From Variovorax soli NBRC 106424 (lineage in GTDB: Bacteria > Pseudomonadota > Gammaproteobacteria > Burkholderiales > Burkholderiaceae_C), in assembly GCF_001591385.1 (NCBI RefSeq), contig NZ_BCUU01000005.1:1-64000 (forward strand): DNA of 64,000 nucleotides, in the 5' to 3' direction. Under the pieces are notes generated by a model. It ran no database searches. It was not told where the DNA came from and saw only the letters and a list, made by a program, of their open reading frames with translations. Positions 1-64,000 of this stretch are shown in pieces; positions within the stretch are counted from its first letter, which is position 1; each line of letters opens with the position of its first letter. The translations under genes were made by a program, and so were the position numbers.

Positions 1-417
1 AAGGCCGCCGCAGCCGCCGCCGCGGCTGCTGAACGCAGCAAGGTCGCCGCCGGGAAGGTCTCGCAGGCCCTGGCCGAAGCCATCCGGCGTGCGGCGAAAC
101 AGGCGGCCGACGCAGCCAGGCGCGTCGAGGCATGGGCCACCCTGTCGGCCGCCAAGGCGCTCGACGCCGGGCGGGACACGGCCAATGCCGCCCTGGCAGA
201 AGCAAGGACGGCCTCCGAGGCCAGCCAGGAGGCCTTGCAGCGCGCCAACGAAGCCGTCGAGCAGGCCGCCAAGGCAAGCCGGGAAGACGCCCAGGCGGCC
301 GCCCGCGCCGCGCAGGACGCGCTGGAGAAGGCCGCCGAAGCGGCGCACAAGGCCGCACGAGCGGCACGCGATGCCGTTTCGCAGGCACCGGCAGGCGCCG
401 CCGGGCAGAACAGATGA
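1..417 (+). CDS. Ala-rich coiled-coil protein, C-terminal part (5' end outside window)
   Basis: The frame is open from base 1 to the TGA at 415-417, giving 138 residues of a protein whose start lies upstream. The sequence is dominated by Ala with regularly spaced Lys, Arg, Glu and Gln, in short repeats such as KAAEAAHKAARAARDA. This predicts a long amphipathic helix or coiled coil. Phasins (polyhydroxyalkanoate granule proteins) and histone H1-like proteins of Burkholderiales have such composition, but no family motif is visible, so the function is left open. It sits upstream of an FNR-type site that drives the next gene and belongs by position to the low-oxygen stress locus. Confidence 0.6.
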   Translation, partial: KAAAAAAAAAERSKVAAGKVSQALAEAIRRAAKQAADAARRVEAWATLSAAKALDAGRDTANAALAEARTASEASQEALQRANEAVEQAAKASREDAQAAARAAQDALEKAAEAAHKAARAARDAVSQAPAGAAGQNR

Positions 418-448
418 CGACGGCTTGGGCCAAGCACCCGCCGCTTGC

Positions 449-462
449 TTGATTTGCATCAA
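449..462 (+). promoter_or_regulatory. FNR-type binding site, perfect consensus
   Basis: TTGAT-TTGC-ATCAA matches the FNR/ANR consensus TTGAT-N4-ATCAA exactly. The centre (455.5) is 32 bp from the centre of a -10-like hexamer TGGAAT at 485-490, the spacing expected when an FNR-type activator overlaps the -35 position. The following gene starts at 522. It is the best match of nine related sites in the window. Confidence 0.85.
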
Positions 463-521
463 GCCCCATCGGCATCCGATGCGATGGAATGGCCTTTTCG
501 AATCGCCGGGGGGCAAGGAAT

Positions 522-848
522 ATGAACGACAAGCTCGAAAGCCTGAAGACGTGGACGCATCAGATCGACGACGTGATGCTCGAGATCGTGCGCGAGGCCG
601 CGATCTGCGACGTGAAGCTGCTCGATGCGGGTGTCATCGAAGCCGTGCTGAACAACAACGATTCCGTCTGCGGCCATCAGAACCCCAGGGCGTTCAAGAA
701 GCTGCGGGACCTGCTGATGCTGGGCTTCATCATGCGCGGCAAGGCGTACGAGAAGCTTGGCGTCATCGAGGCGGAAGAACTGATCGCCTGCATACGCGAG
801 AAGCTGCGCACGCGCGTTGGAGGAAAGCTGGGCGGAACCGCCAGCTGA
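522..848 (+). CDS. Conserved-type hypothetical protein, 108 aa
   Basis: A 108-residue soluble protein, probably mostly helical, starting MNDKLESL. The ATG at 522 is preceded by AAGGA (515-519); an upstream in-frame start at 489 would overlap the predicted -10 and is unlikely. The centre contains AVLNNNDSVCGHQNP and the C-terminus is basic (EKLRTRVGGKL). No family was recognised. A perfect FNR-type site lies 60 bp upstream, and the polyphosphate kinase gene follows 26 bp downstream, so the two are probably co-transcribed under low oxygen. Function unknown. Confidence 0.7.
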   Translation: MNDKLESLKTWTHQIDDVMLEIVREAAICDVKLLDAGVIEAVLNNNDSVCGHQNPRAFKKLRDLLMLGFIMRGKAYEKLGVIEAEELIACIREKLRTRVGGKLGGTAS

Positions 849-874
849 GCAAGGATGAACGAGGAGCAACAGAC

Positions 875-1741
875 ATGAAATCCAGCCGCAAGAGCGACAT
901 CCCCGACGACACCGCCGCCCTGCCCGCCGAAGCGGACACGGCGCCCGCCTTGCACGACGGCAAGCCCGCGCCGTTTTCCAACAAGGACTATGAAAAGGCC
1001 CTGCGCAAGCTCCATGTCGAGCTGGTCAAGATGCAGGAATGGGTCGTGCACAAGGGACTGAAGGTCTGCATCGTTTTCGAAGGACGCGACGGGGCCGGCA
1101 AGGGGGGCACGATCAAGGCCCTGACCGAACGCGTGAGCCCGCGGATCTTTCGCGTGGTGGCACTGCCCGCCCCCACGGAGCGCGAGAAGACCCAGATGTA
1201 CCTGCAGCGCTATGTGCCCCACCTGCCCGCGGCCGGCGAAGTCGTCATCTTCGACCGCAGCTGGTACAACCGCGCCGGCGTGGAGCGGGTGATGGGCTTT
1301 TGCACCGATGAGCAGGCCGAGAAGTTCCTGGATGCCGTGCCGCTGGTGGAGCAGGCCATCGTGAACTCGGGCGTCATCCTCCTCAAATACTGGCTGGAGG
1401 TGAGCCCGGACGAGCAGACAAGCCGCCTGAAGTCGCGCATCCACGATGGCCGCAAGATCTGGAAGCTCTCGCCGATGGACCTGAAGTCCTACGCACGCTG
1501 GTACGACTACTCGCGCGCCCGCGATGCCATGTTCGCCGCCACCGACACGAGCTTTGCGCCCTGGTACGTCGCGCCCTCCGACACCAAGAAGAAGGTGCGG
1601 CTCAACATCATCAGCCACATCCTCGCCCAGGTGCCCTACAAGGAAGTGCCGCGCGACAGGATCGTTCTTCCCAAGCGCCAGAAGCGCGGCGGCTACCGCG
1701 AATCGGCCCATCCCTTCAAGGTCATTCCCCAGAGGTACTGA
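875..1741 (+). CDS. ppk2: Polyphosphate kinase 2 family protein (PPK2)
   Basis: A 288-residue cytoplasmic kinase of the PPK2 family, which moves phosphate between polyphosphate and nucleotides. The Walker A motif GRDGAGKGG is at about residues 70-78 and the Walker B/lid signature FDRSWYNR at about 126-133, followed by KYWLEVSPDEQ and the usual DLKSYARWYDYS region. Length matches one-domain PPK2. The ATG at 875 follows GAGGAG and is preferred because the upstream frame carries no family sequence. Whether it favours ADP, GDP or AMP cannot be read from these motifs. It follows the FNR-controlled 108-aa gene, consistent with an energy-reserve role under low oxygen. Confidence 0.93.
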   Translation: MKSSRKSDIPDDTAALPAEADTAPALHDGKPAPFSNKDYEKALRKLHVELVKMQEWVVHKGLKVCIVFEGRDGAGKGGTIKALTERVSPRIFRVVALPAPTEREKTQMYLQRYVPHLPAAGEVVIFDRSWYNRAGVERVMGFCTDEQAEKFLDAVPLVEQAIVNSGVILLKYWLEVSPDEQTSRLKSRIHDGRKIWKLSPMDLKSYARWYDYSRARDAMFAATDTSFAPWYVAPSDTKKKVRLNIISHILAQVPYKEVPRDRIVLPKRQKRGGYRESAHPFKVIPQRY

Positions 1742-1784
1742 AGTTTCCAACCAACCAACAACCAATCAACCAAGGAGAAGTGTC

Positions 1785-2351
1785 ATGAGAAAGCGTGAGT
1801 TCCTCGCCACCGGTCTTGCCACCGTGTTCGCCGTGGCCTGCACCACCACCGGCTCTTCCGCCAGCGGCGACAGCAGCGCAAAGCGCAGCAGCGTCGACGC
1901 GTCCGTCGACAGCGCCCTGTCCAAGCTCTACGGGCAGGTGCCCGGTTCGCGCGAGCTGGCGGCACGGGCCAAGGGCGTGCTGGTGTTTCCCAGTGTGGTG
2001 TCGGCCGGGCTGGGCATCGGGGGCTCCTACGGGCAAGGCGCGCTTCGCGTGGGCGGGCGCACCGACGGCTACTACAGCACCACCGCGGCATCCGTCGGCC
2101 TGCTGGCCGGCGCGGACTCAAAGGCGGTCTACATCCTGTTCCTGACGCAGGACGCCCTGGACAAGTTCCGCGCAAGCCGCGGATGGACGGCCGGCGCGGA
2201 CGCATCGGTGACCATGCTCAAGAGCGGCGCATCGGCGGCCATGGACACGCAGACGGCGCAACAGGCGGTCGTCGGCTATGCCCTCAGCAATGCGGGGCTG
2301 ATGGCCAACCTGAGCCTGGACGGCACCAAGGTCAGCAAGCTCGATCTCTGA
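1785..2351 (+). CDS. SYLF/Ysc84-type lipid-binding lipoprotein
   Basis: A 188-residue exported protein. Residues 1-19 form a lipoprotein-like signal (MRKREFLATG...FAVAC), with Cys19 as the likely lipidated residue. The rest fits the Ysc84/SYLF family: SRELAARAKGVLVFPSV, GIGGSYGQGALRV, TAASVGLLAGADSKAV and a conserved C-terminal TVSKLDL-like end. SYLF domains bind phosphoinositides in eukaryotes; in bacteria the proteins are envelope-associated and of unclear role. The start follows AAGGAGA at 1773-1779. It lies 43 bp after ppk2 with no clear promoter between, so co-transcription is likely. Confidence 0.82.
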   Translation: MRKREFLATGLATVFAVACTTTGSSASGDSSAKRSSVDASVDSALSKLYGQVPGSRELAARAKGVLVFPSVVSAGLGIGGSYGQGALRVGGRTDGYYSTTAASVGLLAGADSKAVYILFLTQDALDKFRASRGWTAGADASVTMLKSGASAAMDTQTAQQAVVGYALSNAGLMANLSLDGTKVSKLDL

Positions 2352-2402
2352 TTGGCGGCGAAGTACCACTCTTGGCGGGCGCAAGGAAGGCCGCCGGCAG
2401 GC

Positions 2403-2795
2403 TCAACGCGAAGCCGTGGATGACCGGCGCTGGGCCTGCGGCGCCATCACCGGCGTCACGGTCACTTCGGTCGGGGGCCAGAAGTCGTAGTACCGCGTAT
2501 TCAGATAGCGGGTGACGTTCAGGATGTCCTCCTCGCTCCAGTTCAGGTTGGCCACGGCCTGCCAGCGCCGCACCTGGACGTTCAGGCTCTTCCAGTCGCT
2601 GGCCAGCCGCCCGTCGCGCCAATGGACCTGCGCGGTGTGGCATTCGATGCAGTACTGGTTGTAGAGCATGTAGCCGCGCGCCTGTGCACCGGCCACGCCG
2701 CTGGCCAACGCGCAGGCCACGAACGCGCACAGCGGCGCCAGGCGGTTGGCAGACCCGATGCCAGCGCGCCGGCGGGACTTGTTGAAGGGGAACAT
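2403..2795 (-). CDS. Small exported c-type cytochrome
   Basis: A 130-residue protein with an N-terminal signal peptide (basic start MFPFNKSRRR, hydrophobic core, cleavage near AGAQA at about 36-38) and one haem-attachment motif CIECH at residues 49-53. A haem axial Met is plausible in the C-terminal PVMAPQ. It is a single-haem periplasmic cytochrome, probably an electron carrier. It is transcribed away from the BON gene; a site of the form TTGAT-GCAG-CGCAA (minus strand, 2866-2879) lies 70 bp upstream, so expression is probably induced when oxygen falls. An upstream in-frame start at 3002 was rejected because it would span both regulatory sites. Confidence 0.85.
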   Translation of the reverse strand: MFPFNKSRRRAGIGSANRLAPLCAFVACALASGVAGAQARGYMLYNQYCIECHTAQVHWRDGRLASDWKSLNVQVRRWQAVANLNWSEEDILNVTRYLNTRYYDFWPPTEVTVTPVMAPQAQRRSSTASR

Positions 2796-2865
2796 GTGCG
2801 ACTCCCGTATGGGCTGTAAAGCGATCAAGGAGCCTGCATCCTGCGCCGCTGCGCCTCCTGAACGC

Positions 2866-2879
2866 TTGCGCTGCATCAA
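2866..2879 (-). promoter_or_regulatory. FNR-type site for the cytochrome gene
   Basis: Read on the minus strand this is TTGAT-GCAG-CGCAA, one perfect and one variant half-site. A hexamer CAGGAT (2838-2843, minus strand) is centred 32 bp downstream, as at the other sites. It points toward the cytochrome start at 2795. Confidence 0.65.
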
Positions 2880-2927
2880 AGCTCGCGTCGCACTGGCAGC
2901 CGCCATGCAACGGCACAGGCCGCTTCC

Positions 2928-2941
2928 TTGATCCAGCGCAA
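2928..2941 (+). promoter_or_regulatory. FNR-type site for the BON-domain gene
   Basis: TTGAT-CCAG-CGCAA, the same half-site pair as the neighbouring cytochrome site but facing the other way. TACAGT (2964-2969) is centred exactly 32 bp downstream and fits a -10 element. The BON gene starts at 3001. Confidence 0.75.
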
Positions 2942-3000
2942 CGCCGGGCCGGCGCCGGCTTCCTACAGTGGTGCCACGGTCAACCAACGCGAGGTACATC

Positions 3001-3654
3001 ATGAAGACGGACGCTCAACTTCAGAACGACGTCGAGGCCGAACTGGCCTGGGATCCGCAGGTCACCCACACGAACGTGGGCGTGCTGGTCAAGGACGGCG
3101 TGGTCACGCTCACCGGCTATCCGGCGAGCCACTCGGAGAAATACGCCATTGAGCGCGCGACCCAGCGGGTGGCCGGCGTGCGGGCCATTGCGGTGGAGCT
3201 GGAGGTCAGGCTGCCGCAGGATGACGTGCGCCCCGATGGCGACATTGCATTGGCAGCCAAGCGGGCTCTCACCTGGAACGCCCTGCTGGCCGACCAGAAC
3301 ATCGGCGTCATGGTGGAGAAAGGCGACGTCATCCTGTCCGGCGAAGTCGAATGGCAGTTCCAGCGGCGCGCCGCCGAAGCCGCCGTGCGTCCCCTGCTGG
3401 GCGTGACGGCGGTCACCAACCAGATCGTGGTCAACCCCAGGATCAGCGCGGACAACATCGCCGCGAAGATCGACCACGCCCTCGCCCGCCAGGCGCATCG
3501 CGAGGCGCACAACATCCAGGTCATCGTGGACGGCGCATCGGTCACGCTGCGCGGCCAGGTGCATTCGTGGGCGGAGTGGCGGGCGGCACAAGGGGTGGCC
3601 TGGTCCGCGCCGGGCATCGCCACCGTCAACAACGACCTGCTGGTGGTGGTCTGA
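3001..3654 (+). CDS. Triple BON-domain protein
   Basis: A 217-residue protein made of three BON (OsmY-like) domains, at about residues 3-70, 78-145 and 150-217. Each carries the typical VxVxxGxVxLxGxV pattern, for example VLVKDGVVTLTGY, VMVEKGDVILSGEV and VIVDGASVTLRGQV. BON domains bind phospholipid and are found in envelope stress proteins. No signal peptide is present, so it is cytoplasmic or peripheral. The ATG at 3001 is 60 bp after an FNR-type site and shares the intergenic region with the divergent cytochrome gene. The next gene, a USP, begins 51 bp downstream and is probably in the same operon. Confidence 0.88.
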   Translation: MKTDAQLQNDVEAELAWDPQVTHTNVGVLVKDGVVTLTGYPASHSEKYAIERATQRVAGVRAIAVELEVRLPQDDVRPDGDIALAAKRALTWNALLADQNIGVMVEKGDVILSGEVEWQFQRRAAEAAVRPLLGVTAVTNQIVVNPRISADNIAAKIDHALARQAHREAHNIQVIVDGASVTLRGQVHSWAEWRAAQGVAWSAPGIATVNNDLLVVV

Positions 3655-3705
3655 CCTGCTGCGCCCACGCATGCAAGGCGGCGAGCGGCATTCGAAGGGG
3701 CGGAC

Positions 3706-4227
3706 ATGTACCAACGAATTCTCGTTCCGGTCGACGGAAGCGAAACATCCTTCCTGGGCGTGGACGAGGCCATCCGGCTGGCCGGCGTAACCGGCGGCCG
3801 CGTGCGCTTCGTGCATGCCATCGACGAGTTGTCCGTGGGGCTCGCCATGGACGCCTATGCCGGCTACATGGGCGACTTGCGCGCCTGCCTTCATGAAAAC
3901 GCCACCGAGATGCTGGCGGGCGCCAAGGCCGCTGCCGGTGCCGCGGGCGCCGAGGCCGATGCGGTGCTGCACGACAGTTACAACGACAGGATCGCCGACG
4001 TCGTTGGGGCGCAGGCACGCCAATGGCCCGCCGACCTCATCGTGGTGGGCACGCACGGACGGCGCGGCGTGCGCCGGCTGGTGCTGGGCAGCGGCGCAGA
4101 GAGCATCCTGCGCACGGCGCCCGTGCCGGTCCTGCTGGTGCGGGCGCGACCGCAGCCCGGCACGGACGCATCCGCGCAGGAGCCTGCGCATGTGAGCCTT
4201 CCTTCGGCGGCGCTTTCCATGGAATAG
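3706..4227 (+). CDS. Universal stress protein (UspA family)
   Basis: A 173-residue USP, starting [15 protein letters not shown]. The ATP-binding signature is intact near the C-terminus ([20 protein letters not shown]), so this belongs to the nucleotide-binding class. The ATG follows AAGGGG at the usual distance. It is close kin of the USP at 12052, with the same MY/IYQRILVP-DGSETS start and the insert [12 protein letters not shown] versus DAYAGHPGEWLA, which suggests duplication inside the locus. USPs of this type accumulate in stationary phase and under low oxygen. It lies between the BON gene and the beta-CASP gene, 12 bp before the latter, in an apparent operon. Confidence 0.93.
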
Positions 4228-4239
4228 GCGCGCACGATC

Positions 4240-5592
4240 ATGCAGATTCAGTTTCTCGGCGCATCGGGCACGGTCACCGGCTCGCGCTACCTGCTCACGC
4301 ACGACGGACACCGGCTGCTCGTCGACTGCGGCCTCTTCCAGGGCCTGAAGGAGCTGCGGCTTCGCAACTGGCAGCCGCTGCCCGTGGATGCCGCCGATAT
4401 CGATGCCGTGCTCCTGACTCATGCGCACCTGGACCACAGCGGCTTCGTGCCGCGCCTGGTGTCGCTGGGGTTCAAGGGCCCCGTCTACTGCACGGAAGGC
4501 ACGCGCCAGCTGTGCGGGCTGCTGCTGCCCGATTCGGGCCATCTGCTCGAGGAGGAGGCGGACTTTGCCAACCGGCATGGGTTCAGCAAGCACAACCCGG
4601 CCCTGCCGCTGTACACCGAGGAGGATGCGAAGGCCGCGCTGCGCTCCTTCGAGACCTGCGCTTTCGACGAGCCCTTTTCTCCCTGGACCGGATGGCGCAT
4701 CCGGCTCACCCGCGCCGGCCACATCATCGGCGCCGCCAGTGCGCGCATCGAATGGGCGGGCGGCAGCATCCTGTTCTCGGGCGACATCGGTCGAAGCGAC
4801 GACCTGGTGATGCGCCCGCCCCAGGCCTGCGAGCCTGCCAGCCACGTGGTGGTCGAGTCGACCTACGGCGACCGGCTCCACCCCCGGTCCGACGTGCTCG
4901 ACGAGGTGGCCCAGATCGTCAGCCGCACCGCGGCGCGCGGGGGCATCGTGGTCATACCGTCGTTCGCCGTGGGGCGTGCTCAAACCCTCCTGCACTGCCT
5001 GCGCCTGCTCAAGGAGGGCGGCCGCATTCCCGACGTTCGCATCTACCTCAACAGCCCAATGGCGGCAGACACCACCGCCCTGTACCGCCGCCACCTCGAC
5101 GAGCACCGGCTTGCCGCCCAGGACTGCGCGGCCCTGGGCAAGACGGCGACCATCGTCAACACGGTGGACGAGTCCAAGCGCCTGAACGAGCTGCGCTTCC
5201 CGTCCATCATCGTCTCGGCCAGCGGCATGGCCACCGGCGGGCGGGTGCTGCATCACCTGAAGGCCTACGCGCCCGACGAGCGCAACACCATCCTCTTCAC
5301 GGGCTTCCAGGCGGCGGGCACGCGCGGCGCGGCACTGGTGGCCGGCGCGGCAAGCGTCAAGATCCACGGCAGCTACATCCCCGTGCGGGCCGAGGTCGTG
5401 CAGCTGCAGAGCCTGTCGGCGCACGCCGACCGGGAGCAGCTGCTGGCCTGGCTGGCCCCGCTTGCAGGCGCGCGGCGCATCTTCGTGACGCATGGCGAGC
5501 CGGTGGCATCCGACGCGCTGCGCCTGGCCATCCAGGAGCGTTACGCAACGCCGGTGACCGTGCCCGGGTACCGGGACACCTACGAGCTATGA
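4240..5592 (+). CDS. Metallo-beta-lactamase/beta-CASP RNase-like protein
   Basis: A 450-residue cytoplasmic protein of the beta-CASP branch of the metallo-beta-lactamase fold. The zinc motif HAHLDHSG is at residues 61-68; further ligand motifs include GHIIGA and the FSGDIGR segment. The C-terminal RMM-type end reads LSAHADREQLLAWL and the final zinc histidine is in FVTHGEP. The family processes RNA (YSH1/CPSF-like; RNase J relatives). From memory it is also a usual member of lxa-like loci. It is probably translated with the upstream USP and overlaps a small membrane peptide at its 3' end. Confidence 0.9.
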   Translation: MQIQFLGASGTVTGSRYLLTHDGHRLLVDCGLFQGLKELRLRNWQPLPVDAADIDAVLLTHAHLDHSGFVPRLVSLGFKGPVYCTEGTRQLCGLLLPDSGHLLEEEADFANRHGFSKHNPALPLYTEEDAKAALRSFETCAFDEPFSPWTGWRIRLTRAGHIIGAASARIEWAGGSILFSGDIGRSDDLVMRPPQACEPASHVVVESTYGDRLHPRSDVLDEVAQIVSRTAARGGIVVIPSFAVGRAQTLLHCLRLLKEGGRIPDVRIYLNSPMAADTTALYRRHLDEHRLAAQDCAALGKTATIVNTVDESKRLNELRFPSIIVSASGMATGGRVLHHLKAYAPDERNTILFTGFQAAGTRGAALVAGAASVKIHGSYIPVRAEVVQLQSLSAHADREQLLAWLAPLAGARRIFVTHGEPVASDALRLAIQERYATPVTVPGYRDTYEL

Positions 5593-5603
5593 GGTGGCGC
5601 ACC

Positions 5604-5702
5604 ATGAAGCACTCGTACCTGGTCGCATCGATCGTCCTTCTTGTCGCGGCCGTGGCCTGGATCGCCTTCAAGGTCATCCTGGCCATCGTGACCCGCGACT
5701 GA
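5604..5702 (+). CDS. Single-pass membrane micropeptide, 32 aa
   Basis: A 32-residue peptide: a short basic start (MKHSYLV), one hydrophobic segment at about residues 5-29 rich in Val, Ile and Ala, and the end VTRD. GAGG at 5591-5594 lies 9 nt before the ATG at 5604. A second in-frame ATG at 5589 overlaps the upstream stop as ATGA and would give 37 residues. Because it is coupled to the beta-CASP gene it may be a real translated peptide of the inner membrane. No known family was recognised and chance cannot be excluded. Confidence 0.5.
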   Translation: MKHSYLVASIVLLVAAVAWIAFKVILAIVTRD

Positions 5703-5707
5703 CTGCT

Positions 5708-6424
5708 TCAGCGCCCCAGGATCTCCCGCAGCAGCAGCGCCTGGATCAGGCAGGTGCGGTTGTTCAGCCGCAGGGCCTCGCCCACGGGTGTCGAGCCCTT
5801 GCGCAGGGTCCAGCGGCAGGGGTCGCTCGCGTCCACGGTGAAGGGCACGGCCGGGGCCTGGGCGCCCTGCCCGTCCGCCTCGATGCCAAAGCCCAGGCGG
5901 TCGGCCGCGGCCACGAAAGTGCGGGCCGGCTCGGCCTGTGTGTTGCCGATGAAGCGGATTCGCCGGCCGGCATCGTCCACTGCCTTCTCGATCGTCCAGA
6001 GTTCGCCGTATGCCTTGACCGGGTGCTGCTCGCCTCCCAGGTCGCAGAAAACCGGGACACCTGCCTCCTGCGCGATGGACTGCACGGTGGCCCGCTCCAG
6101 GTTGGCGCAGTCCACCGCGTCGTAGAGCCGGCCCAGCACCCGGGCCATCGCCGCCACGCCGCGGGTGCCGCGCTGGTCGTCGTGGGCGAATTCGATCGAG
6201 ACGGCATTCGCCCCCAGGTCGTCGATGGCCTTGTGCAGCAGCGTCTTGCGCCCGCCGGCGCCCGGCGGATGCAGAAGGGCCACGTTGACGCCGCGCAGAC
6301 GCCCCGCCGCATGCGAAGGCGCCTGGCACAGTGCGGCGCGGCGAAACCAGTCCCGCAGTCCCGCTGCGTGCGGAACCGAGGGGCCCGCCACGGGCGAATC
6401 GCAAGGGCATGGATCGATGAGCAC
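5708..6424 (-). CDS. Degenerate P-loop protein of unknown function
   Basis: About 238 residues from a possible GTG at 6424. The core begins VNVALLHPPGAGGRKTLLHKAID, which looks like a beta strand plus a P-loop but lacks the exact GxxxxGK[ST] spacing. FCDLGGEQHPVKAY and RIRFIGNTQAEP follow in a ParA/TraL-like order. The start is uncertain: in-frame codons upstream (6508, 6475) overlap the FNR-type site at 6459-6472. The -10-like TACCTT at 6431-6436 puts the transcription start near 6424, so the message would be leaderless or translation would begin at a later GTG (6391). The gene is divergent from the FNR-family regulator. Function unknown. Confidence 0.5.
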   Translation of the reverse strand: MLIDPCPCDSPVAGPSVPHAAGLRDWFRRAALCQAPSHAAGRLRGVNVALLHPPGAGGRKTLLHKAIDDLGANAVSIEFAHDDQRGTRGVAAMARVLGRLYDAVDCANLERATVQSIAQEAGVPVFCDLGGEQHPVKAYGELWTIEKAVDDAGRRIRFIGNTQAEPARTFVAAADRLGFGIEADGQGAQAPAVPFTVDASDPCRWTLRKGSTPVGEALRLNNRTCLIQALLLREILGR

Positions 6425-6458
6425 GGGCCCAAGGTACTCCGGCCCCGTCGCACGGCAT

Positions 6459-6472
6459 TTGACGCCCGTCAA
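6459..6472 (-). promoter_or_regulatory. Palindromic FNR-family site between P-loop gene and regulator
   Basis: TTGAC-GCCC-GTCAA, with symmetric half-sites differing from FNR consensus by T to C at the fifth base. On the minus strand TACCTT (6431-6436) is centred 32 bp downstream, fitting control of the P-loop gene. No comparable -10 element is seen at the mirror position toward the regulator gene at 6614, which begins 142 bp away. Confidence 0.65.
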
Positions 6473-6613
6473 CATTCGGACCGGGCCCGCACGCGCGTCA
6501 CGATTCATTTACACGCGGTTGACCAAGGGACACCAATCCACCAGCGATGTTGAATCAAATGTCACACGCCCGCGCCTACCCTTGCGCCCACAAGCCAACC
6601 CCAGGAGCAGGCG

Positions 6614-7342
6614 ATGACCGGCGAACGCATCCACCCTTCGTGCGACGAATCTTTCGGGCAGCGCATTGCGCAGACGCTGCAGCTGCTTCAGGCCAGCCTG
6701 CCGGTTCAGCGGCGCATGGTGCATGCCGGCGACAAGATCTATCGGGTCGGGCAGGAATTTGGATCGCTCCATGTGGTGAGCACCGGCATGGTCAAGGTGG
6801 TCAACCTGTCGGCCGACGGGCGCGAACAGGTGGTGGCCCTGCACTTTCGGGGCGACTGGCTCGGGCTGGAGGCCATCGCCACCGGCTCCTACGCCTGCGA
6901 CGCCGTGGCCATGGACACCGGCGAAGTCTGGTCGGTGCCGTATGCGCAGCTGCTGACCGCCGCCCTGAGCCAACCCCAGTTGCTGCGCGCCCTGCACGAC
7001 GCCATGAGCCGCCAGCTCGCGCGCGACCATGACTCGCTGCAGTCGCTGTGCGCGCTGCCCACCGACGCGCGGGTGGCCAGCTTCCTGCACTACTGGGCCG
7101 ATGCCATGGCCAAGCGCGGGCTGCGCACCGACCAGATCTCGCTTCACATGACCCGTGCCGAGATCGGCAACTACCTGGGCATGACGCTGGAGTCCGTCAG
7201 CCGTGCGCTGTCGCGCCTGGCGCGCTGCGACATCATCCGCTTCCTGGAAAAGGGGCGGCGCGAGATCCACATCCCGCGCGTGGAGGCGCTCGACAGCTTC
7301 GTGCGGCAGGCGGCCGCGCTGCCGGCTGCGATCAGCGATTAG
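6614..7342 (+). CDS. CRP/FNR-family regulator without the FNR iron-sulfur cysteines
   Basis: A 242-residue transcription factor: cyclic-nucleotide-type sensor domain at about 30-130, dimer helix near 120-150, and winged helix at about 150-225. The DNA-reading helix TLESVSRALSRL (191-202) carries Glu193, Ser196 and Arg197, equivalent to the FNR residues that read TTGAT, so it should bind the FNR-type sites in this window. It has Cys at 10, 95, 146 and 205 only, not the N-terminal cluster that holds the oxygen-labile 4Fe-4S cluster of FNR. It is therefore FixK/DNR-like and must receive its signal another way, perhaps through the adjacent two-component pair. AGGAG precedes the ATG. Its 3' end overlaps the convergent kinase gene by 11 bp. 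Confidence 0.9.
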   Translation: MTGERIHPSCDESFGQRIAQTLQLLQASLPVQRRMVHAGDKIYRVGQEFGSLHVVSTGMVKVVNLSADGREQVVALHFRGDWLGLEAIATGSYACDAVAMDTGEVWSVPYAQLLTAALSQPQLLRALHDAMSRQLARDHDSLQSLCALPTDARVASFLHYWADAMAKRGLRTDQISLHMTRAEIGNYLGMTLESVSRALSRLARCDIIRFLEKGRREIHIPRVEALDSFVRQAAALPAAISD

Positions 7343-9371
7343 CGGCCAGAACCCGCTGCATGGCCGCTTCCAGCTCTGCGCGCGTGTAGGGCTTGTGCAG
7401 CACCAGCCAGTCGCCGCCTTCGCCGGGCAGGTCGCCCGAATAGCCGGAGACCAGCAGCACGGGCAATCCGGGGCTGCGCCGCAGCGCCTCGGCGGCCAGT
7501 TCGTTGCCCCGCATGCCGGGGCCCAGCAGCACATCGCTGACGAGCAGGTCGAAAGCTTCCTCGCCCAGCAGGTGCAGCGCGTCCTGCGCATTCGCGCACG
7601 GGCGGACCTCGCATTGCAGCGAAGCCAGGAAGCTTCGCGCCACCTCCATGACTTCCGGATCGTCCTCCACCAGCAGCACGCGCAGCCCTGCCGGAATGCC
7701 GCCCGACGCCTTGCCGCTGCCCTGCGCGGCGGCGGCATCGGCGCGCACCCGCGGCAGGTACAGGGTCAGGGTCGTGCCCGCACCGGCAGCGCTTTGCAGC
7801 CGCACCGCACCGCGCGACTGGCGGGCGAATCCATAGACGGTGGAAAGGCCGAGGCCAGTGCCCCGGCCGCTTTCCTTGGTGGTGAAGAAGGGCTCGAAGG
7901 CACGTTCGCACACCGCCTGCGACATGCCGGCACCGGTGTCGGCCATCGAGATCGCCACATAGCCCTGCGCGCCCGATTGGCCGGCCAGCTCCGGCGGCAG
8001 GTCGGCGGCGTCGGCAGCGCGGCACTCGAAAACCAGGGTCCCGCCCGCCGGCATCGCGTCCCGCGCATTGATGGCTCCGTTGAGCAGCGACGATTCCAAC
8101 TGCACCGGGTCGGCCAGGCAATGCAGGCCCGCTTCGAGCTTGAGCTGGATGACGATGCGCGGATCGATAGTGCGTTGCAGCATGCCCGCGAGCGACTGCA
8201 GCAGCGCGCCCACATCGATCACCTCCGGCTGCAGCACCTGCCTGCGCGAGAAGGCCAGCAGCTTGGCCGTCAGCTCGGCGCCGCGCTGGGTGGCCCGCAG
8301 CGCGGCGCCGATCATCGGGGCCGCCACGGCATCGGCGTTCGCAGCGGCGTTTTCCTGCAGGATCTGCAGGTTGCCTGAAATGACGGTGAGGAGGTTGTTG
8401 AAGTCGTGGGCGATGCCCCCGGTAAGCTGGCCCACCGAATCCAGGCGCTGTGCATGCTTGAGCGCTTCTTCGCTGCCCGAGCGCTGCAGCACGGTGGCCA
8501 CCATGCTCGAGATGGATTCCAGGAACCGCGTCTCGTCATCGGCGAAACGCGCGCGGCCTGTCGCAAACGCGCAGATCATCCCGAGCGTGCGCTCCCGGTC
8601 GGTCAGCGGAACGAGCAGTTCGCATGTCGCGCCGGCGTCCAGGTAGCGCGCCGGAATGGCCAGCGCCGCGCCGCCCGCATCCCGATCGATCAGCACCGGC
8701 CTGGCTTCGCGCAGCACCTGCTCGGCCCCACCGCCCGGCACGATGTCGACCACCTGGCCGACCGGCTCCTGCGCCAGGCCCAGCGCCGCCGCGATGCGCA
8801 TCTGCGTGCCGTTGGGCTCCAGCAGGCGCACCTGCACCATCTCGATCTGCAGCGCCTCGGCCACCATGGTGGCCAGCTGCGAAAGCAGCACCTCCAGGTC
8901 GCGCGCATCCACCGCCAGGCGGCCGAACCGGGCCAGGCATTCGGCATACCGGGCGCGCTGCAGCGCCTGCTTGACCCGCGGGTACTCGGCCACGCCGCGG
9001 ATGGCCGCCACCACGTAGGGCAGGCCGTGCTCCTGCAGCGGGCTGAGCGCAATCTCCACCAGCACCTCGCTGCCGTCGCGGCGCTTGGCCACCAGGTCCA
9101 TCTGCGTTCCCATGGGGCGGCTGCGCGGATGCGCCGCATAGGCTGCGCGGTACGCCGCATGCCGCGGGCGGATGGCATCGGGCACCAGGACGTCCACCGG
9201 CAGCCCCTCCAGTTCGTCGGGCGCGTAGCCGAGCAGATCGCAGGCCGCCGGATTGGCAAGGCAGATCGTGCCCTTGAGGTCCACCACCACCAGCGCGTCG
9301 GGGTTGGCGGCGAAAAGCGAGCGGAAGACGGCACCGTCGTCGAAGCCCGGCGCACCGGTGGTGGCGGACAT
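7332..9371 (-). CDS. Hybrid sensor histidine kinase (PAS-GAF-HisKA-HATPase-REC)
   Basis: A 679-residue cytoplasmic hybrid kinase with no membrane segment. Order: PAS domain (about 12-128; ANPDALVVVDLKG, LGYAPDELEG), GAF domain (about 150-298), dimerisation/phosphoacceptor helix with His322 in GGIAHDFNNLL, ATPase domain with N-box INARDAM and G-boxes DTGAGM and GRGTGLGLS, and a receiver domain from about residue 563 with likely phosphoacceptor Asp613 (LLVSDVLLG). PAS and GAF point to an internal redox, gas or small-molecule signal; a haem or flavin site cannot be read directly. Its ATG overlaps the stop of the response regulator as TGATG, so the two are translationally coupled. Confidence 0.92.
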   Translation of the reverse strand: MSATTGAPGFDDGAVFRSLFAANPDALVVVDLKGTICLANPAACDLLGYAPDELEGLPVDVLVPDAIRPRHAAYRAAYAAHPRSRPMGTQMDLVAKRRDGSEVLVEIALSPLQEHGLPYVVAAIRGVAEYPRVKQALQRARYAECLARFGRLAVDARDLEVLLSQLATMVAEALQIEMVQVRLLEPNGTQMRIAAALGLAQEPVGQVVDIVPGGGAEQVLREARPVLIDRDAGGAALAIPARYLDAGATCELLVPLTDRERTLGMICAFATGRARFADDETRFLESISSMVATVLQRSGSEEALKHAQRLDSVGQLTGGIAHDFNNLLTVISGNLQILQENAAANADAVAAPMIGAALRATQRGAELTAKLLAFSRRQVLQPEVIDVGALLQSLAGMLQRTIDPRIVIQLKLEAGLHCLADPVQLESSLLNGAINARDAMPAGGTLVFECRAADAADLPPELAGQSGAQGYVAISMADTGAGMSQAVCERAFEPFFTTKESGRGTGLGLSTVYGFARQSRGAVRLQSAAGAGTTLTLYLPRVRADAAAAQGSGKASGGIPAGLRVLLVEDDPEVMEVARSFLASLQCEVRPCANAQDALHLLGEEAFDLLVSDVLLGPGMRGNELAAEALRRSPGLPVLLVSGYSGDLPGEGGDWLVLHKPYTRAELEAAMQRVLAANR

Positions 9372-10108
9372 CAGCGCCGCTCCACCGGCGAGGCCAGCAT
9401 GTACCCGGCCCCGCGCACCGACTTGATGAGCTGCGGATTGGCCGGGTCCGCCTCGAGCTTGCGACGCAGCCGGCCGATCTGCACGTCGATGGTCCGGTCG
9501 AACGGGCCGGCTTCGCGCCCGCGCGTGAGCTCGAGCAGGAAGTCGCGCGACAGCACGCGCCCCGGATGGGTGGCCAGTGCGCTGAGCAGGTCGAACTCGC
9601 CGGCGGTCAGCGGCACTTCCCTGCGCTGCGGGTCGAGCAGGCAGCGCGCCGCGCTGTCGAGCTGCCAGCCCGCGAAGCTCAGCAGGGTGCGGGGTGCAGC
9701 GCTGCCCGAGGGTGCCGGCTCCTGCACCTGCGGCGCCACGATGCGGCGCAGGACGGCCTTGATCCGGGCGGCCAGCTCGCGCAGCTCGAAGGGCTTGGTG
9801 ACGTAGTCGTCGGCGCCCACCTCCAGGCCCGCCACCTTGTCCACCGCGTCGCCCCGCCCCGTGACGATGACCAGCCCGCAGCGCCAGTGCTCGCGCAGCC
9901 GGCGCGCAATGGCAAAGCCGTCTTCACCCGGCAGGCCCAGGTCCAGCAGCACGAGGGCGGGTGCGTCGCGGGCCATCAGCTCCATCAAGGCCGGGCCGGA
10001 GTGCACCTGGGTCACGCGAAAGCCATGCCCGGCAAGATAGGTCGCGAGCAACTCGGTGATGTCGGGCTCGTCGTCGAGGACGGCCAGGTGGGTGGGCACA
10101 GGAATCAC
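9371..10108 (-). CDS. OmpR-family response regulator
   Basis: About 245 residues: a receiver domain (LDDEPDITELL near the N-terminus, phosphoacceptor Asp in LVLLDLGLPGEDG, switch residues in VTGRGD, Lys in VTKPFELREL) and a C-terminal winged helix (PLTAGEFDLLSALATHPGRVLSRDFLLE, DRTIDVQIGRLRRKL, GAGYML). No ATG is available; GTG at 10108 (VIPVPTHLAVL) was chosen over GTG at 10141 and 10099, none having a clear ribosome-binding site. It is first in an operon with the hybrid kinase. An FNR-type site at 10201-10214 lies upstream on the shared intergenic DNA, but its -10 element points the other way. Confidence 0.88.
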   Translation of the reverse strand: MIPVPTHLAVLDDEPDITELLATYLAGHGFRVTQVHSGPALMELMARDAPALVLLDLGLPGEDGFAIARRLREHWRCGLVIVTGRGDAVDKVAGLEVGADDYVTKPFELRELAARIKAVLRRIVAPQVQEPAPSGSAAPRTLLSFAGWQLDSAARCLLDPQRREVPLTAGEFDLLSALATHPGRVLSRDFLLELTRGREAGPFDRTIDVQIGRLRRKLEADPANPQLIKSVRGAGYMLASPVERR

Positions 10109-10200
10109 GCGCCCGATGGTAGTGCGCGCCCGACGACGCACACAAGGTATTCACCCGGATACGAGTGCGCCCGGCGCGACGGCCCCGCCGGCCATGTCCC

Positions 10201-10214
10201 TTGAGCCACATCAA
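10201..10214 (+). promoter_or_regulatory. FNR-type site before the 65-aa gene and protease
   Basis: TTGAG-CCAC-ATCAA, one mismatch to FNR consensus. TAGCAT at 10237-10242 is centred exactly 32 bp downstream as a -10 element, so the site should activate the small gene at 10266 and probably the protease behind it. Confidence 0.75.
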
Positions 10215-10265
10215 GGTGCGGGCCGCCAGGCGCCCCTAGCATTCGAGCGGACAGGAGACACAGCC

Positions 10266-10463
10266 ATGCATGCACATTCCAAATCCCCGCAGCATCCGCC
10301 CCGCCTGCCCCATCCGCTGGCGCTGCAGATGTCCCTGGTCCAGTTTCAGCTGAACCAGGCGCTGGCACTCACCCGATGGGCCGCGACCCTGTGGCTGGCC
10401 GGGCACAAGCAGTGCTCGCGCTTGTCTGCGCTGCTGGCCGGCGGTGCTCCCATCGACGCTTGA
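10266..10463 (+). CDS. Small hypothetical protein, 65 aa, FNR-controlled
   Basis: A 65-residue protein starting MHAHSKSPQH, with a Pro/His-rich head and an amphipathic helical tail (SLVQFQLNQALALTRWAATL). The ATG follows AGGAGA at 10253-10258. A well-formed FNR-type promoter ends 24 bp before the start codon (-10 at 10237-10242), which strongly supports expression. No family was recognised; the tail has the look of a surface-seeking helix such as those coating lipid or polymer granules, but that is a guess. The protease gene starts 45 bp downstream. Confidence 0.6.
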   Translation: MHAHSKSPQHPPRLPHPLALQMSLVQFQLNQALALTRWAATLWLAGHKQCSRLSALLAGGAPIDA

Positions 10464-10473
10464 CGCCGTGCGC

Positions 10474-10491
10474 CCGGGCCCCGCGGCCCGG
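10474..10491. other. GC-rich stem-loop between 65-aa gene and protease
   Basis: CCGGGCC and GGCCCGG form a 7-bp stem around the loop CCGC. There is no run of T on either side, so it is not a standard terminator. It may attenuate or stabilise the transcript between the two genes. Confidence 0.4.
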
Positions 10492-10508
10492 CCGGCAGGT
10501 GCCACGCC

Positions 10509-11954
10509 ATGTCTGCCTTCGATCCCTGGACATCGCTGGCGCCGCTCGGCAAGGGCCTTGCGCAGCTGCTGCTTGCATCGCTCGTCGCAGCGCCGCTGCC
10601 GGCCGCCGCCGTGTGCCGCCAGCCCCTCACGGAGCCCGGGCCCGCGGCCGTGGTCAGCCGCATCCCCAGCGTGGTGGACATCCGCACGCTGCGCGTTGGC
10701 AGAACCGTGGGCGACACCGGCTTCGAGCCGGAGATCCAGCCCGAGGCCGATTTCAGCGACCGCCTCTCCTGGCCCCTGCCCGCCGCCATGCCGCTCGGCC
10801 AGCAGCGCGATCTCGCCTCGGGCGTCATCGTGGGCAGCGACGGCCTCGTCATGTCCAGCGCGCATGTCGTATCGGACGTGGACGAAATCCAGGTGCACCT
10901 GGCCGACGGGCGCCGCTTTCCCGGCCGGCTGGTGGGCAGCGACCGGCTCACCGACATCGCCCTGGTGAAGATCGAGGCGCACGGCCTGCCGGTGGCCCCG
11001 GTGGGCGACTCGTCCGCGTTGCGGCCCGGCGACTGGGTGGCCGCCGTGGGCTCGCCGTTCGGCTTCAGCGGCAGCCTGACCAGCGGCGTGGTCAGCGCCG
11101 TCGACCGGTTCATCGGCGGCGCCGGGCAGGTGCCCTTCATACAGACCGACGTGGCCATCAACCCGGGCAGCTCGGGCAGCCCGCTGTTCAATCGCTGCGG
11201 CGAAGTCGTGGCAATCAACTCGCTCATCTTTTCAGGCACGGGCGGGTACATGGGGCTTTCCTTTGCAGTGCCCAGCAGCCTGGCCATGCAGACATTGGCG
11301 CGGCTGCAGCAGGACGGCGCCGTTCATCGCGCGCGGCTGGGTGCGCAGCTGCAGCAGCTCACACCCGCGCTGGCCGAATCCTTCGGCTTTGCGCAAGCAG
11401 GCGGCGCCTTGGTGGCGCATGTCGAACCCGGCACGCCCGCGGCGGCCGCGGGCCTGCAGGTCGGCGACGTGCTCGCCGCCCTGGACAACCACCCTGTGGC
11501 CGGGCTGCCGGAACTGCTGCAGCAGATCTCCGGAAGAAGTGCCGGAAGCCTGAGCCGCCTGACCGTCTGGCGACGGGGACAGGCCGCCAACCTCTGGATC
11601 ACCTGGGCCGATGAGCCGCAGGGCGTTCGCCCTGCCCTCGCGGCAGCGCCAGGCGCCAACGAGTGGAACGACGGGCTCGGATTGCGCCTTGCCGAGCTGG
11701 ACGCCAAGCTGCAGCGGCAGCTGAAGCTGCAGGACGGCCTGCTGGTGCGCGAGGCCAGCGGCGCCGCGCGCAGCGAGGGCATCCGCCCGGGCGACCTGGT
11801 GATGGCGGTGAACGACCAGCGCGTGGCGCGCGTAAAAGAGTTCCGCGCGGCGGTGCAGGGGCTGCCGCGCGACCGGTCGGCCGCCCTGCTGATCATGCGC
11901 AACCTGCGCCTGATCTACGTGCCCGTGGCCACCGTCGGCGCGCCCAGGCCGTAG
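10509..11954 (+). CDS. HtrA/DegP-like serine protease with two PDZ domains
   Basis: A 481-residue exported protease. An N-terminal hydrophobic segment (about 15-36, ending APLPAAAVC) is a signal peptide or anchor. The trypsin-like domain spans about 100-280 with the triad His119 (SSAHVV), Asp149 (LTDIALVK) and Ser222 (NPGSSGSP). Two PDZ domains follow at about 290-380 and 390-475 (EPGTPAAAAGLQVGDVL; RSEGIRPGDLVMAVNDQ). It degrades or refolds damaged proteins in the periplasm. It lies behind the FNR-controlled small gene and before a USP that has its own FNR-type site. Compared with DegP it has an unusually long segment before the protease domain. Confidence 0.9.
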   Translation: MSAFDPWTSLAPLGKGLAQLLLASLVAAPLPAAAVCRQPLTEPGPAAVVSRIPSVVDIRTLRVGRTVGDTGFEPEIQPEADFSDRLSWPLPAAMPLGQQRDLASGVIVGSDGLVMSSAHVVSDVDEIQVHLADGRRFPGRLVGSDRLTDIALVKIEAHGLPVAPVGDSSALRPGDWVAAVGSPFGFSGSLTSGVVSAVDRFIGGAGQVPFIQTDVAINPGSSGSPLFNRCGEVVAINSLIFSGTGGYMGLSFAVPSSLAMQTLARLQQDGAVHRARLGAQLQQLTPALAESFGFAQAGGALVAHVEPGTPAAAAGLQVGDVLAALDNHPVAGLPELLQQISGRSAGSLSRLTVWRRGQAANLWITWADEPQGVRPALAAAPGANEWNDGLGLRLAELDAKLQRQLKLQDGLLVREASGAARSEGIRPGDLVMAVNDQRVARVKEFRAAVQGLPRDRSAALLIMRNLRLIYVPVATVGAPRP

Positions 11955-11983
11955 CCGGCCCGGCGCGCCGGCGTGCACACGGC

Positions 11984-11997
11984 TTGCGCCATATCAA
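11984..11997 (+). promoter_or_regulatory. FNR-type site before USP gene
   Basis: TTGCG-CCAT-ATCAA, one variant and one perfect half-site. The hexamer CATACT (12020-12025) is centred 32 bp downstream. The USP gene starts at 12052 after AAGGAG. Confidence 0.72.
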
Positions 11998-12051
11998 GAT
12001 GCACGCACGCCGCCTTCTCCATACTGAAGCCATTACTCCAAGGAGCATCCG

Positions 12052-12579
12052 ATGACCATCTATCAGCGCATCCTGGTTCCGATCGACGGCAGCGAAACGT
12101 CCGGCCTGGGGCAGGCGGAAGCCATCCGCCTGGCCAGCGTCACGGGCGGCACGCTGCGCTTCTTCCATGTGGTGGACGACCTGTCCTTCGCCCTGGCGCT
12201 GGACGCCTACGCCGGCCACCCGGGCGAGTGGCTGGCCTCGCTGCGCCGAGATGGCCGCCGCCTCCTGGACGAGGCCGTCAAGGCGGCCGAAGCCAGCGGC
12301 GTCAAGGCCGAGGGCGTGCTGCACGAAAGCCTCAAGGACAAGTTCGCGCAGGCCGTGGCCAACGAGGCGGACCGCTGGGCCGCCGACCTGGTCGTGGTGG
12401 GCACGCACGGGCGCCACGGCGTGAGCCGGCTCGTGATGGGCAGCGGCGCGCAGGCGATCCTTGCCGCCGCGCATTCTCCGGTGCTGCTGGTGCGCCCTCC
12501 GGCCCCCGCCAAGGCGGAGGATGAAGCGCCCGAGAGCTTCCGCGCGAGCCTGGTGAGCGGCGCCCTCGCCGTCGAATAG
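12052..12579 (+). CDS. Universal stress protein (UspA family)
   Basis: A 175-residue single-domain USP starting MTIYQRILVPIDGSETS, with an intact ATP-binding signature (GTHGRHGVSRLVMGSGAQAI). It is the nearest relative in the window of the USP at 3706: same start, same DAYAG insert and similar tail ending SFRASLVSGALAVE versus [11 protein letters not shown] preceding AAGGAG and an FNR-type promoter 55 bp upstream make it an independently controlled low-oxygen gene. It converges on another USP across a hairpin. Confidence 0.93.
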   Translation: MTIYQRILVPIDGSETSGLGQAEAIRLASVTGGTLRFFHVVDDLSFALALDAYAGHPGEWLASLRRDGRRLLDEAVKAAEASGVKAEGVLHESLKDKFAQAVANEADRWAADLVVVGTHGRHGVSRLVMGSGAQAILAAAHSPVLLVRPPAPAKAEDEAPESFRASLVSGALAVE

Positions 12580-12592
12580 CTGCACGCCTGCT

Positions 12593-12620
12593 GCGCGCCT
12601 GCCTCGAGGCATCGGCGCGC
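12593..12620. terminator. Two-way hairpin between convergent USP genes
   Basis: GCGCGCC and GGCGCGC pair as an outer 7-bp stem, with an inner GCCT/AGGC stem around CG. It lies in the 60-bp gap between two convergent genes. There is no T-run, so termination would be weak or need Rho. Confidence 0.45.
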
Positions 12621-12640
12621 GGGCGCTGCGTGGCGCGCGC

Positions 12641-13093
12641 TCAGTTGGGCTCGCCGCGCACCAGCAAGACCGGCACCGGAGCGGTGCGCAGCACCTGTTC
12701 CGCGTCGCTGCCCAGCAGCATCCGGTTCACGCCCTTGCGGCCATGGGTGCCGATGACGATCAGGTCGGCGCCCCAGGCTTCGGCCTGCGCCCGCAGCACG
12801 TCGCACAGGCGGTCGGCCGAGGCCATGCACAGCCTTTCCTCGGCTTCGACCCCGGCGCGGCGGGCCTGCTCGTGGGCCTGCTCGAGCACCCGCTCGCCCG
12901 CCGCCTTCAGGCGCGGCAGCACGTCGTGGGCATAGGCCTCGAAGGTCTCGAAGCCTGTGATGTGCAGAATCTCGTCCACCATGTGCAGCAGGCACAGCTT
13001 GGCCTGGGTCAGCCGGGCAAGGCGCAGTGCCTCCTGCAGGCCCTTGGTTGCAGTCGGGCTGCCGTCGATGGCCACCAGGATTCGCCGGTACAT
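12641..13093 (-). CDS. Universal stress protein (UspA family)
   Basis: A 150-residue USP starting MYRRILVAIDGSPTA, with the nucleotide-binding signature GTHGRKGVNRMLLGSDAEQV. The ATG follows GGAAAAAGGGGG 18 bp after the acetyl-CoA synthetase gene, so it is the second gene of an acs-usp operon and shares the palindromic FNR-type promoter at 15154. It is more divergent from the USPs at 3706 and 12052 than they are from each other, and resembles the one at 62593 (Gly/Ser motif GSDA). Confidence 0.93.
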   Translation of the reverse strand: MYRRILVAIDGSPTATKGLQEALRLARLTQAKLCLLHMVDEILHITGFETFEAYAHDVLPRLKAAGERVLEQAHEQARRAGVEAEERLCMASADRLCDVLRAQAEAWGADLIVIGTHGRKGVNRMLLGSDAEQVLRTAPVPVLLVRGEPN

Positions 13094-13111
13094 CGCCGCC
13101 CCCTTTTTCCT

Positions 13112-15088
<1,977 letters not shown>

Positions 15089-15153
15089 GCACGGCTCCTG
15101 GTTCCCGACGATCGGATGGATGTGCATGGTGGGCCAGCGGGCAGCGGCAAACC

Positions 15154-15167
15154 TTGCGCTGGCGCAA
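15154..15167 (-). promoter_or_regulatory. Symmetric FNR-family site before acs
   Basis: TTGCG-CTGG-CGCAA lies inside a longer perfect inverted repeat with 10-bp arms (15150-15159 and 15162-15171). The minus-strand hexamer CACCAT (15126-15131) is centred 32 bp downstream. The TTGCG half-site also appears singly at 2866, 2928, 11984 and 62021, which argues that it is a real variant recognised by the local regulator. Confidence 0.65.
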
Positions 15168-15192
15168 GGTTGTGTGCCGGCTGGATGGCATG

Positions 15193-15221
15193 CCCGGCCG
15201 TCCGCCGTTGCACGGGCCGGG
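15193..15221 (-). terminator. Hairpin after fused ABC-transporter gene
   Basis: CCCGGCC (15193-15199) pairs with GGCCGGG (15215-15221) around a 15-base loop, just after the transporter stop codon. A smaller palindrome AGCCTGCAGGCT (15226-15237) overlaps the stop. No T-run. It could limit read-through into acs. Confidence 0.4.
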
Positions 15222-15235
15222 CTGCAGCCTGCAGG

Positions 15236-17836
15236 CTAGGCCGCCTGCTCGCTCGCTCCCAGGTACGCCTTCGCCAGCGCTCCGTCACTCGCAATCTGCG
15301 CAGCAGTCCCCTCTGCCACGATGCGCCCGCCTTCGATCACATAGGCGCGATCGGCCAGCGCCAGCGCCAGGCCCGCCATCTGGTCGACCAGCAGGATGGT
15401 CATGCCCTCGGCGCGCAGCGCGTCGAGCGCCGCGAACAGCTCGGCCATGATCTTCGGCGCCAGGCCGAGCGAAGGCTCGTCCAGCAGCAGGATGCGCGGC
15501 CTGGACATGAGGCCCCGCGCAATGGCCAGCATCTGCTGCTCGCCACCCGAGAGCAGGCCCGCGCGCTGGTGCAGCCGCTCGCGCAGACGCGGGAAACGGT
15601 CCAGCATCTGCTGCACGCGCTCTTCGCGGTCATGCTGCGCTTGCCGGAATGCGCCCAACCGGATGTTGTCCAGCACGCTCAGTTCCGCAAACACCTGCCT
15701 GCCCTCCGGCACCAGCACCAGGCCGCGCTGCACGATCTGCTCGGCGCCCAGGCGGTTGAGGTCCTTGCCGTCCAGATGAATGCCGCCACTGACGATCGGC
15801 CGATGCAGGCCCGCCAGCGAACGCATCAAGGTCGACTTGCCGCTGCCGTTGGCGCCCAGCAGCGCCACCACCTGGCCTTGCCGCACTTGCAGGTCGATGC
15901 CGTGCAGCACCGGCTCGGCGCCGTAGCCTGCCACCAGCGCACCCACGCCCAGAAGCTCCGGTGCGTCGGCATGGTCCGCACGGCCCGCGGACTGCACGCC
16001 GTCGAGCATGCCCGCTTCGCCCAGATAGGCCTGCCGCACACGCGGATCGGCCTGCACCTGGGCCGGTGTGCCCGCGGCCAGATGAGCGCCGGCATCGAGC
16101 ACCACCACCTGCTGCGAGATGCCCATGACCAGTTCCATGTCGTGCTCGACCACCAGCACGCCGATGCCTGCCGCACCCGCAATCTGCCTGAGCAGCGCGG
16201 CCAGGCTGTTCTTGTCCTCGCGCGACAGGCCCGCCGCCGGCTCGTCGAGCAGCAGCATGTGCGGGTCGGTGGCCAGCGCACGGGCGATTTCGACCAGGCG
16301 GCGGTCCACGTGCGGCAGGTCCGACGCCAGTGTTTCGAGCGCACCGCCATAGCCGCAGAAGGCCAGCAGCGCCCTCGCCTGCCCGCGCAGTTGCGCCGTG
16401 CCGTGCCGGCTGGCGCCGAAGAGCCAGCCCAGCGCGCCGCGGCTGAGCGCCAGGGCCACGTTGTCCTGCACGCTCAGGCTTGCGAAGAGCTGCGAGCTTT
16501 GATAGGTGCGTGCCACGCCGCGCCGCGCAATGGCGTAGGCGGGCAGGCCCTGCAAGGCGTCCTGCCCAAGGGTGAATGCGCCGCCGGTGGGCACATAGAA
16601 GCCGCTGAGCATGTTCAGCGCCGTGGACTTGCCCGCCCCGTTCGGGCCGATGAGGCTGGTGATGCGGCCGGCAGGCGCACTGAAGCTCAACGCGCTCACC
16701 GCGCGCACCCCGCCGAACTGCATCGACAGCCCTTGCGCCGACAGCGCAGCACGAACGCGCTCGCGCAGAAGGAATGACGGAATGCCGGCGCCTGCCTGCT
16801 GCGGCTCTTCCTCAACCTGCGCAGCCGACGCCGGCGATGTGGGCGCCCCGCCCCCGCGCCAACGCGCCCACAGGCCCATGGCGCCTTCCGGCGCAGCCCA
16901 CAGCACCACCAGGAGCAAGGCGCCGAAGAAAAGCAGCCGGTATTCCTCCAGCCCCGCCAGCAGTTCGGGCAGCAGTGCCACCACCAGGGCGCCGATGAGC
17001 GGCCCGGCCACCGAGCCCGCACCGCCCACGACCACCACCAGCACGAACAGGATCGACTGGCCGAAGCCGAAGCTGGACGGCGCCACGAAGCCCGACAGCG
17101 GCGCGAACAATCCGCCGGCCAGCCCCGCCGCCACGGCCGAGAGGGCAAAGGCCATGGTCTTGACCACCAGCGGGTTGATGCCGATGGATTCGGCAGCGGT
17201 CTCGCTGTCTTTCACGGCCCGCATCGCCGCGCCCCAGGTGCCGCGGGACAACCATGCGTACAAGGCCAGCACCACGCCCGCGCCCACGATGGCCAGCATG
17301 GCCACCGCGCGTTCGCCGCGCGCCAGCGCGCCCAGCGACGGCCCGGCAATGCCCATGATGCCGTTCTGCCCGCCGGTGAGCGCGCCCATCTCGATCACGC
17401 CGTGCTCGACGATGAAGCCGAAGGCAATGGTCACCATCGCGAGGTACGGCCCCTTGACCCGAAGCGCCGGCAGCGCCAGCAGCCAGCCCACCGCGCCCGA
17501 CAGCACCGCCGCCACCGGCCAAGCGGCCCAGAAGCTCCAGCCGGCCTTGGTGCACAGGATGCTGACGGTGTAGGCACCGATGGCATAAAAGCCCACATGG
17601 CCGAACGACACCTGGCCCGTGAGGCCCTGCAGCACGTTCAGGCCGATGCCCACGATGGCCAGCAGCGCCACGTTGGCCAGCACGAACACGTAGTAGCCGT
17701 TGACGGTGGCGGCGGCGAGCACGCCTGCCAGCATCAGCGCGAGCACCGCGGCGATCTGCGGCAGGCTGCCCAGGCCGAACCTCGCCGCCGGGCCGGTGCG
17801 CATCGGTACCTGCGCCAAGGGCAACACCGCACTCAT
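15236..17836 (-). CDS. Fused LivM-LivG-LivF: ABC permease plus two ATPases in one chain
   Basis: A single 866-residue frame containing three normally separate parts of a branched-chain-amino-acid-type (HAAT) importer: a LivM permease (about 1-325, several membrane segments, motif GLTGQVSFGH), a Pro/Glu-rich linker, a LivG ATPase (about 366-607; Walker A GPNGAGKST at 397, Walker B LLLLDEP near 528), and a LivF ATPase (about 627-866; Walker A GANGSGKST at 661, signature LSGGEQQML, LLLDEPSLGL). The LivG half lacks a normal signature: the site reads LPHVDRRLVEIARAL instead of a YGxQ-type motif. The ATG at 17836 overlaps the livH stop as ATGA. Substrate unknown: an amino acid or aromatic/carboxylic acid. 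Confidence 0.92.
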   Translation of the reverse strand: MSAVLPLAQVPMRTGPAARFGLGSLPQIAAVLALMLAGVLAAATVNGYYVFVLANVALLAIVGIGLNVLQGLTGQVSFGHVGFYAIGAYTVSILCTKAGWSFWAAWPVAAVLSGAVGWLLALPALRVKGPYLAMVTIAFGFIVEHGVIEMGALTGGQNGIMGIAGPSLGALARGERAVAMLAIVGAGVVLALYAWLSRGTWGAAMRAVKDSETAAESIGINPLVVKTMAFALSAVAAGLAGGLFAPLSGFVAPSSFGFGQSILFVLVVVVGGAGSVAGPLIGALVVALLPELLAGLEEYRLLFFGALLLVVLWAAPEGAMGLWARWRGGGAPTSPASAAQVEEEPQQAGAGIPSFLLRERVRAALSAQGLSMQFGGVRAVSALSFSAPAGRITSLIGPNGAGKSTALNMLSGFYVPTGGAFTLGQDALQGLPAYAIARRGVARTYQSSQLFASLSVQDNVALALSRGALGWLFGASRHGTAQLRGQARALLAFCGYGGALETLASDLPHVDRRLVEIARALATDPHMLLLDEPAAGLSREDKNSLAALLRQIAGAAGIGVLVVEHDMELVMGISQQVVVLDAGAHLAAGTPAQVQADPRVRQAYLGEAGMLDGVQSAGRADHADAPELLGVGALVAGYGAEPVLHGIDLQVRQGQVVALLGANGSGKSTLMRSLAGLHRPIVSGGIHLDGKDLNRLGAEQIVQRGLVLVPEGRQVFAELSVLDNIRLGAFRQAQHDREERVQQMLDRFPRLRERLHQRAGLLSGGEQQMLAIARGLMSRPRILLLDEPSLGLAPKIMAELFAALDALRAEGMTILLVDQMAGLALALADRAYVIEGGRIVAEGTAAQIASDGALAKAYLGASEQAA

Positions 17837-18711
17837 ACCTTCTTCACCTCCGCACGCCCGAACAAGCCGTTGGGCCGCATGGCCAGCAGCACGATCACCA
17901 CGCTGAAGCTCACGATCTGCGTGTAGCTCGAGCCCAGCGTGGCGGTGATCAGCGCCTCGAGCACGCCGAACAGCAGCCCCGCCACCATCACCCCCCATGC
18001 GCTGCCGATGCCGCCCAGGATGGCCACGGCAAAGGCCTTCAGGCCCAACACGGTGCCCATGTCGGCATTCACGTTGAACAGCGGCGCGATCAGCACGCCG
18101 GCCACGCCCGCGAACAGGGCCGACAGCGCAAAGGCCAGCGCCACCACCCGCTTGATCGGAATGCCCATGAGCCGCGAGGCATCGCGGTTCTGCACCACCG
18201 CCAGCATGGCCACGCCCCAGCGCGTGCGGCGCTGCACGGCATGCAGCGCAGCGGCCAGCAGCAGGCCTACCACGGGAATCAGCACCTGCAGCGGGTACAC
18301 GCTCAGCCCCACGCCGCCCACCGACAGCGGCGACACGGCGAGCGGAGAAGCCAAGCTGCGCGGCTCCTTGCCGAAGGTGAACAGCACCACGTTGTCCAGC
18401 ACGATGCCTAACGCCACGGTGGCGATCAGCCATGCATTCGAATTGCGCCTGGCAAAGGGCCGCACCGCCAGGAACTCCACCAGCAACCCGTAGAGCGCGC
18501 ACGCCAGCAGCGCCAGTACCACGGCCGGGAACATCGGCCAGCCGAAAGTCTGCGCCAAGGCAAAGGTGAGCACCGCCCCCAGCATCATCGAGCTGCCCTG
18601 GGCGAAGTTCACCGTGCCCGACACCGCATAGGTGATGTGAAAGCCAAGGGCCATCAGCCCGTACATGCTGCCCAGGCCGATGCCGGCAAGGAACAACGAA
18701 ATCGAATGCAT
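17833..18711 (-). CDS. livH: Branched-chain-type ABC permease (LivH)
   Basis: A 292-residue inner-membrane permease with about eight hydrophobic segments, starting MHSISLFLAGIGLGSMYGL. The LivH signature GTVNFAQGSSMMLGA is near residue 33 and the EAA-like loop near 190-210 (RVVALAFALSALFAGVAGV). It pairs with the LivM part of the next gene to form the channel. Its stop overlaps the start of the fused permease-ATPase gene by ATGA, so the two are translated together. It follows the binding-protein gene after a 43-bp gap. Confidence 0.93.
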   Translation of the reverse strand: MHSISLFLAGIGLGSMYGLMALGFHITYAVSGTVNFAQGSSMMLGAVLTFALAQTFGWPMFPAVVLALLACALYGLLVEFLAVRPFARRNSNAWLIATVALGIVLDNVVLFTFGKEPRSLASPLAVSPLSVGGVGLSVYPLQVLIPVVGLLLAAALHAVQRRTRWGVAMLAVVQNRDASRLMGIPIKRVVALAFALSALFAGVAGVLIAPLFNVNADMGTVLGLKAFAVAILGGIGSAWGVMVAGLLFGVLEALITATLGSSYTQIVSFSVVIVLLAMRPNGLFGRAEVKKV

Positions 18712-18754
18712 GGTGATCCTCAGCTGAGCGACGGCGTTGGAACGGTCACGTCGC

Positions 18755-19945
18755 CTAGTTCTCTACGGGCACGATGCGGTTGTCGATGAACTGCGCCCAC
18801 ACGTAGTCGTCGGGGCCGATGGCGTCGTGGTTGGTGGGCGTGAAGGGCTTGTCGTACTTCTTGATCAGGCCGTCGTAGGTCTTGATCTTGTAGAAGCCCT
18901 GGCGCACGGCGTCGCCGTCGGTGGAGCCGGCGGCCGCAATGGCCAGCGCCGACAGGTGCATGGCGTCGTAGGCGTTGGCTACGCCCACGGCCGGCGTGAT
19001 GTCGCCCGGGCCCTTGATGCCCGGGTACTTGGCCATCAGCGCCTTGGTCACCTGCTCGCCCTTGGGCGACTGCTTGCCGAAGAAGCTGTAGGTCTGCACG
19101 AAGTGCACGTCCTTGCCGTTGGGGCCGGCCAGCTCGGTGAAGCGGCCGCCCGCCGGGCCCCAGTGCGACACCACCGGCACCTTCCAGCCCATGCGGTCGA
19201 GCGACTTCACCACCTGCGCCGAGGGGCCGACATTGCCCACCAGGAACAGGGTGTCGGCGCCCGCGGCCTTCAGGCGCGTGAGCTGCGGAATCATGTCCAG
19301 GTCGTTGGCCTCGTACTTCTCGATGCCGGCGGCCGTCACGCCCTTGGCGGCGAGCGCGGCCTTCAGGCCCTTCTCGTTCGATTCACCCCAGGGGTTGTTC
19401 ACCAGGATCATGCCGGGCTTGACCGACTTGAAGTTCTTCTGCGCGTACTGGAGCATGGCCACGTCCACGATGTCGTCCATGGCCGAGACGCGGAAGGCGA
19501 AGTTGGGGTTGGCGCCGTTGCGCGTGATGCCGGTGCCCGCCGCCCAGGGCCCCATGAAAGGCACCTTCTCCTGGTTGGCAAGCGGCACGATCGCCATCGA
19601 CACCGGCGTATCCAGGCCGCCGAACAGCACCGTCACCTTCTCCTTGAAGATGAGCTCGCGCGCGGCAGTCACGCCCTTGGCGGGGTTGGCCTCGTCATCG
19701 CGGCGCACCAGCTCGAGCTGGCGCCCGCCCAGCAGGCCGCCCTTGGCGTTGATCTCGTCGATGGCCAGCTGCATGCCGCGCGTGATCGCCTCGCCGGCCA
19801 GCGCCGACTGGCCCGACATGGCCGTAACCAGGCCGATCTTGATCGTCTCGGCAGCCAGCGCGCTGCCGGCGAAGCCGGCCGACAGGGCCAGTGCCGCCGC
19901 ACCGGAAAGAAAGCTGCGGCGGGCCACGGAGGAAGAGAAGGACAT
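18755..19945 (-). CDS. ABC substrate-binding protein (LivK family)
   Basis: A 396-residue periplasmic binding protein. The signal (residues 1-33) has a twin-arginine-like motif ARRSFL and ends GSALA before AETIKIGLVTAMSG. The mature part shows the Peripla_BP_6 pattern: AIDEINAKGGLLGGRQLELV, DTPVSMAIVPLANQ, FVQTYSFFGK. The ATG at 19945 has GGAG 8 nt upstream; an in-frame ATG at 19978 lacks one. First gene of the operon binding protein-livH-livMGF, divergent from a GntR regulator. The ligand cannot be read from sequence. Confidence 0.92.
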   Translation of the reverse strand: MSFSSSVARRSFLSGAAALALSAGFAGSALAAETIKIGLVTAMSGQSALAGEAITRGMQLAIDEINAKGGLLGGRQLELVRRDDEANPAKGVTAARELIFKEKVTVLFGGLDTPVSMAIVPLANQEKVPFMGPWAAGTGITRNGANPNFAFRVSAMDDIVDVAMLQYAQKNFKSVKPGMILVNNPWGESNEKGLKAALAAKGVTAAGIEKYEANDLDMIPQLTRLKAAGADTLFLVGNVGPSAQVVKSLDRMGWKVPVVSHWGPAGGRFTELAGPNGKDVHFVQTYSFFGKQSPKGEQVTKALMAKYPGIKGPGDITPAVGVANAYDAMHLSALAIAAAGSTDGDAVRQGFYKIKTYDGLIKKYDKPFTPTNHDAIGPDDYVWAQFIDNRIVPVEN

Positions 19946-20043
19946 GGGCGTTGCTCCGGAGTTGGGTGAACAGCCCATGGCAATGCAAGCGCCATGCCAA
20001 TGTCATCAAACCGCACAGTTGTTGGTGAACATTGCGCTATTTG

Positions 20044-20057
20044 GATTGTTGACAATC
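20044..20057. promoter_or_regulatory. Candidate GntR operator
   Basis: GATTGT-TG-ACAATC, a perfect inverted repeat with 6-bp arms and the GT-N2-AC core typical of GntR-family operators. It lies in the 271-bp gap between the divergent binding-protein gene (start 19945) and the GntR gene (start 20217). A second weaker repeat, TGTT-GGTG-AACA, is at 20020-20031. Confidence 0.5.
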
Positions 20058-20216
20058 GGCCTTGCGCTTGCGAACTCCGGCGCCCCCCGTGATGCACCCT
20101 TGTGCTTCACGCCATGCACCAAGCTGGCGCTTCGCCGGCGTGGTCCAGGCGCGCCGGCACTGTGGCAAGCTAGCGGCCATCCACCGCTTGTTTTCTTTTT
20201 CTTTCGCCGCCGCGCC

Positions 20217-20981
20217 ATGGCCCGCTCTTTTGCCACTGCTGCCCGTTCCGACATCGAGTCCAACGAAGCGCTGACGCATCCCGGCGGCGCCCTGTCGTCC
20301 GTCGACCCGGGCGACGACGGCATCGAGTCGCGCATCTACCGCGCGGTGTTCGAAAGCGTGATGAACCAGCGCCTGACGCCCGGCACCAAGCTGCCCGAAG
20401 CCCAGCTGTGCGAGCTCTTCGGCGCCAGCCGCGGCACGGTGCGCAAGGTGCTGCAGCGCCTGGCACACGACCACATCGTGCAGCTGCGGCCCAACCGCGG
20501 CGCGATCATTGCCGTGCCCTCGCCCGAGGAAATCCGCCAGATCTTCGAGGCACGCCGCGGGCTGGAGGCGATCATCGTCAACCTCGCCACGCAGAACGCC
20601 AAGGCGGCCGACATCGCGGACCTGCGCCGGCTGCTCAAGGCCGAGCACGATGCCATGCATCGCTTCGAGCAGCCCGACTGGGCACGGCTGGCCAGCGGCT
20701 TTCACCTGCGGCTGGGGGCCCTGTCGCGCAACCCGATCCTGGAGCGCTACCTGGTGGAGATGGTTTCGCGCTGCTCGCTCATCGTCGCCCTGTACGAGCC
20801 GCCCGGCAATGCATCGTGCGAGCACGACGAGCATGAACGCATCGTCGAGCGCATGGCCAAGGGCGATGCGGCCGGCGCGGTGCAGCTCATGGACGAACAC
20901 CTGCGGCAACTGGAGCGCAACGTGTCGCTCAAGCGCTCGGAGCCCGAACGCACGCTGGCACACCTGCTGGGCATGGCCTGA
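20217..20981 (+). CDS. GntR/FadR-family (FCD) transcriptional regulator
   Basis: A 254-residue regulator: N-terminal winged helix (about 38-100; YRAVFESVMNQRLTPGTKLPEAQLCE, then SRGTVRKVLQRLAHD) and C-terminal FCD ligand-binding domain (about 105-240). Metal-binding residues of FCD proteins fit FHLRLG and the later EHDEHERIV. The ATG at 20217 has no strong ribosome-binding site, but family alignment allows an unconserved tail before the first helix. It is divergent from the fused ABC importer and probably controls it in response to the imported compound. A candidate operator lies between. Confidence 0.9.
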   Translation: MARSFATAARSDIESNEALTHPGGALSSVDPGDDGIESRIYRAVFESVMNQRLTPGTKLPEAQLCELFGASRGTVRKVLQRLAHDHIVQLRPNRGAIIAVPSPEEIRQIFEARRGLEAIIVNLATQNAKAADIADLRRLLKAEHDAMHRFEQPDWARLASGFHLRLGALSRNPILERYLVEMVSRCSLIVALYEPPGNASCEHDEHERIVERMAKGDAAGAVQLMDEHLRQLERNVSLKRSEPERTLAHLLGMA

Positions 20982-21038
20982 GCCTGGTGGGCGGCCCGCG
21001 ATGCACAAGTTCACAGAACCAATGCGTGAGGAGCCGAC

Positions 21039-21443
21039 ATGTATTCCCATGTTTTCGTCAGCGTCAGCGATTTCGAGCGCGCCTTGCGCTTCTACGGCGC
21101 CGTGATGGACAGCCTGGGTGTCGAACTGCGCTTCTGCGAGCGAGAGAGGCCCTGGGCTGGCTGGCACAGCGCAGGTGCGGCGCGTCCCTTCTTCGTCATC
21201 TGCAAGCCTTTTGACGGACAGCCTCACCACCCCGGAAATGGGCAGATGGTTGCCTTCGCAGCGGCATCGAGGGAAGTCGTCGGCGCAACGTACCAGGCGG
21301 CCTTGGAGAATGGCGGCACCTGCGAAGGCCCGCCCGGGCTGCGCCCGCAGTACCACGACAACTACTACGGCGCGTACTTTCGTGACCCGGATGGGAACAA
21401 GCTCTGCGTCGCCTGTCACGCCCCACCGCTGGCCGGCGCTTGA
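21039..21443 (+). CDS. VOC (glyoxalase-like) family protein
   Basis: A 134-residue VOC-fold protein: MYSHVFVSVSDFERALRFYGAVMDSLG at the start and YGAYFRDPDGNKLCVACHA at the end, the typical fingerprint of small glyoxalase/bleomycin-resistance-like proteins. Metal-binding residues are partly present (His4; Cys or Asn near the usual Glu of NKLCV), so activity is uncertain. GAGGAG precedes the ATG. It follows the GntR gene by 57 bp in the same direction. Substrate unknown. Confidence 0.85.
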   Translation: MYSHVFVSVSDFERALRFYGAVMDSLGVELRFCERERPWAGWHSAGAARPFFVICKPFDGQPHHPGNGQMVAFAAASREVVGATYQAALENGGTCEGPPGLRPQYHDNYYGAYFRDPDGNKLCVACHAPPLAGA

Positions 21444-21492
21444 GGGATCATGAGGGACGGCAGAATGCGGCCATGAGCGGTCACTCGGACGT

Positions 21493-21960
21493 ATGGCGGG
21501 ATTGCTGGACTACAAATTCAAGTGGACGGAGCGAGGAATGATCATCAGCTTTGCCGTTGTCGCCCTGGTGCTAACCATCGCAGCCAGCATCATGGTGTTC
21601 ATGGTGCATATAAGGAGGTGGCTGACCGAGCCAACCTTGTCGGACAAGGAAGCCGCGAGGCGCTTTGCCAAACGACACAGCCTCGGGCTCTGGCTCGCTG
21701 TTGTGCCTGGGATTGGCTTCTTTATTGCAGGGTTTCTGCCAACGAAGCTCACCGCTTCAGGTGTCCCCGCTTGGATCGTCGTCGGGGTGCTGTGCTTTGT
21801 TCCGTTGTTCTTTTACGTGACTGTCATATTCCGTTGCCCAAAATGCGGCGCGCACCCAACGAGTAGCACCCCTGGTACGACCGGCCTTCTCATCCTTCCG
21901 AAGCGATGTGCAAAGTGCAAGGCACCTTTGCTACCCGAGCATCGCTGGGGACAGGACTGA
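21493..21960 (+). CDS. Membrane protein with C-terminal zinc ribbon
   Basis: A 155-residue protein with three hydrophobic segments (about 16-38, 64-82 and 92-112), followed by two Cys pairs, CPKC near 115 and CAKC near 140, that form a rubredoxin-like zinc ribbon on one face of the membrane. No ribosome-binding site is obvious before the ATG at 21493. G+C and codon use are lower than in the neighbours. No family name is assigned; similar short zinc-ribbon membrane proteins are often of unknown function. It marks the end of the first transport module. Confidence 0.6.
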   Translation: MAGLLDYKFKWTERGMIISFAVVALVLTIAASIMVFMVHIRRWLTEPTLSDKEAARRFAKRHSLGLWLAVVPGIGFFIAGFLPTKLTASGVPAWIVVGVLCFVPLFFYVTVIFRCPKCGAHPTSSTPGTTGLLILPKRCAKCKAPLLPEHRWGQD

Positions 21961-22669
21961 GATCGGCCACGAGCGGAATCTCCCAGAGCCACTCGTGGAT
22001 GTCGGCTCTCGGAACTGCAAGCAGGCAAAAGTCGAACACAACCATGAGGACCGGACACGCTGCGGAACGGTATTCTCAGGGCTGCCTTTCGACGGCAATT
22101 CTGGGCCCTTTGCCTCAAGCGGTACTAGCCGCCTATTTGTTGACAAAGCAGCGAAATGCGTTCTCCGAAGGTGGTCATAGAGCGCCGCGGCTAGGCCGCT
22201 GACGAATTACTGCTTGCTCGTCATCTCCAGATGGCGCGTGGCCATCTCAATCGACAGGTCCAGAATTGGCCCGTTGTCTCCGAGCGAACGACAGGCGGGG
22301 TAACCATGCCTCGATGGGGCGAATTTCGACCTCAAGAACATCGCCGTGTTCTCCAGATCCGACGATCTCCACCAACGCTTCGAGGGGCACCACCCGATCC
22401 ATCTCATCTAGGAATTTGCGCTTGGGTGTCTTCTAAGTCTCGACCCGCTCCAGTTTTTCAGTCTGCGGCGACGAATGCGCCGGTGCCGGGCAGGTCCTGT
22501 CAATGGAGGCCCGCGCAATGCAAGAGTGTCCACTTAGTCAGAGCTTCGTGGCCATTCTGGGAAGCGCGCGAATTCGATGCTGCGGCACCATGGAACGATC
22601 TAAGAGGCTTCGGCGGAAGACTCAGTTCAGCTCGCGACGTTCGCTCCGCATAAACCCCGGCCAAGACGG
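21961..22669. other. Gene-poor seam between modules
   Basis: About 710 bases without an intact gene. It holds an IS5-type transposase remnant on the minus strand (22247-22432). The rest shows no coding pattern, RNA gene or convincing regulatory site. It separates the fused-transporter module from the heteroaromatic module. Confidence 0.6.
22247..22432 (-). pseudogene. IS5-family transposase remnant
   Basis: A minus-strand frame, open from 22432 to a stop at 22247, begins KTPKRKFLDEMDRVVPLEAL. This matches the characteristic N-terminus of IS5-group transposases (K..R..FL.EMD.VVPW..LV). After about 24 residues the similarity fades and the frame ends, so the rest of the transposase, its DDE residues and the inverted repeats are lost. 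No start codon fits. It is a fossil of an insertion at the edge of the catabolic block. Confidence 0.6.
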
Positions 22670-23371
22670 TCAGCCAATATCGACGGGTGATCGGCGGATC
22701 TGCACCACGCCGCGGTCGGTCTGTACGCCCATCGCATACAGTCCCGAAGAGCCGCCGTTGTAGCGGATCTCGAAAGGGAAGTCCGATGGTGATGCCACAT
22801 CGCCGAGCCAGCCTTTCAGATCGGAATAGGTCCCACCGATCTCGATCCACGCCAAGCCCTGCCCCTGTACCTCTCCAGATCCCGGCACCACCGGCAGGCT
22901 CGCCGCATGAACGCCGCCGCCCGGCTTGAAGTACAGGTTGGGCTTGCCGATTGGCCAGGCCACGGTCGCGCTCGGCGCCTGCAGTGCGAAGCCGCGCGAG
23001 CCGTTCATCATCTGGCGTCCGGCCTCATGACCCGTGGTGTTCGGATCGATCGTGGTGCCGTGATGCGCGGCGAAAGCCTCGAGCTCTTCGAGCGTGTCCG
23101 AGCGCAGACACCAACCGATGAAACGATCTCCTTCGCGCGTCTGGCGTTCCATGAAGACGGTCAGCGGCTCGCCGTGCGCAAGCGGCCGGCGGTCGATCAC
23201 GCTTTCGACCTCGATATAGATGTCTGGCGCGAGCGGCACCACCCGATGGCCGATGCCATAGAGCGGAAAGAAGCCGCCGTCGTAGTTGCCGAGGCCGGTC
23301 TCCTGACTGAGGCGGAAAGTCGACTCGTAGACGTTGGGAGCTGCGAGGCAGACATGGTCGAAGTGAATCAC
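22670..23371 (-). CDS. VOC-fold protein, glyoxalase-like domain
   Basis: A 233-residue protein starting from GTG at 23371 (MIHFDHVCLAAPN) with AAGGA 7 nt upstream. The N-terminal half has the glyoxalase-like domain pattern (HFDHV; YIEVESVID with the Glu ligand; GWCLRSDTLEELEAFA). The C-terminal half resembles a second partial repeat. Proteins of this type often accompany aromatic-degradation operons but few have known reactions. It lies 39 bp after the MFS gene and is probably co-transcribed. Confidence 0.8.
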   Translation of the reverse strand: MIHFDHVCLAAPNVYESTFRLSQETGLGNYDGGFFPLYGIGHRVVPLAPDIYIEVESVIDRRPLAHGEPLTVFMERQTREGDRFIGWCLRSDTLEELEAFAAHHGTTIDPNTTGHEAGRQMMNGSRGFALQAPSATVAWPIGKPNLYFKPGGGVHAASLPVVPGSGEVQGQGLAWIEIGGTYSDLKGWLGDVASPSDFPFEIRYNGGSSGLYAMGVQTDRGVVQIRRSPVDIG

Positions 23372-23410
23372 TGCTGTTCCTTGGAATGATGTGTTGACGA
23401 AGGTGTGCGA

Positions 23411-24751
23411 CTAGCGCGTGACCGCCCTGTAGCGGCCCACCTGAGCGGACCGTGGGCTGATGAGCGCCCTTTGCCTCATGAGCCGGCTCGCGAGATAGAT
23501 CAGGACGGCGCCGAGCAGCGCGGCAATCGCGAGAAACAGAAGTCCAGCGTCATAAGACCCCGTGCGGTCCTTCAGCAGGCCAATGAAGTAGGGACTGGCG
23601 ATCGAGCCGACGATGCCGAAGCAGTTGACATAGGCGAACACCACTGCCGCGGTCTTGCCCCTGACCCCAATGCCGGTCAGTTGCCAGATACAGATCGGCC
23701 CGCTGACCAGACCAGCAGTCAGCAGCGCCAGTCCCGCGATCGACGCGTAGAGGCTATGAATGCTCAACAGGATGCCGATGCCCAGTGCAGCGGTCGCGAA
23801 GGAGGCGATCGCGTGCCACACGCGTTCGTTCGTCCGGTCGGAATGCGCGACCCAGAACCAGTACATGACCATACCGAACACACTAGGGATCGCCGACAGC
23901 AGTCCGACCTGGACGGTCGACAGCGTGACACCGAAGAGGCGACCGAACTCCTGGACGATCTGCGGCGTGAAGATCAGGCTCGCATAGAAGCCCATCTGGG
24001 CCATCGCATAGGCGAGGGACAGAAGGATCAAGTGCGGCTGCAACAAGGTGACGCGCAACGGCGGCTCATCTGCCGACGCCGGAGCGTCCGCGATGTCCCG
24101 CGCCGCAAGGACCTGCCGCTTCTCTTCGTCAGTCAGCCAGTCGGCCTCTTCCGGCTTCGAGGTCAGGAAGCGGATGGAGTAGAAGCCCAGCAACACCGGA
24201 AGCAGGCCCTCGACGAAAAGCATGATCCGCCAGCCGGAGAAGCCGAAGAGGCCATCGGCATACTGCACGATCGCCGCCGACATCGGCGTGCCCACGATGA
24301 CCGCCCAGGGCAGCACCGCGATCACAAGCATGCGCCCGCGAAGGTTTGGCGGAAACCACAGCGCCAGGCAATAGATCAAGCCCGGGAACAATCCGGCTTC
24401 GGCGACACCGAGCAGCATGCGGATCGCGATCAGCTGCCATCCGTTTTGCACGAACGCAGTGCACGCGGAGATCAGGCCCCAGGTCACCATGATCCGCGTG
24501 AGCCAGATTCGCGCGCCGACCCGGTGCAGGATGATGTTGCTCGGGATCTCCATTGCCAGGTAGCCGATGAAGAACAGTCCGGCGGCGAGTCCGAATACCT
24601 GCTGGCTGATGCCCAGCTCCGCATTCATGCGCAATGCGGCGGTCCCGATGTTGATGCGGTCGAGGTACGCCATGGTGTACATCAGCATCAGGATCGGAAT
24701 GATCCGCCTGATCACTTTGCGCTGTACTGACGCGGGAAGTGCTTGAGTCAT
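23411..24751 (-). CDS. MFS transporter, anion:cation symporter (ACS) type
   Basis: A 446-residue major-facilitator protein with 12 predicted membrane helices. The ACS-type start KVIRRIIPILMLMYTMAYLDRINIG, the loop motif GYLAMEIPSN and the RGRMLV segment fit transporters of organic and aromatic acids. The ATG follows AGGA. It is divergent from the LysR gene at 24932 and probably controlled by it. Likely role: uptake of the compound degraded by the enzymes further downstream. Confidence 0.92.
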   Translation of the reverse strand: MTQALPASVQRKVIRRIIPILMLMYTMAYLDRINIGTAALRMNAELGISQQVFGLAAGLFFIGYLAMEIPSNIILHRVGARIWLTRIMVTWGLISACTAFVQNGWQLIAIRMLLGVAEAGLFPGLIYCLALWFPPNLRGRMLVIAVLPWAVIVGTPMSAAIVQYADGLFGFSGWRIMLFVEGLLPVLLGFYSIRFLTSKPEEADWLTDEEKRQVLAARDIADAPASADEPPLRVTLLQPHLILLSLAYAMAQMGFYASLIFTPQIVQEFGRLFGVTLSTVQVGLLSAIPSVFGMVMYWFWVAHSDRTNERVWHAIASFATAALGIGILLSIHSLYASIAGLALLTAGLVSGPICIWQLTGIGVRGKTAAVVFAYVNCFGIVGSIASPYFIGLLKDRTGSYDAGLLFLAIAALLGAVLIYLASRLMRQRALISPRSAQVGRYRAVTR

Positions 24752-24931
24752 ACGGAGTCCTAGGAGCTTGAGAAGTTGACGGGCGAGGCCCGGCCGGGCG
24801 GTAGCACGCCATCAGCGTTGATCAAATGATCGCCAACAGGACGATGACTGAAAAGGACAATCTTTCTCACGGTTTCGGACATTGGCGGTCCGATCCCCCT
24901 AAACTGCGCCTTTCGCCCGGAGCACAAGCCC

Positions 24932-25825
24932 ATGAGCCTCATCGATCTGCGGACGCTGAAGCACTTCGTCTGCGTAGCGGAGAGCGAAAGCATTTCGAAG
25001 GCGGCGGAACTGCTGCATATCTCGGCGTCGCCGTTGAGCCGCACCATCCTCAACCTCGAAGAGAAGGTCGGCTTCGCGCTTTTCGATAGAGTCGGGCGGA
25101 ACTTGCGGCTCAACAATGCGGGGCGCGAACTGCTGCTCAACGCGCGACAGCTCTTGTTGAGTAACGAGCGGCTCATGCTCGACCTGCAGCGCAGGGCCGC
25201 CGGCGATGGCGGCACGGTGGTCATCGGTCACATGCCAGGCGCGCTCTACAACGGCATCATTCCCGACACAGCCAAGAGCGTGCAGGCGGCGCATCCCGCG
25301 ATCCGGTTCCAGTTCGAGAGCGCGCTCGAGAGCCTGCAGCTCGAAGAGCTACGCCGCGGTCGATTCGATTTCGCGGTGCAGACCCAGGAGCTCACCGACC
25401 CGGCACTCGCCTCGGCGGTCTACAGCTCGGAGCCCTACGTGTTACTGATGCCGCGCGACCATCCGCTGGTGAAGGTGCCTGAGATCTCGGTCGGCCAGTT
25501 GAGGGATGTCGAGTGGGTGGTGACACCCGAGCGCAGCGGGCCCTCTCTGCGAGCCAGATTCATGCTGGCCTGCAACCGACTTGGCTTCGAGCCGCGCGTC
25601 GCCTGCGTCGCGGGCGACATCATGTCGGCGCTCGCGCTGGTCTCGAGCGGCTTCGGCTTGTGTGCTGCGCAGGAGAGCCTGGTGCAGTTCTCGGGCGGCA
25701 ACATCGTCGTGCGCGATCTCCCGCTGCTCGAGATGCGGACCGACTACCGCATCGTCTGGCGGCCGGACGCGCTCAGCCCTGCGGCGACCCGGTTCCTCGA
25801 TGCCTTGCTGGGTCGTCCGGCCTGA
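24932..25825 (+). CDS. LysR-family transcriptional regulator
   Basis: A 297-residue LTTR. N-terminal helix-turn-helix: DLRTLKHFVCVAESESISKAAELLHISASPLSRTILNLEE, then effector domain from about residue 90 (VVIGHMPGALYNGIIP). The 180-bp gap to the divergent MFS gene should hold its operator; no clear T-N11-A pair stood out. It ends 13 bp before the convergent TetR gene. The effector is probably the aromatic substrate of this module. Confidence 0.93.
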   Translation: MSLIDLRTLKHFVCVAESESISKAAELLHISASPLSRTILNLEEKVGFALFDRVGRNLRLNNAGRELLLNARQLLLSNERLMLDLQRRAAGDGGTVVIGHMPGALYNGIIPDTAKSVQAAHPAIRFQFESALESLQLEELRRGRFDFAVQTQELTDPALASAVYSSEPYVLLMPRDHPLVKVPEISVGQLRDVEWVVTPERSGPSLRARFMLACNRLGFEPRVACVAGDIMSALALVSSGFGLCAAQESLVQFSGGNIVVRDLPLLEMRTDYRIVWRPDALSPAATRFLDALLGRPA

Positions 25826-25838
25826 GGAACGCAAGACA

Positions 25839-26585
25839 TCAAGCCAACGGCTTGCGGCCCTTCCTGCTCGTCTTTGCTGTTGCCGGCGATGCCGCCGCAG
25901 CCCGGTGGGCCAGCAGGACTTGCGGCGCGCCGTTCAGGAATGATTCGACCCTCATATCAATCAGTCGATCAATATTCCGCGGGGCTGAGAGGTCGTAGAC
26001 CCACTTGCGCACGCCGATATAGAAGACGCTCGAGTGCATGGCCCAGATGAGTTCGACTTCTTCATCCTCGGCCTCGGCGCTCTCGGGTTCCGGAATGCCG
26101 TAGGCAAAGCGCAGCTCGCGCGCGATCAGCAGGAAGTGGCGCTCGCGAAGTCGCGTGAGATAGCGCTGGTTCACGCCGGCGCGACTCAGGCCCGCATACA
26201 TGAAGATGCGCACCCATTCGCCGCGGAGCACGAAGTGCGCGTAGTCCTTCAGATAGCGCTTGAGACGGCTTTCGAGCGAATGCGTGCGGTCCGCGAGCCA
26301 CTCCTCCCACTCGGGGTTCCAGCGCCGCACGAACACCTCGTCGTAGACGCGATCGACCAGCGCTTCCTTGGTCGGGAAGTAGCGATACAGCAAAGGCTGC
26401 GATACGCCCAGCCGCTGCGCGAGATCGCGCGTGCTGCCTTCGAAGCCATGCTTCGCGAAAAAACTGATCGCCGACTGAACGATCTCGTGCTCGCGGTCCT
26501 CTGGGGCGAGGCGGCGGCGGCGCTGCCCGGCGCCGGTGGTGCTTTCGTCCGAAGTCTCGTCGGTCTTGGCCATGCGTTGGGTCAT
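25839..26585 (-). CDS. TetR-family transcriptional regulator
   Basis: About 248 residues from ATG at 26585 (next ATG 26573; neither has a clear ribosome-binding site). The TetR DNA-binding domain is at about 25-75: IVQSAISFFAKHGFEGSTRDLAQRLGVSQPLLYRYFPTKEAL. The ligand domain follows, with a basic tail rich in Ala, Arg and Lys. It is divergent from the second ABC importer operon starting at 26804. The 218-bp gap between them includes an AT-rich stretch near 26735-26765, likely the controlled promoter. Confidence 0.9.
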   Translation of the reverse strand: MTQRMAKTDETSDESTTGAGQRRRRLAPEDREHEIVQSAISFFAKHGFEGSTRDLAQRLGVSQPLLYRYFPTKEALVDRVYDEVFVRRWNPEWEEWLADRTHSLESRLKRYLKDYAHFVLRGEWVRIFMYAGLSRAGVNQRYLTRLRERHFLLIARELRFAYGIPEPESAEAEDEEVELIWAMHSSVFYIGVRKWVYDLSAPRNIDRLIDMRVESFLNGAPQVLLAHRAAAASPATAKTSRKGRKPLA

Positions 26586-26803
26586 CGGCAATGTGTATGG
26601 AACGTTGGCTGGTCCGCCACAGCGCAAATAACGCTTCGCGGACCGATCGCTTGATTATTAGGCCGTCCAACCCCGTGCTCGCACCTGCTGCGGGTAAACC
26701 CCGACACACCTATGTCAAACCGCACTTGCTCAGGAAATTCCGCCCAATTATTATTTATCACCCGATCACCTAGTATCGAAACCTCAAGACGAACGGAGAC
26801 TCC

Positions 26804-28054
26804 ATGACAATCGATCGCAGGAATTTCATTGCAGCAGCCGCGACTGCAGGCGCTGCACTGGCAGCACCTTCGCTGGTGCGCAGCCAGGGCGCACCCGAGC
26901 CGTTGCGCCTGGGCCTGCTCACAGCCAAGACAGGGCCCTTCGCTTCCGGCGGCCTCGACATGGAGCGCGGGTTGCAGAGCTACCTCGCAGCCAACGACCA
27001 GATGCTCGGTGGGCGCAAGGTCGAACTCATCGTGGCCGACACGGGGGGCGTGCCGTCCACCGCGCGCACCAAGACGCAGGAACTGGTCGAGCGCGAGCGC
27101 GCGCAGGTGCTCATGGGTCCGCTGGCCGCCTTCGAGGCACTGGCGACCGACGACTACATGCGGGCCCGCAAAATCCCGGTGTTTCCGGTCGCCGCGGCGG
27201 AAGACATGACCCAGCGTAAGGCCAACCCATGGCTTTTCCGGGCGAGTTCGACCTCGGCCCAGTGCGCCCATCCACTGGCGGACTACTGCGCGAAAAAGCT
27301 CAAGTACAAGCGTATGGTGCTGGTGGCAGACGACATCGCCTACGGCCACGAGATGACAGCCGGCTTCCAGCGCGTGTTCGAGGAAGCCGGGGGCAAGGTG
27401 GTGCAGAAGTTGTTCCCGCCGCTCACCGCTCCCGACTACGGCAGCTTCCTGGCCCAGCTCAACCGCGATGCCGACGCGGTGTTCCTCGGGTTCGCGGGCT
27501 CCAACGGTTTTCGCTTCATCCGCCAATTCAACGAGTACGGCCTGCGCGGCAAGCTGGCGCTCGTCGGCGGCATGACGGCTCTGGACGAAGCAGTGCTACG
27601 CAACATGGGCGACGAAGCGCTCGGGATCGTCACGGTGAACTGGTATTCGGCGGAGCTCGCGAACCCGGTCAACGCGAAGTTTGCCGGTGCCTTTCGGAAG
27701 GCGCATGGCTACGACCCCGGCTTCTATGCCGCCTGCACCCATGTCAGCGCTTCGGTACTCGACGCCGCGCTGCAGCCGTTGAAGGGGCAGGCATTCGATC
27801 GTGAAGCGCTTCGCGCATCGCTGCAGAAGACGAACGCATCGACCGCACGCGGCCCGGTGCGGTTCGACGCCTGGGGCAATGTGGTCGGCAATGTCTACGT
27901 ACGTACTGTCGAACGCAAGGACGGACGCCTGGTCAACACGATCATCGAAACCTATCCGGACGTGAGCCAGTTCTGGACATACGACCCGAAGAAGTTCCTT
28001 GCCGAACCGGTGTACTCGCGCGACTGGCCGCCCGCCAGGAATCTCGTCGGCTGA
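26804..28054 (+). CDS. ABC substrate-binding protein (branched-chain type)
   Basis: A 416-residue periplasmic binding protein with a twin-arginine-like signal (TIDRRNFIAAAATAG, cleavage near LVRSQGA). The mature start PLRLGLLTAKTGPFASGG and VELIVADTGGVPSTARTKTQELVERE are typical of the Peripla_BP_6 family. CGGAGA precedes the ATG. First gene of an unfused importer operon (binding protein, livH, livM, livG, livF) leading into catabolic enzymes, so the ligand is probably their substrate. Confidence 0.92.
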   Translation: MTIDRRNFIAAAATAGAALAAPSLVRSQGAPEPLRLGLLTAKTGPFASGGLDMERGLQSYLAANDQMLGGRKVELIVADTGGVPSTARTKTQELVERERAQVLMGPLAAFEALATDDYMRARKIPVFPVAAAEDMTQRKANPWLFRASSTSAQCAHPLADYCAKKLKYKRMVLVADDIAYGHEMTAGFQRVFEEAGGKVVQKLFPPLTAPDYGSFLAQLNRDADAVFLGFAGSNGFRFIRQFNEYGLRGKLALVGGMTALDEAVLRNMGDEALGIVTVNWYSAELANPVNAKFAGAFRKAHGYDPGFYAACTHVSASVLDAALQPLKGQAFDREALRASLQKTNASTARGPVRFDAWGNVVGNVYVRTVERKDGRLVNTIIETYPDVSQFWTYDPKKFLAEPVYSRDWPPARNLVG

Positions 28055-28116
28055 CGCCCTTGCGGAGCTTCAAGGCTCGCGGCCGCTTCGGCGCGACGGG
28101 CCCTGACGTCAAGAAC

Positions 28117-28977
28117 ATGCAATTCTGGTTGACTCAGACACTCAACAGCCTGGCCCTCGGCGGCCTGCTGCTGCTGCTCTCCTCGGGCTTCGCGCTCATC
28201 TTCGGGCTGATGCGCATCGCCAACCTCACGCATGGCGCGCTCTTCATGATCGGCGCCTACGTGGCCGCGAGCGCGGCGCGCGCCGGCTGGGGCTTTACAC
28301 CCGCAGTGATACTCGCCGCGCTGTCGACTGCAGTGATCGGCGGCCTGTTCGAGCGCCTCGTGCTGCGCCGCCTTTCGGGGAATGCGCAGGCGCAAGTGCT
28401 GGCCACGCTCGGCCTCTCTTTCATCGCCGCCGACCTCTGCCTCGTGCTGTGGGGTGGCGACCCGATCCCGGTCTCGCCACCGCCTTTCCTAAGCGGCCCG
28501 GCCACGCTGTTCGGATTCGCCTTTCCGAGTTATCGGCTGGCCGTGATCGTCGTAGCGGTGGCGACGGCCCTGGTGCTGTACCTGCTGCTGGAGCGCACGC
28601 GGCTTGGCGCCCGCATCCGGGCCGGAGTCGACGACATGCCGATGGCGCGTGCGGTTGGGATTCGCGCCTCGGCACTGTTCACCACCGTGTTCTGCCTCGG
28701 CGCGATGCTGGCCGGTGTCGGCGGTGCGTTCGGCGGGCCGATGCTCTCGGCCTATCCTGGACTCGATGCCGACATGCTGCCCCTTGCGCTGATCGTGGTG
28801 ATCCTCGGCGGTGTCGGCAGTTTGCCCGGCACCTTCATCGCCAGTTTCATCATCGGGTTCATCTATACCTTCGGCACTGCGCTGATCCCGGATCTCGCCT
28901 ACGTGATCCTGTTCCTGCCGATGATCCTGGTGCTGGCCTTCCGGCCCGCCGGCCTGCTCGGAGGTGCCCGCGCATGA
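28117..28977 (+). CDS. Branched-chain-type ABC permease (LivH-like)
   Basis: A 286-residue inner-membrane permease starting MQFWLTQTLNSLALGGLLLL, with the signature GLMRIANLTHGALFMIGAY near residue 30. The start at ATG 28117 is preferred to the TTG at 28060, whose extra 19 residues are hydrophilic and unlike the family. Together with the next gene it forms the channel. Its stop overlaps the next start as ATGA. Confidence 0.9.
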   Translation: MQFWLTQTLNSLALGGLLLLLSSGFALIFGLMRIANLTHGALFMIGAYVAASAARAGWGFTPAVILAALSTAVIGGLFERLVLRRLSGNAQAQVLATLGLSFIAADLCLVLWGGDPIPVSPPPFLSGPATLFGFAFPSYRLAVIVVAVATALVLYLLLERTRLGARIRAGVDDMPMARAVGIRASALFTTVFCLGAMLAGVGGAFGGPMLSAYPGLDADMLPLALIVVILGGVGSLPGTFIASFIIGFIYTFGTALIPDLAYVILFLPMILVLAFRPAGLLGGARA

Positions 28978-29915
28978 ACACCACCACCATCCGGGGCCTG
29001 CTGCTGCTCGTGGCACTGGCCTTGCTGCCGGCAGTGCTCGGCGAGTACTACGTCAATCTCGGCAGCCAGATGCTGATCGCCGTGATCTTCGCCTCAAGCC
29101 TGAACCTCCTCGTGGGCTATGCCGGGCTCACTTCTCTTGGCCATGCGGCCTACCTGGGCCTGTCGGCCTACATCTCGGCGTGGCTCGCGCTGCATGTGGG
29201 CATCGGTCATGCCATGGCAGCACCGCTGACGCTGCTGGCCACCACGGCAATCGGCGGCGTCTTCGGCTGGATCGCGCTGCGGGCCTCGGGCCTGAGCTTT
29301 CTGATGCTGACGCTCGCGCTCTCGCAAGTGGTGTGGGGCCTGGCCTACCGCTGGACCTCGGTCACCAACGGCGACAACGGCCTGTCGGGCATCACGCGCC
29401 CAGCGCCCTTCGGCATCGACCTGGAAAGCAGCAGCGCGTACTACTGGTTCGTCCTCTCGATCAGCGCTGTGGTGCTGCTGGTCATCGCTCGGCTAGTGAA
29501 CTCGCCCTTCGGCGCTTCGCTGCAAGGCACGCGCGATCAGGCGCGCCGCATGAGTTCGCTCGGCTACAACGTCTGGGCGATCCGCTGGTGCGCCTTCGTC
29601 GGTGCGAGCTTCCTGGGTGCCGTGGCGGGCTTGCTCTACGTCTACTTCCACAAGTACGTGCATCCGAGCGTGCTGTCGGTCACCGCCTCGGCCGAGGTGC
29701 TGCTGAGCGTGATCGCGGGCGGCGCGGGCACGCTGGCCGGGCCGGCTGTCGGGGCCGTGCTGGTGGTGCTGCTCAAGAACTACGCATCGGGCTACATCGA
29801 GCGCTGGAACATTCTGCTGGGAGCCGTGTTCGTCTTCATCGTGCTGGTGATGCCGCACGGCATCGTGCCGGGCGTTCGCACGCTGCTTGCGGGACTGAAG
29901 GAGAAGCGCGCATGA
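28974..29915 (+). CDS. Branched-chain-type ABC permease (LivM-like)
   Basis: A 313-residue inner-membrane permease with about nine hydrophobic segments. NLLVGYAGLTSLGHAAYLGL is the LivM signature and VIAGGAGTLAGPAVGA the conserved C-terminal motif. It starts and ends with four-base ATGA overlaps with livH and livG, showing tight translational coupling. Here the permease is a separate protein, unlike the fused one at 15236-17836. Confidence 0.92.
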   Translation: MNTTTIRGLLLLVALALLPAVLGEYYVNLGSQMLIAVIFASSLNLLVGYAGLTSLGHAAYLGLSAYISAWLALHVGIGHAMAAPLTLLATTAIGGVFGWIALRASGLSFLMLTLALSQVVWGLAYRWTSVTNGDNGLSGITRPAPFGIDLESSSAYYWFVLSISAVVLLVIARLVNSPFGASLQGTRDQARRMSSLGYNVWAIRWCAFVGASFLGAVAGLLYVYFHKYVHPSVLSVTASAEVLLSVIAGGAGTLAGPAVGAVLVVLLKNYASGYIERWNILLGAVFVFIVLVMPHGIVPGVRTLLAGLKEKRA

Positions 29916-30652
29916 CCGCGGCGCTCGAAATCAAGGGCCTGCGCAAGTCGTTCGGCGGTATCGCCGTGACGCAGGATGTCTCGCTCACCATGCAGCGAGG
30001 AGAGCGGCGCCTGATCATCGGGCCCAACGGCGCTGGCAAGACCACGCTGTTCGGCCTGATCGCCGGCGAGATCCGGCCGGACAGCGGATCGATCCGCATC
30101 TTCGGCGAGGACGTGACGACTCTTCCGGTTCGCGCACGCGCACGCTACGGGCTCGCACGCACCTACCAGATCATCACGCTGTTCCCGAAGGACACGCTGG
30201 CCCACAACGTGGTCCTGGGGCTGATGGCCCTGCTTCCGCTGCGCCTCGACGTAAGCAGTGCGCTGTCGCGGCAAACGGCGCTGCACGATCGTGCCGTGGA
30301 GCTCCTCGATGGCGTCGGGCTGGCTTCCAAGGCGCTGCATCGCGTCTGCGACGTGTCCTACGGCGAACAGCGCCGGGTAGAGCTCGCGATCGGGCTGGCA
30401 CAGCAGCCCCGCCTGCTGCTGCTCGACGAGCCGCTGGCAGGACTCTCGCAGGACGAGCGGGTGGTCGTGCAGCAGCTCATCGCACAAGTACCGCGCGAGA
30501 CCGCCATCCTCATGATCGAGCACGACATGGACGTAGCGCTCGAATTCGCCGAACAGATCACGGTGCTGCATTACGGACAGGTGATCGTCGAGGGTGACCG
30601 CCGCACCGTTGTGAACCACCCAAGAACGAGGGAGATCTATCTTGGCCACTGA
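29912..30652 (+). CDS. Branched-chain-type ABC ATPase (LivG-like)
   Basis: A 246-residue ATPase: Walker A GPNGAGKTT near residue 37, Q-loop in RTYQIITLFP, signature VSYGEQRRVELAIGLA and Walker B LLLLDEP, then the LivG H-loop IEHDMDV. All catalytic motifs are intact, in contrast to the LivG part of the fused protein. It overlaps livM by ATGA and livF by 11 bp. Confidence 0.93.
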   Translation: MTAALEIKGLRKSFGGIAVTQDVSLTMQRGERRLIIGPNGAGKTTLFGLIAGEIRPDSGSIRIFGEDVTTLPVRARARYGLARTYQIITLFPKDTLAHNVVLGLMALLPLRLDVSSALSRQTALHDRAVELLDGVGLASKALHRVCDVSYGEQRRVELAIGLAQQPRLLLLDEPLAGLSQDERVVVQQLIAQVPRETAILMIEHDMDVALEFAEQITVLHYGQVIVEGDRRTVVNHPRTREIYLGH

Positions 30653-31364
30653 TGCACTCAGCGTTAGCGGGCTTGACATCTACTACGGGCAGAGCCAGGT
30701 CGTGCACCAGCTGTCGATGGGCCTGCGCGATGGACGCGTGCTTGCGCTGCTCGGGCGTAACGGCGCCGGCAAGAGCACGACGCTCAACACCTTCGCCGGG
30801 CTGCACCGGGCGCGCAGTGGCGGCATCAAGCTGGCGGGTCGTCCCGTCGAGCGCATGTCGCCCGAAGGCATTGCGCGCGCCGGCATGCGGCTGGTGCCCC
30901 AGGGCCGCCGGATCTTTCCGAGCCTGAGCGTGCTGGAGAACCTTCAGGTCGCCGAACAGGCTGCCGCAAAGAGCGGCGGCAGGCAGGCGTGGAATCTCGA
31001 GCGCGTCTACGCGACTTTCGGCCGCCTCAAGGAGCGCGCCCGCCAACGCGCCGGAACGCTATCGGGTGGCGAGCAGCAGATGCTCGCCATCGGCCGCGCG
31101 CTGATGGGCAATCCGCGCGTGCTGCTGCTTGACGAACCTTCCGAGGGTCTCGCGCCGATGATCGTCGCCGAGGTGGCGCAAGCCATCAAGACGCTCAAGG
31201 CCGACCGGCTCTCGATCGTCCTGGTCGAACAGAACTTCAACCTGGCGCTCGAAGTGGCGGACGACGTCGTCGTGCTCAACACCGGCCGCGTCGTCCATGC
31301 CGGCAGTGCCGATTCGGTGCGCGCCGAACCCGAGCTTGCCACCCGGCACCTGGGCGTCTTCTAG
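30642..31364 (+). CDS. Branched-chain-type ABC ATPase (LivF-like)
   Basis: A 240-residue ATPase: Walker A GRNGAGKST, signature LSGGEQQMLAIGRAL, Walker B LLLDEPSEGL, H-loop region VLVEQNFN. Translation most likely starts at TTG 30642 (MATDALSVSGLDIYYG), which has GGGAG 9 nt upstream inside the livG gene; an ATG at 30652 is out of frame. The last gene of the importer is followed by the catabolic genes. Confidence 0.92.
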   Translation: MATDALSVSGLDIYYGQSQVVHQLSMGLRDGRVLALLGRNGAGKSTTLNTFAGLHRARSGGIKLAGRPVERMSPEGIARAGMRLVPQGRRIFPSLSVLENLQVAEQAAAKSGGRQAWNLERVYATFGRLKERARQRAGTLSGGEQQMLAIGRALMGNPRVLLLDEPSEGLAPMIVAEVAQAIKTLKADRLSIVLVEQNFNLALEVADDVVVLNTGRVVHAGSADSVRAEPELATRHLGVF

Positions 31365-31495
31365 GCGGCCGAATTCCTCCACCTCTCACACACAACGGAT
31401 CCCACGTGCTCTATACCTGCTCTCCTCACTGCACCGACCCGACCCATCACCACTCGCGAACGTCCTCCGGGCGCGCACGCAGCGCGGCCCTCTCG

Positions 31496-32548
31496 ATGGC
31501 GCAGACGGCCACTGCATCTGCGCCGGCCCGCAGCAGTCGCCCGCCAGTCGTCGATGTGCATTGCCACTACCTGAACCCGGATGTCGCCAAGGCGGCGAGC
31601 GATCTCGACGTCGCCCGCCACGACCCGAGCGTGATCTATGCGAATGCACTCACCCGCGAAACCAACGTCGCACAGATGCGGGATCGCGCGCCGAAGCTCA
31701 CCGGAATCGATCAACGCCTCGATGACATGAACCGCATGGGGATCGACATCCAGGCGATCAGCCCGGCGCCGTTCCAGTTCTTCTACTTCGCGCCACCGGA
31801 ACGCGGTGCCTCGCTCGCGCGACAGGTGAACGAAGGCATCGCGGCGCTTGTGGCGGAGACCCCGCAGCGCTTCGTCGGTCTCGGCTCGGTGCCGTTGCAG
31901 AACGCCGAGCTTGCGATTCAGGAACTGGACCACGCGATCGGCACGCTCGGCCTGCGCGGCATCGAGATCAACACCAACGTCAACGGGCTCGACCTCACCG
32001 ATGCCCGGCTCGGGCTGGAGCCATTCTTCGCACGCGCCGATGCGCTCGGCGCGGTGATCTTCCTGCATCCCGTGGGCTTCTCGGACGGTGCCCGACTGAC
32101 AGATCACTACTTCAACAACGTGATCGGCAATCCGCTGGACACGACGGTGGCGGTGAGCCACCTGATCTTTGATGGCGTGGTGGCGCGCTATCCGAACATC
32201 AGGTTCATTGCCGCGCATGGCGGCGGCTATGTGTCGCACTACTGGGCGCGCATGGATCACGCCTGGCGCGCGCGCAAGGATTGCCGGACGGTGATCGACC
32301 GCGCGCCCTCGAGCTACCTCAAGACCTTCTACGTCGACACCATGGTGTTCGATCCCGAGATGCTGCGCCATCTGGTCGATCTGGTCGGCGCCGATCGTGT
32401 GCTGCTCGGTACCGACTATCCGTACGACATGGGAGAGGAGAACCCCCGCGCACTGATTGCTTCGGTGCGAGGCCTGTCGAGCGATGAAGTGGCGCAGATC
32501 GAAGGGCTCAATGCCATGAAGCTCCTCGACATCGCGCCCATGCGTTGA
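31496..32548 (+). CDS. Amidohydrolase-family decarboxylase (ACMSD-like)
   Basis: About 350 residues in the amidohydrolase-2/ACMSD family of metal-dependent decarboxylases. Metal ligands: HCH in VDVHCHYL near residue 20, His in FLHPVG, His in IAAHGGGY and Asp in LLGTDYPYDMG. ACMSD relatives remove CO2 from aromatic and heteroaromatic acids, including dihydroxypicolinate and gamma-resorcylate. ATG 31496 was chosen over GTG 31406, whose extra 30 residues are not family-like. Its stop lies 17 bp before the next gene. In context it probably decarboxylates a hydroxylated heteroaromatic acid. Confidence 0.85.
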   Translation: MAQTATASAPARSSRPPVVDVHCHYLNPDVAKAASDLDVARHDPSVIYANALTRETNVAQMRDRAPKLTGIDQRLDDMNRMGIDIQAISPAPFQFFYFAPPERGASLARQVNEGIAALVAETPQRFVGLGSVPLQNAELAIQELDHAIGTLGLRGIEINTNVNGLDLTDARLGLEPFFARADALGAVIFLHPVGFSDGARLTDHYFNNVIGNPLDTTVAVSHLIFDGVVARYPNIRFIAAHGGGYVSHYWARMDHAWRARKDCRTVIDRAPSSYLKTFYVDTMVFDPEMLRHLVDLVGADRVLLGTDYPYDMGEENPRALIASVRGLSSDEVAQIEGLNAMKLLDIAPMR

Positions 32549-32565
32549 GCACTCGGGAGTCTTCC

Positions 32566-33699
32566 ATGTCGGCCTCGCCAACTTCCTTGTCCCTGTTCAG
32601 CGAACTCGCCATCGGGCCGCTTCGCTTCCCCAATCGCATCGTCGTCTCGCCGATGTGCCAGTACTCGGCCCGCGAGGGTGTCGCAAATGACTGGCACCTG
32701 CAGCACCTCATGCAACTGGCCATGTCCGGTGCTGGACTGGTCATGGTCGAAGCCACTGCTGTCGAAGCACGCGGGCGCATCACGCACGGCTGCCTCGGCC
32801 TCTACAGCGACGAAGCCGAAGCTGCGTTGGCGCGCGTGCTCCAGGCGGCCCGGGCGGTGGCCGCGCCGGGCACGCGCTTCGGAATCCAGCTCGGCCATGC
32901 GGGCCGCAAGGGCTCTGCCGACGTCCCGTGGCATGGCGGCGCGCCGCTCAAGGCCGGCAGCGACGCCGGCGCACCCTGGCGCTGCTCGGCGCCCAGCGCC
33001 CTGCCTTTCGCGCCGGACTGGGACACGCCCGAGGCACTCGACGAAGCCGGCATCGGCCGGCTGGTCGACGCATACGTCGATGCCGCGCGGCGCGCGGTGC
33101 GCCTGGGCTTCGATGTCATCGAGCTGCATTGCGCGCACGGCTACCTGTTGCACCAATTCCAGTCGCCGCTTGCGAACCGGCGCGACGACGCCTGGGGTGG
33201 TGACGCGGCCCGGCGCGACCGGTTGGCGCTTCATATTGCGCAGACCCTGAAAAAGCACGTGCCGAGCGACCGCGTGCTCGGCGCGCGTATCACCGGCACC
33301 GACTGGGCCGAGGGAGGTCTCGGGCCCGACGACGCGGTTCGCCTCGCGCGGCGGCTCAGGGACCTCGGCTTTGGCTACGTCTGCGTGAGCAGCGGCTTTG
33401 TCGTTCGCGGCGAGCGCATTCCCTTCGGCCCCGGGTTCCAGGTCGCGCTGGCGGCGCAGGTGCGGCGGCAGAGCGGCATCACCACGCGCGCCGTCGGCGG
33501 CATCAGTGAGCCGATGCAAGCGGCCGAGATCATCGCGTCCGGCCAGGCCGACCAGGTCGCTCTGGCGCGCCCGTTCCTCGCTGATCCGCGTTGGGTCTGG
33601 CGGGCCGCGGAAACGCTCGGCGTCACACCCTACTATCCGGCGCCCTATCGCCGCGCGGCTGGCTTGCGCAAGCCAGCCACTTTCGATCGAACCCAATGA
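32566..33699 (+). CDS. NADH:flavin oxidoreductase, old yellow enzyme family (YqjM-like)
   Basis: A 377-residue FMN enzyme. [21 protein letters not shown] is typical of the YqjM subgroup, with the redox-tuning Cys. The pair of substrate-binding His is in [13 protein letters not shown] and the FMN-binding [16 protein letters not shown] segment is present. The ATG at 32566 has GGGAG upstream. OYEs reduce activated C=C bonds; in heteroaromatic pathways they reduce ring or enone intermediates. Its stop overlaps the next start as ATGA. Confidence 0.92.
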
Positions 33700-34178
33700 C
33701 CAACTCGTTCGAACTCAGGGTCAATGGCAGCACGCAGACAGTGCAGGCCGACGAGAACGACCTTCTGCTTTACGTGCTGCGCAACGACCTCGACTGCAAG
33801 GGCGTTCGCTTCGGCTGCGGTGCAGGCCACTGCGGTGCCTGCACGGTCTGGATGGACGGTCGCCCGGTCCAGTCCTGCGACATGCCGCTGTGGGGTACCG
33901 CCGGACGCGAACTCACTACCATCGAGCACCTGCGAGACGACCCGGTGGGCGCAGTCGTGCTCGACGCGTTCGTCACGCTGCAGGCGGCGCAGTGCGGCTA
34001 CTGCATCAACGGCATCCTGATGTCGGTGACGGCATTGCTTCGTCGCACCACCGCGCCGACCGAAGCCGACCTGCATGAGACGATGCACAGGCATCTGTGC
34101 CGCTGCGGCGCGCACGCGCGCATCCTGAAAGCGATTGACGCGGCCGCCGCGCGGCTGCGCACGGAAGGCCAATCATGA
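33696..34178 (+). CDS. Molybdenum hydroxylase, [2Fe-2S] subunit
   Basis: A 160-residue iron-sulfur subunit of the xanthine-oxidase family. The plant-ferredoxin-type cluster is held by Cys41, Cys46, Cys49 and Cys61 ([12 protein letters not shown]...QSC), the second cluster by Cys100, Cys103, Cys135 and Cys137 (QCGYC, CRC). It passes electrons from the Mo site to an outside acceptor. No FAD subunit gene follows, so this is the two-subunit type such as isoquinoline 1-oxidoreductase or nicotinate dehydrogenase, which use cytochromes or quinones. ATGA overlaps on both sides. Confidence 0.93.
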
Positions 34179-36289
34179 GCGCCGCTCTTGCCACGCCGAC
34201 CGCCATCCAGGCCCATCCGCGACTGCGCCAATGGTTGCGCATCGGACCGGCGCGCCAGGTCAGCGTGTTCACCGGCAAGGTCGAACTGGGCCAGGGCATC
34301 GAGACTGCGCTGGTGCAGATCGCCTGCGACGCGCTCGGACTGGCCCCGGCGCAGGTGCTGCTCGTCGCAGGCCGCACCGACCGATCGCCCGACGAAGGCT
34401 ACACAGCCGGAAGTCTCTCTGTGCAGTACGGCGGGGCGGCGCTACGCTGGGCCTGCACGCACGCCTATGCCCTGTTCAATACGGAAGCGGCGCGTCGACT
34501 CGGCGTGGAACCGTCCGGGTTGCAGGTTGAGGACGGCTGCTTCACCGATCCCGAGGGCCGGCGGCGTATCGACTACTGGGAGCTCGCAGGCTCGGTCGAC
34601 CTCGATGTCCCGATCGTCGAGCCGGCCGCTCTGACCCGCAACGCCGCCAGACCCTACGTGGGCCGCTCGCTGCCGCGCGTGGATCTTCCCGCCAAGCTGA
34701 CAGGTGCCGGCTACCTGCAGGACATGGTCATTCCGGGGATGCTGCATGCGCGCATGCTGCGGGGGCGCCATCCGTCGCAGCGACTGGCGTCGGTGCCGTT
34801 GTCGCAACTGCAGGCCCTGCCCGGCGTCTCCCACGTGGTGCACAGCGGACGGTTTCTTGCGCTGGTGGGCCCGCACGAAGGTGCGTTGGTCCGTGCGTTG
34901 CCCAAGGCGCGCAAGCTGCTCGACTTCGAATCCATGCCCGATCCGCACGCGGGCCGTGACACCGTCTCGCTGCTGCAGGGCCTGCCCGACAGCCCACAGC
35001 GCGTTCATGATTCGGGCACGCCGGGCACGGATCTGCAGACGTACAGCGCCACCTACTCGCGGCCCTACCTGGCACATGCTTCGATCGGGCCTGCCTGTGC
35101 GCTGGCCGATCCACGTGGCGACCGGCTGCGCGTGTGGTCGCACACGCAGGGCGTCTATCCATTGCGCGACCAGATCGCCATGGCGCTGGGCCGCGGGTCC
35201 GACACCGTGGAGGTCATTCATGCGCCGGGCGCCGGCTGCTACGGCCACAACGGCGCCGACGATGCCGCGTTCGACGCTGCCTTCATCGCGATCCGCATCG
35301 GCCTTCCAGTGCGCGTGCAATGGATGCGCGAAGACGAGATGTCGATGTCGCCGTTCGGTTCGGCCAGCGCGGTGCGACTCACGGCCGGTCTGGACGCAGC
35401 AGGTCGCATCGGAAGCTGGACCTTGCGCCTGTGGAGTCACACCCACATGAACCGGCCCGGCTGGGGCGATGGCGTCAACCTGCTCGGCGCTTGGGAAGTA
35501 GAGCCGCCACTCCCGCGGCCAGCAGCGCGCGACCTGCCGCTGCCCATGGGTGGCGGCGACCGCAACGCAATCGCGCTTTATGACCTGCCGCATCAGCAGG
35601 TCGACTACTACTTCATCGCGGAGTCACCGGTGCGCGTGTCGGCACTCCGATCGCTGGGTTCCTACTGCAACCTGTACGCGATCGAGAGCTTCATGGACGA
35701 GTTGGCGCGGATCGCGGATTGCGACCCGGTCGAATTCAGGCTGCGTCACCTAGGCGATGTGCGCGCACGCGAGGTGCTGGAGACCGCGGCCCGGATGGCC
35801 GGCTGGAGCCGGCGCGGCGAAAGCGGTACCGGCAGCGGCCTGGGCATCGCCGTCGGCCGCTACAAGAACCAGGCCGCGTATTGCGCTATCGCGTTGCAGG
35901 TCGGCGTCGAAGAGAGAGTCCGGGTCGAGAAGGCCTGGGTCGTTGTCGACGCTGGCGCGGCGGTCAATCCCGACGGGCTGGTCAACCAGATCGAAGGCGG
36001 CCTTCTTCAATCATTGAGCTGGACGCTGAAGGAAAGCGTGACCTGGGACCACACAGGCATCACGTCGTGCGACTGGGAGCACTATCCGATCCTCGGCTTC
36101 GACGAGATCCCGGAAATCGCGGTGCACTTGATCGAACGGCCCGACCAGCCCAGCCTCGGCGTGGGCGAAGCAGCCGCCGGGCCGGCCGCCGCCGCTGTCG
36201 CCAACGCAGTGGCCCATGCCCTCGACCTGCGCGCGAGGCAACTGCCTTTGTCCGCCGAGCGCCTGGCCCAACTCATCACCGAGGGCTGA
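34175..36289 (+). CDS. Molybdenum hydroxylase, molybdopterin-binding subunit
   Basis: A 704-residue catalytic subunit of the xanthine-oxidase family. It binds molybdopterin (cytosine dinucleotide in relatives) and adds an OH from water to a carbon next to a ring nitrogen. Seen: [14 protein letters not shown] at the N-terminus, [27 protein letters not shown], and the catalytic Glu in [17 protein letters not shown] near the C-terminus. No Tat signal, so cytoplasmic. Length fits IorB-like subunits minus their signal. Coupled to the [2Fe-2S] gene by ATGA. Confidence 0.92.
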
Positions 36290-36339
36290 TCGCACGCCCC
36301 TCGAATCCGACCCGAATCCAACATTCAAGGACTCTCACC

Positions 36340-36792
36340 ATGGCCATCCAGACCCTTGCCCACTACTCGGTGCGCACCACCCGCCTCGAGGCTTCCCGCC
36401 ACTTCTATGTAGATGTGCTCGGCTTCCGTGAAGGCTTCAGGCCGCCTTTCGACTTTCCGGGCCTCTGGCTCTACAAGGGCGACGATGAGGCGCAGTACGG
36501 TGTCGTGCACATCATCGGCATCGACCCGGACTCGCCGCAGGGCCTCGTCGAGTACCTCGGCGACAAGAGCGTGGATTCCCTTCACGGCAGTGCCGCAATC
36601 GACCATGTGGCCTTCCTCGCAACGGATCTTCCCGACATGCACAGGCGTCTGCGAGGCGCAGGCCTCGCCTTCCGCGAACGCACCGTGCCGAGCATCGGCC
36701 TGCACCAGGTGTTCGTCGAGGACCCCTCGGGCGTCACGATCGAGTTGAACTACCCTGCCCACGAGGCGCTCGAAAGCGGAGCGCAGGCATGA
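36340..36792 (+). CDS. VOC-family dioxygenase/glyoxalase-like protein
   Basis: A 150-residue VOC protein: LAHYSVRTTRLEASRHFYVDVLGF, AIDHVAFLATDL and VEDPSGVTIELNYP, so His9, the His of AIDHVAF and the Glu of IELNY form a possible H-H-E metal site. That site occurs in small extradiol dioxygenases, glyoxalases and epimerases. No other candidate for ring opening lies in this module, so it could be the ring-cleaving enzyme, but this is inference. Its stop overlaps the next gene by ATGA. Confidence 0.82.
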   Translation: MAIQTLAHYSVRTTRLEASRHFYVDVLGFREGFRPPFDFPGLWLYKGDDEAQYGVVHIIGIDPDSPQGLVEYLGDKSVDSLHGSAAIDHVAFLATDLPDMHRRLRGAGLAFRERTVPSIGLHQVFVEDPSGVTIELNYPAHEALESGAQA

Positions 36793-38024
36793 GCGCCGCG
36801 CAATCGACCAAACCGGCGCGCAAGGCGCTGGTCATCGGCGGCTCGCTCGGCGGACTGTTCGCGGGCAATCTGCTGCTACGCGCCGGCTGGGATGTCCACA
36901 TCCACGAGCGCGTGGCCGACGAACTCGAGAGCCGGGGCGCCGGCGTGGTGACGCATCCCGAGCTGATGGATGTGCTGAGCGCTGCAGGGGTCGACTTGTC
37001 GGACGGGATCGGCGTCGAGGTCCGCGAGCGCATCACGCTGGCGCGCGATGGCCATGTCGAGAGCTCCCGCCCGCTGCCGCAACTGCTCACCGCCTGGGGA
37101 CGCCTGTACCAGGTGCTGCGTCGAGCATTTCCTTCGGAGCGCTATCACAGCGGACGTCAGTTGGTCTCGTTCGAGCAGGATGCCGGCGCTGTACGCGCGA
37201 CGTTCGCCGACGGAGAGGTGATGTCCGCCGATCTTCTAGTGGCGGCTGATGGCTTGCGCTCGACCGTGCGCCAATCGCTCGCGCCCGACGCGCGTCCGCA
37301 CTACGCGGGCTATGTCGCATGGCGCGGGCTCGTCGAGGAAGCGAGCCTTTCGCCGCGGGCGCTCTCCGAGCTCTTTCCATATTTCGCATTCGGCCTGCCG
37401 CCGCGCGAGCAGATGATCGCCTACCCGGTCGCAGGCGCGGGCAACAGCGTGGAGCCCGGTCATAGACGCTACAACTTCGTCTGGTACCGGCCGGCCGACC
37501 GCGACACGACGCTGCGCGAGATGCTCACCGATGCGACCGGCAAGACCTGGCCCGACGGCATTCCGCCGCCGCTGATCCGCCCCGAGGTGCTCGCCGAAGC
37601 GCGCCGGGCGGCGCACGAGGTGCTGGCACCGCAGTTCGCCGAGGTGGTGGAGAAGACTCCCAACCTGTTCTTCCAGCCAATCTTCGATCTCGAAAGCCCG
37701 GCGATTGCGTTCGGCCGCGTGGCCTTGCTGGGCGATGCCGCGTTCGTTGCGCGGCCCCATTGCGGGATGGGCGTCACGAAGGCTGGCAGCGATGCAGCGG
37801 CATTGGTTCGCGCGCTTGAAGCCGCACCTGACGTGCCACTCGCGCTCAAGGCCTACGAGGCTTCGCGCCTCCATGCCGGCAGCTTCATCGTGGGCCATGC
37901 GCGCGCTCTGGGCGCCTACATGCAGGCGCAGATCGCCACGCCCGCCGAGCGCGCGATGGCGGAACGCTACCGCAGCACCGAAGCGGTGATGCGGGAGACC
38001 GCCGTGCCGCCGGTGCCGCATTGA
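36789..38024 (+). CDS. FAD monooxygenase, 2,6-dihydroxypyridine-hydroxylase-like
   Basis: A 411-residue flavoprotein hydroxylase: FAD motif ALVIGGSLGGLFAGNLLLRAG at the N-terminus, VAADGLRSTVR, and ALLGDAAFVARPHCGMG with the second FAD contact. The overall shape, with the sentence ESRGAGVVTHPELM, is nearest to 2,6-dihydroxypyridine 3-hydroxylase among enzymes I know. It would add a second OH, using NAD(P)H and O2, to the ring already hydroxylated by the Mo enzyme. ATGA-coupled to the VOC gene. Confidence 0.87.
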   Translation: MSAAQSTKPARKALVIGGSLGGLFAGNLLLRAGWDVHIHERVADELESRGAGVVTHPELMDVLSAAGVDLSDGIGVEVRERITLARDGHVESSRPLPQLLTAWGRLYQVLRRAFPSERYHSGRQLVSFEQDAGAVRATFADGEVMSADLLVAADGLRSTVRQSLAPDARPHYAGYVAWRGLVEEASLSPRALSELFPYFAFGLPPREQMIAYPVAGAGNSVEPGHRRYNFVWYRPADRDTTLREMLTDATGKTWPDGIPPPLIRPEVLAEARRAAHEVLAPQFAEVVEKTPNLFFQPIFDLESPAIAFGRVALLGDAAFVARPHCGMGVTKAGSDAAALVRALEAAPDVPLALKAYEASRLHAGSFIVGHARALGAYMQAQIATPAERAMAERYRSTEAVMRETAVPPVPH

Positions 38025-38068
38025 CTCGCCCTGGCGTTCTGCTTTTCCCCGAATCACCGACCGACAGC

Positions 38069-39058
38069 ATGTTTTCCTCCTTCTCCATCGCACGCCTGTT
38101 CGCAACTTCGCTCGCGCTTGCCTGCGCCTTCGCAGCGGCCCCTTCCGCGGCGGCGGAGCCGTCTTGGCCAAGCCGCCCCATCACGGTAGTGATCGGCTAT
38201 CCACCCGGAGGCAGTGTCGACGCGGTGGGGCGCGCCGTGGTCGAGACGCTCGGCAAGAAGCTCGAAGCCACCGTCGTCGTCGACAACGCCGGCGGAGCAG
38301 CGGGCGCGATCGGCGTACAGAAAGTGGTGAACGCCGCACCCGATGGCTATACGCTGATTCTCGGATCGAGCAGCGAATTCGTGGCCACGCGCTTGCTGAA
38401 TCCGGCACAGAAGTACGACGCCGCGAAGGACCTGGCGCCGATCGGCTATGTCGGTTCCATCCCGTTGGTGCTGGTCGCATCGAGGCAGAGCGGTGTGACT
38501 TCGCTCGCGCAGTTCGTCGACGTTGCTCGAAAGAAGCCCGGCCAGATGAGCTACGGCACCTCGGGAATCGGGTCAATGCTGCATTTTTCGGGCGAGCTCG
38601 TGAAGAAGCAGGCTGGCCTCTCCATCATTCACATCCCCTATCGCGGCGCGGGCAACATCGGCGCGGACCTCGCCGGAGGTGCGATCGAGTTTGCCTTCCT
38701 TGGGCCTGGTGCGGCCAAGCCTTTGGTCGATGCGGGACGCATCGTCCCGATTGCAGTGACCAGTGCACAGCGCATCGCATTGATGCCCGAGGTACCTGCG
38801 CTGGGTGAGCATCCGGCACTCAAGGGGTACAACCTCGTTGCGTGGTATGCGCTGATGGCACCACGCGGGTTGACGCCGGACACTCAAATTCAGCTGCAAC
38901 GCGCCTTGCGCGAGACGCTGCGCGACACGACTGTGCAGCAGAAGCTCGAACGCGTAGGCGTCGTGGTCGGCCGCGGTGACGAGGACCTTTCGGAGCGGAT
39001 GGCAAACGATGCCATTGAATACCAACGCATCGTCGACTTCGCAGGCATGAAGCAATAG
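38069..39058 (+). CDS. Bug-family (TTT) periplasmic binding protein
   Basis: A 329-residue Bug receptor. Signal peptide 1-29 (hydrophobic core, end APSAAAEP). The mature N-terminus WPSRPITVVIGYPPGGSVD and TVVVDNAGGAAGAIGVQKV, GYTLILGSSS and HIPYRGAGNIGADLAGG are the family fingerprint. Start at ATG 38069; the TTG at 38021 would place a hydrophilic tail before the signal. Bug proteins bind carboxylates or aromatic acids for uptake or sensing. No TctA/TctB membrane genes are nearby, as is common for Bug genes in Burkholderiales. Confidence 0.92.
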   Translation: MFSSFSIARLFATSLALACAFAAAPSAAAEPSWPSRPITVVIGYPPGGSVDAVGRAVVETLGKKLEATVVVDNAGGAAGAIGVQKVVNAAPDGYTLILGSSSEFVATRLLNPAQKYDAAKDLAPIGYVGSIPLVLVASRQSGVTSLAQFVDVARKKPGQMSYGTSGIGSMLHFSGELVKKQAGLSIIHIPYRGAGNIGADLAGGAIEFAFLGPGAAKPLVDAGRIVPIAVTSAQRIALMPEVPALGEHPALKGYNLVAWYALMAPRGLTPDTQIQLQRALRETLRDTTVQQKLERVGVVVGRGDEDLSERMANDAIEYQRIVDFAGMKQ

Positions 39059-39545
39059 CGCATCGGGAACCCTGAAGACACCGAATTCGGCGCGGGTCTG
39101 CACTACCATGGCCATGCGGCGGCATGCCACGAGGGATGAGATTGCAGCCATGGCGGCCCACCATGACCGCCGGGAGGCGCCGTTGGTCACCGCCGCCGAA
39201 CTTCTGATCGACGGCGGGTTTGCAGCCTAGCCAATCTTCAATGCAACAGTGCTCGCCCAATCGTTCGGCGCCAGCCATCCGAGCCGATCACAGAACTTTA
39301 GCGATGCCGTCGCAAGAGTTCTGTTCATAGACTTCCGCTCTTGGGCGGTTGCTCGAGCTCAAGAAGCATAGGGAGATGTCTGCAACGGGCACGAACGAGC
39401 AGTTCCGCCCTGCCCTCCCAGCCGGCTGCTCTCGCTGCAGTGCGGGTTGTCCTTGGCAGAAAGAAGCGGCTCGGATGAGGTCTAGATGTGTGCAGCGCGA
39501 GGGAGAAAGGATTCTGCGCGGATGAAGTCGATCCGAACGGGAATA
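39059..39545. other. Gene-poor seam with SDR remnant
   Basis: About 490 bases between the Bug gene and the convergent GntR gene. Apart from the short dehydrogenase remnant (39108-39230), I see no gene, RNA or clear regulatory site. It marks the right edge of the heteroaromatic module. Confidence 0.55.
39108..39230 (+). pseudogene. C-terminal remnant of a short-chain dehydrogenase
   Basis: The frame ending at TAG 39228-39230 reads TRDEIAAMAAHHDRREAPLV and then TAAELLIDGGFAA. This is the standard C-terminus of classical SDRs (EEIA..V.FLASDEASFVTG.ELLVDGG). The NAD-binding site, catalytic Ser-Tyr-Lys and most of the gene are missing upstream. It probably reflects a deletion when modules were joined. 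Confidence 0.55.
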
Positions 39546-40274
39546 TTAGGTCGATGCTGCGCGCCGCCGTCCGCGGCTTTTTGCAAGATGCAGCCGCATG
39601 GCTGCGCCTGCTGCCTCGGGGTCCTTGAGTCGGATCGCGGCAAGGATATTTCCGTGCTCCTCCAGCACTTCGAGCTCCCAGACCCCGTTCACATGCGAGG
39701 CGTGGGCGCGCTCGAAAATCGAGGAGGAGACGGCAGACGGCCCCAAGGCTTCGAGCACTGACGCGAAGTGCGGGCTGTGCGCGGCATGTGCAATGGCAAG
39801 GTGAAATCTCAGGTCTGCATGCGCGGTGTCGGCTTCTTCCGCCAGTGCGGTCCGCAGCGCTTCATAGGCATGGCAGATGGCCGCGAGGTCTTCCGCCGTG
39901 CGGCGTTGGGCGGCCAGCACGGCTGCTTCCGACTCCACGCCAAGACGCAGTTCGAGGGCCGCAAGGGCGTGCCCCGGGCCTTCGGCGTCGTCCACACAAA
40001 AGGGCTTCGATCGCAAGGTGCTGGCCACGAAGGTTCCGACACCCTGGTGCGACTGCACGAGGCCGGCCGCTTTCATTCTGGCGAGCGCATCGCGCACCAC
40101 GGTGCGGCTCACGCCGAAGTGGGCCATGAGCATGGCTTCCGTGGGGAGCTTGTCTCCGGCTTTAAGCAAGTCCTCGCGGATGCGACGCTCAAGTTCTTCA
40201 ACCAAGCTCACGGCAAGGTCGCGCCGCCGCGGGTAGCCTTCGCGCGATGCCTCCCTCAAGGGGGCAGGCACCAT
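39546..40274 (-). CDS. GntR/FadR-family (FCD) transcriptional regulator
   Basis: A 242-residue regulator from ATG 40274 (AAGGA 10 nt upstream; a TTG at 40295 is possible). Winged helix at about 18-85 (LVEELERRIREDLLKAGDKLPTEAMLMAHFGVSRTVVRDALARMKAAG), FCD domain after it with metal-site residues in DLRFHLAIAHAAHS and LEEHGNIL. It is the last gene of the sugar-acid operon, with 28 bp between galactarate dehydratase and its ATG, so it probably autoregulates. FadR-like GntR proteins often control galactarate/glucarate genes. Confidence 0.9.
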   Translation of the reverse strand: MVPAPLREASREGYPRRRDLAVSLVEELERRIREDLLKAGDKLPTEAMLMAHFGVSRTVVRDALARMKAAGLVQSHQGVGTFVASTLRSKPFCVDDAEGPGHALAALELRLGVESEAAVLAAQRRTAEDLAAICHAYEALRTALAEEADTAHADLRFHLAIAHAAHSPHFASVLEALGPSAVSSSIFERAHASHVNGVWELEVLEEHGNILAAIRLKDPEAAGAAMRLHLAKSRGRRRAAST

Positions 40275-40302
40275 GGTGTCGCTGTCCTTGGCCAATGGGC
40301 GC

Positions 40303-41892
40303 TCAGGTCACGGGAGCCGGATTGAAAAGTACCAGCGCGTTGTGAAGCTTCCATTGCTCGGCCCAGGTCTTCTGGCGGCCGCTGGCCACGTCGAGCATCA
40401 GGCGGAACAGCTCCCAGCCCACGTCCTCGATGCTGGCCTCGCCGTCGGCGATGCGCCCGGCGTTCACGTCCATCAGGTCGTGCCAGCGCCGTGCCAGGTC
40501 GCTGCGCGTGGCCACCTTGATCACCGGCACTTCGGCCAGCCCGTAGGGCGTGCCCCGGCCCGTGGTGAACACGTGCAGGTTCATGCCGGCGGCCACCTGC
40601 AGCGTGCCGCAGATGAAGTCGGACGCTGGCGTGGCCGCATACAGCAAGCCCTTTTGCCGCGCCTTCTCGCCCGGCGACACCACGCCCGAGATGGGCGAGG
40701 AGCCGCTCTTGATGATCGAGCCCATCGCCTTCTCGACGATGTTGGACAGCCCGCCCTTCTTGTTGCCCGGCGTGGTGTTGGCGCTGCGGTCCACGCGGCC
40801 CTTGTCCAGGTAGGCGTCGTACCAGGCCATCTCGCGGATCATGGCCTGCGCCACCTCCGGCGTGGTGGCGCGCGAGGTGAGCTGGTCGATGCCGTCGCGC
40901 ACCTCGGTCACTTCGGAGAACATCACGGTGGCGCCCGCGCGTATCAGCAGGTCGGTGCAAAAGCCCACGGCCGGATTGGCGGTGACGCCGGAGAAGGCAT
41001 CGCTGCCGCCGCACTGCACGCCCACCACCAGTTCGCTGGCGGGCACGGTTTCGCGCTGGCGTGCGTTCAGGCGCTCCAGGTGTTCCTCGGCCTGGCGCAT
41101 CACCGAGTCGATCATGGACATGAAGCCCACGTGCGCATCGTCCTGCAGGCAGACCACGTCCAGCTTGTTCTCGGCCGAGGCGCCGATGTCGGCCACGTTG
41201 CGCTCGTCCACCAGCGGGATGGTGCCCGGCGGCAGCAGGCGCTCGGGCTGCAGCTTTTCGCAGCCCAGGCTCACCACCATCACCTCGCCGCCGAAGTTGG
41301 GGTTGAGGCTGATGTTGCGCAGCGTGCGGATGGGCACGATGGCGTCGGGCGCATCGATGGCCACGCCGCAGCCGTAGGTGTGCTCCAGCGCCACCACGTC
41401 GTCGACGTTGGGGTACTTGGGCAGCAGTTCCTTCTTGATGCGCTGCACCGCGAAGTCGGTGACGCCGGCCACGCATTGCACGGTCTGCGTGATGGCCAGG
41501 ATGTTGCGCGTGCCCACCGAGCCGTCCGGGTTGCGGTAGCCCTCGAAGGTGAAGCCTTCCAGCGGCGCTGCAGCCGGCGGCTTGACGGTGGCAATGGGCA
41601 GCCCGTCGAGTTCGCGCGCCGTGGGCATCTGCAACAGGCGCTCGTGCACCCAGCTGCCGCGGGCAATGGGCTTGAGTGCATAGCCGATCACCACGTTGTA
41701 GCGCAGGACCGGAGCGCCCTCGGCCAGGTCCACCAGCGCAACCTTGTGCCCCTGTGGCACCTTCTCGCGCAACTCGAGGCCCGAGGGAAAGACGGTGCCC
41801 GCCGGCAGGCCGCCGTCGTTGGCCACGATCGCAACGTTATCGCGTTCGTGCATGGCGATGTACAGCGGGGGACGATCGGCTCGTTGGTCCAT
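40303..41892 (-). CDS. garD: Galactarate dehydratase (GarD/UxaA family)
   Basis: A 529-residue enzyme: galactarate to 5-dehydro-4-deoxy-D-glucarate + water, with Fe(II). The N-terminal SAF-like domain ([24 protein letters not shown]) is followed by the long catalytic part with [46 protein letters not shown] and [11 protein letters not shown]. Length matches E. coli GarD (523). The related altronate dehydratase is shorter and lacks part of this order. Start at ATG 41892; no clear ribosome-binding site. It is preceded by a Bug receptor gene, which probably binds the sugar diacid. Confidence 0.9.
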
Positions 41893-41921
41893 GTCGGTTG
41901 TGCAGACGTGGCGCGTTGGCG

Positions 41922-42899
41922 CTATTCGGCTTCGATTCCCGCTGCCTTAACCACCTTGCCCCATTTGGCAAGGTCGGACTTGATCAGCGCCGCGTAATCC
42001 TGCGGCGTACCGCCTTGCACCTCGATGCCTGCGGCTTCGAGCTTGGAGCGCACCTCGGGCAGCTTCAGCGCTGCGTTGATCTCGGCGTTGAGCTTGGTGA
42101 TGATCGCCTTGGGCGTGCCGGCGGGCGCGAGGAAGCCGCCGTTGGTGTTGGCGTCATAGCCCTTCAGGCCTTGTTCGTCCGCGGTCGGCACGTCCGGCAG
42201 GGCAGATGTCCGGTGAAGCGTCGACACCGCAACCGCCCGCACGTTGCCGCCCTTCACCTGCGGCAGGATCGCGCTGATGGTGTCGATGTACAGCGCGGTG
42301 CGCCCGCCCAGCAGGTCCGGGTGCGCGGCCGACGATCCCTTGTAGGGCACCAGAAGAATGTCGGTCTTACTGGCCATGCGGAACATCTCTGCAGCCATCT
42401 CCTGCGCACTGCCGCGGCCCGATGTCGCGACCTTGGCCTTGTCGGGGTTGGCTTTCATCCAGGCCACCAGTTCGGGCAGCGTCTTGGACGGAATCTGCGG
42501 ATTGATGGCGAACACCAGCGGCACCACGTGCGTGTAGACGATGGGCTCGAAGCTCTTCTCCGGGTCCCAGCCGAGGTTCTTGAACAGGTATTTGTTGATG
42601 TTGTGGCTGCCGCCCACGATGCCGATCGTGTAGCCATCGGCCGGGGACTTGGCCAGCACGTCCGTTCCCAGGTTGTTGGAGGCTCCTGGCCGGTTGTCCA
42701 CCACCACCGGCTGCCCCATCGACGTGGCCAGCTTGTCGCCGACCACGCGGGCGATGAGGTCGATCGCACCGCCTGGAGGGGCCGGCACGATGATCTTGAT
42801 GGGACGGCTCGGGTAGGCCTGCTGCGCCGGCGCAAGCGCTGGCAGCATGGCCATGCACGTCGATACGGCCAGAAGCCTGAACAGGGATTTGGGTTGCAT
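41922..42899 (-). CDS. Bug-family (TTT) periplasmic binding protein
   Basis: A 325-residue Bug receptor from ATG 42899 (GAGGAGA upstream). Signal peptide ending ALAPAQQ at about 26; then [39 protein letters not shown] and the usual [17 protein letters not shown]. It sits directly before garD and is the most likely receptor for galactarate or glucarate. Distinct from the other four Bug proteins in sequence. Confidence 0.92.
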
Positions 42900-42979
42900 G
42901 CTTGTCTCCTCTTGCTGATGTGGTGGGATTCGGCCGGGGTGCCGCAAGACGCCCGGCATGAATGGCTTGCCGCGCCGCT

Positions 42980-43747
42980 CTAGCCGCGGCCGACGTAAGG
43001 CATGGCGCTGGCCATGACGGTCATGTTCAGCACGTTCGCGCCCAGCGGCAGGGCGGCGATGTGGCGCACGGCATCGGCCACATGCCTTGCGTCCATCATG
43101 GGTTCGGGCGCGGTGCTGCCGTTGGCCTGCAGCACCCCGCGGGTCATGCGCTCTGAAAGCTCCGTCAGCGCGTTGCCGATGTCGATCTGGCTGGCCACGA
43201 TGTTGAAGGCGCGGCCGTCCAGCGCGAGCGACTTGGTCAGGCCGCTCACCGCATGCTTGCTGGCGGTGTAGGGCGCTGTGAAGGGCCGCGGCGTGTGGGC
43301 CGAAACCGAGCCGTTGTTGATGATGCGCCCGCCCTGCGGCATCTGCCGCCGCATGAGCCCGAAAGCCGCGCGTGCGCACAGGTACACGCCGGTGACGTTG
43401 GTGTTGATCACGCTGAACCACTTGTCCAGCGGCAGCTCGTCCATCGGCACGGCCGGGGCGTTCACGCCGGCGTTGTTGAACAGCAGGTCCAGGCGGCCGA
43501 AGCGCTGTTCGATGGCGGAGAAGAGCGCTTGAACGCTCTCGGGGGAAGTGACGTCGGTGGGCACCGCCATCGCCGCCTGCCCGCGCGTCTCGGCTTGCGC
43601 AGCCAGGGCTTGCAGCGGTTCGGCACGTCGGCCCGCGAGCACGACGCTCCAGCCGTCGTCGAGCAATGCCAGTGCCACGGCACGGCCGATGCCGCTGCCC
43701 GCGCCGGTGACCGAGGCGATCTTCGCGGGGGAGGTTCTTGTGTTCAC
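42980..43747 (-). CDS. Short-chain dehydrogenase/reductase
   Basis: A 255-residue classical SDR: NAD(P) motif TGAGSGIG near residue 15, NNAGV near 91, catalytic Ser in NNGSVSAHT and the YTASK pair (Tyr/Lys). The start is GTG 43747 with AGGAG 8 nt upstream and only 2 bp after the FAH stop codon. Substrate unknown; in this operon it could oxidise or reduce a sugar-acid intermediate. The Arg after TGAGSGIG (GIGRAV) and downstream AGRRAEP suggest NADP. Confidence 0.9.
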
Positions 43748-43749
43748 GG

Positions 43750-44484
43750 TCAGGCTCCTGCGAGTGATGTTGCGATGCCGTGCCGCGCCGGTTCCCGCGA
43801 AGCGCGCACGGTCATGGAGAAGCGGCCGATATCCGCCACCGCGCCGCTGACGACATCGCCAGGCTGCAGGGCGCCAACGCCAGAAGGTGTGCCGGTAAAC
43901 ACCAGATCGCCAGGCTGCAACGCGACCGAGCGCGAGAGCATCGCCACCAGCTCGGGTACCGGCCACAGGAGCTCCGAAAGGTCGGCGCGCTGTCGCTCGA
44001 CACCGTTGACCGCCAGCCACACGGCGCCAGACTTCGGATGTCCGCACACCTCGGCGGGCACGAGCGGCGTGCAGGGCGCCGAATGATCGAAAGCCTTGGC
44101 GGCTTCCCACGGGTTGCCCGCGCGCTTGGCCTGCTGTTGCAGGTCGCGCCGCGTCAGGTCCAGGCCTGCGGCATAGCCCCAGATGTGCCGCTCTTGCACC
44201 TGCGCCGCATCGATGTTGCTGCCTCCGCGGCCGATGGCCACCACAAGTTCCACTTCATGGCAGAAGTCACTCGTGCCGGGCGGGTAGGGCAGTTCGCCCT
44301 GCGCTGGCACGACAGCGCGGGCGGGTTTCATGAACCATGGCGGCATGTCTGTCGGGGCCGCTTCGTGCCGGTCCCACTTGTAGTTGCGGCCGATGCAGAA
44401 CACGCGGCCGACCGGAAAGGCGGCCGTCCTGCCCGCAACGGGCAGGCTGACCGGCACTGGCGGCGGAATCACGAACTCCGTCAT
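43750..44484 (-). CDS. Fumarylacetoacetate hydrolase (FAH) family protein
   Basis: A 244-residue FAH-fold enzyme: [40 protein letters not shown] with the Glu-x-Glu metal site, and [16 protein letters not shown]. The family hydrolyses or decarboxylates beta-diketo acids and 2-keto-3-deoxy sugar acids. In an operon with galactarate dehydratase it may act on the keto-deoxy acid. The gene order (hydroxyacid dehydrogenase, Bug, FAH, SDR, Bug, garD) supports one operon. Confidence 0.9.
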
Positions 44485-44497
44485 TTGCTTGCCGGCT

Positions 44498-45472
44498 TCA
44501 GTCGACCGTGATGTTGCGGCTGCGGATGATCTGCGCGTAGCGCTGCCGGTCGTCCGAGATCAGCTTGCCGAATTCCTGCGGCGTGGTCGCGCGCGGCACG
44601 CCGCCCAGCGCAACGATGCGTGCCTTGACATCTTCGTCCGCAAGCACCGCGCGCACGTCGGCCGCGATCTTTTCGACAACGTCTTTCGGCGTTGCCGCCG
44701 GTGCCAGCATCCCGATCCATGAGATCGCGTTGAAGCCCGGAATCGCCGTCTCCGAAAGCGTGGGAACGTCAGGCAACGCCGGTACCCGCTTGTCGCCGGT
44801 CACGGCCAGCGCGCGCAGCTTGCCTGCCTTGATGTTGCCGGACGCCTCCAGCACTGTCATGAACGACAGCTGCACATGGCCCGCGACCAAATCCGCGATG
44901 GCCGGGCCGCCGCCGCGATAGGGCACGTGCACGACGAAGGTGCCGGTCTGGTCCTTGAAGACTTCCGCCGCAAGGTGCGGCGCGCCGCCGGCGCCGGAAC
45001 TGCTGTAGGTAATCTGCCCGGGCTTCGACTTCGCAAGGGCAATGAACTCAGCCGGCGTCTTCGCCGGGACCGACGGGTTGACCATCATGGCCAGGGGCAA
45101 CTCGGCGACCAGCGAAACGGGTGCAAACGCGGTGTCCGGGTTGTAGGGCAGACGGGCATAGAGGGAAGGGTTGATGGACTGCGTCCCGATGTTGCCAAGG
45201 AGCAGGGTGTAGCCATCCGGCTTGGCCTTGGCCACATAGTCCGCACCGATCTGGCCGGCGGCGCCGCCCTTGTTTTCCACAATGACGGACTGGCCCCAGC
45301 GCTTGCCGAGCTGGGCGGCGAGCACGCGCGCGCCGGTGTCGGTTCCGCCGCCGGGCGGGAAGGGAACCACCAGGGTCACCGGCCGCGCCGGGTAGGTTTG
45401 CGAGAAGCTCGGCGCAGGGGCCGCAGCGAGCAGGGCGATGGTTGCCGCAATGGCAAGGCGTTGGATGGGCAA
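44498..45472 (-). CDS. Bug-family (TTT) periplasmic binding protein
   Basis: A 324-residue Bug receptor; the start is TTG 45472 (MPIQRLAIAATIALL) with GGAGA 7 nt upstream. Signal peptide ends near SFSQTY. Then YPARPVTLVVPFPPGGGTDT, IVENKGGAAGQIGADYVAKA and HVPYRGGGPAIADLVAGHV. The second receptor in this operon, so the operon may take up two related acids. Ends 13 bp before the FAH gene. Confidence 0.92.
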   Translation of the reverse strand: MPIQRLAIAATIALLAAAPAPSFSQTYPARPVTLVVPFPPGGGTDTGARVLAAQLGKRWGQSVIVENKGGAAGQIGADYVAKAKPDGYTLLLGNIGTQSINPSLYARLPYNPDTAFAPVSLVAELPLAMMVNPSVPAKTPAEFIALAKSKPGQITYSSSGAGGAPHLAAEVFKDQTGTFVVHVPYRGGGPAIADLVAGHVQLSFMTVLEASGNIKAGKLRALAVTGDKRVPALPDVPTLSETAIPGFNAISWIGMLAPAATPKDVVEKIAADVRAVLADEDVKARIVALGGVPRATTPQEFGKLISDDRQRYAQIIRSRNITVD

Positions 45473-45530
45473 GGCGTGTCTCCGTATGGCTTTTTGTCGA
45501 ACGTGGTGAAGGCGCCGTAGCGCAGTGCAC

Positions 45531-46484
45531 TCAGGTCGTGAGGCTCATGGCCGGACGCTGGCCAGCCAGCGCCTGTGCGACGCTGTCGAGCACCATCCGC
45601 CCCATGGCCGTACGGGTCTCCCAGGTGGCGCTGGCGCGATGGGCCTGCAGCGTGGCCCGTTCGGATTCGCGCAAGGCTTGCGGCACGCGGGGCTCGTCGA
45701 CGAACACGTCCAGCCCCACGCCGGCAATGCGGCCAGCGACGAGTGCTTCCGTCAGGTCGTCTTCTCGCACCAGGCGGCCGCGAGCGACGTTGATGAGAAA
45801 GCCCTTCGGCCCAAGCGCCTCGATGACGGACGCATCCACAATGCCTTCGGCCTTGTCTGCCGCCGCGCAGAGCACCAGCGCATCGCATTCGCGGGCCAGG
45901 TCGATGAGCGCCGGCACGAAGCGATGAGGCACGTCCTCCATGTGGCGCAGGTCGGTGTAGCTGATCGGACATCCGAAGGCTTCGGCCCGCACCGCGACGG
46001 CGCGGCCGACACGGCCCATGCCGACGATGCCCACGCGCATGCCGCTGAAGCGCCGCGCCAGCGGAATGGCGCTCGGGTTGGGAAAGCGCTCCCACTGGCC
46101 TTCGCGCACGAAGCGGTCGCCCGCGCAGAGGTTGCGGCAGGCCGCGATGAGCAGCCCGATGGCCAGGTCGGCCACGTCCTCGGTGAGCGCGCCAAGCGTG
46201 GCGGTCACGGGCAGCGCGCGGGTTGCGCAGTAGGCCAGGTCGACTGCGTCGGTGCCGACGCCGTTGACTGCCACGACCTTGAGGCCGGGCAACTGCTCCA
46301 GCATGGACCGCGAGATGCCGGTGTGGCCGCCGGTGATCGCTGCGTCGATGGACGCGCCGTGTTCCCGGACCCAGCCCTGGGGGTCGGCCATTTCGAACAG
46401 CTTGTGGATTTCGTACAGGGATGCGAGCTCTTCGTTGATCTCGGGAATAAGGATCGGGTTGAGCTGCAGGACTCGGGGTTTCAT
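45531..46484 (-). CDS. D-2-hydroxyacid dehydrogenase (NAD(P)-binding)
   Basis: About 317 residues from ATG 46484 (a TTG at 46547 would overlap the divergent promoter region). NAD motif VGIVGMGRVGRAVA, catalytic Arg in INVARGRLV, Glu in GLDVFVDEPRVP and His in QAHRASATWETR. Members reduce glyoxylate, hydroxypyruvate or other 2-keto acids; the NADP-type hydroxypyruvate reductase group fits best. First gene of the seven-gene minus-strand operon, divergent from the HTH-citrate-synthase gene. Confidence 0.9.
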   Translation of the reverse strand: MKPRVLQLNPILIPEINEELASLYEIHKLFEMADPQGWVREHGASIDAAITGGHTGISRSMLEQLPGLKVVAVNGVGTDAVDLAYCATRALPVTATLGALTEDVADLAIGLLIAACRNLCAGDRFVREGQWERFPNPSAIPLARRFSGMRVGIVGMGRVGRAVAVRAEAFGCPISYTDLRHMEDVPHRFVPALIDLARECDALVLCAAADKAEGIVDASVIEALGPKGFLINVARGRLVREDDLTEALVAGRIAGVGLDVFVDEPRVPQALRESERATLQAHRASATWETRTAMGRMVLDSVAQALAGQRPAMSLTT

Positions 46485-46531
46485 GAGATCGGGAAATGTG
46501 CGTTTCAGGATGGGTTGATGGTAGATATAGG

Positions 46532-46561
46532 TTGATCCAATAGGCAATCTTGACGTATAAA
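46532..46561 (+). promoter_or_regulatory. Promoter in AT-rich divergent region
   Basis: TTGATC (46532-46537), an 18-bp spacer and TATAAA (46556-46561) form a reasonable sigma-70 promoter for the fusion gene starting at 46591. The surrounding AT-rich stretch (about 46520-46580) must also hold the promoter of the minus-strand operon. Confidence 0.45.
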
Positions 46562-46590
46562 ATCAATATAAATAACGACTTTGACCGACC

Positions 46591-47754
46591 ATGGCCTCCT
46601 GGATTTCGATGGAGGAGGCGTGCCGCCTCCTCGCCGTGCAAGCGCAAACCGTCTACGCGTACGTGAGCCGCGGCAAGCTGGAAGTCATGACCGATCCCGG
46701 CGATACGCGCCGCAGCCTCTACCGAGCCGAAGACGTCGCGGCCCTGGCCAGGCGAAAGCAGGCAGGCCGCAAGCACGAGACCTTGGCGACCAACACCCTG
46801 TTCGGCGCGCAGCCCAGCATTCCCACCGCCCTGTCGTCTTTCCTGCGCGGGCACCTGTACTACCGCGGCCAGGACGCTGTGTCCCTGGCCGGCTCCTATA
46901 GCCTGGAAGACGCGGCGCGGCTGCTGTGGGCAGCTGGGCAGCCGGTTGAGTTTTCGTCGCCCAAGCCGGCCCGCTCGCACAAGCCGGGGCGGGTTGCTGC
47001 GTTCACCGCGCTTGCCGCACTCGCAGCCAGCGGGCACTCCACGCACGGGCGCCTCACGCGCGTGTTGCACACCGAAGGCCAGGCGCTGGTCGGCCAGCTG
47101 GCCGCATCCTTCGGCGCGCAGGCCGGGCGCGAAGCGCTGCACCTGCGCTTTGCGCAAGGCTGGGGCTTGCCCCAGGAAGTGGCCGAGCTACTGCGAACCG
47201 CGATGGTGCTGCTGGCCGATCACGAGCTGACCAGTTCGGCGTTTGCCGCGCGCATTGCGGCTTCCACCGGGGCTTCGCTGCCGGCATGCCTGCTGGCTGG
47301 ATTGACCACGCTCTCGGGCCCGCTGCATGGCGATGCATCCGGGCGCGTGCAGGCCCTGTTCGACGAGGTGGAGCGCCAGGGCGAGGAGCAGGTGGTGTCG
47401 CACTACCTTTCCACCGCCATGCCGCTGGCCGGCTTCGGTCACCACCTCTACCCCGACGGAGATCCGCGTGCGGCTGCCTTGCTGGCGTTGTTCGAGCCGC
47501 CCAAGGTCATCTCGCGCTTCATCCGCAAGGTGGCCGACCTCACCGGCTTGCAGCCGAACATCGACGTGGCCCTGGCGGCGTTGGTGGCGACCTACCAGCT
47601 TCCGGCCGACGCGGCATTCGGCCTCTTCGCGACTGCGCGCAGCGTCGGCCTGCTGGCGCATAGTCTTGAACAACTGGGCGTAACACAGGTCATCCGACCA
47701 CGGGGCCGGTACGTGGGGCAGGCGCCCGATGTCGCGCAGGCCGCGCGCCCGTAG
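46591..47754 (+). CDS. Helix-turn-helix/citrate synthase fusion protein
   Basis: A 387-residue protein. Residues 1-60 are an excisionase/MerR-type helix-turn-helix (SWISMEEACRLLAVQAQTVYAYVSRGKLEV, then TRRSLYRAEDVAAL). From about residue 70 it is a citrate synthase: LYYRGQDAVSLA, LLADHELTSSAFAAR, LSGPLHGDA with active-site His, GFGHHLYPDGDPR (His where Arg is usual after GFGH) and PNIDVALAAL with the active-site Asp. It may be a metabolite-sensing regulator derived from an enzyme, or an enzyme with a regulatory domain. It is divergent from the sugar-acid operon and probably controls it. Confidence 0.88.
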   Translation: MASWISMEEACRLLAVQAQTVYAYVSRGKLEVMTDPGDTRRSLYRAEDVAALARRKQAGRKHETLATNTLFGAQPSIPTALSSFLRGHLYYRGQDAVSLAGSYSLEDAARLLWAAGQPVEFSSPKPARSHKPGRVAAFTALAALAASGHSTHGRLTRVLHTEGQALVGQLAASFGAQAGREALHLRFAQGWGLPQEVAELLRTAMVLLADHELTSSAFAARIAASTGASLPACLLAGLTTLSGPLHGDASGRVQALFDEVERQGEEQVVSHYLSTAMPLAGFGHHLYPDGDPRAAALLALFEPPKVISRFIRKVADLTGLQPNIDVALAALVATYQLPADAAFGLFATARSVGLLAHSLEQLGVTQVIRPRGRYVGQAPDVAQAARP

Positions 47755-48541
47755 TTCACGGCAAGGTTCAGAAAGGCGGTCGAGCCAGCGCCCCTGCGAT
47801 GAGAACCGGCCTCTTGGCCGGATCGGAGATTGCGAACTGTAGGCGCCCAGATGCTCGATGGCGCTGGTACCAGTCCTTGCCGTAACCTTGGTGCAGCATC
47901 ACGTCGGCAGCGAGACTTCGCTCGGCGCTTAAGGCTCATCAAGGGCATTGCGGCAGCGAAATCAAAACGGTAGCGAAGCAGTCCGGAACTGCGGCTTCCT
48001 GTCGGCTTGCCGTCATTGCGGTCCGTCAAGTGAAAGGGCCGCTTTCGCTGCTGCGGAGCCGCCCCAGCCAACGAAATCGGAAGCTGACCTTGTTGAAGGC
48101 ATGACGCCTTCGGTGCCCATTGCCGACCAATAGCCACTCAGCTGCGCTCTCCTGTTCGTCCGAGGACAGATCGAACAGGTAGTCGTGCCGTCGACGCGCA
48201 GGTACGTCCAGTCGCCTACCGCAGCGCGCTGGCCGCGGCAGTTCGTGCGCCAGCACCATGCCCTAGCCCGAATGACTTTACCCGAGACACGTGGCATCGC
48301 GCCGCTACCCGACTGCGGCTTCGAGCCGAGCGACATGGCTTCATTCTGGTCTCTCGCGGCGACGTGCCGCTAACGCCTGCCGCGGAGCACTTTGCCCATT
48401 GCGTGGTCGAGATAAGCCGTCAGACATTGGATGGCGCTGATTGAAGAGGCGGTTTGAGTTGAATGGCCGGCGCGGCGCCCTGTGCGCCCGCAGTCTTGAA
48501 ACCAATCACGGCCATTGGACGGAATGGAGCATGATCGGGCC
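47755..48541. other. Gene-poor seam before the aryl-CoA module
   Basis: About 790 bases with no supported gene. Several overlapping open frames lack ribosome-binding sites and coding bias. A short symmetric stretch GAAAG-GGCCG-CTTTC occurs near 48030-48045. No transposase, RNA gene or clear regulatory site was found. Confidence 0.5.
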
Positions 48542-49291
48542 ATGCCCGGCAAACTCCAACCATCCCGTCGCCCTCCCCGGAACGAGGCACAGCGCCAGAC
48601 CATTCTCGATGCCGCCTCGCTGCTGTTCATCGAAAAAGGCTTCGGCGGCACCAACATCAATGACATCGCGGACGCAGTGGGCGTGACGCGCACTGCGCTC
48701 TACTACTACTTCCCCAGCAAGGAGGCGATGCTCGAAGCCCTTACCAAGGACGTCACTGAGCGCGCCAGCGAACTGACGGCGGAAGTCTCGCGGCGCGCGG
48801 AGCTGCCGGCGGACCAGGCGCTGCACGAGTTGATCCTGCGCCAGGCAGGGCTGGTGCTGGCGCATCCGCTGCAGTTCCGCGTTGCCGAACGCAGCGAAGG
48901 CAGCTTGCCCGAAGAGCAACGCCACGCCGCACAGGCAGCCAGGCGCGCGGTGCGCGATGGTTTCGTCAGCGTCATCCGGCGCGGCATCGCGGAAGGCGTT
49001 TTTCCGCCGGTGGACGCGGACGTCGCGGCGTTTTCGATCATCGGCATGTGCAATTGGTGCGCCTGGTGGTTCGACACCCGCCGCGGCGAACCCATGGAAC
49101 CCGTGGCCGAGCTGATCGCCACCTTCGGCCTGCGCATGCTGCGGTCCCCGGAGGCGCCCGGCGCGACAAACGGGGAAAAGCGCGGCAAGGCACGCTCGGC
49201 CAAGGCAGACACCACCGACGTCGGCTATGCCCTGGCGCGGGCACGCGAGGCGCTGGACCTGCTGGAAAACAGCCTTGCATCCACCCCATGA
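48542..49291 (+). CDS. TetR-family transcriptional regulator
   Basis: About 249 residues from ATG 48542 (ATG 48524 and TTG 48515 are upstream alternatives). DNA-binding domain at about 14-62: RQTILDAASLLFIEKGFGGTNINDIADAVGVTRTALYYYFPSKEAM. The long tail includes a basic Lys/Arg/Ala region near 205-225. It lies directly before the aryl-CoA operon on the same strand. A perfect 18-bp palindrome over the operon promoter at 49333-49350 is the probable operator, so it should repress the operon until an inducer, perhaps an acyl- or aryl-CoA, binds. Confidence 0.92.
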   Translation: MPGKLQPSRRPPRNEAQRQTILDAASLLFIEKGFGGTNINDIADAVGVTRTALYYYFPSKEAMLEALTKDVTERASELTAEVSRRAELPADQALHELILRQAGLVLAHPLQFRVAERSEGSLPEEQRHAAQAARRAVRDGFVSVIRRGIAEGVFPPVDADVAAFSIIGMCNWCAWWFDTRRGEPMEPVAELIATFGLRMLRSPEAPGATNGEKRGKARSAKADTTDVGYALARAREALDLLENSLASTP

Positions 49292-49332
49292 CATGAGCCG
49301 GTGACCGTGGCAGCACCATAGTATTAACACCT

Positions 49333-49350
49333 ACGTCAAATATTTGACGT
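49333..49350. promoter_or_regulatory. Perfect 18-bp palindrome, candidate TetR operator
   Basis: ACGTCAAATATTTGACGT is identical on both strands. It covers the -35 element (TTGACG) of the promoter described next, the usual position for a repressor. It lies 41 bp after the TetR gene and 66 bp before the first enzyme gene. Confidence 0.75.
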
Positions 49351-49372
49351 TACTGTCGAATCAACCTAGCAT
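49344..49372 (+). promoter_or_regulatory. Sigma-70-type promoter of the aryl-CoA operon
   Basis: TTGACG (49344-49349), a 17-bp spacer and TAGCAT (49367-49372). Transcription would start near 49379, giving a leader of about 37 bases to the ATG at 49416. Confidence 0.65.
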
Positions 49373-49415
49373 TGGCTCACGTCAATGCAAGGAGCGCCGC
49401 AGCGCGATTCGACCC

Positions 49416-50699
49416 ATGAGCAACCCTTCCGCCCCCACCGCACTGTCCGCGCAGGCCACCGCGGGCTTCCTGAACACGGACTGGAATCCACGCGACATTC
49501 CGAGCGGCACGACCACCGCCAACGTGGTGCTGCGCACCGCCGACCAGGCGGCAACGGGCGGCTCGCTCTATCGCCCGGCGACACCCACCGACACCGTGGT
49601 GTGCGTCATGCATCCGCGCGAATTCATGGCCTGCCACTACCTGATCCCCGACATCGTGGGCGCAGGCTATGCGGCCTGGTCGCAGTCGCCTCGCTCGGTG
49701 GGCAACGACCTGCGGCTGGAACACGAGTTCGCGCTGCATGACGTGGCGACCGGCCTGCAATACCTGAGCGCGGCGGGCTTCAAGCGCATCGTGCTGCTGG
49801 GCAACTCCGGCGGCGCCGGGCTGTACGCGCTGTACGCGCAGCAGTCCGCGCTGCCCGGCGGGCAGCGCATCGCCCGCACGCCGGGCGGGCGCCCCACGCA
49901 GTTGGCCGACCTGGACATGCCGCTGGCCGACGGCTTCGTGCTGGTGGGCCCGCACCCCGGCCAGGGCGCACTGCTGCTCAACTGCATCGACCCGAGCGTG
50001 CTGGACGAGAACGACCCGCTGTCGGTCGATGCTTCGCTCGATCCGCTGTCGCCGGCCAACGGCTACGCGGGCAAGGGCCAGACGCGCTACAGCGCCGAAT
50101 TCATCGAGCGCTACCGCGCCGCGCAGCGCGCACGCGTGGCCCGTATCGACGAGCACGCCCGCACCCTGATCGCGCGTCGCCAGGCGGCCCGCCAGCGCGT
50201 GAAGGAGGCCGCGGTAGACGGCGGCAAGCCCAGCCCCGAGGACCGCCGCCTGGCCGGCCACACGCCCATCTTCAACGTCTGGCGCACCGACGCCGACCTG
50301 CGCTGCTTCGACCTGACGCTGGACGCATCGGACCGCAGGTTCGGCTCGCTCTGGGGCGCCGACCCCTACGCCTCCAACTACGGCGCGGTCGGCTTCGCGC
50401 GGCAGTGCACGCCCGAGAGCTGGCTGTCCACCTGGTCGGCGCACTCGTCGAACGCCTCGCTGGCCAGGACGGCGGCCTCCATCACCCAGCCGGTGCTGGT
50501 GGTGGAGTACACCGGCGACCAGGCCTGCTTCCCTTCGGATGTGCAGCGCATCGTCGACGCCATCGGCTCGCGCGCCAAGCAGCACCTGCGCGTGCGCGGC
50601 GACCACCACGGCCGCGCACTTGGCGCGAGCGAAGAGCCCGGCCGGCTGGAGGCCGGACGCCTGCTCGCGCAATGGCTGCGCAACCAGTTTCCACAGTGA
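49416..50699 (+). CDS. Alpha/beta-hydrolase family protein, 427 aa
   Basis: A 427-residue hydrolase-fold protein. The nucleophile elbow IVLLGNSGGAGLYALYA holds the likely catalytic Ser; an acid fits VLVVEYTGDQACFPSD and His fits RVRGDHHGRALG. A long insert of about 150 residues (charged, Arg-rich near KGQTRYSAEFIERYRAAQRA) separates them. No signal peptide. Start ATG 49416; upstream frame sequence is not family-like. First gene of the operon under the TetR-type palindrome. Substrate unknown: ester, amide or thioester hydrolysis are possible. Confidence 0.8.
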   Translation: MSNPSAPTALSAQATAGFLNTDWNPRDIPSGTTTANVVLRTADQAATGGSLYRPATPTDTVVCVMHPREFMACHYLIPDIVGAGYAAWSQSPRSVGNDLRLEHEFALHDVATGLQYLSAAGFKRIVLLGNSGGAGLYALYAQQSALPGGQRIARTPGGRPTQLADLDMPLADGFVLVGPHPGQGALLLNCIDPSVLDENDPLSVDASLDPLSPANGYAGKGQTRYSAEFIERYRAAQRARVARIDEHARTLIARRQAARQRVKEAAVDGGKPSPEDRRLAGHTPIFNVWRTDADLRCFDLTLDASDRRFGSLWGADPYASNYGAVGFARQCTPESWLSTWSAHSSNASLARTAASITQPVLVVEYTGDQACFPSDVQRIVDAIGSRAKQHLRVRGDHHGRALGASEEPGRLEAGRLLAQWLRNQFPQ

Positions 50700-50785
50700 C
50701 TTCGCCCTGACCCGGGCCTGATCCATCCGCTGGGCGCCGCAGGCGCCCGCCCAACGCCATCCTGTTTCCTCATGGAGGACCACCC

Positions 50786-51679
50786 ATGTCTGCACGAGAC
50801 CTTCCTTCCCTGGCCCTGCGCGGCGTCGACCACACGGCGCGCCCCACCTGGCGGCTGCGCGAGACCGTCGAGTTCTACCGCGACAAGCTCGGCCTGCCGC
50901 TGGTGCACGTGATCTCCGCGCGCGGCTGGGGCCCGGCCACGCACCCGGACTTCCTGCACTTCTTCTTCGACAGCGGCAACGGCAGCACCATCGCCTTCTT
51001 CTACTACCTGGGCACCAACGAACCGGCCGGCATGCGCGAGCGCGCCGCCAGCCGCCCGCTGCCGGACGACCATGTGGCCGACGCCACGCACACCGCCTGG
51101 CTGGTCAAGGGCCCCGACGAACTGCGCGCCTGGAAGCAGCGCCTCGAATCGCAAGGGCTGGAGGTGTCGGTGGAGACGCGCCACGAGGTGATCGAATCGA
51201 TCTACGTGCGCGATCCCAACGGCTACTTCGTCGAGTTCACGCACAAGCTGCGCCCGCTCACGGCGCTGGACGCCACCGACGCGCAGCTCACGCTGGAAGC
51301 GGCCATGGCGCTGGAAGATCAAGCGCACGGCGCCGGCCGCCTTCTGGACACCGTGGACGCCATCTGGAACGGCAAAGCCGAGAAGGTGGCCGAGCACGAC
51401 CTGGCGTCCAGCGCGCCGGTGTGGCTGTCGGTTCCCCGCGTGGAGGAATTCGCGCCGCTGGTGAGCGCAGCGCGCCAGCATCCGGAATGCCGGGTGCGCA
51501 CCGGCAAGGACTACGACCTGATCGAGGCCGACGGTCCGCTCGAGTTCGGGCGCAAGGCGCTGGGCTTCAAGCCCGCGCTGTGGTACGGCATGCTGACCGG
51601 CGGCGTGCACGGGCGCATCGAGCGCTTCGACCGCGATGTGTTGCGTATTGCGCCGGCACAGGCACCGGCGCAGGCTTGA
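50786..51679 (+). CDS. VOC-family protein, extradiol-dioxygenase-like
   Basis: A 297-residue VOC protein. LRGVDHTARPTWRLRETVEFYRD, DATHTAWLVKGPDELRAWKQRLES and DPNGYFVEFTHKL give His, His and Glu at the positions used for Fe or Mn in extradiol dioxygenases and glyoxalases. A second, more divergent half extends from about residue 170. GGAGG precedes the ATG. Its place between a hydrolase and the ligase/monooxygenase pair makes it a candidate ring-opening enzyme. Not assigned to a named dioxygenase. Confidence 0.8.
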   Translation: MSARDLPSLALRGVDHTARPTWRLRETVEFYRDKLGLPLVHVISARGWGPATHPDFLHFFFDSGNGSTIAFFYYLGTNEPAGMRERAASRPLPDDHVADATHTAWLVKGPDELRAWKQRLESQGLEVSVETRHEVIESIYVRDPNGYFVEFTHKLRPLTALDATDAQLTLEAAMALEDQAHGAGRLLDTVDAIWNGKAEKVAEHDLASSAPVWLSVPRVEEFAPLVSAARQHPECRVRTGKDYDLIEADGPLEFGRKALGFKPALWYGMLTGGVHGRIERFDRDVLRIAPAQAPAQA

Positions 51680-51702
51680 CGCAGGCGCTGAAGGAAACAA
51701 CG

Positions 51703-53370
51703 ATGGCGACTCTCGTCCACCACAACATTCCCGGCGTCGTCTACCCGAGCGCCGAGCGCGCGGAAGCGGCGCTGGCCAGCGGCAGCTGGTTGGCCAACAC
51801 CGTCGGCAACGCCCTGCGCGATACCGCCCGGCGCCACCCGCAGCGCCCGGCTTTCATCGGCGACGACCGCAGCCTCGACTTCGCGCAACTCGACGAGGCG
51901 ACCGAACGCCTGGGCGCAGCGCTGCTCGAACTGGGACTGGCGCCGGGCGACCGGGCCATCTTCCAGCTGGGCACCACCGTGGAAACCACGGTCGCGCTGC
52001 TGGCCTGCTTCAAGGCCGGTATCGTGCCGGTGTGCTCGCTGCCGCAGCACCGCGAGATCGAGATCGGGCAACTCACCGAGCAATCGGGCGCGCGCGGCTA
52101 CTTCGTGCAGGCCGACTTCAGCGCCAGCTTCGACCTGCCGGCCTTCGCCGAATCGATGATGGCGCGCCACGCCTCGCTCACGCATCTCATCGTCGTGCGC
52201 GGCGAGCGCGCCGGCGCTGCCGGGCTGCAGCAGCTCATCGACGCGATGCCGCTGGAGCAAGCCCGCAAGCGCCTGGCCGATGTCCAGCTGGGGCTGGCGG
52301 ACGTGCTGAGCTTCCAGCTCTCGGGCGGCACCACCGGGGTGCCCAAGATCATCCCGCGCTTCCACGCCGAATACCTGGGCCACTCGGCCGGTTGGATGCG
52401 GCGCTGGCGCATCGATGGCGAAAGCCGCGTGATCTGGTCGCTGCCGCTGCTGCACAACGCCGGCCAGCTCTATGCGCTGATCCCGTCGGTGCTGGCGGGC
52501 GTGACGGTGGTGCTGATGTCGCGGGTGGACATTGCGCGCATGCTCGACCTGATCGGCGAGCACCGCGTCACGCATGCGTTGTCCATCGGCCCCATCGCGC
52601 CGCAACTGCTCGCCTATGCGGACATCGCGCGCCACGACCTGTCGTCGCTCAAGCTGTTCTCCACCATGAGCCGCGCCGACACGCTGGAGGCACACCTGGG
52701 CGTGCCCTGCTCCAACCTGTACGGCATCACCGAAGGCCTGCTGCTCGGCTCGCCGGCGGACTCGCCCGCGCAGGCGCGCCACATGACCCAGGGCTGCTCC
52801 GGCTGCCCGGACGACGAGATCCGCCTGCTCGACCCCGCGTCGGAACAGCTCGCGCCGGACGGCCAGCCCGGCGAGCTGTGCTTTCGCGGCCCCTCCAGCC
52901 TGACCGGCTACTTCGCCAATGCCGAGGCCAATGCCCAGTCCTTCACATCGGACGGCTTCTACCGCACCGGCGACATGGTGAGCGCGCACCGCATCGACGG
53001 CGTGCTGCACTACGCCTTCGAGGGACGGTTGCGCGACAACATCAACCGCGGCGGCGAGAAGATCGGCTGCGAAGAGGTGGAAGGCCATGTCAGCCAGCAC
53101 CCCGCCGTGGCGGATGCCAAGCTGGTGGCCATGCCCGATCCGTTCTATGGCGAGAAGGGCTGCATCTTCATCATCGCGCGCCCCGGCATGGCGGCGCCGG
53201 ACGTGAAGGCGCTCGGGCAGTTCCTGACCGCGCGCGGCCTGGCCAAGTACAAGTGCCCGGAGCGCGTGGAGGTGGTCGACGAATTTCCACTCACCCGCGT
53301 CGGCAAGGTGGACAAGCCGTCCATGAAGCGGCGCATTGCCGAACTCCTGGCGCAGGAGCGCAAGTCATGA
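51703..53370 (+). CDS. Aryl-acid AMP/CoA ligase (DhbE/salicylate-ligase-like)
   Basis: A 555-residue adenylate-forming enzyme. It activates an aromatic carboxylic acid with ATP. Seen: SFQLSGGTTGVPKIIPRFH (AMP-binding loop), SNLYGITEGLLLG, GFYRTGDMVSAH, RLRDNINRGGEKIG and the C-terminal Lys in PLTRVGKVDKPSMKRR. The style (VCSLPQHREIEIGQL) is that of 2,3-dihydroxybenzoate- and salicylate-AMP ligases. With the CoA-type hydroxylase two genes downstream, CoA thioester formation is the likely outcome. AAGGAA precedes the ATG; the stop overlaps the thioesterase start as ATGA. Confidence 0.9.
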   Translation: MATLVHHNIPGVVYPSAERAEAALASGSWLANTVGNALRDTARRHPQRPAFIGDDRSLDFAQLDEATERLGAALLELGLAPGDRAIFQLGTTVETTVALLACFKAGIVPVCSLPQHREIEIGQLTEQSGARGYFVQADFSASFDLPAFAESMMARHASLTHLIVVRGERAGAAGLQQLIDAMPLEQARKRLADVQLGLADVLSFQLSGGTTGVPKIIPRFHAEYLGHSAGWMRRWRIDGESRVIWSLPLLHNAGQLYALIPSVLAGVTVVLMSRVDIARMLDLIGEHRVTHALSIGPIAPQLLAYADIARHDLSSLKLFSTMSRADTLEAHLGVPCSNLYGITEGLLLGSPADSPAQARHMTQGCSGCPDDEIRLLDPASEQLAPDGQPGELCFRGPSSLTGYFANAEANAQSFTSDGFYRTGDMVSAHRIDGVLHYAFEGRLRDNINRGGEKIGCEEVEGHVSQHPAVADAKLVAMPDPFYGEKGCIFIIARPGMAAPDVKALGQFLTARGLAKYKCPERVEVVDEFPLTRVGKVDKPSMKRRIAELLAQERKS

Positions 53371-53864
53371 GCGCGCTCGTGCCCATCGAGTACCTGCTCA
53401 GCGAACGGCCGCTGGTGGTGCGCCGCCGCGTGAAGTGGGGCGAATGCGACCCGGCCGGCGTGGTCTACACAGCCACTTTCGCCGATTACGTGATCTCAGC
53501 GGCCGAGCTGTTCTACGGCGCCCTGCTGGGCACCACGCCGCAGCGCGCCAAGAGCGAGCAGGGTTTCGGCACGCCCAGCAAGGCGCTCTCGTTCGAGTTC
53601 ATCCGCTCCCTGCGCCCTGATGACGAGTTCGACATGACCGTGCGTGTGGTCGACGTGCGCCAGCGCACCTACGTGCTCGACGTGATCGCCACCACGCCGC
53701 AAGGCGAGGCGGTGTTCAACGCGCGCCTGACGCCGGTGTGCGTGGCGCGTCCCGAGCGCCGCTCCATCGACATCCCGCCGGCATTCCGCCAGGCCCTGCT
53801 GGACTACCAGCGTGACGGCGGCGGCCCCCTCACCCTCGCCACCTCACAGGAAGACGCATCATGA
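53367..53864 (+). CDS. Acyl-CoA thioesterase, 4-hydroxybenzoyl-CoA thioesterase fold
   Basis: A 165-residue hot-dog-fold thioesterase: VKWGECDPAGVVYTATFADYV carries the catalytic Asp and the start of the central helix; SFEFIRSLRPDDEFDMTVRV follows. It would release the aromatic acid from CoA after ring hydroxylation, as in salicylate and anthranilate CoA pathways. Coupled by ATGA overlaps to both the ligase and the monooxygenase, so the three act as a unit. Confidence 0.9.
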   Translation: MSALVPIEYLLSERPLVVRRRVKWGECDPAGVVYTATFADYVISAAELFYGALLGTTPQRAKSEQGFGTPSKALSFEFIRSLRPDDEFDMTVRVVDVRQRTYVLDVIATTPQGEAVFNARLTPVCVARPERRSIDIPPAFRQALLDYQRDGGGPLTLATSQEDAS

Positions 53865-54997
53865 AGATCGACATCGTCGGCGCCGGCCCGGCCGGCCTGT
53901 ATTTCGCGCTGCTGGCCAAGAAGCACGATCCGTCGCACCGGATCCGCGTCTTCGAGCAGAACGCCGAAGGCGCCACCTACGGCTGGGGCGTGGTCTTCTC
54001 CGACATCGGCCTGTCCTTCCTCAAGGAAGCCGATGCGGCCTTCTACGAGGAATTCATCGCCCACCACGAGCGCTGCGACTACATGGAGGTGGTGCACCGC
54101 GGCACCCATGTGCAGGTGCACGGCAACCACTTCTCGCGCACCTCGCGCATCGACATGCTGCGCGTGCTGCAGCACGCGTGCGAACGTGAAGGCATTCGCA
54201 TCGAGTACGGCAAGCGCATCGAGAATGCTCGCGAACTCGCCGCCGACTGCGACCTGCTGGTGGCCGCCGACGGCGGCAACAGCGCGGTGCGCACGCAGCT
54301 GGCCGAGCACTTCCGTCCGCGCTTCACCAAGCGCCGCAACAAGTTCGCCTGGTACGGCACGCACCAGCGCTTCCATCCCGTCTCGCTGATCTTCCGCGAG
54401 ACCGAGCACGGCGTGTTCATCGCGCACAGCTACCAGTACAGCCCGCAGCTGTCGACCTTCCTGGTCGAGGTGGACCCCGACACCTGGCAGCGCGCCGGCC
54501 TGGACACAGCCAGCGAGGACGAGAGCCGGCGCTTGTGCGCCGAGGTGTTCCGCCCCGAGTTGGGCAGCAACGAGCTGCTCACCAACCGCTCGCTCTGGTT
54601 CGAGGCCAACATTGTCAGCAACGAAGTCTGGAGCCACGGCAATATCGTGCTGCTGGGCGACGCGCTGCGCACGGTGCACTTCTCGCTCGGCTCGGGCACG
54701 CGCATGGCCATGCAGGATGCGATCGCGCTGCACAAGGGCGTAGCCGCCAACCCCGGCGACCTGCCGGCCGCCCTCGCCGCCTTCGAGGCCGCGCGGCGCG
54801 ACTCGTCCAGCAGCTTCCAGCAGTCGGCCAGCCTCAGCCTGGACTGGTACGAGAACGTGGGCGACAAGATGCACCTGGACCCGGTGAGCTTCGCCTACGA
54901 CTACATGCGCCGCACGGGCAAGGTCAGCCACGACGACCTCAAGCAGCGCGACCCGCTTTTCGCCCGCGCCTACGAAGCGCTCCAACCCGCCGCCTGA
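53861..54997 (+). CDS. Salicylyl-CoA 5-hydroxylase-like FAD monooxygenase
   Basis: A 378-residue flavoprotein: KIDIVGAGPAGLYFALLAKK (FAD), TYGWGVVFSDIGLSFL, LLVAADGGNSAVR, and VLLGDALRTVHFSLGSGTRM. The GWGVVFSD sentence and the length are typical of the SdgC/anthraniloyl-CoA monooxygenase N-terminal domain family, which hydroxylates aryl-CoA thioesters. The substrate is therefore expected to be the CoA ester made by the ligase upstream. ATGA overlap with the thioesterase gene. Confidence 0.88.
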   Translation: MKIDIVGAGPAGLYFALLAKKHDPSHRIRVFEQNAEGATYGWGVVFSDIGLSFLKEADAAFYEEFIAHHERCDYMEVVHRGTHVQVHGNHFSRTSRIDMLRVLQHACEREGIRIEYGKRIENARELAADCDLLVAADGGNSAVRTQLAEHFRPRFTKRRNKFAWYGTHQRFHPVSLIFRETEHGVFIAHSYQYSPQLSTFLVEVDPDTWQRAGLDTASEDESRRLCAEVFRPELGSNELLTNRSLWFEANIVSNEVWSHGNIVLLGDALRTVHFSLGSGTRMAMQDAIALHKGVAANPGDLPAALAAFEAARRDSSSSFQQSASLSLDWYENVGDKMHLDPVSFAYDYMRRTGKVSHDDLKQRDPLFARAYEALQPAA

Positions 54998-55029
54998 GCG
55001 CGGCACGTTCCACCCTCCAGGAGACCTCC

Positions 55030-56031
55030 ATGTCCTCGCTCTCTCGCGCGCTGACGCGGCGCGCGGCGGTGCTGTGCACCTTCGCCGCCTGCACACTCGC
55101 CACTACCGCGCTGCATGCGCAGCCAGGCAGCTACCCGAGCCAGCTCGTCAAGGCGGTGCTGCCTTACTCCGCGGGCAGCGGCCCCGACTCCGTGATGCGC
55201 AATGTCAGCGAGCTGCTCACTTCCGACTGGAACCAGCCCGTGGTGATCGACAACAAGCCCGGAGCCAACGGCTGGCTGGCCATCGGCGAAGTCAACCGGG
55301 CCAAGCCGGACGGCCACACGCTGCTGGTGTTGGACAGCACCTACATGGCGCTGCAGCCGCATCTCTACAAGAAGCTGCCCTTCGACCCCGTGCGCGATTT
55401 CGAACCGGTGGCGGGCCTGTACAACACCGGCTTCTTCATCGTGGTCGGCGCCAACTCGCCCTGGAAGTCCGCCGCCGACCTCATCGCGGCCGCCAAGGCC
55501 AAGCCCGGCGGCGTGAGCTACGGCAGCTGGGGCGTGGGCAGCGTCGCCCAGGTGGGTACGGCGCAGCTGGAGGCGGCCTCGGGCATCCAGATGATGCATG
55601 TGCCCTTCAAGGAACTGCCGCAGCTCTACGCCGCGGTGTCCACCGGCGAGGTGGACTGGGCCTTCGGCTCCGCGGCGACCGTGGCCCCGTTGTTCAAGGG
55701 TGGCAAGGTCAGGCTGCTGGCCTACGCGGGCGCCAAGCGGCTGCCCGGCTACGAGAGTGTGCCGACCCTGGCCGAGTCTGGCGGGCCATCGGGCGTCGAG
55801 GTGGGCACCTGGGTGGGGGTGTACGCGCCCAAGAACACGCCCAAGGCCGCCATCGAGCGCATCCGCGCGGGCATTGGCAAGAGCCTGGAGCAGCCGAGCT
55901 TGCGCGAGCGCCTGGCGGTCTTCGGCTTCCAGGCGTGGAACGTCGGGCCCGCCGAACTGGCGCGCGCGCAGGCCACCGACACGCAGCGCTTTGCCCAGGT
56001 GGTGCAACGCGCACGCATCTCGCTCGACTGA
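55030..56031 (+). CDS. Bug-family (TTT) periplasmic binding protein
   Basis: A 333-residue Bug receptor; signal peptide with TRRAAVL, ending near ALHAQPGS. It then reads YPSQLVKAVLPYSAGSGPDS, VIDNKPGANGWLAIGEVNRA and HVPFKELPQLYAAVSTGEV. It lacks the usual PPGG turn (YSAGSGPDS instead), a variation in the ligand pocket region. Placed inside the aryl-CoA operon, so its ligand is probably the aromatic acid. Confidence 0.91.
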   Translation: MSSLSRALTRRAAVLCTFAACTLATTALHAQPGSYPSQLVKAVLPYSAGSGPDSVMRNVSELLTSDWNQPVVIDNKPGANGWLAIGEVNRAKPDGHTLLVLDSTYMALQPHLYKKLPFDPVRDFEPVAGLYNTGFFIVVGANSPWKSAADLIAAAKAKPGGVSYGSWGVGSVAQVGTAQLEAASGIQMMHVPFKELPQLYAAVSTGEVDWAFGSAATVAPLFKGGKVRLLAYAGAKRLPGYESVPTLAESGGPSGVEVGTWVGVYAPKNTPKAAIERIRAGIGKSLEQPSLRERLAVFGFQAWNVGPAELARAQATDTQRFAQVVQRARISLD

Positions 56032-56054
56032 CCCTCCAGAAAAAGGACTTCTCC

Positions 56055-56801
56055 ATGCCCAGAACATTCCGCATCGGCCAGATCGTGCCAAGTTCCAACA
56101 CCACGATGGAGACCGAGATTCCCGCCATGCTGCGCGCGCGCGAGGCGCTGCGGCCCGAGGAGCACTTCACCTTCCACTCCAGCCGCATGCGCATGCACAA
56201 AGTGACCAAGGAGGAGCTGGCCGCGATGAACAAGGAAGGCCTGCGCTGCGCCGCCGAGCTGGCCGACGCGCGGGTCGACGTGATGAGCACGGCCTGCCTG
56301 GTAGCCATCATGGCCATGGGCCTGGGCTACCACCGCCAGACCGAGCAGGAACTCACCGAGGTGGCGCGGGCGAACCATTGCCTCGCCCCGGTCATGACCT
56401 CGGCCGGCGCGCTGGTGGAGGGGCTGAAGACCCTGGGCGCCAGGCGCGTGTCGATCATGGCGCCCTACATGCGGCCCCTGACGGACCTGGTGGTGCAGTA
56501 CATCGAGAACGAAGGCATCGAGGTGATCGACTCCATCTGCTTCGAGATTCCGGACAACCTCGAAGTCGGGCGCCGCGACCCGCTGCAACTTCTGGACGAC
56601 GTGAAGCGCCTCAATACCAAGGGCGCGGACGTGATCGTCGCCTCCGCCTGCGTACAGATGCCCTCGCTGCCCGCCGTGCAGCGCATCCAGGACATGACCG
56701 GCATCCCCACCGTGTCCACCGCGGTGTGCACCGTGCGCCGCATGCTGGAGCATCTGAAGCTGGCGCCGGTGGTGCCCGGCGCCGGCGCGCTGCTCGCCTG
56801 A
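56055..56801 (+). CDS. Maleate cis-trans isomerase
   Basis: A 248-residue Asp/Glu-racemase-fold enzyme: maleate to fumarate. The start RIGQIVPSSNTTMETEIPAM, the first catalytic Cys in VDVMSTACLVAIMAMG, APYMRPLTDLVV and the second Cys in VASACVQMPSLPAVQ match maleate isomerases (NicE/MaiA) closely. In known pathways maleate comes from nicotinate-type ring cleavage through N-formylmaleamate and maleamate, not from gentisate. Its presence here says the module ends at maleate. It lies 23 bp after the Bug gene and 32 bp before a hydrolase. Confidence 0.93.
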   Translation: MPRTFRIGQIVPSSNTTMETEIPAMLRAREALRPEEHFTFHSSRMRMHKVTKEELAAMNKEGLRCAAELADARVDVMSTACLVAIMAMGLGYHRQTEQELTEVARANHCLAPVMTSAGALVEGLKTLGARRVSIMAPYMRPLTDLVVQYIENEGIEVIDSICFEIPDNLEVGRRDPLQLLDDVKRLNTKGADVIVASACVQMPSLPAVQRIQDMTGIPTVSTAVCTVRRMLEHLKLAPVVPGAGALLA

Positions 56802-56833
56802 CGCGAAGCCTTCTTCAAGCCAAAGGACAAGCG

Positions 56834-57688
56834 ATGAAGACCGAGGACTGCTTTGTCGACACCCCGGCAGGTCGCCTGTCCGGGCGCCTTTCCGGCCCAA
56901 AGTCGCGCCCACGCGGGCTGGTGGTGGCGCTTCACGGCGGCACCTACGACGCCGGTTACTACGACATGGGGCCGGACTCGCTGCTGTCGCTGGGCGCGGC
57001 GCTGGACCTGTGCGTCCTGGCCCTGGACCGGCCCGGCTACGGCTTGGGACGCGCCCTCGATTCGCGCTGGTTGTCCTTCGACGGACAAGTCCAGCTCCTG
57101 GCCGCGGCCCTGGATCGGGCCGCGGGCGACATCGATCCGGAGACCGGCGTGGTGCTCATGGGCCACTCGATCGGCGGCATGCTGGCCCTGCGCGTGGCGG
57201 CCGAGGCGAAGCAGGCGCTGCGCGGCGTGGAGGTCAGCGGCATCGGGTTGCAGTGGCGCCCCGGCATGCAGGAGTTGTGGAGCTCGTTTGTCGGCGACCA
57301 GGCTGCGATCGACGTGCCGCCACAGGCCCACGCGCATGTGATGTTCGGGCCGCCCGGAACCTATGCCGAGAGTCGGCTGGCGCTCGATGCGCAGTTGCTC
57401 CGGCCCATGCCCATGCCCGAACTCATGGACGTGGTCCGCTGGGCAGATGCCTTCCCCTCGGTGGCCCGCGGCGTGACGGCCCCAGTGAGCATCACCTTTC
57501 CGGAGAACGACAACATTTGGATGACCGATGCGGATGCACGGGCCTGCGCTGCCGCCCTGTTCACGCACGCCGCGTCCGTCCGTGTCGAACTGCTGCCACA
57601 AGCTGGGCACTGCATCGAACTGCACAAGCGGGCCCGCAGCTACTGCCTGCGCCAACTCGCGTTCGCCGAGGAGTGCCTGGGCTACTGA
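56834..57688 (+). CDS. Alpha/beta hydrolase, 284 aa
   Basis: A 284-residue hydrolase: oxyanion region ALHGGTYDAGYYDMG, nucleophile elbow VLMGHSIGGMLAL (Ser), Asp in SITFPENDNIW and His in PQAGHCIELH. AAAGGA precedes the ATG. Next to maleate isomerase, an N-formylmaleamate deformylase or other amide/ester hydrolase role is attractive but unproven. Its 3' end overlaps the convergent AraC gene by 7 bp. Confidence 0.85.
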   Translation: MKTEDCFVDTPAGRLSGRLSGPKSRPRGLVVALHGGTYDAGYYDMGPDSLLSLGAALDLCVLALDRPGYGLGRALDSRWLSFDGQVQLLAAALDRAAGDIDPETGVVLMGHSIGGMLALRVAAEAKQALRGVEVSGIGLQWRPGMQELWSSFVGDQAAIDVPPQAHAHVMFGPPGTYAESRLALDAQLLRPMPMPELMDVVRWADAFPSVARGVTAPVSITFPENDNIWMTDADARACAAALFTHAASVRVELLPQAGHCIELHKRARSYCLRQLAFAEECLGY

Positions 57689-58767
57689 TGCGGCCGGGCC
57701 TGGGACTGCGGTTCGTTCTCCATCTGCTCCAGGCGCCAGCGGGCGCGCGGCGCCCGTTGCGTGTATTGCCGGCGATAGTCGGCGGGCGTCAGGCCGAACT
57801 TGCGCTTGAAGGCCCGCCGGAACGCGGTGACATCGACGTAGCCGCAATCGTTGGCGATGTCCTCCACTGACCGCAGCGTCACTTCAAGCCACATCTGGCT
57901 CTTCCTCATGCGCACGTCCGTGAGGAATTCATGGGGCGCAGTGCCCAACTGGCTCTTGAACAGCCGGCCCAGGGTTCTCTCGCTCACCGCGGCGTGCCGC
58001 GCGGCGTCCGCCACGGTGATGGCGGTCTGCGCATAGGTCGTCATCCACTGGACCGCGCGGTAGAGCGGGCTGTCGCGCGTGAGGCCGCCAACCTTCTCGA
58101 TGGGCAGGGTCGATGCGATGAACTGCCTGCTCGCGTCGAAGACCAGCCGGTCCCGCGATGCACCCGCCAGGCCCTCGAGGCCGGCGCGCGCCATTAATTC
58201 CAACACGCATTCGTAGGCTAGCGAAGGCGTGCTCGCCAGCAGGATGCGCTCGGTGGCAAGGACGATCGGCTCGTTGGAGATCACGGCGTCCGGATAGGCC
58301 CGCCCGAAGCCCGCTTGATAGGCCCAGTGCACAGGCACCCGGCGCCCACCGAGCGCGCCGGCCGCGGCCACCATCCATACGCCGGCTCCCACTGCGCACA
58401 CCAAGCGGTTTTCCATCACGGCGGCGCGAATCTGGCGCAGCGCGGCCTCGTCGGCTTCAATGCTCGCGCGCAGTTGAGGCACGGAGACCATTTCCAGCGG
58501 CGGGACAAGGAGCGCTCGCTCGCGTGCGCCCTCGGGCGCGCCTGGCGGCATGAAACCGGCGGGGATCGACGCTTGGGCCGTGGCGGGCGGCTGTCTATCA
58601 AGGCAGCGCCAGGTCACCACATGCCGGGATGCGCGCCCGCTTCGGCTGCGCTCGAAGCTGTTGGCCGTGCGAAATACATCGACTGCGGCGTGGATCACCC
58701 CGTCGAGCGCGCCGGCAGGCCGCAGCAGGTCGACATGGAGGGGGTAGTTGTCTGAAACGGCACCCAC
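57682..58767 (-). CDS. AraC-family regulator with DJ-1/GATase1-like N-terminal domain
   Basis: A 361-residue regulator, GTG start at 58767 (no ATG available). Residues about 8-200 form a GATase1/DJ-1-like sensor domain (AVMENRLVCAVGAGVWMVAAAGAL contains the usual Gly-rich elbow). The C-terminal AraC part carries two helix-turn-helix motifs: ITVADAARHAAVSERTLGRLFKSQLG and VEDIANDCGYVDVTAFRRAFKRKFG. Divergent from the hydrolase/Bug pair at 58872, it probably activates that pair or the aryl-CoA operon. Confidence 0.9.
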   Translation of the reverse strand: MGAVSDNYPLHVDLLRPAGALDGVIHAAVDVFRTANSFERSRSGRASRHVVTWRCLDRQPPATAQASIPAGFMPPGAPEGARERALLVPPLEMVSVPQLRASIEADEAALRQIRAAVMENRLVCAVGAGVWMVAAAGALGGRRVPVHWAYQAGFGRAYPDAVISNEPIVLATERILLASTPSLAYECVLELMARAGLEGLAGASRDRLVFDASRQFIASTLPIEKVGGLTRDSPLYRAVQWMTTYAQTAITVADAARHAAVSERTLGRLFKSQLGTAPHEFLTDVRMRKSQMWLEVTLRSVEDIANDCGYVDVTAFRRAFKRKFGLTPADYRRQYTQRAPRARWRLEQMENEPQSQARPHQ

Positions 58768-58871
58768 GATGTCCGGTTATAGCACGCTGGTTTTCCGAGG
58801 AAGGATCAAGAATTTCAGTGCGCGCACCGATCGATCTTTCTTATTTATTCCAACCTATTCAGGAGACCCGA

Positions 58872-59660
58872 ATGTCTTACGTCACCTCATTCGACGGCAC
58901 CCGCATCTACTACGAAACCTACGGCCAGGGAAAGCCTCTTCTTTTCATTCACGGTGGCGGTGGCAACACGATCTGCTGGTATCAGCAGGTGCCGTTTTTC
59001 GCGAAGAAATACAAGGTCATCGTGATGGACCTGCGCGGCTTCAAGAATTCGCCCTGCCCGGTGGAACTCAACCACACCCGCCATTACCCGGCCGACGTGC
59101 TCGCCCTGCTCGACCACGAAGGCATCGACAAGGTCAACCTGGTGTGCCAGTCGCTGGGCGCCTGGGCCGGCCTGCCGCTGGCCGTGAAGCACCCCGAGCG
59201 GGTCGAGTCGCTGTTCATCAGCGGCTCGCCCACCCCCGCCTATTCCCCGCAGACCTGGCAGATCCTCACCAACGCCGGCGAAGTCTTCGACGCCGCCGGG
59301 AAGGATTTACGCAGCAAGAGCGTGGGCTGGAACCGCCAGAACGTCGAAGCCCACCCCGAGATGCTGCACCTGTATAGCTGCATCAAGGCGCTCAATCCGG
59401 CCGGCTTCACGGCGCGCACCATGCAGTCCGACGATGTGAAGATTCACCCGGAAGAATTCAATAACTACAAGATTCCGACCCTGATGACTGGCGGCAGCCA
59501 CGACGATTTCCTGACCCCCGACAGCCACCATCTGGTTGCGGCGCTCATTCCAGGCGCGAGCAAATACACCTTCGAAAATTCCGGGCATTCACCTTATTTC
59601 GAATCGGCCGATGAATTCAATCGAGTTCTTGCCGAATTCCTGAAAAAGACGATCGATTGA
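58872..59660 (+). CDS. Alpha/beta hydrolase, 262 aa
   Basis: A 262-residue hydrolase. HGGGGNTICWYQQV (oxyanion), NLVCQSLGAWAGLPLAV with Ser in CQSLGAW, Asp in THDDFLTPDSHH-like GGSHDDFLTPD and His in FENSGHSPYFE. The style is of the meta-cleavage and dienelactone-type hydrolases. AGGAGA lies upstream of the ATG. Together with the next Bug gene it forms a pair divergent from the AraC gene. Codon use is slightly less GC-rich than the rest. Confidence 0.88.
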   Translation: MSYVTSFDGTRIYYETYGQGKPLLFIHGGGGNTICWYQQVPFFAKKYKVIVMDLRGFKNSPCPVELNHTRHYPADVLALLDHEGIDKVNLVCQSLGAWAGLPLAVKHPERVESLFISGSPTPAYSPQTWQILTNAGEVFDAAGKDLRSKSVGWNRQNVEAHPEMLHLYSCIKALNPAGFTARTMQSDDVKIHPEEFNNYKIPTLMTGGSHDDFLTPDSHHLVAALIPGASKYTFENSGHSPYFESADEFNRVLAEFLKKTID

Positions 59661-59702
59661 GCGTTGATTCAATTTTAAATTCATCGATTAAAGGAATTGA
59701 AA

Positions 59703-60686
59703 ATGACTGCCACAAGAAGAACCTCCAGCCTCGCCCTGGCCGCCGCGCTCGCCCTTGGAGGCGCCGCCGCCGTGGCGCAAACGGCATACCCATCCAGGCC
59801 CGTGAAATGGGTTATCCCTTCGCCCGCGGGCTCGCCCATCGACGCCGTCGGGCGCAAGCTGGGCGAGCTGGCTTCGGCGCGCATCGGCGCACCAGTCGTG
59901 ATCGACAACAAGCCCGGCGGCGCCGGCACCATCGGCGCGGGAGAAGTGGCCCGCGCCAAGCCGGACGGCTACACCCTGCTGCTGAGCGTGGGTGATCCGC
60001 TCATCTCCGCCGTGGCGACCATGAAGATCCCCTACAAGCCCGAGCGCGACTTCAAGCTCATCAGCAAGATCGCGGCCTCTGGGCCAGTGCTCATCGCGTC
60101 CAAGGCGGTGAAGGCCAACACGCTGACGGAGCTGGTGCGCGACGCCAAAGCATCGGCCGAGCCCCTCACTTACGGCTCGTACGGGCCGGGCTCTTATCCC
60201 CAGCTGATCATGGAGACGATGGGCAAGCAGGCGTCGATCAAGTTCACCGAGGTGCCCTACAAGGGCTCGCCGCCTGCGCTGACCGACCTGATGGGCGGCA
60301 CGCTGGCGCTGTCCTTCACCTCGACCAACATCGCGGCGCCGCTCATCGCGGATGGCAAGGTCAAGGCGATTGCCGTCATCGGCGACCAGCGCTCGCCGCT
60401 GCTGCCGCAGGTCCAGACCTTCGCCGAGGCGGGCTACAAGTCCTTCGTCTTCCACAACAAGGTCTGGGTGGGCCTGGCCGGGCCCGCGGCGCTGCCGGAC
60501 GAGGTGCTGCAGAAGCTCTCGGCGGCCGTTCAACAGTCGGTGCGCGACCCGGCCTTTGGCCAGTACCTACAGAACATCGGCTTCGATGCGGTGGGCAATT
60601 CGCCGAGCGAATTTCTCAGCGAATACCGCGAGGAATTCTCAGTCGTGCCGAAGCTGATCAAGGAACTCGGGGTCGTTGTGCAGTAG
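59703..60686 (+). CDS. Bug-family (TTT) periplasmic binding protein
   Basis: A 327-residue Bug receptor from ATG 59703 (AAGGA upstream). Signal peptide ending AAVAQTAY at about 26; then YPSRPVKWVIPSPAGSPIDA, VIDNKPGGAGTIGAGEVARA and EVPYKGSPPALTDLMGGTL. Fifth Bug gene of the window and last gene of the catabolic block. Confidence 0.92.
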   Translation: MTATRRTSSLALAAALALGGAAAVAQTAYPSRPVKWVIPSPAGSPIDAVGRKLGELASARIGAPVVIDNKPGGAGTIGAGEVARAKPDGYTLLLSVGDPLISAVATMKIPYKPERDFKLISKIAASGPVLIASKAVKANTLTELVRDAKASAEPLTYGSYGPGSYPQLIMETMGKQASIKFTEVPYKGSPPALTDLMGGTLALSFTSTNIAAPLIADGKVKAIAVIGDQRSPLLPQVQTFAEAGYKSFVFHNKVWVGLAGPAALPDEVLQKLSAAVQQSVRDPAFGQYLQNIGFDAVGNSPSEFLSEYREEFSVVPKLIKELGVVVQ

Positions 60687-61016
60687 CGGCCGGTTCGGAC
60701 TCTGCGGCTTGGCGTTCCTCGGGCTCCATCACCCGTCGCCCCTGCGCCGTCAACGGGTTGTGACGTAATCTGTACGTCCGCATAGGGCACGCAGGGGCCG
60801 AACTGCTTGAGTTCGATCGTTGGCTGCTTCGGCCGCAGAAAGCGGCCCTTCCGATCGGGCCGTGCGTACTTCCGCAACGGGCCCGAACCCGGAGTTCGAC
60901 CTATCCAGATAGCCGACGTTCTTGCATGACCAGTCCCCCACTCTTACGGTGGCAGATGGCGGCGTTTCATATCCACAGCCAGGTCCTGGTGGCCAGGCGT
61001 TACACGCGGCCTGCCC
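60687..61016. other. Gene-poor seam between catabolic block and stress locus
   Basis: 330 bases between the convergent Bug and USP genes, with a GC-rich hairpin at 60831-60847. No open frame with coding character was seen. It marks the return to the low-oxygen locus. Confidence 0.55.
60831..60847. terminator. Hairpin between convergent genes
   Basis: GGCCGC-AGAAA-GCGGCC: a perfect 6-bp stem with a 5-base loop, followed on the + strand by CTTCC. It could act as a weak terminator for the Bug gene, or be part of a dispersed intergenic repeat. Confidence 0.4.
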
Positions 61017-61865
61017 TCAGTGCGCCATGAAGACCGGCACCGTCATCGACTCGAGCACACGGCGCGTTGCTCCGCCGAGCATCAGTTCGCGAAAGCGCGA
61101 GTGGCCGTACCCGCCCATCACCAGCAGGTCGGTATCCAGGTCGGCCAGGCGCGACAGCAAGGCATCGCCGATCTCGAAGTCGACCGTGTCGCGCTCGGCG
61201 CTCGCTGCCACGCCGTGGCGGCTCAGGTGCTGCAGCAGCAGCGGGACCTGCAGGTCCGCGCTCTCGTCTTCCTGCGCTGCGCCGGGCTTGCCATAGCTGA
61301 CGACGGTGACGTGCGCTGCCCGCGCCAGCGCCGGCAGCGCCGCGCGCACCGCCATCGAAGCCTCCCGGGAGCCATCCCACGCGACCACCACCCGCCGGGG
61401 CATCCGGTCGAAGCGGCCCGCGTAGGGGTGCATGAGAACGGGACACCCCGTCTCCATCAGCACGCGCTGCGGCAGGGCGCCCAGCACCGGAAGGCTTTCG
61501 GGGTCGGAAGGATCGTGCTGGCCGACGATCACCAGGTCGCTGCAGCGCCCATGCCTGACCAGCGCGTCGATGACGACCATGTCGACCACCCTCACCTCGT
61601 GCTGGACCTGCTCGCCCACCTGCTCGCGAAAGCTGCGGCTGATGCGCTCGGTGCGCTCGGCCAGGAACTGCGCCGAGCGCGCCATGAAGTCCGAGGGCCC
61701 GCTGCTGAAGGCTTCGGCCGGAATGACGAGCCCGTCATACAGCCCGGAGGAAACGAGCCCGACCAGGTGCGCCTGGTGCGCCTTGGCCCACCGGACGGCG
61801 AATGCAACGCGGTCGTTGCCGCGGGCGGAAGAATCCAGATGGACGAGGATGGTCCTGTAGCTCAT
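61017..61865 (-). CDS. Tandem universal stress protein (two USP domains)
   Basis: A 282-residue protein of two USP domains (about 1-145 and 150-282). The first starts MSYRTILVHLDSS and keeps only part of the signature (VIVGQHDPSDPESLPVLGAL); the second has VMGGYGHSRFRELMLGGATRRV, the GxG-GG form common in tandem USPs. ATG 61865 has GGAG 8 nt upstream; upstream in-frame starts overlap the regulatory site. Divergent from Hsp20, with its own FNR-type site at 61958. Confidence 0.93.
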   Translation of the reverse strand: MSYRTILVHLDSSARGNDRVAFAVRWAKAHQAHLVGLVSSGLYDGLVIPAEAFSSGPSDFMARSAQFLAERTERISRSFREQVGEQVQHEVRVVDMVVIDALVRHGRCSDLVIVGQHDPSDPESLPVLGALPQRVLMETGCPVLMHPYAGRFDRMPRRVVVAWDGSREASMAVRAALPALARAAHVTVVSYGKPGAAQEDESADLQVPLLLQHLSRHGVAASAERDTVDFEIGDALLSRLADLDTDLLVMGGYGHSRFRELMLGGATRRVLESMTVPVFMAH

Positions 61866-61957
61866 GGTCTGCTCCATTGGGCGAGTCTTTCTGCAATCCG
61901 CGATGCGGGTCCCGCGGCGAACTGCGGCCATCGTCCGCCCCCCGTTGCCCGGCACAT

Positions 61958-61971
61958 TTGACGTGCATCAA
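61958..61971 (-). promoter_or_regulatory. FNR-type site for the tandem USP gene
   Basis: On the + strand TTGAC-GTGC-ATCAA, one base from consensus. The minus-strand hexamer GACGAT (61930-61935) is centred 32 bp away toward the USP gene, which starts at 61865. Confidence 0.7.
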
Positions 61972-62020
61972 GAAAAGCCTCGCTACCCTCCCTCGCCTGC
62001 AGCGCGCAATCGGCTTTGGT

Positions 62021-62034
62021 TTGACGCAGCGCAA
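62021..62034 (+). promoter_or_regulatory. FNR-type site for the hsp20 operon
   Basis: TTGAC-GCAG-CGCAA. TACATT (62057-62062) is centred exactly 32 bp downstream as -10 element. The hsp20 gene starts at 62138, so the leader is about 70 bases. Confidence 0.72.
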
Positions 62035-62137
62035 AGACTGCGCGGCCGCTCGTTCCTACATTGAGCCTGCCTGGCCGGATTCGCAGTGGCGCGTTGTCCA
62101 AGGGCCAGCGAACCGATCAACCCTGGAAGGACGCACC

Positions 62138-62563
62138 ATGAACTCGCTGACACGACTGGACCGCATCGAATCCATGTTTCCCGAACTCTTCCGGCGCTGG
62201 GCCCGGCCCATGCCGTTCTTCGAAGACGTCGAGCTTCCGGCGGACATCCGGATCGACGTCACCGAGAACGACAAGGAATTCATCGTGACCGCCGACCTGC
62301 CCGGCGCCAGGAAGGACGACGTGCATGTTTCCGTCGACGGCAACTACGTCTCGATCTCGGCCGAGGTGAAGAAGGACGAGGAGAAGAAGGAAGGCCGGTC
62401 GATCATCAAGGAGACCTATCGCGGCAGCATGTCGCGGGGCTTCACGCTGGCCAGCGAGGTGGACGACAAGGCCTCGATCGCCAGGATGGAAGACGGCGTG
62501 CTTCGGCTGACCCTGCCCAAGCGCCATGGCGCGGGCGGCAGCAAGCAGCTCACCATTCAGTGA
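62138..62563 (+). CDS. Small heat-shock protein (Hsp20/alpha-crystallin family)
   Basis: A 141-residue chaperone. The alpha-crystallin domain spans about 38-135: DIRIDVTENDKEFIVTADLPGARKDDVHVSVDGNYVSI and the C-terminal GVLRLTLPK motif. The short N-terminal arm (SMFPELFRRWARPMPF) is typical of bacterial class A. GGAAGGA precedes the ATG. The FNR-type promoter suggests low-oxygen rather than heat induction. A USP follows 29 bp downstream. Confidence 0.93.
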   Translation: MNSLTRLDRIESMFPELFRRWARPMPFFEDVELPADIRIDVTENDKEFIVTADLPGARKDDVHVSVDGNYVSISAEVKKDEEKKEGRSIIKETYRGSMSRGFTLASEVDDKASIARMEDGVLRLTLPKRHGAGGSKQLTIQ

Positions 62564-62592
62564 ACGGCCGGAACCGACCGGCCGCAAACGCC

Positions 62593-63075
62593 ATGTACAG
62601 CAAGATTCTGGTACCAGTGGACGGCAGCCACACCGGCAAGCTCGGCGTGCAGGAAGCCATCCGGCTGGCCGCATCGCAAAAGGTGCCGGCCCGCCTGCGG
62701 CTGATCCACGTGATCGACGACTTTCCGATGCTGGTGGAAATGTCCAGCGTCGTGAGCTTCGACAAGGCCATGCACGTGCTGCGCGAGAGCGGGCAGGCCA
62801 TCCTCGAGCAGGCCAGGCAGCTGGCCAGCGCAGCCGACGTGCATGCCGACGTGACCCTGCGCGAGGCGACCGGCAAGCGCATCGCCACCGAGGTCCTGGC
62901 GGAAGCCAGGGAATCGGGCTGCGACCTCATCGTGATGGGAACCCATGGGCGACGCGGCCTCACCCGCGTGGCACTGGGCAGCGACGCCGACATGGTGGTC
63001 GCCGCCAGCCACGTCCCGGTGCTGCTGGTGCGCGGCCAGGACAAGCCGGATGAAGGCAAGGGAGCAGGCACGTGA
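62593..63075 (+). CDS. Universal stress protein (UspA family)
   Basis: A 160-residue USP starting [15 protein letters not shown] with intact ATP-binding signature GTHGRRGLTRVALGSDADMV. It follows hsp20 closely and is probably in the same transcript (hsp20-usp-flavodoxin). Fifth USP protein in the window. Confidence 0.93.
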   Translation: MYSKILVPVDGSHTGKLGVQEAIRLAASQKVPARLRLIHVIDDFPMLVEMSSVVSFDKAMHVLRESGQAILEQARQLASAADVHADVTLREATGKRIATEVLAEARESGCDLIVMGTHGRRGLTRVALGSDADMVVAASHVPVLLVRGQDKPDEGKGAGT

Positions 63076-63142
63076 AGCCGGACGCGGGCTATCGCAGGCC
63101 GGCTGCGCGCACCATGGGCTCGTTCGCTGCAGGAGAAATCAG

Positions 63143-63673
63143 ATGAGCAGGATCCTGGTGGTCAGCTTTTCATGGACGGGCACGTGCACCCGCCTGGCCA
63201 AGCTCATGTGCAGCCAGCAGCCGGGCTGGCAGCTTGGCGAGATCCGCCTGGAGAAGCCGCGCAAGGGCCAGGCCGGCTATTGGCGCTGCGTGCTGGATTC
63301 CGTCTTGCGGCTTCGCCCGGCCATTCGCTACGAAGGGCCGTTTCCGCGCGACTTCGATGCCGTGGTGCTCGTCTCGCCGATCTGGGCCTTCAGCCTGGCC
63401 GGGCCGATGCGAAGCTTCGTCCACACCCGGCGCGAGCATCTGCCCGACGTTGCGGTGATCTCCGTGATGGGCGGCGCCGGCGCAGCCAACGCCGTGCGCG
63501 AGGTCGAGCGCATCATCGGCCGGCCGAGCGCGCTGCATGCCGCCTTCACCATGCAGGACGTCGAGAGCGGCCATGCCGGCATCGGGTCCAGAAGGTTCGG
63601 CGACGCCCTGCGCGAGCTGGAGGACTCCAAGCATCCCGAAAGCTTTGCCGCCCTCTCGCCCCGCCCCGCGTGA
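63143..63673 (+). CDS. Flavodoxin-like protein
   Basis: A 176-residue flavodoxin-fold protein: SRILVVSFSWTGTCTRLAKLM is the FMN phosphate loop (S-x-T-G-T), VVLVSPIWAFSLAGPMRSFV the second FMN loop. AGGAGA precedes the ATG. It probably carries electrons or reduces quinones in the low-oxygen state. It follows the USP by 67 bp without a clear promoter. Confidence 0.85.
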   Translation: MSRILVVSFSWTGTCTRLAKLMCSQQPGWQLGEIRLEKPRKGQAGYWRCVLDSVLRLRPAIRYEGPFPRDFDAVVLVSPIWAFSLAGPMRSFVHTRREHLPDVAVISVMGGAGAANAVREVERIIGRPSALHAAFTMQDVESGHAGIGSRRFGDALRELEDSKHPESFAALSPRPA

Positions 63674-63724
63674 GCCGGCCCTGCATGAGCCATCGCACAC
63701 ACACACCAGCGACAGAGGACGTCC

Positions 63725-64000
63725 ATGAAGCATCTCACGCGCGAACAACGCAACGCACTGGCTCGGCAGCTCGACACGATGCGCCGACAGGTGCTCGACG
63801 AACTGAGCAACAGCACACCCGGTACCTTCGCCCAGCCCGCCCTCAACGCGGGTCAGGAAGTGCACACGCGTGCCGACGAAGCCGAGGCCGAGCGCGAAGA
63901 CGGCGTGCACCAGGCCGAGATCGAGATCGACCGCCGGCGGCTGCAAGACATCGAACGGGCCCAGCTGCGGCTGAGCGAGGGGCGCTACGGCATCTGTGCC
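63725..64000 (+). CDS. DksA/TraR-family protein, N-terminal part (3' end outside window)
   Basis: 92 residues are visible: MKHLTREQRNALARQLDTMR, a central coiled-coil part with EIDRRRLQDIERAQLRL and the start of the zinc finger SEGRYGICA, where the first Cys of the C4 or C2 finger appears. DksA/TraR proteins bind RNA polymerase and adjust stringent-response promoters. GAGGACG lies before the ATG. Truncated by the window end. Confidence 0.8.
   Translation, partial: MKHLTREQRNALARQLDTMRRQVLDELSNSTPGTFAQPALNAGQEVHTRADEAEAEREDGVHQAEIEIDRRRLQDIERAQLRLSEGRYGICA

Follow-up and report, generated by a model that had tools for sequence, protein, structure and literature searches.

Variovorax soli NBRC 106424 (assembly GCF_001591385.1) carries an operon-like run of genes at positions 26804–39058 (plus strand) of the window, by which we mean the whole stretch of 64,000 nucleotides analyzed, positions 1–64,000 of contig NZ_BCUU01000005.1. 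We interpret this run, at a probability of about 0.5, as an accessory operon that lets the bacterium grow on a carboxylic acid with an N-heteroaromatic ring. What the sequence itself establishes is which genes are present, how they are conserved, which cofactor and metal motifs they encode and that two of them are paired. Gene calls and domain searches give the order as a substrate-binding protein with a LivHMGF importer, an ACMSD-type amidohydrolase (DEC), an old yellow enzyme (OYE), a two-subunit molybdenum (Mo) hydroxylase, a VOC-fold protein (VOC), a FAD monooxygenase (FMO) resembling 2,6-dihydroxypyridine hydroxylase (DHPH), and a Bug-type binding protein. The new element is the VOC–FMO pair, which probably opens the nitrogen ring and is shared by many related bacteria.

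Organization and Conservation of the Gene Run

The run begins with a periplasmic substrate-binding protein with a possible Tat signal (26804–28054; Peripla_BP_6), followed by LivH-type (28117–28977; BPD_transp_2) and LivM-type (28974–29915) permeases and LivG-type (29912–30652) and LivF-type (30642–31364) ATPases, the last three identified by domain matches, and it ends with the Bug/TctC-type protein (38069–39058; Pfam TctC). A TetR-type regulator (25839–26627, minus strand) is divergent from the operon, and beyond it a LysR-type regulator (24932–25825, plus strand; both from domain matches) is divergent from an MFS transporter gene (23411–24751, minus strand; Pfam MFS_1, and of the HpaX/galactonate-type family by an NCBIfam match below cut-off). 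Pfam, NCBIfam and PDB matches place every gene named in the first-pass annotation of this DNA where, and on the strand on which, it had been listed. That annotation had described the genes as ATGA-coupled, which holds for the LivH–LivM, LivM–LivG, OYE–FeS subunit, FeS–Mo subunit and VOC–FMO joints; the joints between the Mo large subunit and VOC and between FMO and Bug are not coupled, since they have gaps of 50 nt and 44 nt. Its proposal that a Mo hydroxylase, an ACMSD-like enzyme, an OYE, a DHPH-like FMO and a dedicated importer belong to one catabolic operon is supported by these data.

A search for co-occurrence of the gene set across genomes, which had been suggested at the same stage, finds the run in two other Variovorax. 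V. ginsengisoli CGMCC 1.12090 (L109) keeps all of it in order at 84–96% identity, including an 88% counterpart of the Bug protein; Variovorax sp. PDNC026 (L204) keeps it in order at 75–91% identity minus the Bug gene, which is not found at the same place. Because the order is conserved in both, the run is not a chance assembly. A candidate second FMO downstream of Bug in V. ginsengisoli was rejected, since the plus strand has no open frame of 200 aa at that place. Of 36 further genomes in the genus only two have a close FMO, and the operon is thus accessory. MFS homologues of 83–84%, beside a 76% LysR, accompany the cluster in L204 and L273, both of them Variovorax loci, and TetR relatives (38–75%) adjoin VOC–FMO in many other loci. 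In Variovorax strain G769 the MFS, LysR, TetR and VOC–FMO genes are kept at 67–84% with a different importer, which speaks for the N-heteroaromatic reading; a NicAB-type Mo enzyme and an OYE of another family lie about 16–20 kb away.

The VOC–FMO Pair

The VOC protein (36340–36792) has several conserved positions. In an alignment of 54 rows (the window's protein included, and with some duplicates), H8, H57, H89, Q123 and E135 are present in every row and H122 in 52. The H-H-E set noticed in the first reading of the sequence therefore stands, H8, H89 and E135 being invariant, and by analogy with the VOC extradiol-type dioxygenases these three residues would form a metal site (iron triad). Foldseek searches with a structural model (pLDDT 79) are non-specific and do not discriminate between dioxygenases and glyoxalases, which counts against the N-heteroaromatic reading, with 313 matches at E≤0.001, the best to lactoylglutathione lyase, and one homogentisate dioxygenase (rank 43) among the best 50 of the 313.

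The FMO gene (36789–38024) overlaps VOC by ATGA and encodes a protein of the PRK07236 family (NF005566, 516 bits against a curated cut-off of 333). Its best solved relative is DHPH (PDB 2vou, 170 bits), followed by 6-hydroxynicotinate 3-monooxygenase (87 bits), which argues for a nitrogen-containing ring as substrate. Searches with the VOC protein gave 39 loci, in 36 of which the FMO gene lies directly after VOC, arguing likewise, and the pair is present in Variovorax, Burkholderia, Paraburkholderia, Cupriavidus, Noviherbaspirillum and Polynucleobacter. FMO falls within a 53-row clade with support of 100/100 in a midpoint-rooted tree that carries a long-branch warning and from which only this clade is used. 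Since the clade consists largely of rows collected by the VOC search, the linkage was re-read from FMO-based searches, in which five matches have VOC (G285, G343, G264, G786 and G769) and four of 47–54% identity are without it (G002, G012, G016 and G005). Among plasmid matches, VOC adjoins all eight of at least 57.9% identity (H1–H8), and a cupin-like gene adjoins H9, H11 and H12. FMO relatives of 47–54% in L182 and L275–L278 have neither VOC nor an FMO-adjacent cupin-like gene, which counts against the N-heteroaromatic reading, and homologues of 44% or less (including those in L219–L223 and L225) are without VOC.

VOC is replaced by a small cupin-like protein on three plasmids of Alphaproteobacteria. 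Those of Agrobacterium and Rhizobium carry DEC, an aldehyde dehydrogenase (ALDH), a Liv importer, the cupin-like protein, an OYE and a Mo enzyme within about 20 kb around FMO, and the DEC gene overlaps the ALDH gene; both features favor an N-heteroaromatic substrate. In Agrobacterium this ALDH most resembles a hydroxymuconic semialdehyde dehydrogenase. An equation of Agrobacterium sp. CGMCC 11546 with the 3-hydroxypyridine degrader DW-1 was dropped: a term search of the DW-1 paper found no CGMCC number, and among the papers listed CGMCC 11546 is named only in ones on exopolysaccharide and curdlan production.

Members of the FMO clade also occur in Methylobacterium (L206 and L262) at the end of an NCS1-racemase-MFS-UraH-UraH-UraD-FMO unit next to TetR, with a frame judged PuuE-like by eye ahead of the unit in L262; the Mo enzyme of L206 is 65% identical to a Polynucleobacter one. 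This association, which counts against the N-heteroaromatic reading, makes a purine-like substrate possible for part of the clade. HpxO and TmuM hydroxylate urate-like compounds, and in the window a Mo enzyme could analogously supply a urate-like compound to FMO, with VOC and the amidohydrolase replacing UraH and UraD; a PuuE-related deacetylase beside VOC–FMO in many Polynucleobacter-type loci is compatible with such a route. We nevertheless consider it unlikely for several reasons. First, UraH and UraD are absent from the window and from the VOC loci searched, being found only in the Methylobacterium loci, and two UraD homologues (48% and 43%) lie elsewhere in the window's genome. Second, the PuuE relative, at 116 bits, is far below the cut-off of 425. 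Third, FMO and its Methylobacterium relative score 170 and 165 bits to DHPH as against 77 and 76 bits to the 3rp6/3rp8 protein, which we take to be HpxO. Finally, the OYE and the importer would be left without a role.

The Molybdenum Hydroxylase

The small subunit (33696–34178; Fer2 and Fer2_2, nine cysteines) has two [2Fe-2S] clusters, and the Mo-cofactor large subunit (34175–36289) has a GVGE motif at residue 662 and a permuted domain order, as is usual in the two-subunit class without FAD (IorAB/NicAB). The enzyme belongs with the two-subunit FAD-less hydroxylases in having FeS and permuted Mo subunits only; the run contains no gene for an FAD subunit, as had been claimed from the first inspection. 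A Mo large-subunit gene is present in 26 of the 39 VOC loci and in none of 20 control windows searched with the same queries, which speaks for the N-heteroaromatic reading, although the loci are not independent, two of the five queries (the window's own, two from VOC loci, L136 and L120, and two from plasmid records) derive from the test set, and the controls, set manually in six genomes that carry VOC with nine in two small genomes, are arbitrary rather than random. In the other 13 loci no Mo gene was found, in some because the contig or locus ends, and this counts against the same reading. Starting from the Mo subunit, 40 loci have relatives of 42–53%, of which L076 alone has FMO and VOC; L064, L068 and L069 have a DEC-type gene of 28–32%.

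Among solved structures the window's large subunit has its best match in an aldehyde dehydrogenase (8gy3, 100 bits), which counts against an N-heteroaromatic substrate and raises the question of one without a ring nitrogen, such as an aldehyde, a furan or pyrone, or a phenolic acid. The Mo enzyme would then oxidize aldehydes or O-heterocycles, FMO would hydroxylate phenols and VOC would be an extradiol-type dioxygenase of the ordinary kind; neither the OYE nor the VOC family is restricted to N-rings, and the alphaproteobacterial versions include an ALDH. We regard this as a doubtful though serious alternative. The Mo hydroxylases of the VOC loci fall into three lineages (17 of the 39 loci carry the same three-subunit type), and among solved structures the best relatives of the commonest lineage are, equally, CoxL and quinoline 2-oxidoreductase (443 bits each, with xanthine dehydrogenases at 127 or less); FMO, moreover, is closest to two pyridine hydroxylases, as described above.

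The Putative Decarboxylase and the Old Yellow Enzyme

The DEC gene (31406–32548) most likely starts with the GTG at 31406 (380 aa) and not at 31496, since the Cys/His-rich N-terminus that this start includes is common to several relatives. The product matches ACMSD in the PDB at 190 bits, and its alignment contains the ACMSD-type HxH, H, H, D metal and catalytic set, in keeping with an N-heteroaromatic pathway; no 3-hydroxyanthranilate pathway genes were recognized by eye in the run. The OYE (32566–33699, with a possible alternative TTG start at 32545) is an ene-reductase of the XenA/YqjM class (Pfam Oxidored_FMN; PDB matches of up to 319 bits).

DEC-type genes are near VOC in seven of the 39 loci and in none of the 20 control windows (p 0.08), and at 52–71% identity Liv–DEC units occur elsewhere as SBP-LivHMGF-DEC (L181 and L184) or LivHMGF-DEC (L188), with no VOC–FMO in the 20 kb examined. 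Both observations count against the main reading, and together with the occurrence of VOC–FMO without importer and DEC the latter would suit two independent modules sharing a promoter, importer–DEC–OYE for one compound and Mo–VOC–FMO for another. Such a division seems quite improbable given that the run is conserved in three Variovorax and that the Agrobacterium and Rhizobium plasmids, too, have genes of the DEC type, OYE, Mo and FMO close to one another, in another order.

A Possible Pathway

If the operon does serve an N-heteroaromatic acid, the Liv-type importer would take up the acid, the Mo hydroxylase would hydroxylate a ring carbon next to the nitrogen and the DHPH-like FMO would add a second hydroxyl. 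VOC, with its putative H8–H89–E135 metal site, would then open the ring in place of NicX, and the OYE would reduce a remaining C=C bond. The first-pass annotation had placed decarboxylation on the ring; DEC may instead act on the ring-opened product, as ACMSD does, and the carboxylate would more likely be lost there. VOC–FMO would be the conserved core, supplied by Mo hydroxylases of several kinds with substrates that differ but are related.

We put forward tentatively, as a possibility well short of even odds, that VOC–FMO is a hitherto undescribed unit that opens N-heteroaromatic rings, in which the single-domain VOC is a new ring-cleavage dioxygenase of the pyridine type and replaces NicX, a small cupin-like protein replaces VOC in Hyphomicrobiales, and at least three Mo lineages feed the pair across the Burkholderiales, including freshwater Polynucleobacter. 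NicX is the best studied pyridine-ring-opening enzyme, and a few others are known. If the proposal is true, this two-gene unit of about 1.7 kb provides another route of ring opening, a marker of unrecognized N-heterocycle-degrading capacity and a testable prediction.

Comparison with Known Systems

No described equivalent of the operon was found in searches of open-licence papers, which hardly extended to dipicolinic acid. The picolinate pathway of Alcaligenes faecalis JQ135 and Bordetella comprises picA1A2A3, picB1B2B3B4, an EEH-type PicC and a 2,5-dihydroxypyridine dioxygenase, according to the published account (PMC10142695). In that outline the operon is similar, with a Mo hydroxylase first, a second ring oxidation and an amidohydrolase-family decarboxylase, and yet none of the four features just listed is seen in it. 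PicC is a decarboxylase of a different class: DEC has HxH, like ACMSD, where the PicC-like protein of L237 (27% identity), a locus taken as a pic cluster, has EEH, and the oxygenase of L237 is Rieske-like by eye.

The nic cluster for nicotinate, NicAB-NicC-NicX with NicAB of the two-subunit FAD-less Mo class, shares with the operon that enzyme class and, in a broad sense, the FMO family. The operon differs in lacking a recognized cytochrome c gene and a NicX match and in its additional DEC, OYE and VOC, and FMO is not of the NicC type, being only 27% identical to its match in L238, taken as a nic locus, and far closer to DHPH than to 6-hydroxynicotinate 3-monooxygenase. A NicX query has no match at E≤0.01 in the window's genome, which favors the main reading, although it is effective elsewhere, matching nine of 150 genomes of the order, eight of them at 1e-54 or better. 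The set is thus unlike both clusters, as had been surmised at the outset; we reject identity with either pathway, and consider a divergent version ending in 2,5-dihydroxypyridine and NicX very improbable.

The C-8 oxidation of caffeine reportedly uses Cdh-TmuM-TmuH-TmuD, a Mo dehydrogenase and then an FMO before two further steps; the operon has the first two in common and is without a UraH/UraD-type gene. ACMSD (PDB 4ofc, 2wm1 and 6mgs) and DEC are alike in HxH, H, H, D and in an Arg that corresponds to R235 of the human enzyme, and DEC differs by its Cys/His-rich N-terminal extension and its operon context. DHPH, an enzyme of nicotine catabolism, aligns with FMO over residues 12–379; the setting and partners of the two differ, and so, probably, do their substrates.

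Organization and distribution of the gene run

The genes that the first-pass annotation named at 26804–39058 are all found there on the + strand, in the order SBP, LivH, LivM, LivG and LivF (a Liv-type importer), DEC (an ACMSD-type amidohydrolase), OYE (an old yellow enzyme), the 2Fe-2S (FeS) and Mo-cofactor (Mo) subunits of a Mo hydroxylase, VOC (a small VOC-fold protein), FMO (a 2,6-dihydroxypyridine-hydroxylase-like, or DHPH-like, FAD monooxygenase) and Bug; TetR, LysR and MFS genes lie immediately upstream. ATGA overlaps occur at LivH-LivM, LivM-LivG, OYE-FeS, FeS-Mo and VOC-FMO. The coupling proposed for the enzyme genes holds at FeS-Mo and VOC-FMO, but not between Mo and VOC, which are 50 nt apart; the FMO-Bug gap is 44 nt.

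V. ginsengisoli has the run (SBP to Bug at 84–96%, TetR at 82%), and so does Variovorax sp. PDNC026, on a plasmid record of 1.24 Mb (SBP to FMO at 75–91%, Bug not kept). Among the 36 further genomes of the genus, not all of which are complete, 2 have an FMO at 76% or above; the operon is therefore accessory.

Directly downstream, a sugar-acid-like cluster occupies 39546–46547 on the − strand (GntR, altronate-dehydratase family, two TctC-like, SDR, FAH-family hydrolase and 2-hydroxyacid dehydrogenase; TctC and SDR named by eye). A second catabolic cluster lies at 49344–59657 on the + strand, with several genes named by eye: alpha/beta hydrolase, 297-aa VOC, DhbE-like acyl ligase (353 bits, under the cut-off), thioesterase-like, an FMO with a 381-bit match to the N-terminal half of salicylyl-CoA 5-hydroxylase, Bug, Asp/Glu-racemase-type and more hydrolases. 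These genes suggest a CoA-dependent route for a hydroxy-aromatic acid.

A conserved VOC-FMO pair with varied Mo hydroxylases

Genome contigs queried with VOC yielded 39 loci, of which 37 are beta-proteobacterial and two are from Rhodospirillales; FMO directly follows VOC in 36 of them. Both Rhodospirillales loci (L143, L144) instead have, judged by eye, a TRAP-type binding protein after VOC, and the L124 sequence stops just past VOC. A Mo large subunit is present in 26 of the 39 (24 of the 36 with FMO), whereas 20 windows of 20 kb, chosen arbitrarily in six genomes that carry VOC, contain none (Fisher p = 2e-7, ignoring relatedness of the loci). DEC-type genes show 7/39 against 0/20 (p = 0.08).

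The Mo genes fall into three lineages: two-subunit permuted (the window's type in two loci, a 43% relative in two), three-subunit (17 loci, plus one with a 65% relative) and a 1084-aa form (four loci). For the three-subunit type, CoxL and quinoline 2-oxidoreductase each score 443 bits and xanthine dehydrogenases no more than 127. Another strain of the window's genus, G769, retains MFS, LysR, TetR and VOC-FMO at 67–84%, with a different importer adjoining and a NicAB-like Mo enzyme and different OYE about 16–20 kb away. VOC-FMO is thus a constant core whose front end is exchanged. This conserved pair, with its interchangeable Mo hydroxylases, is the more interesting finding.

One VOC-FMO locus (L120) is from a MAG titled Bordetella parapertussis; its FMO groups with environmental Burkholderiales MAGs, and the name looks wrong.

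DEC and the importer

DEC carries the complete ACMSD-type residue set. Its start is probably 31406, because the Cys/His-rich N-terminal stretch is common to a 60% identical Polynucleobacter DEC (L127) and several relatives. Similar stretches (like TCSPxCxDPxHxH; window 31406–31460) occur in L127, L179–L181, L183, L184, L186 and L188, and are missing or partial in the ACMSD-type enzymes of L185, L189 and L190; they are perhaps an extra metal site. L127 has, within about 7 kb (5358–12649), a gene for a PuuE-related deacetylase together with VOC-FMO and DEC, the last at 60% identity across the extended protein.

Other Burkholderiales conserve Liv-DEC (window 26804–32548) as a separate unit: in L181 and L184 (with SBP) and L188 (without an SBP match) it occurs with no VOC-FMO in the 20 kb examined. 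Nearby are CocE/NonD and 6-phosphogluconate-dehydrogenase-like genes (L184, L188) and maleylacetoacetate isomerase (L184).

Proposed route

The best solved relative of FMO is 2,6-dihydroxypyridine hydroxylase (170 bits), ahead of 6-hydroxynicotinate 3-monooxygenase (87 bits) and the 3rp6/3rp8 protein (77 bits), which we take to be HpxO. VOC residues H8, H57, H89 and E135 are present in 54 of 54 rows and H122 in 52; the model (pLDDT 79) has an ordinary VOC fold. OYE is of the XenA/YqjM class. After uptake, the substrate would be hydroxylated beside the ring N by the Mo enzyme and again by FMO; VOC would open the ring, the opened acid would be decarboxylated, and OYE would reduce the product. 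What the sequence shows is the gene set and motifs, each reaction being predicted; the earlier reading of an N-heteroaromatic acid route is plausible and partly supported.

FMO relatives in other settings

Agrobacterium, Rhizobium and Bosea plasmids carry FMO (53–55%) in the arrangement TetR|SBP-DEC-ALDH-Liv-FMO, followed by a 135–136-aa protein whose sequence, on inspection, contains cupin-like HxH and H residues; the Agrobacterium protein has no Pfam match. The Agrobacterium ALDH has a putative gamma-hydroxymuconic semialdehyde dehydrogenase as best solved relative. Another VOC, OYE, cytochrome c and Mo enzyme lie downstream within about 20 kb in Agrobacterium and Rhizobium. FMO relatives at 47–54% (L182, L275–L278) have neither VOC nor an FMO-adjacent cupin-like gene; a different cupin is encoded in L182, and in L275 a DEC-type gene lies directly upstream. 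These relatives, Liv-DEC without VOC-FMO and the 7/39 count of DEC-type genes all speak against a simple story.

In Methylobacterium, FMO (48%) comes last after NCS1-racemase-MFS-UraH-UraH-UraD, and in L262 a frame that looks PuuE-like by eye precedes this run; the cupin-like gene is convergent to FMO, beside TetR and the three-subunit Mo enzyme. On these plasmids (L206, L262) the stretch has no annotated urate oxidase, and the DHPH-type FMO that ends the UraH-UraD unit may stand in for HpxO while belonging to a different FMO subfamily.

Comparison with picolinate and nicotinate clusters

The earlier suggestion that no known cluster has this gene set agrees with searches of open-licence papers, which showed no such cluster and gave no hits for dipicolinic acid. 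A query sequence for NicX (2,5-dihydroxypyridine dioxygenase) has no match in the window's genome but finds homologues in 9 of 150 genomes from the order. G098 has two copies, one of them at L237, where a Mo enzyme and an amidohydrolase are also encoded and further genes look Rieske-like by eye; we take L237 for the picolinate cluster described in PMC10142695. Unlike the window's DEC, to which it is 27% identical, the L237 protein resembling the picolinate decarboxylase PicC has an EEH motif. Given this difference and the lack of a NicX match, the operon is neither a picolinate nor a nicotinate cluster.
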